Source: a virus
Length of the DNA: 24,431 bases
Reading direction: 5' to 3' (one strand)
IMG/VR virus record: IMGVR_UViG_3300020205_002612
Coordinates: 1 to 24,431 of that record
The notes under the pieces are model-generated. The model searched no databases. It saw only the letters and a program-made list of their open reading frames with translations, and was not told the origin of the DNA. Position numbers and translations under genes: made by a program. Positions 1 through 24,431 of the stretch are shown here, piece by piece. Numbering within the stretch: the first letter of the stretch is position 1; each line of letters starts with the position of its first letter.

Positions 1-948
1 AACTATCACACTATTTCAGGTGCTTATGGTTTAAGTCTACAGGCTACTCCAGTTCCTAGCGGATACGGACTCAACACTAATACTAACTTTGTTGATATCT
101 TCCACGATGGCATCAGTGTTAATGTAAATGACAACACTTGGACCTTTGGCACAGATGGTACATTAACATTACCAAATTTAGGAACCATAGATAATTCTAT
201 AGATACGAATTCTAATCAATCTATAGAATTAACACCTAACAATCTAAGCCAAACAACTGCAACTATTATCGTGGATAAGAACGGTCCGCCAAATGCTCAA
301 TGGGCAACTGTTCAAGTAGGATGGACAATTACTGTTGGACTTGTTACTAGAACTATAAATTCGATTACTGAAGATCTAACAACTGTAAGTTTTGTATTAA
401 ATGGCACTGTTACATTGCCTATGACAGGAAGTGTGATATTTCAATCTCCAGGAACGCCATCACTAGCAATTACCCCAAACGGTACAACAACCTGGACGTT
501 TAATTCTAATGGTACGTTGGATCTTCCAAACACCGGATCTATTCAACAAAAATTTGTTGAGACAAAAGTAACACAATCAAATATTATTTTAAATGCAAGC
601 TCTGGTGTAATATGGACAGCAAATAATCCTTATGCAAGCGGAGTTAAACTTATAATTCAAGCTGAAATAGATGAAACTGGTGATGCTACAGGATGGCACA
701 GTCAAGTATGCGAGGCAATAGTTGCCTCAAGAGGGTATGCTAGTAGTGCTGGCGGGCCGCTTGGTGATCCGCAAATGACTGTGTATGGTGTGACTTATAC
801 CAGCACTGAACCACTAATAACATTCACTGTACAACGTGACCCTATAACTAATTTAATTGAAGTTACTGGAAATAGAACAGCAACCGCTTTGTCTTCAGCT
901 AGAGTAGATTTTAGAATTCATTCAGTAGAAATGTCAACAAGCGATTAA
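1..948 (+). CDS. Tail fibre / virion structural protein, C-terminal part (5' end outside window)
   Basis: The reading frame is open from base 1, so the true start lies left of the window; the GTG at 271 is only an internal codon. The visible 315 residues are rich in Gly, Thr, Asn and Ser, as in phage fibres. A motif of the form WTF-x3-GTL-x-LPN-x-G-x-I occurs twice (around 128-189 and 490-546), with a weaker third copy near 410-430 (GTVTLPMTGSV), so the shaft is built of short beta-type repeats. After the last copy comes a less repetitive C-terminal domain (bases 550-945) that resembles end domains of marine myovirus fibres from memory. It is followed at once by further tail genes. The adhesion role is inferred from composition, repeats and context; no enzymatic motif is seen. 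Confidence 0.75.
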   Translation, partial: NYHTISGAYGLSLQATPVPSGYGLNTNTNFVDIFHDGISVNVNDNTWTFGTDGTLTLPNLGTIDNSIDTNSNQSIELTPNNLSQTTATIIVDKNGPPNAQWATVQVGWTITVGLVTRTINSITEDLTTVSFVLNGTVTLPMTGSVIFQSPGTPSLAITPNGTTTWTFNSNGTLDLPNTGSIQQKFVETKVTQSNIILNASSGVIWTANNPYASGVKLIIQAEIDETGDATGWHSQVCEAIVASRGYASSAGGPLGDPQMTVYGVTYTSTEPLITFTVQRDPITNLIEVTGNRTATALSSARVDFRIHSVEMSTSD

Positions 949-950
949 CG

Positions 951-966
951 GTAAATATTAAAAAGA
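951..966 (+). promoter_or_regulatory. Possible T4-type late promoter
   Basis: GTAAATATTAA lies between the stop of the first tail gene and the ATG at 976. It resembles the late-promoter core TATAAATA but is the weakest match among the sites in this window, so it could be chance in AT-rich DNA. Confidence 0.25.
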
Positions 967-975
967 GAACGCATT

Positions 976-1566
976 ATGCCAATACAAGAAATTCAATTAG
1001 GTAATTACGCAAACGATGGAACTGGTGACGATTTACGCACCGCGTTTAAAAAGGTCAATGAAAACTTTGTCTTAGTAGGCGGTACATTAGGAATCATTGG
1101 TGGAGAGAATGTTGGTTCCGGTACTGGCGTTTTTAAACGCAGAGATAACGATAACTTAACATTAGAATTTAAATCTTTAACTAGTACGGATGGTTCTGTT
1201 GAATTAACAAATACTGTCGATACTGTAAATTTAAAAAGTTTAGCTAAGTTAGAAAATGATCCAAGTCCAAGTCTAAGTGCAGATTTAGAACTTAACGGTA
1301 ATAATATTACCATTGGTTCAATTGGCGGTGGAGAAGTACAAACTACAGTATTTGGCATCGATGTAAGAACTACAAATGCATTAATTGAATTATTAATAAA
1401 TTCAAATTCGGTCACTATCGATTTTGGATCGTTCATTGACGGTACTGCTGGAACTATTAATGCTCCAAGTACTGATTTAAATATGAACGGAATTACACCA
1501 GATTTTTTAGGTTTTTCAGTTATAGATCCGTCAGGAACTAATTTAGATTTTGGTTCTATTGTTTAA
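976..1566 (+). CDS. Small virion/tail protein with DDLRTAF-KVNENF N-terminus
   Basis: A 196-residue acidic, Gly/Thr/Asn-rich protein with no transmembrane segment. Residues 1-35 carry a pattern (NDGTGDDLRTAFKKVNENF) that recurs in marine T4-like structural proteins and is echoed at the N-terminus of the 900-residue protein at 4467 (DSQGFRDNFSTIRTNL). This suggests a common attachment or folding module. The rest is repetitive beta-type sequence with short phrases such as LNGNNITIG and LNMNGITPDFLGF. An SD-like aaagaga lies upstream of ATG 976. The gene sits in line with other tail genes, so a baseplate/fibre role is inferred; the exact position in the virion is not readable. Confidence 0.65.
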   Translation: MPIQEIQLGNYANDGTGDDLRTAFKKVNENFVLVGGTLGIIGGENVGSGTGVFKRRDNDNLTLEFKSLTSTDGSVELTNTVDTVNLKSLAKLENDPSPSLSADLELNGNNITIGSIGGGEVQTTVFGIDVRTTNALIELLINSNSVTIDFGSFIDGTAGTINAPSTDLNMNGITPDFLGFSVIDPSGTNLDFGSIV

Positions 1567-1578
1567 CAGAGAGCAGTT

Positions 1579-4470
1579 ATGCCACTAAATGTATGGACTA
1601 AGCCCACAGGCTGGAATTTTGGACAACAACCTGGAACTAACATATCAGTTGCTTCGGGTAATTTTATTGTGGGTTATCAGTATGTAATTCAAACAGTAGG
1701 TACTACTGATTTTAAAAAAATTGGAGCAGCATCAAATTTTGTAGGAATCATCTTCACAGCAACGAATAACGGTGCAGAAGCAGGCCCTATTGAAACTGTG
1801 ACTATATACCCAGACCCACTTAATTTAGCAAATCAATATGAAAGAACTACTGTGTCACCGGGTACCGGAGTTGCTTCAAGGTTAGCGTTTAGTGAACGTA
1901 AAACTTTAGAAATTTCATTACCTGTAGAAAACAGTACAGGAGTAATTTATAATATTATTTCAGGTAAACTTCCTCCTGGATTAAGATTAGAATCTAACAA
2001 AATTGTAGGTTCTGCTTTTGAAGTGCCGCGTGTTACCGATTTTACATTTTGTATTAGAGCTAGTAAAGATGGACAAATTTCTGATAGAACATTTACAATA
2101 ACAATCGAGGGCGAAGATAAACCTGAATTTGTTACTCCTGCCGGTCTTTTAAATATTGGCGACGATAAAGAATTATTTGTCATGGACGGCAGTTATGTTG
2201 ATTATCAATTACAAGTTATAGACAACGATACAACCACTGGACAAAAATTAAGTTATTTTATAGCACGTGGGGACGGTGAGTTGCCGCCAGGACTAATCTT
2301 AACTAATGATGGACGTATTGTAGGATTTACTCAACCCACCCTAGCCATTAGACCTGAAGATGGTGATGGAACTTACTCTAATAGCTCATACGATGCAGTT
2401 GCATACGATTTTGCATTTGTTCCAACAAATGGATATGACAGTTATATTTACGATAGCGTGTTTTTTGATTTTGCTTTACAACAAAATAGACCCCGAAAAC
2501 TAAATCGTACATACGAGTTTGCAATAACAGTTACAGACGGCGATAGTTTTTCTAAACGTAAATTTAAAATATTTGTAGTTGGGGATGATTATTTCCGTGC
2601 TGACAACACAACTTGGCTCGATGGCGACAGTTTATTCACTGCTGACGTAACTTACCTTCGTCCCCCAACTTGGATTACTTCAAGTTATTTAGGTTTATAC
2701 AGAGCTAATAACTACATTACTCTTATATTAGACACATACGATACAGAAAATGTAATATACAGTTTAGAACAAATTAATGCCGATTGCAGAGCAAAAACTA
2801 GAAAAATTGCATCTGGTGATAACTCGATTGGAGGATACTATGTATCCATCACATTACCAACTAGTACTCCAGTTATAAACAGTCGATTAACTTTTGCAGG
2901 ACTTGTTGCAGGTTCAACAACTGTTCATTCAGTAATTAACGTAGTTTCATTGCCCAATAACGAATTTCGGTTAACATTGTATGAGCCATTACAAAGTAAT
3001 ATTCCTGATGAAGTTGATTTTTTAATCGGATCATTAAGTCAACTGCCGCCAGGAATGGCGTTTGATGAAAATAATTCAGAAGTATTTGGTTTAGTTCCTT
3101 ATCAACCTGCTATTACAAAAACTTATAAATTTACTGTTACTGCTGCAAAAATAAGTGATAGTGGCGAATTTGCAAAATCACCAAAAGTATTTACAGTAGA
3201 CTTACTCGGCGAAGTTGATAGTATACTATCGTGGGACTCGCCTAGCGATTTAGGAACGATCAACGCTAATTTTGTTTCAACACTAAGCGTTAAAGCAAAT
3301 TCAAATATTGCAAATAATACAATACTTTATACAATAACTAGTGGACGTTTGCCGCCAGGACTAAGTTTAGACCTCGACGGGGAGATTATTGGAAAAGTAA
3401 ATCAATATGCTACACTAGATTCTTTGGACAATATAATTTCATTAGGGTTAACTACATTTGATTTTACAACTGATGTAACTACGTTCGACGGTGACGATTC
3501 TAGTATTGATAGAACTTACGAATTTACAATTAAAGCCCAAGACCTATATGGTTATAGTGCAATCAGTAAAACTTTTAGAATTTCTGTCGATACTCCTAAT
3601 CAATTAGTTTATAGTAATATAAAAGTAAAACCTTTCCTAAAAACATCACAGCGAAATACCTGGCGAGAATTTATTAACAATGCTACCATATTTTCTCCAC
3701 TAAGCATCTATAGGCCAAATGATGAAAATTTTGGCATTCAAACCGAATTGTCAATGTTAGTGTTTGCTGGTATTGAAACTAAAGAGGCGGCTGCGTATGT
3801 AAGTGCAATGGGTCTAAATCATAAACGTAAAAGATTTCACTTTGGAGAAATTAAAAAATCCACAGCATTTGTTCCTGGAACCAAGACTGCTGTATATGAA
3901 GTAATTTATGTTGAGATGTTAGATCCGTTAGAACCTAACGGAAAGAAATTAGCTAACAAAATTGAAAATCTTAGTTTGCAACCTAAAAAAATAACAGTAG
4001 ATGCTAACAATTCAATTTGGAGTAGAAACCTTTCCGATCTAATTGAAGACGAACCGTACAGAGAAAGACCAGATCAAATTATAACTGTAGACAGTCAAGG
4101 ATATGAAGTTTCCAACCCTAATCCTTCTACATATTTTCCTAACAGTATTTCCATATGGAGAGATCGTTTTAAAAAATGGACTAACGGAAATGAAAGTTTT
4201 AGTGTTGAACGTAATTATTTGCCTCTATGGATGCGTAGTATACAGCCTGGATCCAAGCAAGAAATTGACTTTCAGTTAGCTGTACCGCTTTGTTATTGCA
4301 AGGTTGGCACAGCTGATGATGTTTTGTTAAACATTAAAAATTACATAAAAACAACAGGTTTTACTTTTAATCAGCTAGATTATACAGCAGATCGATACAT
4401 AATAGATTCTGTTGAGGGATTAACCGCAGATAAATACCTAGTATTCAGAAATGATAGGATAACCATATGA
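1579..4470 (+). CDS. Large virion protein with four putative-Ig (He_PIG-like) repeats
   Basis: A 963-residue protein, no TM segment. Residues 32-70 form a small module (YVIQTVGTTDFKKIGA ... FTAT) that recurs in the next gene. Four units have the signature LPPG[LM]-x-[LF]-x(4-5)-[IV]-[IVF]-G followed by a Thr/Phe-rich beta segment: residues about 130, 235, 489 and 591. This is the hallmark of the putative Ig family (He_PIG, PF05345), found in surface and phage adhesion proteins. Between units 2 and 3 lies a roughly 170-residue stretch of other sequence (2590-3020), perhaps an inserted domain. The C-terminal 280 residues are non-repetitive and richer in charged and aromatic residues, so they may be the anchoring domain. 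The stop overlaps the next start (ATGA). A tail-fibre or baseplate component is inferred. Confidence 0.75.
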   Translation: MPLNVWTKPTGWNFGQQPGTNISVASGNFIVGYQYVIQTVGTTDFKKIGAASNFVGIIFTATNNGAEAGPIETVTIYPDPLNLANQYERTTVSPGTGVASRLAFSERKTLEISLPVENSTGVIYNIISGKLPPGLRLESNKIVGSAFEVPRVTDFTFCIRASKDGQISDRTFTITIEGEDKPEFVTPAGLLNIGDDKELFVMDGSYVDYQLQVIDNDTTTGQKLSYFIARGDGELPPGLILTNDGRIVGFTQPTLAIRPEDGDGTYSNSSYDAVAYDFAFVPTNGYDSYIYDSVFFDFALQQNRPRKLNRTYEFAITVTDGDSFSKRKFKIFVVGDDYFRADNTTWLDGDSLFTADVTYLRPPTWITSSYLGLYRANNYITLILDTYDTENVIYSLEQINADCRAKTRKIASGDNSIGGYYVSITLPTSTPVINSRLTFAGLVAGSTTVHSVINVVSLPNNEFRLTLYEPLQSNIPDEVDFLIGSLSQLPPGMAFDENNSEVFGLVPYQPAITKTYKFTVTAAKISDSGEFAKSPKVFTVDLLGEVDSILSWDSPSDLGTINANFVSTLSVKANSNIANNTILYTITSGRLPPGLSLDLDGEIIGKVNQYATLDSLDNIISLGLTTFDFTTDVTTFDGDDSSIDRTYEFTIKAQDLYGYSAISKTFRISVDTPNQLVYSNIKVKPFLKTSQRNTWREFINNATIFSPLSIYRPNDENFGIQTELSMLVFAGIETKEAAAYVSAMGLNHKRKRFHFGEIKKSTAFVPGTKTAVYEVIYVEMLDPLEPNGKKLANKIENLSLQPKKITVDANNSIWSRNLSDLIEDEPYRERPDQIITVDSQGYEVSNPNPSTYFPNSISIWRDRFKKWTNGNESFSVERNYLPLWMRSIQPGSKQEIDFQLAVPLCYCKVGTADDVLLNIKNYIKTTGFTFNQLDYTADRYIIDSVEGLTADKYLVFRNDRITI

Positions 4471-7169
4471 GCAGCCAAATAAACGAAACAAACATTGATA
4501 TTACGTATCCAGTTGCCGGAAAAGACAACGATAGCCAAGGCTTTCGTGATAATTTTTCAACAATTAGAACGAATCTTACCTATGCAAAAACCGAAATAGA
4601 AGAGTTACAAAATAAGGTTTTATTAAAATCGAGATTAATAGGAGACTCCGGAACCGACATTCCGTTTGTCAACGACCTTGGAGGTAGCAATCTTTCTAAC
4701 GGTAGTCATACTAATTTTCACGGAACTGCGTATGCTCCTGGAACTGCGTCAGGCTCTGCCAATATCGATGTTGAAAAAGGATCACTACAATCATTTACAT
4801 TAGCTGCAGATACAACATTTACCTTTACTAATTGGCCTGATAGCGGAAATTATGCCAAAGTTAGAGTACATTTTAGAAGCAATGGTTCTGCTGTGTCGGT
4901 AGGAAATGATGTTATAGAAGGTAAGCGTTATACTATTAACGAAGTAAACACTACAAATTTTATTACCATGGGAGCCGATCCAACTGCTGTGTTTACAGGT
5001 AGCATTACTGGAAACACTCTTACAGTTAGCAGTATCACTTCAGGAACATTAGGATTAAACACTTATATTATAGGAACTGGTGTATCTGCAGGAACAAAGA
5101 TTATTGTTACGAAAAACGAAAATCCCACATTAGGTACTAACGAATTTACTGTAGACATCGGTACCCAGTCAGTTGCGCCTAATACACCTATGAAAGGTAT
5201 AACAACCGGCGTAACTTTTACAGCTATAACAAAGGGCAGTGGCACTGGAACTGTTAAACCTTGGAAATCTGTTACATTATCTACAGAAAATTCAGGAACT
5301 ATTACTAGCGATTCTGATTTTTCTTTACCACTTTTACTAAATCCAAATGGCGCTGACCAAGTAATTGAAGCATGGACATGGACTGGAAATTTAGCGAAAA
5401 AGATTTATGTAAATTATATTAGTAATTTAGATATAGAATCAACTAACTATACCAATTTAAAAGTTGGCTCTTTAAGTGTAGATGAACTTACTAATTCTAC
5501 AACCAACACTACAGGTGCTTTACGAGTTGCAGGCGGTGCTGGAATTGCAAAAAATCTAAACGTTGGCGGAAACACAGTAATTAGTGGAAATTTAACTGTA
5601 ACAGGAAATACTACATTAACAACTAGTTCTGTTACGATTGCCGATATAGGATCGATTGCTAACGTAAGCATTACAAATCCAAGAACAGGTGATGCGTTAA
5701 AATATAACGCAGGTACAAACAACTGGTCAAACAATGTTGATTTAGTTACATACCAAGTAATTGTTGATGACAATGGCAGTGGTGTACAACCAGTGTTTCA
5801 TATCAACAATGTTCCATTATCTACTAATACAGGGGTGCAAGCAAGTGCTCTTAAAACTTTTAAAGCAGGAAGGAAATATAGATTTGTTCAACAAGATACG
5901 TCAAACAATGCATATCAGTTAGCATTTTCTACCAAACCAGATACAGTTGTTAATCCTGATAATTTACCAGGCGAGCGAACAATTTTAGATTACTCGTCAA
6001 ATGTAACGTTCAGCACCGGAACTGGTATTAACAAGTATACTGAGATATTAGTTACCGAAGATACCCCAAGCCCATTGTACTTGTATGCAAAACAAGCAGA
6101 TCGAGAATTAGAAGCTGGTTTCAATCTTAGCAATTTAGTAATTACAGGAACACAAGGCCAGATACAAGTAGCCAGTTGTACCTTAACTACTAATCAACCA
6201 ATTAGAATTACAGGAACATGGAGCGGAACTGGTAGTTTATTTGGCTACCAAGCTGCAGGAACACTTTATTATATTAAAACTGGCGGTACTGGAACAACCT
6301 TTCAGTTATTAGTTACACCTGGCGGATCTCCTGTACAATCTACAGCAGGTACTCCAAACGGAACGTTACTGACAGTTTCTGCTATGATTGGTGCTGGCAG
6401 TTATGTAGAAACATCAAAGGTCGGCGGAGAATATCCAATTACAGTCAACGGTGGCCCTGTTAAAATTCTTAAAGATTATGTAGTTCCAGGAACTCAAAAT
6501 GTATTAGCAGATACTACAAGTAATGCTATTACTATTACATTACCAACAACTCCAACTGTTGGAACTACTATTAATATTTTTGATGCTGGCAATGCTGGTA
6601 CTAATCCTATTACTATTGAACCTGGTGATGCTCTTATTAATGGTGTGAGCGGAGATGTTAGTATATCTGGCGACTACGGTGCGATGACTTTAGTATGTGA
6701 CGGAATTAACTGGACTATGGCGAAACTTTCATTCAACGGAAGTGAAGACGTGGTTTCTTCAGGTTCAGTTAGTTTAAATACATCAGTAAGCTACTTTAGC
6801 ACATCTGGTACCGAAACTTGTACACTGGCAGACGGTACTGAAGGTCAAGTTAAATCTCTAGTGATGAAAAATGCTAGCGGTGCAATGACTGTATCCGTTT
6901 CAAATGCAGGTTGGAAATCTTCTGGCTCCGGTACTATTGCATTTAATTCCACTGGCGATTCTTGCACGTTACAATATATCCAAGGCAAGTGGTATGTGAT
7001 TGGCAATAATAGTTGTGTTATTGAAGGCTTGCAACCTGCAGAAGTTGTTAGTGCTCCAAGTACTGCTAGTTCAACTGGACTTGCTGGACAGATAGCTTAC
7101 GATAGTTCATTCATTTATGTTTGTATTTCTGCAAACACTTGGAAACGTGCGAGTATCGCAAGTTGGTAA
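4467..7169 (+). CDS. Long tail-fibre-like protein (900 aa) with modular beta repeats
   Basis: The protein begins with a helical-looking head (residues 12-50, DSQGFRDNFSTIRTNLTYAK) resembling the N-terminus of the 196-residue protein at 976. Residues 150-265 hold the YxIxEV-TT-F-x-MGA ... FTA-x-GSGTGTV module, interrupted at about 177-242 by a second module with TGNTLTVSSITSGTLG and IGTGVSAGTKI. Around 5500-5640 is a repeat segment (TGALRVAGGAGIAKNLNVGG, then GNLTVTGNTTLTT) typical of marine phage fibres. Further GTG/TGS-rich modules follow (6130-6400), and the end (6990-7169) carries short Ser/Thr/Ala-rich sequence. Composition is almost entirely small and polar residues. A receptor-contact fibre is the likely role, by family resemblance and context. 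Confidence 0.75.
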   Translation: MSSQINETNIDITYPVAGKDNDSQGFRDNFSTIRTNLTYAKTEIEELQNKVLLKSRLIGDSGTDIPFVNDLGGSNLSNGSHTNFHGTAYAPGTASGSANIDVEKGSLQSFTLAADTTFTFTNWPDSGNYAKVRVHFRSNGSAVSVGNDVIEGKRYTINEVNTTNFITMGADPTAVFTGSITGNTLTVSSITSGTLGLNTYIIGTGVSAGTKIIVTKNENPTLGTNEFTVDIGTQSVAPNTPMKGITTGVTFTAITKGSGTGTVKPWKSVTLSTENSGTITSDSDFSLPLLLNPNGADQVIEAWTWTGNLAKKIYVNYISNLDIESTNYTNLKVGSLSVDELTNSTTNTTGALRVAGGAGIAKNLNVGGNTVISGNLTVTGNTTLTTSSVTIADIGSIANVSITNPRTGDALKYNAGTNNWSNNVDLVTYQVIVDDNGSGVQPVFHINNVPLSTNTGVQASALKTFKAGRKYRFVQQDTSNNAYQLAFSTKPDTVVNPDNLPGERTILDYSSNVTFSTGTGINKYTEILVTEDTPSPLYLYAKQADRELEAGFNLSNLVITGTQGQIQVASCTLTTNQPIRITGTWSGTGSLFGYQAAGTLYYIKTGGTGTTFQLLVTPGGSPVQSTAGTPNGTLLTVSAMIGAGSYVETSKVGGEYPITVNGGPVKILKDYVVPGTQNVLADTTSNAITITLPTTPTVGTTINIFDAGNAGTNPITIEPGDALINGVSGDVSISGDYGAMTLVCDGINWTMAKLSFNGSEDVVSSGSVSLNTSVSYFSTSGTETCTLADGTEGQVKSLVMKNASGAMTVSVSNAGWKSSGSGTIAFNSTGDSCTLQYIQGKWYVIGNNSCVIEGLQPAEVVSAPSTASSTGLAGQIAYDSSFIYVCISANTWKRASIASW

Positions 7170-7170
7170 T

Positions 7171-7401
7171 ATGCATCCATTAATTGGCGACCTTTCAACA
7201 CTCAAAGATAGCGAAGTAGATTCGAAAATAAATGATTTAACTCGAAAATACTTTGCTACTCACAATTTCGAATTGCAACAACAAATTGCTATGGCACTGG
7301 ACACATATAAAGCAGAATTGGCAAAACGACAAGCATCTGCTTATGAAAAAATGATGAATACTCGCAATAAAGATCTTGACAAACTAATCAAAGTCAGCTA
7401 A
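7171..7401 (+). CDS. Small helical conserved phage protein
   Basis: I place the start at ATG 7171, one base after the upstream stop. A longer in-frame ORF from 7117 would overlap the fibre gene by over 50 bases and adds only its shifted sequence. The 76-residue product (begins MHPLIGDLSTL) is predicted almost wholly alpha-helical, highly charged, with NDLTRKYF and a long heptad-like stretch ending KDLDKLIKV. It has no Cys, TM segment or enzymatic motif. Similar short proteins occur in T4-like marine phages next to tail or replication genes, from memory. Function unknown. Confidence 0.7.
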   Translation: MHPLIGDLSTLKDSEVDSKINDLTRKYFATHNFELQQQIAMALDTYKAELAKRQASAYEKMMNTRNKDLDKLIKVS

Positions 7402-7404
7402 TAT
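7376..7404 (+). promoter_or_regulatory. Possible sigma-70 promoter before the DnaE-like fragment
   Basis: A perfect TTGACA (7376-7381) is followed after 17 bases by TAATAT (7399-7404, four of six matches to TATAAT). Transcription would begin about at the ATG at 7411, and no Shine-Dalgarno sequence is visible there. It could be chance, because the -35 box lies in coding sequence. Confidence 0.3.
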
Positions 7405-7410
7405 AGTTGA

Positions 7411-7914
7411 ATGCAATTAGACAAATATAGTAATCCAATTTTTAATGAGCAAGATTTATTTGATGCTTTATATCATGGGCATCAATTTTCCGCTGACGAC
7501 ACTATACTTATTGAGCGGACTGATGCTGTTAAACAACTAGAATCACAAATTGGCTTTAAATTAGCAGAGCCCTACGAAACCCATTTTGATGTAACAGACT
7601 ACGACAAGGCTTGCCAGTCTTATTGGAATATGCCTGATGAATACAAAAATATGGACATCGAATTGTTTCTAGTACAACACAGTGAAGAACAAAATTACCA
7701 AAGATTAATGGATGAGTTAGCAGCATACAAAGCAAGAAATATGCTAGACCTCCTTCGTTGGCTTAAATATTTTGTAGATACTTGCTCAAAAGAGGGTGTA
7801 GTATGGGGTTTAGGGCGTGGATCTAGTGTAGCCAGCTATGTATTATATATTATTGGTGTTCATAACATCAATCCTATCAAATATAATTTAGACTGGCAGG
7901 AATTCTTGAGATAA
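7411..7914 (+). CDS. Orphan DNA polymerase III alpha (DnaE)-like fragment
   Basis: The last 70 of 167 residues align by eye with the start of the DnaE palm. A YxRLMDEL segment and a helix ending in FVDTCSKEGVVWG lead into GLGRGSSVASYVLYIIGVHNINPIKYNLDWQEFL. The counterpart in bacterial DnaE is GPGRGSxAGSLVAYxLxITDxDPLxxDLLFERFLNPER, and the GRGS part is the nucleotide-site motif. The ORF stops right after the FERFL-equivalent. It therefore lacks the PDxDxDF segment that supplies the catalytic aspartates, and also the fingers and beta-clamp region. It cannot be a polymerase alone. The first 95 residues are acidic and not recognised. No continuation exists in other frames downstream, and a new SD and gene start follow. 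A decoy or binding partner of the host replisome is conceivable but unproven. Confidence 0.7.
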   Translation: MQLDKYSNPIFNEQDLFDALYHGHQFSADDTILIERTDAVKQLESQIGFKLAEPYETHFDVTDYDKACQSYWNMPDEYKNMDIELFLVQHSEEQNYQRLMDELAAYKARNMLDLLRWLKYFVDTCSKEGVVWGLGRGSSVASYVLYIIGVHNINPIKYNLDWQEFLR

Positions 7915-7926
7915 GTAAAAGCATAA

Positions 7927-7944
7927 TCCTAGGAGATTAATATG
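7927..7944 (+). promoter_or_regulatory. Strong RBS/start block (copy 1 of an 18-base repeat)
   Basis: The block reads tcctaggagattaatatg, with SD AGGAG six bases before ATG 7942. The identical 18 bases occur at 13182-13199 before the i-spanin gene. Confidence 0.7.
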
Positions 7945-8163
7945 GCAATGAAAGAACAACAAAGACAATTACATCGCTCAATGCAGGGTAAAGTAGTTGA
8001 TATGAACAAGCTCGTTATGCAAAACGAAATGGCGGTTGCTGTGGGTAACGTAAAAGTTAATGCTCGCGGTGATGAATTAGGACCTGGTGGAAAAATTATC
8101 CGTAAACGTGAAGAAATTTTGCGTGAAGCACCAAATCCCACTAACTCAGAAGGTAGTGAATGA
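7942..8163 (+). CDS. Small conserved phage protein, 73 aa
   Basis: A strong SD (AGGAG at 7931-7935) sets the start at ATG 7942. The product is hydrophilic and basic in the first half (MAMKEQQRQLHRSMQGK). It continues with VDMNKLVMQNEMAVAVGNVKVNAR and ends in a charged tail (GPGGKIIRKREEILREA). No TM, Cys or known catalytic motif is present. Its last four bases overlap the start of the GroES-like gene (ATGA), so the two are probably translated together. Similar proteins beside co-chaperonin genes in marine T4-like phages are remembered, without an assigned function. Confidence 0.7.
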   Translation: MAMKEQQRQLHRSMQGKVVDMNKLVMQNEMAVAVGNVKVNARGDELGPGGKIIRKREEILREAPNPTNSEGSE

Positions 8164-8552
8164 GTAAAGTAAAAATAAGTCAAATTAAACCTGTCCAAGC
8201 TCATATACTAGTTAGTGATATGAATTTTGGAGAACAAAAGTCTGCTGGCGGAATTGTACTTAAAAGTGATGATGGAAAGAGCGAAGGTGTTAAACCTCGT
8301 TGGTGTAAAGTTCGAGCAGTCGGAAAAGACCAAAAAGATGTTAAAGTTGGCGATTGGGTTTTGGTAGAGCACGGGCGATGGACTCGTGGGCTTGAGCTTT
8401 TAGAAGACGACGGCACTGTCGTTACTATACGTCGAGTCGATGAAGAAGGAATTATGATGATGTCCGACGATAGACCAGTAGGTGCTGAATTTGGGGTGTT
8501 TACTACGGCATCGCACGGATCGGAGATTCGTCCAGAAGATTTCATGCGTTAA
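8160..8552 (+). CDS. GroES / T4 gp31-like co-chaperonin
   Basis: A 130-residue protein matching the GroES fold. The N-terminal strand is PVQAHILVSDMNF. Next comes a mobile loop, EQKSAGGIVLKSDDGKSEG, whose GGIVL tripeptide region is the GroEL-binding element in GroES (KSAGGIVL in E. coli). Then follow the barrel strands CKVRAVGKD, VKVGDWVLVEHGRW and TVVTIRRVDEEGI. A C-terminal extension of about 25 residues beyond GroES length ends IRPEDFMR. By analogy with T4 gp31, it would cap host GroEL to fold phage structural proteins such as the major capsid protein. The start overlaps the preceding stop (ATGA), and the gene ends just before a strong hairpin at 8564. Confidence 0.85.
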   Translation: MSKVKISQIKPVQAHILVSDMNFGEQKSAGGIVLKSDDGKSEGVKPRWCKVRAVGKDQKDVKVGDWVLVEHGRWTRGLELLEDDGTVVTIRRVDEEGIMMMSDDRPVGAEFGVFTTASHGSEIRPEDFMR

Positions 8553-8563
8553 TTTTGTCTTTT

Positions 8564-8595
8564 GAGCAACAGGACTATTGACTAGTCCTGTTCTC
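8564..8595. terminator. Stem-loop after the GroES-like gene
   Basis: A perfect 10-bp stem, AACAGGACTA (8568-8577) with TAGTCCTGTT (8583-8592), has a TTGAC loop. It extends by GAG/CTC (8564-8566 / 8593-8595) across one bulged C. No T-run follows on the plus strand, so Rho-independent termination is uncertain; it may act as an mRNA 3'-end stabiliser. The loop contains the -35 box of the next promoter. Confidence 0.65.
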
Positions 8596-8606
8596 ACCTT
8601 TATAAT
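8578..8606 (+). promoter_or_regulatory. Sigma-70 (early-type) promoter overlapping the hairpin
   Basis: TTGACT (8578-8583), 17 bases, then TATAAT (8601-8606): 11 of 12 consensus bases with ideal spacing. The -35 lies in the hairpin loop. The predicted start, around 8613, sits just at the AAGGAG ribosome site before ATG 8625. It probably drives the small membrane proteins, clamp loader and dCMP deaminase. Confidence 0.7.
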
Positions 8607-8624
8607 AGCATAAAGGAGACCTCT

Positions 8625-8768
8625 ATGTTTTTACTACATTTAGTACTTACAGCACTGGCAGTGTATTTTGCCAAACAAGCGTACGACAATTACAGAATTC
8701 ATTGGGCAATGTTTTGGTCATTTTTGGTTGGCTGGGATCTCCACGTATTACTCACAACAACATTATAA
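8625..8768 (+). CDS. Small membrane protein, 47 aa
   Basis: ATG 8625 is preceded by AAGGAG at 8613-8618 with good spacing. The product has two hydrophobic stretches, MFLLHLVLTALAVYFA and then WAMFWSFLVGW up to VLLTTTL, separated by a polar KQAYDNYRIH linker. A two-pass inner-membrane topology is likely. It is the first gene after the promoter at 8578 and lies nine bases before another small membrane protein. It is not a recognised family. An early host-takeover or superinfection role is possible but only a guess. Confidence 0.65.
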   Translation: MFLLHLVLTALAVYFAKQAYDNYRIHWAMFWSFLVGWDLHVLLTTTL

Positions 8769-8777
8769 GGAAAAATC

Positions 8778-9011
8778 ATGAGCACATTTAACGAGGCTGT
8801 GGAAGAGATAAAAAAGACAAAAGAAATTTTAGAAGGGCAACCTCCTGAAATAACTAATCATCCTGATCCAAAAAAGCATCAGTACATTAGTTTTGTTAAA
8901 AGTTTTTTTAGAATTGTAGCAGGTGTTTCGCTATGCTTTGGCGAGTTTGCTATCGCAGGCGGGTTATTCATTGTTGCAGAAGTATTAGGCATCGCAGAGG
9001 AATTGGTATGA
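8778..9011 (+). CDS. Small membrane protein, 77 aa
   Basis: The N-terminal half is soluble and charged (NEAVEEIKKTKEILEG). The C-terminal half (residues 38-72) is one or two hydrophobic helices, FVKSFFRIVAGVSLCFGEF and IAGGLFIVAEVLGIAEEL. It starts nine bases after the previous stop with an SD-like aagga, and its stop overlaps the clamp-loader start (ATGA), so it is coupled to replication-gene expression. No family recognised. Confidence 0.65.
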   Translation: MSTFNEAVEEIKKTKEILEGQPPEITNHPDPKKHQYISFVKSFFRIVAGVSLCFGEFAIAGGLFIVAEVLGIAEELV

Positions 9012-9922
9012 AAGAACTTTGGGTAGAGAAATATCGCCCTTCTAAAATTGACGGGTATGTCTTTAGAGACGCTCATCAACGATCACAAGTAGAGAGTTGG
9101 ATTAAGCAAGGCACAATTCCTCACTTGTTGTTTAGTGGTAATGCGGGTATTGGTAAAACAACTCTTGCAAAAATACTGTTTAATGAATTAGATGTTAATC
9201 CATTAGACTTGTTAGAAATTAATGCATCGCGTACAAACTCAGTTGAAGACGTTCGTGATAAAATTGTTAACTTTGTCCAAATGATTCCGTTTGGTGATTT
9301 TAAGGTAGTACTATTAGATGAAGCAGATTATTTGTCACCTAACGCCCAAGCGGCTTTACGTGGGGTTATGGAAGAGTATCACACTACTGCTAGGTTTATA
9401 CTTACTTGTAACTATCCCAACAGAATTATACCGGCTTTGCACAGCAGATGCCAGGGTTTTCATATCGAACGAGTTGATATTACTGAGTTCACTGCTCGTG
9501 TTGCTACCATACTTGTGGAAGAGAACGTAGAATTTGATTTAGATACACTAGACACGTTTGTTAAAGCAACGTATCCAGACTTGCGTAAATGCATCAATAC
9601 AGTTCAAATGAACAGTATGGACAGTAAATTGCATACTCCTGAAAAAGGCGATACTGGAGAACAAGATTATAAACTTGAAATGGTGCAATTATTCAAAGCT
9701 GGTAAAATCAGCGAAGCACGTAAACTTGTTTGTAGCCAAGCTCGTCCAGAAGAAATGGAAGAGATCTATCGATGGCTGTACGACAATATTGCAATCTTTG
9801 GTGATGAAGAAAAACAAAACAAGGCTATTCTCATTATCAAGCAAGGACTAGTTGACCATACATTAGTAATCGACGTAGAAATTAATTTGGCGGCTACACT
9901 AATTAGATTGGCAATGCTTTGA
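9008..9922 (+). CDS. 44: Sliding-clamp loader large subunit (T4 gp44-like AAA+ ATPase)
   Basis: A 304-residue protein, close to T4 gp44 (319). The start at ATG 9008 fits the family N-terminus (KELWVEKYRPSKIDGYV) and follows an AGAGG site; an upstream in-frame ATG at 8933 would add unrelated sequence. Walker A GNAGIGKTT is at residues 44-52, Walker B VVLLDEAD around 100-106, and the clamp-loader SRC motif (HSRCQGF, arginine finger) at about 146-148. A helical collar region follows. It would load the gp45-like clamp onto DNA for replication and, in T4-type phages, for late transcription. The partner gp62 is not in this window. The stop overlaps the TTG start of the next gene. Confidence 0.9.
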   Translation: MKELWVEKYRPSKIDGYVFRDAHQRSQVESWIKQGTIPHLLFSGNAGIGKTTLAKILFNELDVNPLDLLEINASRTNSVEDVRDKIVNFVQMIPFGDFKVVLLDEADYLSPNAQAALRGVMEEYHTTARFILTCNYPNRIIPALHSRCQGFHIERVDITEFTARVATILVEENVEFDLDTLDTFVKATYPDLRKCINTVQMNSMDSKLHTPEKGDTGEQDYKLEMVQLFKAGKISEARKLVCSQARPEEMEEIYRWLYDNIAIFGDEEKQNKAILIIKQGLVDHTLVIDVEINLAATLIRLAML

Positions 9923-10347
9923 AGACAAAATTAAAATTAGCCTATATGAAGACCGCAGAAACATTTGCGGAACTAAGTCATGCACGTAGACTTCATGTAG
10001 GTGCTATTGTAGTCAAAGATGATAGAATTATTAGTATCGGCTACAATGGTATGCCAGCAGGTTGGGATAACGATTGTGAAGATACTATCCAACATAGTGA
10101 TGATACAGTTACATTAAAAAGTAAACCAGAGGTGTTACATGCAGAAACTAATGCTATTGCTAAACTTGCGAAAAGTACAGAATCGGGTGATGGGGCTGTA
10201 TTGTTTGTTACTCATAGTCCATGCCTGGACTGTGCAAAACTTATATTTCAAAGTGGCATTCGTAGTGTATTCTATCGTAACAGTTATCGTAGTATTGATG
10301 GTACTACGTTCCTTGAACGATCAGGCGTTACAGTAGAACAAGTATAA
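9919..10347 (+). CDS. Deoxycytidylate (dCMP) deaminase
   Basis: A 142-residue zinc deaminase converting dCMP to dUMP for dTTP synthesis during phage replication. The zinc site is complete: HAE at residues 74-76 (His ligand and catalytic Glu) and PCLDC at 101-105 (two Cys ligands). The substrate-side motif GYNGMPAGWDNDCED (about 41-55) is typical of the phage/bacterial family. The start is TTG 9919, overlapping the clamp-loader stop; it keeps the usual N-terminal helix before the AELSHARRLHVGAIV strand. ATG 9946 is an alternative that would cut into that helix. The gene ends at a bidirectional terminator. Confidence 0.9.
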   Translation: MKTKLKLAYMKTAETFAELSHARRLHVGAIVVKDDRIISIGYNGMPAGWDNDCEDTIQHSDDTVTLKSKPEVLHAETNAIAKLAKSTESGDGAVLFVTHSPCLDCAKLIFQSGIRSVFYRNSYRSIDGTTFLERSGVTVEQV

Positions 10348-10372
10348 AAAGGACCCGAAGGTCCTTTTTTTA
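10346..10372. terminator. Bidirectional intrinsic terminator between dCMP deaminase and phoH
   Basis: The GGACC / GGTCC stem (10351-10355, 10360-10364) has a CGAA tetraloop. It is flanked by an A-run on the left and a T-run on the right, extending the stem by A-T pairs. It therefore serves both converging genes. Confidence 0.9.
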
Positions 10373-11086
10373 TGAGTCACCGTAGATTGCTAGTATCTCC
10401 TTAACAGCGTTATGTCGTTCGATGTCCTTGTGATCAAACTCGATAATATCAATATGTTTTAACGATTTCCCTGCAAGCAGGTTACAAAAATCAATTAAAC
10501 CATTATCATTCATTCTGTCTGCCTGAGCCAAATCCCCTGTGACTACCATCTTGGATCCTTCGCCAAGTCTTGTAAGTAGCATCTTCATTTGATTCACTGT
10601 GGTATTTTGACACTCATCAGCAATAATGTATGCGTTTTTAAATGTGCGGCCACGCATGTACGCAAGTGGGCTTATCTCGATAACACCTTCCTCCAACATC
10701 TTTGCGATGTCTTTTTGTTGATAATATTCCGCAAACACGTCAAATATAGGTCTTGTCCACGGCGCCATCTTTTCATTTAGCGTGCCTGGTAAAAATCCTA
10801 AATCTTCATCTACGGAAACGGCGGGTCTTGTAACAACTATTTTATCAACAATACCTTCTTGGAATAGCTTAATTCCGTGTTGTACAGCCAACATAGTTTT
10901 ACCCGTACCGGCTGGGCCGATAGCAAATACTATGTTTGTACTGTCATCTTGGAGTTTTTGTATATAAGCCTTTTGATTAGCATTACGTGGATACAGGCTC
11001 ACACGTTGCTTCTTCTGCGGAAGATACGGTTGAAAATCAATTACCTTAACGTCTGATGTAAAGCGTTTTTTCACTCTTTTTGTCAT
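10370..11086 (-). CDS. phoH: PhoH-like ATPase
   Basis: A 238-residue P-loop protein. Walker A GPAGTGKT is at residues 57-64, the VVTRPAV motif at about 84-90, the Walker B-like YIIADECQN at 153-161, and a sensor-like VVTGDLAQAD near 196. All are diagnostic of PhoH, a family very common in marine phages. Its biochemical role in phages is unsettled; RNA-related helicase/ATPase functions have been proposed for bacterial homologues. It is the only minus-strand gene in the window. ATG at 11086 follows an AGGAGAA site. It shares the terminator at 10346 with dCMP deaminase, and its upstream region holds a late-type motif and a hairpin. Confidence 0.92.
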   Translation of the reverse strand: MTKRVKKRFTSDVKVIDFQPYLPQKKQRVSLYPRNANQKAYIQKLQDDSTNIVFAIGPAGTGKTMLAVQHGIKLFQEGIVDKIVVTRPAVSVDEDLGFLPGTLNEKMAPWTRPIFDVFAEYYQQKDIAKMLEEGVIEISPLAYMRGRTFKNAYIIADECQNTTVNQMKMLLTRLGEGSKMVVTGDLAQADRMNDNGLIDFCNLLAGKSLKHIDIIEFDHKDIERHNAVKEILAIYGDS

Positions 11087-11115
11087 CTAGTTGTTCTCCT
11101 ACTCTTTTTAAGAAA

Positions 11116-11158
11116 GTAGGACTTGTAGCGACCGCCTCGATAACTACAGAGGTCCTAC
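11116..11158. other. Imperfect hairpin in the phoH leader region
   Basis: GTAGGAC (11116-11122) pairs with GTCCTAC (11152-11158) and TGTAG (11124-11128) with CTACA (11144-11148). The apex can close further with CGA/TCG. On the minus strand it would begin at about the first base of a transcript from the late-type motif at 11164-11170, forming a 5'-terminal stem-loop on the phoH mRNA, with the ribosome site left free. Confidence 0.5.
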
Positions 11159-11163
11159 ACTAT

Positions 11164-11170
11164 TATTTAA
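11164..11170 (-). promoter_or_regulatory. Possible late promoter of phoH
   Basis: The minus strand reads TTAAATA followed by ATAG, similar to the other late-type motifs here. The predicted start is near 11158. No good -35/-10 pair was found for phoH. Confidence 0.35.
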
Positions 11171-11215
11171 CGAATACTGCAAATAATAAACTAATACGTT
11201 ATGATTTTAAACCAG

Positions 11216-11229
11216 CTAAATAAGTATAG
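11216..11229 (+). promoter_or_regulatory. T4-type late promoter
   Basis: CTAAATAAGTATAG fits the late core (TATAAATA with T-A-rich extension) and closely resembles sites at 19796 and 23459. It lies 19 bases before ATG 11248, with no consensus -35, as expected for a gp55-dependent promoter. Confidence 0.55.
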
Positions 11230-11247
11230 AACATTCTGGGACACGAC

Positions 11248-11826
11248 ATGTACGATATTTTAGAAGTCATACGAAATATAGACGATTTATACGAAAATAA
11301 TACCAGCTTATCTGTGCTTAAAGACTTTGAGCGTGTGCTAGATGAGATGGATTTATATGCTTACGAAAACTGGGACGACGGTGAATTAGCCTACGGCCCG
11401 CAAGTTGATCGTCATTGGATAACTGCTGGCTTTATGTGGCCCAAAGAAAAAATGCCCAATCCCATTGGAGCTAAAAGATTACAAGATTTAGGTTGCAGAA
11501 TCAAGTACGAACGCAGTCATCTAGTAGAACCCCGAAAAATTAAAACACCCGAAGACTTCAGACCAGGTACAAAGAAGGGCCGATTAGATCGCAAACCTAT
11601 ATGGATTGTTGAAATTCAAATGCCTAAAAAAATTGCATTTGATATGTATCGTGGCTACATGGATAAGATGAAAGCTGAACAAATGCCTAGCGAAGAAAAA
11701 CCAAAAGTTCCAACACCAACTATGCCAGCAGCAGGAGCAATGCCTCCAGGCGGCGCAATGCCTCCAGCAGGAGCAATGCCTCCAGCAGGTGGCGCACCGG
11801 GTGGAGCACCACCGCCAGTAGTTTAA
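11248..11826 (+). CDS. Unrecognised phage protein with GAMPP-repeat tail
   Basis: A 192-residue protein. Residues 1-50 are acidic and helical (ILEVIRNIDDLYENN, then FERVLDEMDLYAYENWDDGE). Residues 50-145 form a mixed domain with many aromatic and charged residues (HWITAGFMWPKEKMPNP; RKPIWIVEIQMPKKIAFDMY). The last 40 residues are Pro/Ala/Gly/Met-rich, with three near-identical 18-base units. It is the first gene after a late-type promoter and nine bases ahead of another unknown, which suggests a late structural or assembly role. I do not recognise a named family; similar proteins in T4-like cyanophages are remembered as conserved hypotheticals. Confidence 0.75.
   Translation: MYDILEVIRNIDDLYENNTSLSVLKDFERVLDEMDLYAYENWDDGELAYGPQVDRHWITAGFMWPKEKMPNPIGAKRLQDLGCRIKYERSHLVEPRKIKTPEDFRPGTKKGRLDRKPIWIVEIQMPKKIAFDMYRGYMDKMKAEQMPSEEKPKVPTPTMPAAGAMPPGGAMPPAGAMPPAGGAPGGAPPPVV
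11734..11787 (+). repeat. Three tandem 18-base units coding GAMPP[GA]
   Basis: Units begin at 11734, 11752 and 11770 and share GCAATGCCTCCAG. They are in frame and encode a flexible Pro/Met-rich tail. Slippage-prone repeats of this kind vary in number between relatives. Confidence 0.85.
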
Positions 11827-11834
11827 GGATAATT

Positions 11835-12563
11835 ATGATTAACGAAAGTTTAAAAGCGGCAGACTTAAGACACTTTGTTAAAAAAGTTATTGAGATTGAT
11901 AACTTTAAAAGTAAAATTGGTGACGACGAAGATATCGTTACTATTTCATTTACAGTTGATCACGAAGACCCTGCTAAAGATTTAGAAAACTTTATCGAAA
12001 TGGGTTTTGACTTTGTACTCGATGCTGATGTAAGTCCCGGCGAGCTAGATGACGGAACATATAAAGTGTATGTTGAGTTAGAAAGAAATCGTCATGTTGC
12101 AGAACAAATTAGAGAAATTCTAGACGGGGTTGAAAAAATTGCAGGTATCAACGATTTTAGATTTCGATATTTTAAAAATTTTAAAAGCCAAGAAGCTACA
12201 GAAGATAATTTAGCGGCTGCTATTCCTATGGATAAAGATACATACGATGCTGCAACTGAAAGAAGTAAATTAGATAACTTTCAAGAATTTTTTGTTAACA
12301 GTTATGCAGATGATATTAAATTACTTGACGAGTCTATTAGTTTTAAACGCAACAACGGCGACCTTGTAAAATTTAGCATTGTAACAAGTGGTACAAGGCA
12401 AGAAGTATATAACGAAATAAAAGGACCTATCATGCTAGAAAGTTCTGGCATGGCAGAGGTTATGTTTTTATCAAAGTATATCGGTAACTATAATATTACT
12501 AAGATAAGCGATACTTTTATATTTGAAAACCGCGGATGGGCCGTGGCACTAACAAGGAAATAA
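11835..12563 (+). CDS. Unrecognised phage protein, 242 aa
   Basis: ATG 11835 follows a weak aaggat site eight bases after the previous stop. The protein is soluble and acidic. Residues 1-105 look like an alpha/beta domain (LRHFVKKVIEIDNF; EDIVTISFTVDHEDP; TYKVYVELERNRH; EQIREILDGVEKIAG). Residues 130-242 form a second part with DNFQEFFVNSYADDIKLLDE and a beta-rich end (FIFENRGWAVALTRK). No Cys pairs, TM segments or catalytic motifs stand out. Pairing with the preceding gene behind one late promoter suggests a shared virion or assembly function. Function unknown. Confidence 0.7.
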   Translation: MINESLKAADLRHFVKKVIEIDNFKSKIGDDEDIVTISFTVDHEDPAKDLENFIEMGFDFVLDADVSPGELDDGTYKVYVELERNRHVAEQIREILDGVEKIAGINDFRFRYFKNFKSQEATEDNLAAAIPMDKDTYDAATERSKLDNFQEFFVNSYADDIKLLDESISFKRNNGDLVKFSIVTSGTRQEVYNEIKGPIMLESSGMAEVMFLSKYIGNYNITKISDTFIFENRGWAVALTRK

Positions 12564-12565
12564 TA

Positions 12566-13195
12566 ATGAGCAAATTTGATTTTGAATTTACACTAAACAA
12601 CTTAAAAGAAATGGTTCCAGGTAACCCACATATTGATCACTGGTATGAAGCACTATGTGAGATTTTGCCCGATTATGATATTAATACTAAACCACGTGTT
12701 GCAGCATTCATTGCCCAATGCGCCCATGAATCAGGCGGATTTAAATTCATTAAAGAAAATTTAAACTACAAAGCGGCAAGTTTACGTAAAGTGTTTCCTA
12801 AATATTTTCCAACAGACGAATTAGCAGCTCAGTATGCTAACAAAGGTGAAAAGATTGCTAATCGTGTTTACGGTGGACGTATGGGCAATGGTCCGGAAGA
12901 GTCAGGCGACGGATACAAGTATTGTGGTCGTGGATTGATCCAGCTTACCGGTAAGGACAACTATACCCGTTACGCACAAAGTTTAGAGATTAGTGTAGAA
13001 GAAGCTAGTGAGCACTTAACAACATTTGAAGGTTGTGTACAAAGTGCCGCTTGGTTCTGGGAAGCTAACAACTTAAATCAGTGGGCTGATAAGGGCGACA
13101 TCCTTACATTAACAAAACGCATTAACGGCGGCACTATTGGACTTGAAGATCGTATCAAGCATTACAACCACGCACTTCACGTCCTAGGAGATTAA
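12566..13195 (+). CDS. Endolysin, glycoside hydrolase 19-type
   Basis: A 209-residue protein with GH19 (chitinase/lysozyme-like) features. FIAQCAHESGGF (about residues 48-59) contains the catalytic-type Glu in the HE[ST]GG motif. GYKYCGRGLIQLTGKDNYTRY (about 116-136) is the family's substrate-groove signature. RINGGTIGLEDR near the end is the third conserved element. The start at ATG 12566 follows aagga; an in-frame ATG at 12536 lies inside the preceding gene and is unlikely. No signal peptide, so access to the peptidoglycan needs a holin. It leads a block with spanin and holin-like genes, which supports a cell-lysis role rather than chitin degradation. Confidence 0.88.
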   Translation: MSKFDFEFTLNNLKEMVPGNPHIDHWYEALCEILPDYDINTKPRVAAFIAQCAHESGGFKFIKENLNYKAASLRKVFPKYFPTDELAAQYANKGEKIANRVYGGRMGNGPEESGDGYKYCGRGLIQLTGKDNYTRYAQSLEISVEEASEHLTTFEGCVQSAAWFWEANNLNQWADKGDILTLTKRINGGTIGLEDRIKHYNHALHVLGD

Positions 13196-13199
13196 TATG
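13182..13199 (+). promoter_or_regulatory. RBS/start block (copy 2 of the 18-base repeat)
   Basis: This is identical to 7927-7944. Here the first 14 bases also encode the last residues and stop of the endolysin, and the AGGAG sits six bases before ATG 13197. Confidence 0.7.
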
Positions 13200-13661
13200 T
13201 GGATGATGAGCTTTGTGCCCGATGATTTCTTATTGTATGTTATTAATACAATTCTGATAGCAGGTGCTGTTGGCTCATTCCTTACGTTCTTTGCGTTGAA
13301 TAGAATTCTTCGTTGGTTTCCGGCGATTGCCCCTTACTATCTTATTTTACAAATAGTTAGTGCAGCATTATTAGTAGGCGGTATTTACTTCAAGGGCGGC
13401 TATAGTGTAGAAATTTCATGGCGTGAAAAAGTCAAAGAAGCAGAAGCTAAAGTTGCGGTTGCGGAAGAGCAAAGCAAAGAGCTTAACATCAAGTTAGAAG
13501 AAGAACGCAGGAAAAAACAAAAAGTAAAAGTAGAGTACTACAATACTGTAAAAACTGAAATTAAAGAAGTTGAAAAAATTATTAACGCTAAATGCGAAAT
13601 AGATCCGCAAGTTAATGAATTGCTTAACAAAGCTGCAACTAATCCGGGGAAAGCAAAATGA
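13197..13661 (+). CDS. i-spanin-like membrane protein with coiled coil
   Basis: A 154-residue protein with two hydrophobic segments (about 11-33 and 45-65). A highly charged heptad-rich coiled coil follows (about 73-130, KVKEAEAKVAVAEEQSKE and on) and then a short tail. The acidic N-terminus and the Arg-containing loop between the helices favour N-out/C-out topology, which would place the coiled coil in the periplasm as needed for an inner-membrane spanin. The next gene is a small lipoprotein whose start overlaps this stop (ATGA), the classic Rz/Rz1-type order. Two TM segments are one more than the usual Rz, so part could act as a holin or release domain; this is inference. Confidence 0.72.
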   Translation: MWMMSFVPDDFLLYVINTILIAGAVGSFLTFFALNRILRWFPAIAPYYLILQIVSAALLVGGIYFKGGYSVEISWREKVKEAEAKVAVAEEQSKELNIKLEEERRKKQKVKVEYYNTVKTEIKEVEKIINAKCEIDPQVNELLNKAATNPGKAK

Positions 13662-13927
13662 AAAGACTAGTATTGCTACTTCCTATAGTTTTATTAACAG
13701 GCTGTTTGGCAACAGCGCCAGTAGTGCCCAAGTGGCCTGAAGTTCCTAAAGAACTATTAGAATCTTGCCCGGATCTAAAAACATTAGAACCCGACAACAC
13801 TAAACTCAGCACTATAATCGAAACTGTAACAGACAATTATCAACAATACTACAACTGTAAAGACAGCGTAGACAGCTGGATCATGTGGTACAAGGGACAG
13901 CAGGATATTTGGAAAACACTTAAATAA
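13658..13927 (+). CDS. o-spanin-like outer-membrane lipoprotein
   Basis: An 89-residue protein with a basic N-terminus, hydrophobic core and lipobox LLTGC (Cys16), predicting signal-peptidase II processing and lipid anchoring. The mature part is short and starts Pro-rich (PVVPKWPEVP). It carries two further Cys and ends with a helix containing NYQQYYNCKDSVDSWIMWYKGQQ. Size, lipobox and position directly after a membrane coiled-coil gene match Rz1-type o-spanins. Together the pair would fuse inner and outer membranes at the last lysis step in a Gram-negative host. Confidence 0.8.
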   Translation: MKRLVLLLPIVLLTGCLATAPVVPKWPEVPKELLESCPDLKTLEPDNTKLSTIIETVTDNYQQYYNCKDSVDSWIMWYKGQQDIWKTLK

Positions 13928-13935
13928 AGTAGTAC
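13920..13935 (+). promoter_or_regulatory. Possible late promoter
   Basis: TTAAATAAAGTAGTAC overlaps the o-spanin stop and lies 17 bases before ATG 13952. It resembles the 11216 site but departs from it in the extension. Confidence 0.3.
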
Positions 13936-13951
13936 ATTAAGGAGCGAGCGC

Positions 13952-14248
13952 ATGGAAGATAGAAAAATGGTAAAGTGGTTATTAGCATTACTACTGCTAC
14001 CACTAGGATTGGCGTATTTTAGCGGTGATAGATATCGCTATCCGTGTCAAGATCCAGCAAATTGGGAAAAAGATTTCTGTAAAATGCCAGTATGTGATGT
14101 TAACAGAACTTGCCCGGAACATATTTTTAAAGGTCAACGCGACCCTAGATTAGGACCACCAAAAGATGAACCAAATAAAACAACTACTACACCGGCTCCG
14201 GCAGCGAGTTTCGGATCTACTACACAAGGAGTCAACTGTGGAAAATAA
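13952..14248 (+). CDS. Small membrane-anchored, Cys-containing protein
   Basis: A 98-residue protein. After a short charged start comes one hydrophobic segment (VKWLLALLLLPLGLAYF, about 8-24), acting as a signal anchor or uncleaved signal. The exported part is rich in Cys (YPCQDP, KDFCKMPVCD, NRTCPEH), suggesting disulfides, then a Thr/Pro/Ala tail ending in a Cys. A strong AAGGAG precedes ATG 13952. It overlaps the next gene by 11 bases. Its place in the lysis block suggests envelope function, but no family is recognised. Confidence 0.7.
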   Translation: MEDRKMVKWLLALLLLPLGLAYFSGDRYRYPCQDPANWEKDFCKMPVCDVNRTCPEHIFKGQRDPRLGPPKDEPNKTTTTPAPAASFGSTTQGVNCGK

Positions 14249-14756
14249 TAACGTACCTATGATTTATACTGAAGAGCAGTTAATGGCTCGCTTAAAATTC
14301 TTTATCGGCATTTGTCTGTCTTTGACATTGTTTGGTATTGTATTTGTTGTGCTTTACTCACTGATATTTGTAACACAACCACTTAACGCTATTAGCCCAA
14401 TTGACCAAAAGTTCTTTGAGTTGATTATTCCAATTGCTACATTCTTAACTGGTACACTATCTGGTATTATGTTAGCAGGTGGCGACAAAGATGCACAGAA
14501 ACAAGCATTAGCTGCGGCAAACAAAGGATGGGATAAGGCACCAACTCCAACAACACCGGCACCTAGCGCACCATCAAGTGGCGGGTTTGGTAGCGTTCCG
14601 TTAGGCGGAAATACTGCAAGTGGATTTGGCGCAAACGTTGGATTTACCACACCTGGTGGGTTTGGTATGTCTGGAAGTTTTACTGCTCCGGCGCCAGTTG
14701 CAACAACAGCAAGTGGAAAAGCAATAGTTCCTTCGTTCCCACAACCAGAATTATAA
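14238..14756 (+). CDS. Two-TM membrane protein with Gly/Pro-rich tail (holin candidate)
   Basis: I choose GTG 14238 because AAGGAG lies six bases upstream (14226-14231) and the product then starts ENNNVPMIYTEEQLMARL. The longer in-frame ATG at 14166 would overlap the previous gene by over 80 bases. The 172-residue product has TM1 FFIGICLSLTLFGIVFVVLY and TM2 FELIIPIATFLTGTLSGIML. A polar linker KDAQKQALAAANKGWDK and about 80 residues of Pro/Ala/Thr then Gly/Phe-rich repeats (GGFGS, ASGFGA, PGGFGM) follow. Two TMs with cytoplasmic tails are compatible with a holin, antiholin or accessory membrane protein. The assignment is uncertain. Confidence 0.65.
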   Translation: MENNNVPMIYTEEQLMARLKFFIGICLSLTLFGIVFVVLYSLIFVTQPLNAISPIDQKFFELIIPIATFLTGTLSGIMLAGGDKDAQKQALAAANKGWDKAPTPTTPAPSAPSSGGFGSVPLGGNTASGFGANVGFTTPGGFGMSGSFTAPAPVATTASGKAIVPSFPQPEL

Positions 14757-14759
14757 AAA

Positions 14760-15173
14760 ATGTCTGAGATCAGCGTGTCAGAACAAAAGAAAGAAGATTG
14801 GATGAACGCCAAATGGCGCCCAATGATGGGTTGGATGTACATGGTAGTTTGTATATGTGACTTTGTTCTATTTCCTATACTGTGGAGTTTAATACAAGCT
14901 CTACATGGTGGCAGAGTAGAAACACAATGGAGTCCAATCACACTGAACGGCGCTGGTTTGTTTCATATGGCTATGGGTGCTATTTTAGGAATTGCAGCTT
15001 ATGGTCGCACACAGGAAAAGTTGAATGGTGTCAGCAATAGTTCTACGCCAATACAACTGGCAACTCCAAGTGTTGCTAATACAACGAGTTATACACCGGC
15101 GCCAAGTTGGGGTACAACTCCAGTAGTGAGTAGCAAAAAAGTTGTACCTCAAGAAGAACAACCATCAATTTAA
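14760..15173 (+). CDS. Holin-like membrane protein (resembles 3TM/GTA-type holins)
   Basis: A 137-residue protein starting three bases after the previous stop, without a clear SD, so translational coupling is likely. The core KWRPMMGWMYMVVCICDFVLFP and, after an amphipathic stretch, TLNGAGLFHMAMGAILGIAAYGRTQEK resemble the RP-x-W ... LG-x-YG-RT-x-EK pattern of the 3TM holin family (PF11351-like), from memory. Two clear hydrophobic helices plus a short intermediate one are seen. The tail is Ser/Thr/Pro-rich (SYTPAPSWGTTPVVSS), like its two upstream neighbours. It is the best holin candidate in the block. Confidence 0.68.
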   Translation: MSEISVSEQKKEDWMNAKWRPMMGWMYMVVCICDFVLFPILWSLIQALHGGRVETQWSPITLNGAGLFHMAMGAILGIAAYGRTQEKLNGVSNSSTPIQLATPSVANTTSYTPAPSWGTTPVVSSKKVVPQEEQPSI

Positions 15174-15185
15174 AAGGAGCGGAGC

Positions 15186-15308
15186 ATGTTAGATACATTA
15201 TTTTGGGTAGCACTAGGAGCATTTGTAGGATGGAATTTTCCACAACCTTTCTGGGCTAAGATTATTCAAGAAAAAATTCAATCAATGATTAGTAAAAAAG
15301 GAGCATAA
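15186..15308 (+). CDS. Very small membrane protein, 40 aa
   Basis: ATG 15186 follows a strong AAGGAG (15174-15179). The product has one hydrophobic segment (LDTLFWVALGAFVGWNF) and an amphipathic, basic C-terminal half (AKIIQEKIQSMISKKG). Its last codons contain the AAGGAG site for the next gene, one base downstream. Such single-span peptides beside holins can be holin regulators, but nothing specific is recognised. Confidence 0.65.
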   Translation: MLDTLFWVALGAFVGWNFPQPFWAKIIQEKIQSMISKKGA

Positions 15309-15309
15309 C

Positions 15310-15516
15310 ATGAAATTAATACTAGCATTAGTAGCAAGTTTGGCACTAGTTGGCACAGCATACGCCGGCGGTGAAATGAAAGAAGTTTGTACACCAAAAG
15401 TAGACAAAGCAGGTAAAGCTGTTATGGATAAGAAAACTGGTAAGCAAGCCGAAGACTGTAAAAAAATCAAAGTACACAAAAAAGTCGAAGGCACAAAAGT
15501 TCCAGACAAAAAATAA
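15310..15516 (+). CDS. Small secreted basic protein
   Basis: A 68-residue protein with a textbook Sec signal peptide (MKLILALVASLALVGTAYA) and a predicted cut after AYA, leaving about 49 residues. The mature peptide is Lys-rich with two Cys (EVCTPKVDKAGK; AEDCKKIKVHKK) and short near-repeats of KVDK/KKTGK. It is a periplasmic product, the last gene of the lysis/membrane block, and is followed by the terminator-promoter element. Family not recognised. Confidence 0.72.
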   Translation: MKLILALVASLALVGTAYAGGEMKEVCTPKVDKAGKAVMDKKTGKQAEDCKKIKVHKKVEGTKVPDKK

Positions 15517-15529
15517 TTATACCAAACTC

Positions 15530-15558
15530 TTGACAGGCTCTGTTTAAAATAGTATAAT
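15530..15558 (+). promoter_or_regulatory. Perfect consensus sigma-70 promoter of the dnaJ-def-clpA operon
   Basis: TTGACA (15530-15535), 17 bases, TATAAT (15553-15558): twelve of twelve consensus bases. Predicted start near 15565, leaving a roughly 25-base leader to ATG 15590. This predicts immediate early expression by host RNA polymerase. Confidence 0.85.
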
Positions 15559-15583
15559 TAATACTATTACTGGAGCCTTTTTT
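15535..15583 (+). terminator. Terminator-like stem-loop containing the dnaJ promoter
   Basis: The outer stem is AGGCTC (15535-15540) with GAGCCT (15573-15578), followed by a six-T run (15578-15583). An inner perfect 8-bp inverted repeat, AATAGTAT (15548-15555) with ATACTATT (15561-15568), spans the -10 box and start site. Transcripts reading through from the lysis genes would form the full terminator. Transcripts starting at the promoter lack the left arms and escape. The inner repeat could also be an operator. Confidence 0.7.
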
Positions 15584-15589
15584 ACGACT

Positions 15590-16447
15590 ATGACTGATTA
15601 TTACCAAACACTAGGTGTTAGCGAAAACGCTAGCCCAGATGATATTAAAAAAGCATACCGAAGCTTGGCTAATAAACACCACCCAGACAAGGGTGGAGAT
15701 CAAGCCAAATTCAAAGACATTAGTGTTGCTAACGACATTTTGAGCGATCCACAAAAACGAGCCGAATACGATCAACAACGAATGTACGGCGGTGGACCTC
15801 AAGTTAGATTTACATCCGGAGATCCATTCAGCGATATCTTTGGTCAAGGTGGGCCTTTTGGCCAAGCAAATCCCTTTGGAGATATTTTTGGCCAAATGAG
15901 AGGACGACAAAGCCGTAATAGAGATTTGAATATTCAGTGTCAAGTTACCTTGTTAGACAGCTTTCAAGGCAAACAACTAGAAGCAAACTATAGATTACCA
16001 AGTGGTCGTAATCAAACTGTTGTTATTAATGTTCCGCCAGGTATAAGTCACGGTGAAACTATTCGCTATCAAGGACTAGGAGATGATACTGTTCCTAATG
16101 CGCCGCGGGGAAACTTAAATGTAACTATTATAGTTTTGCCAGATTCTAGTTTTAGAAGAGAAGGCGATGATTTGTATACAACTGTAAATATTTCTCCCAT
16201 CGAAGCAATGATTGGATGTAGAAAATTTGTCCGATACTTAACTGGTGAAAACAAAGAAATAGAGATTCGTCCAGGAGTTGAAACTGGTATAGAATATGCT
16301 AGCTCAGGGTTTGGTTTTAATAATCCTCATTCTGGAATGAAAGGAAGATTTGTCATTGTAGTGAACATTCGAACTCCTTCGATTACCGATCCATTGTTAG
16401 TAGCTGAACTAAGAAGATTAAATGATGCAATTAGTCAACGAGTCTGA
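15590..16447 (+). CDS. DnaJ/CbpA-like co-chaperone
   Basis: A 285-residue type II J-protein. The J domain is residues 3-62 with the HPD tripeptide (31-33), which triggers DnaK ATPase. A Gly/Phe-rich linker follows (about 67-107, repeats of DIFGQ and FGQ). Two beta-rich substrate-binding domains come next (about 108-285) with NVPPGISHGETIRYQGLGDD and RGNLNVTIIV. The Cys-rich zinc finger of classical DnaJ is absent. It should recruit host DnaK to phage substrates. Its start lies at the end of the terminator-promoter element; the GGAG at 15572 is rather far from the ATG. The stop overlaps the deformylase start by 26 bases. Confidence 0.9.
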   Translation: MTDYYQTLGVSENASPDDIKKAYRSLANKHHPDKGGDQAKFKDISVANDILSDPQKRAEYDQQRMYGGGPQVRFTSGDPFSDIFGQGGPFGQANPFGDIFGQMRGRQSRNRDLNIQCQVTLLDSFQGKQLEANYRLPSGRNQTVVINVPPGISHGETIRYQGLGDDTVPNAPRGNLNVTIIVLPDSSFRREGDDLYTTVNISPIEAMIGCRKFVRYLTGENKEIEIRPGVETGIEYASSGFGFNNPHSGMKGRFVIVVNIRTPSITDPLLVAELRRLNDAISQRV

Positions 16448-16910
16448 TCCAATCCTTAAACAAAAAGCAGAAAACTGGGACTTTAAGAATCACATTAATG
16501 CCGCAGTAATTGAAAGTGAAATGCTAGAAACTATGCGAGCAAGTAATGGTATTGGACTTGCTGGAAATCAAGTAGGGCTACTACGCAGAGTGTTTGTTAT
16601 GAAATTAACAGACGGGCGTGAGCTAGGTTGTTTTAACCCATGGATCATGATTGGGGATAATGATTTAATTAATGGCGAGGAAGGATGTTTGAGCTTTCCA
16701 AATCTTTGGCTTAAAGTTGAAAGACACAATAAAATTACTGCCGCATATCTTGACAACACGGGTAAACAGTGTATAATAGAACTTGAAGGCATTGATTCTA
16801 GATGTTTCCAACACGAGTTGGATCATTTAGACGGTGTAACATTTACAGAACATGTAAGTAATTTAAAATTACAAATGGCACGGAAAAAACAAAGGAAACT
16901 AAATGGTTGA
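16422..16910 (+). CDS. def: Peptide deformylase
   Basis: A 162-residue metalloenzyme that removes the formyl group from new proteins. All three family motifs are intact: GIGLAGNQ (43-50, usual GxGLAAxQ), EGCLS (87-91, Cys89 metal ligand) and HELDH (131-135, two His ligands and catalytic Glu). The start at ATG 16422 (or 16425) lies inside the DnaJ gene. The end overlaps the clpA start by eight bases. Phage deformylases are known in marine myoviruses and may keep formyl removal going under heavy phage translation. The C-terminal tail is basic (ARKKQRKLNG). A consensus promoter lies within this gene at 16750. Confidence 0.93.
   Translation: MMQLVNESDPILKQKAENWDFKNHINAAVIESEMLETMRASNGIGLAGNQVGLLRRVFVMKLTDGRELGCFNPWIMIGDNDLINGEEGCLSFPNLWLKVERHNKITAAYLDNTGKQCIIELEGIDSRCFQHELDHLDGVTFTEHVSNLKLQMARKKQRKLNG
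16750..16777 (+). promoter_or_regulatory. Internal sigma-70 promoter upstream of clpA
   Basis: TTGACA (16750-16755), 16 bases, TATAAT (16772-16777) inside the deformylase gene, about 125 bases before the clpA ATG. All twelve consensus bases match. It is inside coding sequence, so its use is not certain. Confidence 0.55.
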
Positions 16911-19173
16911 ACCAAGCGATAATCTACAAGCAGTTTTTGAGAAGGCAATTGAAACTGCTAAAAAATTACACCACGAATATCTTACTATTGAGCATTTATT
17001 GTTAGCAATGCTTATGGACGACGGATTTAATAAAACTATTCAAGGATACGGTGCCAAGGTAGACGAACTTAGGAAAAATCTTGCAGACTATTTACAACAT
17101 AAATGCGAGGAAATTACAATACAAGATGTTGTAGTTAAACCTAAAAAGACACAGAGTGTTGAACGCATTCTTAATCGTGCATTTACACAGGTATTGTTTA
17201 ACGGTCGACAACGTATTGAACCTACTGATGTGTTTCTTGCCATGATGGGTGAAAAACGTAGTTGGGCGCACTTTTATATTCAGCAAGCAGAAATTGACAA
17301 AGACAAATTTGCAGATTACTTAAACAATTCAATCGAAGAAGAAGAAGATACAGAACACGAATCTGGATCAAGTAGAGCACTTGCATCATTTACTACAAAC
17401 CTTAATGAAGCAGTTAAGAAGAATAAAATTGATCCAGTTATTGGCCGTATAGATGAATTAGAAAACATTGCACTATCAATGGGTCGTCGTAGTAAAAACA
17501 ATGTAATCTTAGTTGGTGACCCTGGAGTTGGAAAAACTGCTATTGCAGAAGGACTGGCTTATAACATTGTCAAAGGTGCAGTTCCAGACTTTTTGAAAGA
17601 TTATACAGTTTATAACTTAGACATTAGTGCTATGTTAGCTGGTAGCAAGTACCGTGGAGACTTTGAAGAACGTTTTAAAATGGTTCTAAAAGCTCTTACT
17701 AAAAAAGGTAAGACTGTGCTGTTCATCGACGAAGCACATATGATCTCTGGCGCAGGATCTGCTAGTAACTCTGCTAATGATCTTGCTAACATGATGAAAC
17801 CGGCTCTAAGCAAAGGCAACATTAAAGTTGTGGCCAGTACTACTTGGGAAGAATATCGTAAGCACTTTGAAAAGGATCGTGCGCTCATGCGTCGATTCCA
17901 ACGCATTACTGTTGACGAACCCACAGTAGAAGTAACACTTCAAATCCTTAAAGGTATTAAAAAATACTACGAAGGCTTTCACAATGTCAAAATTAAAGAC
18001 GATGCACTACAAGCTGCTATTAAACTTAGTGTAAAATATCAAGCAGATAAGAAGTTACCAGATAAAGCGATTGATTTAGTTGACTTAGCTTGTTCACGTT
18101 TTAATTTGAAACTTGCCGATGATCGCATAGTTACTGAACGAGAAATCCAATACGAGCTTTCTAAAGTTATACAAATGCCTGAAGAAGTAGTAGCTGAAAC
18201 TGAAAGTCAAAACCTAGCTACATTGCAAAATAAACTTGAAGAAGAAGTTTACGGGCAAGATCTTGCTATTACTGAAGTGGTTGATAAAATTATGGTAGCA
18301 CAAGCAGGACTCAAATCTGAAAACAAACCAATTGGTAGTTTTGTATTCATGGGCCCAACTGGTTGCGGTAAGACCGAGACTGCCAAGTCGCTGGCTAAAC
18401 ACTTGGGTACTAAGTTGTTGCGGTTTGACATGTCGGAGTATCAAGAAAAACACAGTATCTCTAAACTAATCGGTAGCCCTCCAGGTTATGTTGGCTTTGA
18501 AGAAAATGCTGGTTTGTTGATTACACAAATTCAAGAATGTCCAAATGCAGTATTGTTGTTCGACGAAGTTGAAAAGTCGCATCCAGATGTATCTACTGTA
18601 TTGCTACAGATGATGGATAACGGTTTTATTACCGGTTCAAACGGAAAACAAGCAGACTGTCGTCAACTTATCCTTATCCTTACTACCAATGCTGGCGCAC
18701 AAGATGCTGAAAAGAATGTTATTGGATTTGGTACCCAGGAGAAAGACTACAGCGACAGGGATCTTAAGAAATTCTTTACTCCAGAGTTCCGTAATCGTTT
18801 AGACGGTATTATTACTTTTAACAAATTAGGCAAAGAAACAATGTCCAAAGTTGTTAATAAGTTTATCGACGAACTTAAAGAACAAGTTAAGGAAAAAGGT
18901 ATCCGTATTAAAGCTGACAAATCTGCTATCGAATGGTTGATTGAAAAAGGCTTTGATCCTAAGATGGGTGCTCGTCCACTGCAACGTGTTATCGATAAAG
19001 AAATTAAACGTGACCTTGCTAAGATGATGCTGTTTGGGGATTTAAAGAACGGTGGGTGGCTAACTATTACTACAAATGATGGTAACATTATGCTAACATC
19101 AAAAGCAAAAACTTCTAAAGTGCCGTTGCTTTCTACGGAAATTATAATCGAAGATGCTGTTCAAAACAACTAA
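16903..19173 (+). CDS. clpA: ClpA-like AAA+ unfoldase
   Basis: A 756-residue protein, practically the length of E. coli ClpA (758), so no truncation. The Clp N-domain is residues 1-140 (HHEYLTIEHLLLAML; IEPTDVFLAMM), followed by an acidic linker (144-152). D1 has Walker A GDPGVGKT (205-212) and Walker B VLFIDEAH (272-279). D2 has Walker A GPTGCGKT (484-491), Walker B VLLFDEVEK and the sensor-2 MGARPLQRVI. No ClpB-type middle domain is present. At 607-609 the IGF tripeptide stands where ClpA has its ClpP-docking IGL loop, so partnership with host ClpP is likely. It probably remodels or degrades selected proteins during infection. It overlaps def upstream and the next gene by 20 bases. Confidence 0.93.
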   Translation: MVEPSDNLQAVFEKAIETAKKLHHEYLTIEHLLLAMLMDDGFNKTIQGYGAKVDELRKNLADYLQHKCEEITIQDVVVKPKKTQSVERILNRAFTQVLFNGRQRIEPTDVFLAMMGEKRSWAHFYIQQAEIDKDKFADYLNNSIEEEEDTEHESGSSRALASFTTNLNEAVKKNKIDPVIGRIDELENIALSMGRRSKNNVILVGDPGVGKTAIAEGLAYNIVKGAVPDFLKDYTVYNLDISAMLAGSKYRGDFEERFKMVLKALTKKGKTVLFIDEAHMISGAGSASNSANDLANMMKPALSKGNIKVVASTTWEEYRKHFEKDRALMRRFQRITVDEPTVEVTLQILKGIKKYYEGFHNVKIKDDALQAAIKLSVKYQADKKLPDKAIDLVDLACSRFNLKLADDRIVTEREIQYELSKVIQMPEEVVAETESQNLATLQNKLEEEVYGQDLAITEVVDKIMVAQAGLKSENKPIGSFVFMGPTGCGKTETAKSLAKHLGTKLLRFDMSEYQEKHSISKLIGSPPGYVGFEENAGLLITQIQECPNAVLLFDEVEKSHPDVSTVLLQMMDNGFITGSNGKQADCRQLILILTTNAGAQDAEKNVIGFGTQEKDYSDRDLKKFFTPEFRNRLDGIITFNKLGKETMSKVVNKFIDELKEQVKEKGIRIKADKSAIEWLIEKGFDPKMGARPLQRVIDKEIKRDLAKMMLFGDLKNGGWLTITTNDGNIMLTSKAKTSKVPLLSTEIIIEDAVQNN

Positions 19174-19777
19174 ACGATTATTTAGAGGAAAGTATCAGTA
19201 CAAGTTAGTATTAACTTGTGCTGGTGCTGGATGGTTTCGTGGCGGAGACTGGAACGGTGTTTTAGAAAATCTTAAAAAAATTGATTTGACTACTAAAACT
19301 AACTGGCAGTCTAAATCAATCAAAACTGAAGATGATTTAGATTATGCTTTTAAATTACAAAGCCATCTTAAAAAGCTAACTGATGTAGAAGTTCGAGTTG
19401 AAAGCCCATGGATAACCGTGTATACGAATAGCAAATCAAATATCGATAGTTTAATTAAAATTGATAATAGTAAAGTTAAGTATATCAGTATTCCTCCCGA
19501 TAAAACAATTTTAGACGAAAATACTATTATACTTCCTAAGATCAATCATGACTACCGGGTTACGTTGGGTAAAACTACACACGAAAATAGTGCATTTATC
19601 CAGTGGGCTGAAAACAATGCTAAACTAAAACTGACTAAAACTTGTAAGCGTGAGTTAGCAAGAGATTGTAGTTGGGGTGGGACTTACTTTTATGTTACGG
19701 GTGAAAACAACTTGCTCATGACAAAAATGCACTTAGGCGGCTCAATAAACAAGGTTGAGCGCATAATCAAAGCGTAA
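19154..19777 (+). CDS. Unrecognised basic protein, 207 aa
   Basis: It starts inside the last codons of clpA (20-base overlap), so it is probably translated from the same mRNA. It is Lys/Thr-rich and soluble, opening MLFKTTKRLFRGKYQYKLVLT. A GAGWFRGGDWNGVLENLKK segment follows, then an alternating strand/helix region (DVEVRVESPWITVYTNSKSN; VKYISIPPDKTIL), and an end with CKRELARDCSWGGTYFYVTGEN. Two Cys are conserved-looking in that last part. No catalytic motif is certain. Operon position suggests a substrate adaptor or early function linked to ClpA, but this is a guess. Confidence 0.65.
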   Translation: MLFKTTKRLFRGKYQYKLVLTCAGAGWFRGGDWNGVLENLKKIDLTTKTNWQSKSIKTEDDLDYAFKLQSHLKKLTDVEVRVESPWITVYTNSKSNIDSLIKIDNSKVKYISIPPDKTILDENTIILPKINHDYRVTLGKTTHENSAFIQWAENNAKLKLTKTCKRELARDCSWGGTYFYVTGENNLLMTKMHLGGSINKVERIIKA

Positions 19778-19795
19778 TCTTATAAACCCGTATAC

Positions 19796-19810
19796 GATAA
19801 ATATACTATC
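19796..19810 (+). promoter_or_regulatory. T4-type late promoter
   Basis: GATAAATATACTATC matches TATAAATA in seven of eight bases and keeps the CTAT extension of T4 late promoters. It lies 40 bases before ATG 19850, after the early operon. It is the likely switch point to late expression of the downstream block. Confidence 0.65.
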
Positions 19811-19827
19811 CACACAGAATTCGTGTG
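19811..19827 (+). other. Small hairpin at the predicted late mRNA 5' end
   Basis: CACAC (19811-19815) and GTGTG (19823-19827) flank AGAATTC. The stem would begin within a base or two of the start site predicted from the late promoter, giving a 5'-terminal stem-loop that could protect the mRNA. Confidence 0.45.
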
Positions 19828-19849
19828 ACTATTAATAACGGGCTTAAAA

Positions 19850-20221
19850 ATGCGTATTAGAGAACTATTAGAAGGTAAAAAATTTAACGATCTGGACTTT
19901 GTCAACGTGGACGAAGATGGTACTAACATCAACTATGATTTAGTAGAAGATCTAGCGTTTTATATGCACAATGACGATGACATGTATAGACACCATGTTT
20001 TCCCAAGCGTAATGCAATGCGTTAGTGGGATGAAATCTAAAAAGAATTTAAGCCCAAATGTTTTTAAAGCAGCTGTAGAAGAAAGTTATAAAAACTACGT
20101 TAAAAAATTCCCCATACGTCAATTACCAACTTCACTAGATGAAGAACTATGTAATGAAGTTTGTAAAAAATTACATGATGATTTTCGTAAAGACTACGAA
20201 GACGGCAAGTATAAGGATTAA
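19850..20221 (+). CDS. Conserved phage protein, 123 aa, with capsid-targeting-like leader
   Basis: It begins MRIRELLEGKK, sharing the M-x-[IL]-x-E-[LI] pattern with three other genes in this block; L6-L7-E8 is a possible prohead-protease site. The body is acidic, helical and soluble (YDLVEDLAFYMHNDDDMYRHHVFPSVMQC; FKAAVEESYKNYVKKFPIRQLP) and ends KLHDDFRKDYEDGKYKD. Similar proteins are common in T4-like marine phages, with no assigned function, from memory. It is the first gene after the late promoter at 19796. A small internal head protein is my inference. Confidence 0.72.
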   Translation: MRIRELLEGKKFNDLDFVNVDEDGTNINYDLVEDLAFYMHNDDDMYRHHVFPSVMQCVSGMKSKKNLSPNVFKAAVEESYKNYVKKFPIRQLPTSLDEELCNEVCKKLHDDFRKDYEDGKYKD

Positions 20222-20223
20222 TT

Positions 20224-21456
20224 GTGTTACTTAGAGAATTATTCTTTAATGAAGCAAAGGCATCTGCTGAAGACGACAGCATGGAGAAATACGGGCGGCC
20301 GTTTAATCACCCGGAACATTTCGTATTTTTTAAAGGTTCCAAGGGTACTATAGAAGCACTTAATCACTTTAAAGAAATTGCCACTGAACAACCAGGCGAA
20401 ACTACTGTTAGAGGTAAGTGGGACGGCAATCCTCAAATATATTGGGGTAGAGAAGTTGCTGGCGGGCCGCTAATCCTAGCGGGTCATAATCAATGGTCAC
20501 GCGGAGTTAAAGGCGACAGCAAAGAAGCAGTATACGACTTTGTTGCTAATCAAAGCGGCAAAGCAACAACACCTAAAGAAGTTAAACAACGTCAACAATT
20601 TGCTACTAATTTTAGCAATCTATATCCCATATTTGATGCTGCCACACCCAAAGACTTTGTAGGCTTTGTGTATGCTGACAGTTTGTTCGGCGTTGATCCA
20701 GCATTGAATAAAGAATTAATTCCAATGGAAGGTTATCCAAAGGGGGTCTGGACGTTTGCTCCTAATCCAAACAGTAAAACAAGATATTATGTAGATGCCG
20801 ATCCTGCTAACAGTCAGTTAGGAGCTCGTATTGCCAGGGCTAAAGTTATGGTTGTAGGTCATGCTAAGTTTGACACGTATGGCGCTGGGGATAAAGAACA
20901 ACAGCCCATTGACGACTTTAGTATGTTTGATAATACTCCAGGGTTAATAGTTCAGGGTCCTGTATACACTAGCACAGGCAGTGGTCAAGACACCACAGAG
21001 ATTGATGATATAATCAATCAAGTGATTGATGAGGTATCCGGAGTAGGGGCTAACCTAGATGCATTTATTGCCAGTTTACCCGACCCAGATAAAAACGGAA
21101 TTTTTTATCCATTCTTTAATGCTATGAGCGGACTACATGCAAGGAACGAACAAGCGTTTGACAGTATAACTGGTGATACATTTACCGGGTGGATGCTTAA
21201 AAAGGGTGTTAGTAAAAACAAGCAAGCACACATTATTGAAATGATCAAAGCCCATCCTGGTGCATTTGATTCAATGCTACGGTTAATCAAAGATATTAGA
21301 AACATGAAAGATCAAGTATATGCCGCATATAAAGGTCAAGGTCGACCAGAGATATGGGACACCGACGGTGAAGGATACGTTAGATATGCCAATCCCGAAA
21401 AGCATAAATATGGTAATATAAAGATTGTTCCTACTACGTGGGCACCTGGACGTTAA
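20224..21456 (+). CDS. KxDG-motif protein, possible nucleotidyltransferase/ligase-like virion enzyme
   Basis: A 410-residue protein starting at GTG 20224, two bases after the previous stop, with aagga upstream. The N-terminus MLLRELFFNEAKA fits the leader pattern of its neighbours. TTVRGKWDGNPQIYWGR (about 61-76) contains K65-x-D-G, the motif I form of ATP/NAD-dependent ligases and capping enzymes. FVGFVYADSLFG (145-156) sits where a motif III-like acidic strand might be. WTFAPNPNSKTRYYVD and ARAKVMVVGHAKFDTYG follow. The C-terminal half (about 255-410) is helical with LIKDIRNMKDQVYAAYKGQ. It recalls a T4-like phage domain of unknown function (DUF6267-like, from memory). Catalysis is unproven, since motifs IV/V are not clear. 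Confidence 0.65.
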   Translation: MLLRELFFNEAKASAEDDSMEKYGRPFNHPEHFVFFKGSKGTIEALNHFKEIATEQPGETTVRGKWDGNPQIYWGREVAGGPLILAGHNQWSRGVKGDSKEAVYDFVANQSGKATTPKEVKQRQQFATNFSNLYPIFDAATPKDFVGFVYADSLFGVDPALNKELIPMEGYPKGVWTFAPNPNSKTRYYVDADPANSQLGARIARAKVMVVGHAKFDTYGAGDKEQQPIDDFSMFDNTPGLIVQGPVYTSTGSGQDTTEIDDIINQVIDEVSGVGANLDAFIASLPDPDKNGIFYPFFNAMSGLHARNEQAFDSITGDTFTGWMLKKGVSKNKQAHIIEMIKAHPGAFDSMLRLIKDIRNMKDQVYAAYKGQGRPEIWDTDGEGYVRYANPEKHKYGNIKIVPTTWAPGR

Positions 21457-21457
21457 C

Positions 21458-22462
21458 ATGCGATTAAGAGAATTATTTGAAAATATCTATGAACAAGTAC
21501 CCGAAGGCGGCGAAGAGCACGATGGTGGTTTAAAAACCATTGGCATTTGTTACGGACGTTGGAATCCTCCACATCGTGGACATAGAGATGTTTGGAAATC
21601 TGCTAGTAAAAATCCTATATGGTTTGTAGGTACTAACGAAAACACAGAAGGTCCTAAAGACCCGCTACCCTACGAAGTTAAATTACAATGTATGGCTGCT
21701 GTTTGGCCCGGCGTTGCTGGTCATGTAATACCAGAACAAGATTTATTTGTAATGGCTACTAACATTTATGAAAAGTATGGTGAAAATGTTCACCTGAATG
21801 TTTATACAGACGAAGAATGGTTAGCAAGTAGTTTATTAAAATACAACGGCATGATGAATCAAAAGCATGGCGGTTATAAATTTACACAGATTGACTGGAA
21901 GAAGACTGAAAGAAAAGCTCGTGCTACAGATTTACGTGCTTATGTTCGTGCTGGAAACAAGCAGGCATTTTACAAAGATGCTGGCATTCCTGCTTCGTCA
22001 ATGATCACAATTGGTGAGAAATCTTATCCATTGTTTGACATTGTAGCTCATTATCTAAACAAGTATCCTGAAAAGGTTACTAAGAATGCTGCTAAAGCAA
22101 CTGTGGCAGAAGCTACACGAGCAAAGATTACTCACAGACAATCTCAAGCATCTAGAGGTATTAGTACATATGGCGATGCAGAAAAAGCCAATGCTGATTA
22201 TGTTGCTTTCAAATTAGGACAAGCAATGGCCTGCACTGACGGAACTAATACACCGGACATGGACGCTAAAAGTTGGCACGGAAAACGTAAAACAGTACAT
22301 CCTTATACCGATGTTGAGCAACAAATGTTTATCAAAGCAGCCAAAGTAGTTGGTGCCGATGTAGAAGACGTTAACCACGGGGATATGCGTAGTTTAGAAT
22401 TAGATACTACAAATAAAACTAGTCCTGTAGCAAAAACTAAAAAGAACAAATACGGAGTATAA
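21458..22462 (+). CDS. HxGH nucleotidyltransferase (cytidylyltransferase/NMNAT-like)
   Basis: ATG 21458 is chosen one base after the previous stop; it yields the leader MRLRELFENIYEQ that matches its neighbours and the T4 Alt leader type. The 334-residue protein has TIGICYGRWNPPHRGHRD (about 27-43) with the H39-x-G-H42 nucleotide-binding motif. A Rossmann-like stretch (IWFVGTNENTEGPKD) follows, then ARATDLRAYVRAG at 154-166, which resembles the second signature (ISSTxxR) of the family. Such enzymes join a nucleotide to a phosphate, as in NAD or CDP-compound synthesis. The last 110 residues are Lys/Thr/Ala-rich and not part of the fold. The substrate is not readable. Confidence 0.8.
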   Translation: MRLRELFENIYEQVPEGGEEHDGGLKTIGICYGRWNPPHRGHRDVWKSASKNPIWFVGTNENTEGPKDPLPYEVKLQCMAAVWPGVAGHVIPEQDLFVMATNIYEKYGENVHLNVYTDEEWLASSLLKYNGMMNQKHGGYKFTQIDWKKTERKARATDLRAYVRAGNKQAFYKDAGIPASSMITIGEKSYPLFDIVAHYLNKYPEKVTKNAAKATVAEATRAKITHRQSQASRGISTYGDAEKANADYVAFKLGQAMACTDGTNTPDMDAKSWHGKRKTVHPYTDVEQQMFIKAAKVVGADVEDVNHGDMRSLELDTTNKTSPVAKTKKNKYGV

Positions 22463-22463
22463 C

Positions 22464-22901
22464 GTGGACGAGAAATATCATTTAGCATTGAAAACAGCAT
22501 TTGCCAGCTCATATAGTTTTGTACTTAAAGCACAAAACTTTCATTGGAATGTCGAAGGGCCTTTATTTGTACAGTTACACGAACTGTTTGGAAACATTTA
22601 CGAAGAAGTATACGGTAGTATTGATACATTTGCCGAAGAACTTCGAGCACTACAAGTATATACTCCTGCTAGTCTTCAAAAATTTAGTATGTTGTCGCTA
22701 GTACAAGACGAAAACGAAATAAAAGATTTTCAATCCATGTTACGCGAACTGTTAACAGATAGTGAAAAAATGGCACAACTATACAAGGTAGTATTTGATA
22801 TGGCTGAAACAAATGGAGATCACGGGCTAGCAGACTTCTTTGCTGGACGACAAGACGCACATAAGAAACATAGCTGGATGTTAAGAAGCTGTTTAAAATG
22901 A
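22464..22901 (+). CDS. Dps-like ferritin (DNA-protecting, iron-binding)
   Basis: A 145-residue protein starting at GTG 22464 after GGAG. The dinuclear iron site is complete with exact Dps spacing: H27 and H39 (12 apart), D54 (15 further) and E58 (4 further), in FHWNVEGPLFVQLHELF and GSIDTFAEEL. Five-helix ferritin-like hydrophobicity, no signal peptide. Dps shells take up iron with peroxide and protect DNA. In a phage it could guard host or packaged DNA from oxidative damage, or store iron. It shares an ATGA overlap with the next gene and sits beside putative head proteins, but lacks the leader itself. Confidence 0.88.
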   Translation: MDEKYHLALKTAFASSYSFVLKAQNFHWNVEGPLFVQLHELFGNIYEEVYGSIDTFAEELRALQVYTPASLQKFSMLSLVQDENEIKDFQSMLRELLTDSEKMAQLYKVVFDMAETNGDHGLADFFAGRQDAHKKHSWMLRSCLK

Positions 22902-23191
22902 AACAATATAGGATTACCACAGAGCATTTAACTCAAGACAGTCCAGACGACTGCTATCTTGCTCCAGATGATCCTGTGCATGAATTAAAAGCCATACAGC
23001 ATTTAGCAGGACTAGGAAGTAATGCTAGATTGCATGAATATAAAGTTAATCAAGGTAGTAATATATCAGTAACAGGAATGCAAAATCAGGAACTTGAAAG
23101 AAAACATAAAATTAGACCTGGTACTCCTGAGTGGTTTCAACTTTGGTTTAGTTTGCCTTATTTGACAGGCGAAAAGAAGGTAGGAAAGTAA
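22898..23191 (+). CDS. Small conserved phage protein, 97 aa
   Basis: It starts in an ATGA overlap with the Dps stop. Hydrophilic, with ITTEHLTQDSPDDCYLAPDD, VHELKAIQHLAGLGSNARL and GTPEWFQLWFSLPYLTGEKK. One Cys, no TM or signal. The sequence is remembered as recurring in marine T4-like phages near head genes. Function unknown; position next to Dps suggests co-expression only. Confidence 0.68.
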   Translation: MKQYRITTEHLTQDSPDDCYLAPDDPVHELKAIQHLAGLGSNARLHEYKVNQGSNISVTGMQNQELERKHKIRPGTPEWFQLWFSLPYLTGEKKVGK

Positions 23192-23192
23192 T

Positions 23193-23462
23193 ATGAAGAT
23201 TACAGAAATTATTACAGAAACTGCAACAGCTGGATCAACAAGTGCTGGTAATATTGCCTCTGTGGATGCTCCGCATATTAGTCCGGGCAAATCACGCGGT
23301 AAAACAAGCTATATAGGCAATCCATGGGGTGGAATATCAGGCACTAAAGCCCCTAAACAGCCTAAAATCAAACAAAAAAAGAACAAAAACGGAACTGCTG
23401 TTAATGCGTTGGACTTAAAAGGTACAAGCATTTTCGGCGGTAAGACTATTAAAAGACGCTAA
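23193..23462 (+). CDS. Small basic Gly/Ser/Lys-rich protein with capsid-targeting-like leader
   Basis: An 89-residue protein. MKITEIITETATAG fits the leader pattern, with I7-T8-E9 as a possible prohead-protease cut. The rest is disordered, basic and Gly/Ser/Lys-rich (PGKSRGKTSYIGNPWGG; KQPKIKQKKNKNG), ending GGKTIKRR. Short basic disordered proteins with such leaders fit DNA-neutralising internal head proteins. The stop overlaps the late-promoter motif at 23459. Spaced one base after the previous gene. Confidence 0.68.
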   Translation: MKITEIITETATAGSTSAGNIASVDAPHISPGKSRGKTSYIGNPWGGISGTKAPKQPKIKQKKNKNGTAVNALDLKGTSIFGGKTIKRR

Positions 23463-23473
23463 ATATACTATAA
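23459..23473 (+). promoter_or_regulatory. T4-type late promoter
   Basis: CTAAATATACTATAA, nearly identical to the 19796 site in the AAATATACTAT core, overlaps the preceding stop. Predicted start about 23471, leaving a short leader with a CGGAG site before ATG 23487. Confidence 0.62.
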
Positions 23474-23486
23474 CGGAGTTTTCACC

Positions 23487-24431
23487 ATGCAAGATATGCA
23501 ACCAGATAATATGAACCCAGCTGCGCACACAGCAGCGGATGAAGCCAACCACGATCGTGAAGGCGCAATGGCAAAAGCAGATTTACATAAGCTAGCCAGC
23601 TACAGTCTAAAACTGTTTAAAAAATTAGACGACGAAGCTCAACTCGAAGGATGGGTACAGGCTAAAATTACCAAAGCCGCTGACTACATTGCCAGCGTAT
23701 ATCACTATTTAGAATACGAAATGGAATTTAGTGATTACGGTGCTAAGTTAGACAACAACGACATGTATACTGAAGACCAGAAAATTGCTATTAAAAATAA
23801 ATTAATGGAAGCTAAATCTAAGATTGCAGAGCTTAAAAAGACTCAAGCAGAAAAGATGAAAGCTAAAGATTCTAAGAAAGTCGAAGAAGGTGCATTGTCA
23901 GGTGGTGAGCGTCCGTGTGCAGAATGTGGTGGCAGTGGAATGGTTTACGAAGAACCAAAAGCAGTTCCAGATCATGTTAAATCTAAAGTTGAAAAGTACA
24001 ATCGTTTAACTAAAGCTACTCATGCAGCTTCAAAACGTTTAGATCGTAACAATAACGGTATTCCAGATAATCTAGAAGACAAACCAGTTGACGAAGAATT
24101 TGGTGGTAGCGATAAGGAAATGAAAGTTGGTGACAAAAAGAAAACTCGCACAGGTGAATTGACTAAAACGTCTACTGGTGTAATGCATAAGAACACTAGC
24201 TATGCAGATGATGGCGATGCTGAAGACAAATCCGGCAAAGGTAAAAAGAGTCACGCTAAGGCACAATCAGCTGCTGAGAAGAAAGAAAAAGCTCCGGCAC
24301 AAAAGATGTCTCCAAAAAGTGCTAAGACATGGGGTATGAAGGATGGTGAAAAATTTGACAACCGTGATAAAGCGGTTGATGAAACTTTAGGGCAAGGCGT
24401 ATACGCAGAAGGTAAAGGCAAAAAGCCAGAT
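23487..24431 (+). CDS. Charged helical virion-type protein, 3' end outside window
   Basis: The frame is open from ATG 23487 (after CGGAG) to the right edge, at least 315 residues. The order is a polar start, then a helical domain (about 30-85) with LHKLASYSLKLFKKLDD and GWVQAKITKAADYIASVYHY, a segment common in marine T4-like head/core genes from memory. A Lys/Ala coiled coil is next (about 105-135). After that comes CAECGGSGMVYEEP, like half of a DnaJ-type zinc knuckle, and DRNNNGIPDNLED, a calcium-loop-like D-x-N-x-N-G-x-x-D. The remainder is a low-complexity Lys/Gly/Asp/Thr tail. Late promoter and position suggest a scaffold/core or internal head protein; this is inference. Confidence 0.75.
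   Translation, partial: MQDMQPDNMNPAAHTAADEANHDREGAMAKADLHKLASYSLKLFKKLDDEAQLEGWVQAKITKAADYIASVYHYLEYEMEFSDYGAKLDNNDMYTEDQKIAIKNKLMEAKSKIAELKKTQAEKMKAKDSKKVEEGALSGGERPCAECGGSGMVYEEPKAVPDHVKSKVEKYNRLTKATHAASKRLDRNNNGIPDNLEDKPVDEEFGGSDKEMKVGDKKKTRTGELTKTSTGVMHKNTSYADDGDAEDKSGKGKKSHAKAQSAAEKKEKAPAQKMSPKSAKTWGMKDGEKFDNRDKAVDETLGQGVYAEGKGKKPD

Follow-up and report, generated by a model that had tools for sequence, protein, structure and literature searches.

Four otherwise unrelated proteins encoded in a six-gene run of a freshwater T4-related phage (positions 19850 to 23462 of the window, the whole 24,431-nucleotide stretch of DNA analysed here) open with one short tag, which is probably a capsid-targeting leader specific to this lineage and of the same kind as those of the T4 internal proteins, through which its cargo would enter the prohead. 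The leaders of four of the six consecutive genes follow the pattern M-x-[IL]-x-E-[LI]-[LFI]-x(0-2)-E (Table 1), and all four have [IL]-x-E, the motif cut by the T4 prohead protease gp21, at residues 3-5 (IRE, LRE, LRE and ITE). The four tagged reading frames are present as described in the initial annotation, and its observation that the two interleaved genes lack a leader holds both here and in their relatives (0/32 for the Dps/ferritin-like protein and 0/30 for the 97-aa protein). The same annotation had read [LI]-x-E at residues 6-9 in three leaders (LLE, LFE and ITE) and treated FNE in the fourth as an exception; the three sites stand, but FNE need not be an exception, given the L-R-E of gene 2 at residues 3-5.

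Table 1. Leaders, genes and sequence motifs of the six-gene run, in window coordinates.
Feature	Position	Strand	Remarks
Leader 1, MRIRELLE (residues 1-8)	19850..19873	+	56/56 relatives
Gene 1, 123 aa, begins MRIRELLEGK, leader-bearing	19850..20221	+	conserved in alignment A3
Leader 2, MLLRELFFNE (residues 1-10), GTG start	20224..20253	+	
Gene 2, 410-aa DUF6267 protein, GTG start	20224..21456	+	Pfam PF19782, E=1.9e-9, from residue 28 on
KWDGNP (residues 65-70) in DUF6267	20416..20433	+	invariant or nearly so in the 22 sequences of alignment A1
Leader 3, MRLRELFE (residues 1-8)	21458..21481	+	
Gene 3, 334 aa, begins MRLRELFENI; NMNAT-like cytidylyltransferase with C-terminal domain of ~110 aa	21458..22462	+	phrog_3041
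HxGH nucleotidylyltransferase motif, PPHRGH	21566..21583	+	invariant in alignment A2 except second P and R
VAEA, junction of catalytic and C-terminal domains of gene 3	22103..22114	+	
Dps/ferritin-like protein, no leader	22464..22901	+	Pfam PF00210, E=1.9e-20
97-aa protein, no leader	22898..23191	+	
Leader 4, MKITEIITE (residues 1-9)	23193..23219	+	slot with dissimilar leader proteins in relatives
Gene 4, 89 aa, begins MKITEIITET; variable-cargo slot	23193..23462	+	

Within the window, the search expression M.[ILVMF].[ED][LIFVM][LIFVM].{0,3}E matches 4 of the 32 curated proteins, where shuffling of N-terminal residues leads one to expect 0.034 and not one of 20,000 shuffles gave as many; the probability that four random genes of 32 fall inside one run of six is 0.0076. 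The shuffles led us to reject composition or chance as the source of the leader, in agreement with the earlier argument against simple composition bias. The expression was drawn up with the four leaders already known and its p-value is optimistic, so that independent counts in other genomes are more useful. A scan of relatives, suggested in the initial annotation, sets this lineage apart: the complete jumbo relatives, searched across the whole Phosso genome and most of CBB, gave 0/697 and 2/500 matches, respectively, with no comparable leader set in either proteome, whereas the sister contigs (G002-G005 and G007-G012) carry three to five leader proteins each, nearly all within this block.

Among relatives of the individual genes, the leader was found in 56/56 for gene 1, 56/58 for gene 2 and 41/57 for gene 3, several of the gene 3 homologues missed by the expression having MRAKEF[IVL]xE or M[KR]LRQ[LI]FE instead. 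Leader residues stay the same although their codons change synonymously, and a hypervariable linker then follows. Residues 2, 6 and 8 of leader 1 are invariant in 32 distinct sequences, with two to five synonymous codons each; residues 3-7 of leader 2 are invariant in 35 distinct relatives (GTG start in 35/35, E10 in 91%, and [LFYI]-x-E at residues 8-10 in most), as are residues 3-5, 7 and 8 of leader 3 in 23. Because these residues are invariant across several synonymous codons and lie beside a hypervariable linker, we attribute the leader to selection at the peptide level; the synonymous changes also rule out a conserved DNA element as its source. They further weigh against a common N-terminus that has no targeting role and arose through recombination at gene starts, which would offer a handy start region, or through composition. 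The leaders are alike in codons in places (agagaattatt) and their genes are adjacent, as such an origin would have it, but the interleaved genes of the block are never tagged and shuffles expect only 0.03 matches, making it very improbable.

The capsid-targeting reading draws on the T4 capsid-targeting sequences (CTS) of IPI, IPII, IPIII and Alt, which, like the window leader, comprise about 10 N-terminal residues common to otherwise unrelated proteins, with hydrophobic residues around a conserved E and [LI]-x-E at the end. A core of E-h-h-x-E is common to T4 (EFIAE), Alt (ITELFDE) and the window (ITEIITE), and the same block in sister contigs holds MRAKEFIAEAT (L035), MRAKEFVIEAK (L007) and similar leaders, the first sharing EFIAEA with the MKTYQEFIAEA of T4 IPII/IPIII. 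The proposal in the initial annotation of a T4-like targeting leader on unrelated proteins is strengthened by this likeness, and by the tagged gene 3 homologues found in three virions (see below). However, the first E comes one residue earlier in the window leader. Positions 4, 7, 8 and E10 of T4 IPIII are experimentally important (PMC9026906); the window leaders depart from this pattern, with hydrophobic residues at 3, 6 and 7, E at 5 and 8-10, and R, T or similar at position 4, where IPIII has a hydrophobic residue. Given this offset, the window leader is a variant and, by sequence, not a member of the T4 CTS. Its cargo also differs, comprising an NMNAT-like enzyme, a DUF6267 protein and others as opposed to the small basic internal proteins and Alt of T4, and the tagged genes, known here from sequence alone, form one cassette, unlike the T4 CTS genes. 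Head propeptides of the phiKZ/SPN3US type are likewise N-terminal, with inferred inner-head targeting and a cut after E, but most span about 80-130 residues, and their sequences are unrelated (PMC5694885).

That a gp21-type protease cuts the window leader behind a glutamate is plausible by analogy with the T4 IPs and Alt, which are trimmed in maturation (PMC9026906, PMC5694885), although Alt is cut at ITE-6 and not at its second E as had initially been supposed (PMC5694885). A targeting leader could instead be retained uncut, in which case the full-length proteins would be packaged as structural proteins of the core or in association with DNA. The available portions of the S-CREM2 and S-SZBM1 virion tables, which give no mature N-termini, and the varying position of the last glutamate (E8, E9 or E10, depending on the gene) are in keeping with retention; cleavage is favoured by the trimming of the T4 proteins and by [LIF]-x-E, which each leader has and of which a similar version recurs where the two domains of gene 3 meet, leaving an uncut leader rather unlikely.

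Evidence that proteins with such leaders belong to the virion comes from cyanophage proteomes. In the accessible parts of the respective papers, gene 3 homologues are listed as MS-detected virion proteins in S-SZBM1 (S-SZBM1_140, MRFRQFIIEA, in the same register as the window leaders; PMC9146016 Table 1), S-CREM2 (ORF154, MKNFSSFLTE; PMC10665884 Table 3) and S-SCSM1 (ORF91, MKSFLQFLKE; PMC9602691). These proteins, detected in CsCl-purified virions, belong to the same enzyme family as gene 3 and carry a leader in the same place; they differ in their low sequence identity to it. Since four proteins bear the tag and tagged relatives of one lie inside purified virions, this phage probably packs enzymes in its head. 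Unlike gene 2 of the window, the DUF6267 neighbour or homologue in the cyanophages checked is leaderless, and the absence of leaderless homologues (CBB_73, S-SZBM1_141 and the S-CREM2 DUF6267 protein) from the virion lists, in the published sections available, is weak evidence in favour of leader-directed packaging. In the accessible S-CREM2 data, a pattern on the IPIII positions 4, 7, 8 and 10, fixed when two of the five matching leaders were already known, occurs in 5/52 virion proteins compared to 0/175 others (p=5e-4), and its matches include all three virion 'regulatory' enzymes. The available portions of the S-SZBM1, S-CREM2 and S-SCSM1 papers make no mention of a targeting leader, and our literature search, thin on subscription journals, returned no paper tying such a leader to cyanophage virion enzymes.

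These proteomes also bear on whether the leader instead docks to a complex outside the head, be it an assembly of cytoplasmic enzymes, the tail, the baseplate or a chaperone/protease system like the adjacent ClpA-like protein. In G001/G006 a LysM/M23 peptidase encoded near tail genes has a related leader, as does a LysM protein of G004; the block follows the ClpA-like gene, and nearness to head genes is not apparent. However, the LysM/M23 enzyme may in its own right belong to the virion or be ejected, the block also includes T4 IP-like leaders, and, as far as the three cyanophage lists are available, leader-bearing homologues are virion proteins while leaderless ones are not listed; we consider docking elsewhere unlikely.

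The leader moves between unrelated proteins: the gene 4 slot swaps cargo, a lone domain is tagged in G001, and DUF6267 proteins are tagged or untagged depending on the phage. Across the sister contigs, nearly all of the dissimilar proteins in the gene 4 slot bear the leader; the proteins in this slot begin MKIMEILSE (183 aa), MKVTEILNE (211), MKIIELLGE (139), MKMRELVNE (216 aa) and MKITDLDES (201), among others. Gene 4 had no match in tblastn searches against cultured phages, and gene 1 none in a Pfam search.

Gene 2 scores 37.8 bits against PF19782, above the gathering cut-off of 27, and its ~25 N-terminal residues are an add-on missing in the leaderless homologues of P-HM2, S-SZBM1 and S-CREM2 (alignment A1, 22 DUF6267 sequences with P-HM2 and Melnitz included); the Melnitz homologue has a leader-like N-terminal extension. 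DUF6267 is syntenic with a cytidylyltransferase in P-HM2, Melnitz and S-SZBM1. Together with KWDGNP, EGxV (residues 383-386) and KxV (400-402) resemble motifs I (KxDG), IV (EG) and V (K) of the covalent nucleotidyltransferases (ligases). Against the PDB there was no sequence match and a profile search gave nothing reliable; because the structure model is of low confidence and has no fold match, we do not claim a ligase function. Cyanophage DUF6267 homologues are detectable by Pfam profile only: tblastn of gene 2 against cultured phages returned nothing at 1e-5, and a divergent homologue as query gave weak matches only (E 0.1 to 0.4).

Gene 3 is assigned to the NMNAT/cytidylyltransferase family on its HxGH motif and the Rossmann-like nucleotidylyltransferase fold of its predicted structure, which matches NadM/NMNAT in Foldseek (E 4e-5, prob 1.00); 18 of 24 relatives match Pfam CTP_transf_like, and a profile search against the PDB gave nothing reliable. 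In the model, residues 2-8 form a helix, and the linker behind it, as far as about residue 23, is of low confidence. The longest open reading frame of gene 3 opens at a TTG at 21425, upstream of the leader ATG at 21458. Three homologues (L003, L007 and L008) keep the leader at the extreme N-terminus despite ~65 residues inserted ahead of the enzyme core. In G001, a different T4-type phage, the C-terminal domain of gene 3 occurs as a separate protein with a leader of its own (MKIRDLFERK, 61% identity); this stand-alone domain had no tblastn match among cultured phages. At the domain junction, [VLI]-x-E-[AGST] recurs among relatives, some of which have a complete internal leader there, MRAKEFIAEG, and by its sequence the VAEA of the window may be a protease site. 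Tentatively, and with less confidence than we place in targeting itself, gene 3 may be a fusion of two tagged reading frames whose relic internal tag (VAE|A; MRAKEFIAE|G in sisters) is still a prohead-protease site, parting the domains in the head before injection. A common, slowly diverging T4-superfamily tag would then ship enzymes, any gene could be enlisted by gaining it, and here a whole cassette (NMNAT-like, ligase-like DUF6267 and swappable small proteins) would have been tagged.

The mechanism that we propose is that a short amphipathic stretch of the pattern M-[RK/L]-[IL]-x-E-[LI]-[LFI]-x(0-2)-E, joined to the cargo by a flexible linker, would bind the prohead core, building in otherwise unrelated cargo (the NMNAT-like adenylyl/cytidylyltransferase, the ligase-like DUF6267 protein and small proteins), and that a gp21-type protease would trim the leader behind a glutamate. 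Delivery into the host together with the DNA is plausible, and the cargo enzymes might act early there, NAD and nucleic-acid ends being possible targets. A T4-specific curiosity would thereby become a predictor, a short N-terminal pattern that appears to mark T4-superfamily enzymes travelling in the virion, with the NMNAT-like and DUF6267 proteins as new candidate injected enzymes. It also addresses a doubt in the cyanophage literature, where the S-CREM2 authors, in the part of their paper available, point out that enzymes may co-purify with virions when abundant (PMC10665884): the cytidylyltransferase, kinase and SAM hydrolase seen by MS in the accessible lists bear the leader. Leaders such as MRLRELFENIYE could serve as natural tags for filling the heads of phages that infect environmental hosts with foreign cargo.

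The block is not seen to lie near gp20-gp23, where the initial annotation proposed to test for enrichment; its neighbours are a ClpA-like gene on one side and a DNA polymerase gene on the other, and a 110-kb sister contig has no Gp23 or S77 gene. As neither the window nor the sister contigs of this lineage, all incomplete records, hold gp20-gp23 or protease genes, the core that the leader would bind is not seen in the lineage. gp21 and gp23 are present in G001, which has only one domain in common with the window, and S77 protease and Gp23 genes in the complete syntenic jumbo relatives Phosso, Atu_ph07 and CBB. The Atu_ph07 annotation at 250-400 kb held nothing useful. Sinorhizobium phage Phosso and Agrobacterium phage Atu_ph07 are T4-superfamily jumbo phages that differ from the window in lacking the leader cassette and any DUF6267 match, but share with it a syntenic backbone at 31-54% identity, consisting of a DnaE fragment, GroES, RFC, PhoH, two structural proteins, DnaJ and deformylase, with ClpA also present in Phosso.

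The leader is under selection as a peptide. Within the cassette of the window, ordered as a 123-aa protein (gene 1), DUF6267 (gene 2, 410 aa), an NMNAT-like cytidylyltransferase (gene 3, 334 aa), Dps, a 97-aa protein, an 89-aa protein (gene 4) and then larger proteins, 4 of the 6 genes start M-x-[IL]-x-E-[LI]-[LFI]-x(0-2)-E, which bears out the shared N-terminus reported in the initial annotation (4 observed versus 0.03 expected by shuffling). Because this pattern was composed after the leaders had been seen, counts in relatives are weighted above the p-value. Among distinct relatives (32 for gene 1, 35 for gene 2 and 23 for gene 3), leader positions show little or no amino-acid variation, most leader codons vary synonymously, and the 10-15 residues directly after the leader vary freely. 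In the predicted structure of gene 3, the leader forms a short helix, joined by a linker of low confidence to a well-predicted core; in three related sequences (L003, L007 and L008) some 65 residues are inserted between leader and enzyme, the leader still occupying the extreme N-terminus. The interleaved genes, already described as leaderless, remain so in all 32 (Dps) and 30 (97-aa) relatives. Furthermore, scans of jumbo phage relatives found the leader in 0 of 697 proteins of Phosso and 2 of 500 of CBB (320 kb), background counts from a simple ORF caller that may misplace starts, and sister contigs carry 3-5 leader proteins each, nearly all inside the cassette block.

The leader is also mobile among proteins. 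Products of the fourth slot, which measure 89, 139, 170, 183, 201, 211 or 216 aa, are dissimilar in sequence, yet almost all start with the leader or with a close variant of it. G001, a distinct T4-type phage possessing S77 and Gp23 genes, encodes the gene 3 C-terminal domain as a stand-alone protein of 128 aa that bears a leader of its own (MKIRDLFERK). Fused gene 3 homologues in other sequences (L035, L036, L038 and L041) carry an internal T4-IP-like leader, MRA[KQR][ED]F[IV]xE, where the two domains meet (e.g. MRAKEFIAEG and MRAQEFISEG). Judging from sequence, this internal leader is likely a relic of the fusion of two tagged ORFs; it is possibly also an internal protease site. In addition, the N-terminal extension of a phage superoxide dismutase (table) may be another packaging leader.

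Among T4 proteins, IPII and IPIII begin MKTYQEFIAEA, IPI MKTFKEF and Alt MELITELFDE. The first ten residues of IPIII are enough for packaging, with residues 4 and 7 important in targeting and 8 and 10 in processing (PMC9026906). Sister contigs encode MRAKEFIAEAT, which has EFIAEA in common with IPII and IPIII, as well as MRAKEFVIEAK and MRAKEFITEHT, in the same cassette as MRLRELFE proteins; the core E-h-h-x-E fits all, offset by one residue relative to IPIII. Trimming of Alt at its second glutamate, as first proposed, was incorrect, the actual cut being at ITE-6 (PMC5694885).

Homologues of gene 3 have been detected in virions. The mass-spectrometric virion lists of three cyanophages include the cytidylyltransferase: S-SZBM1 gene 140 (PMC9146016), S-CREM2 ORF154 (PMC10665884) and S-SCSM1 ORF91 (PMC9602691), with N-termini MRFRQFIIEA, in a register identical to the window's, MKNFSSFLTE and MKSFLQFLKE. 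In S-CREM2, a pattern on IPIII positions 4, 7, 8 and 10 matched 5/52 virion versus 0/175 other proteins (p=5e-4); of these five, ORFs 154 and 136 were already known when the pattern was fixed. An earlier, looser pattern gave 5/52 versus 2/175 (p=0.008). Matches include a SAM hydrolase (MKDFDSFLEE), a kinase (MKRFDAFLTE) and the cytidylyltransferase, the three enzymes termed regulatory by the authors of that study. The study also cites an S-CRM01 kinase reported from virions (PMC10665884), which begins MISFDQFLSE. Proteins detected in the cited proteomics may have co-purified with the particles. Leaderless homologues are absent from virion lists: CBB_73 from the low-numbered ORFs listed for CBB, and the DUF6267 proteins of S-SZBM1 (S-SZBM1_141, adjoining the tagged cytidylyltransferase) and S-CREM2 from their respective lists. 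The window DUF6267 bears the leader, and its packaging in the window phage is therefore predicted. Many virion proteins lack a leader (e.g. S-SCSM1 ORFs 89, 90 and 92), and the tag is thus one route among others.

For the window phage we infer that the leader would bind the prohead core, the cargo would be enclosed in the prohead, a gp21-type protease would cut after a leader glutamate and perhaps at the gene 3 junction, and the cargo would exit with the DNA. The enzymatic roles are putative: gene 3 has a predicted NMNAT-type fold (fold search), and DUF6267 has ligase-like KxDG, EG and K motifs, a ligase reading that the fold search did not confirm.

The record is a 24.4 kb viral fragment. Each backbone gene (DnaE fragment, GroES, RFC, PhoH, two virion proteins, DnaJ, deformylase and ClpA-like ATPase) has its counterpart in Sinorhizobium phage Phosso, with identities of 31-54%, and the backbone is also similar to that of Agrobacterium phage Atu_ph07; both are jumbo phages of the T4 superfamily and carry genes for Gp23 and an S77 protease. 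On contigs of the window lineage, which are incomplete records, gp21 and gp23 were not found. In the window the cassette comes after a 207-aa ORF that follows the ClpA-like gene; Phosso and Atu_ph07 lack it at the corresponding place. Past the larger proteins, sister contigs encode a putative DNA polymerase, named by its sequence and position.

Coordinates of features in the window and in related phage sequences
Sequence	Position	Feature	N-terminus or motif
Window	7411-7914	Short ORF similar only to a DnaE (polymerase III alpha) fragment; kept as separate gene in Phosso and CBB	
Window	20224	DUF6267 start, GTG in 35/35 distinct relatives; unusually fixed weak start codon	
Window	22103-22114	Gene 3 domain junction	VAEA
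Window	22464-22901	Dps/ferritin-like protein, conserved within cassette, never tagged	
Window	22898-23191	97-aa protein	
Window	23487-24431	Large post-cassette proteins (also downstream in G002, G004, L007), candidate further virion or core proteins	MDMK[RK]ILQAxD and MD[IL]RSLI starts; KADLxKLAxYSxKLFKK region, shared with S-SM2, where it lies between gp16 and gp17
G001	35745-36509	LysM/M23 peptidase (also L061-L063), adjoining stand-alone gene 3 C-domain, near tail genes	MRAREFLKEE
G004	3665-4891	LysM protein	MRIKEIISEE
G004	L092:3133-3699	Phage Fe/Mn superoxide dismutase (copy for which the Pfam match was tested)	MYNFIRYVSLNEG
G002	62117-62680	Phage Fe/Mn superoxide dismutase	MPFKFIKNVILNEN
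S-CREM2 (OR473000)	7704-13331	Virion-detected cluster: Cas9-like nuclease, 78-aa protein, kinase, 162-aa protein; classic T4-like leaders on two of them	RFASFMAEA close to N-terminus of Cas9-like protein, perhaps a misplaced start
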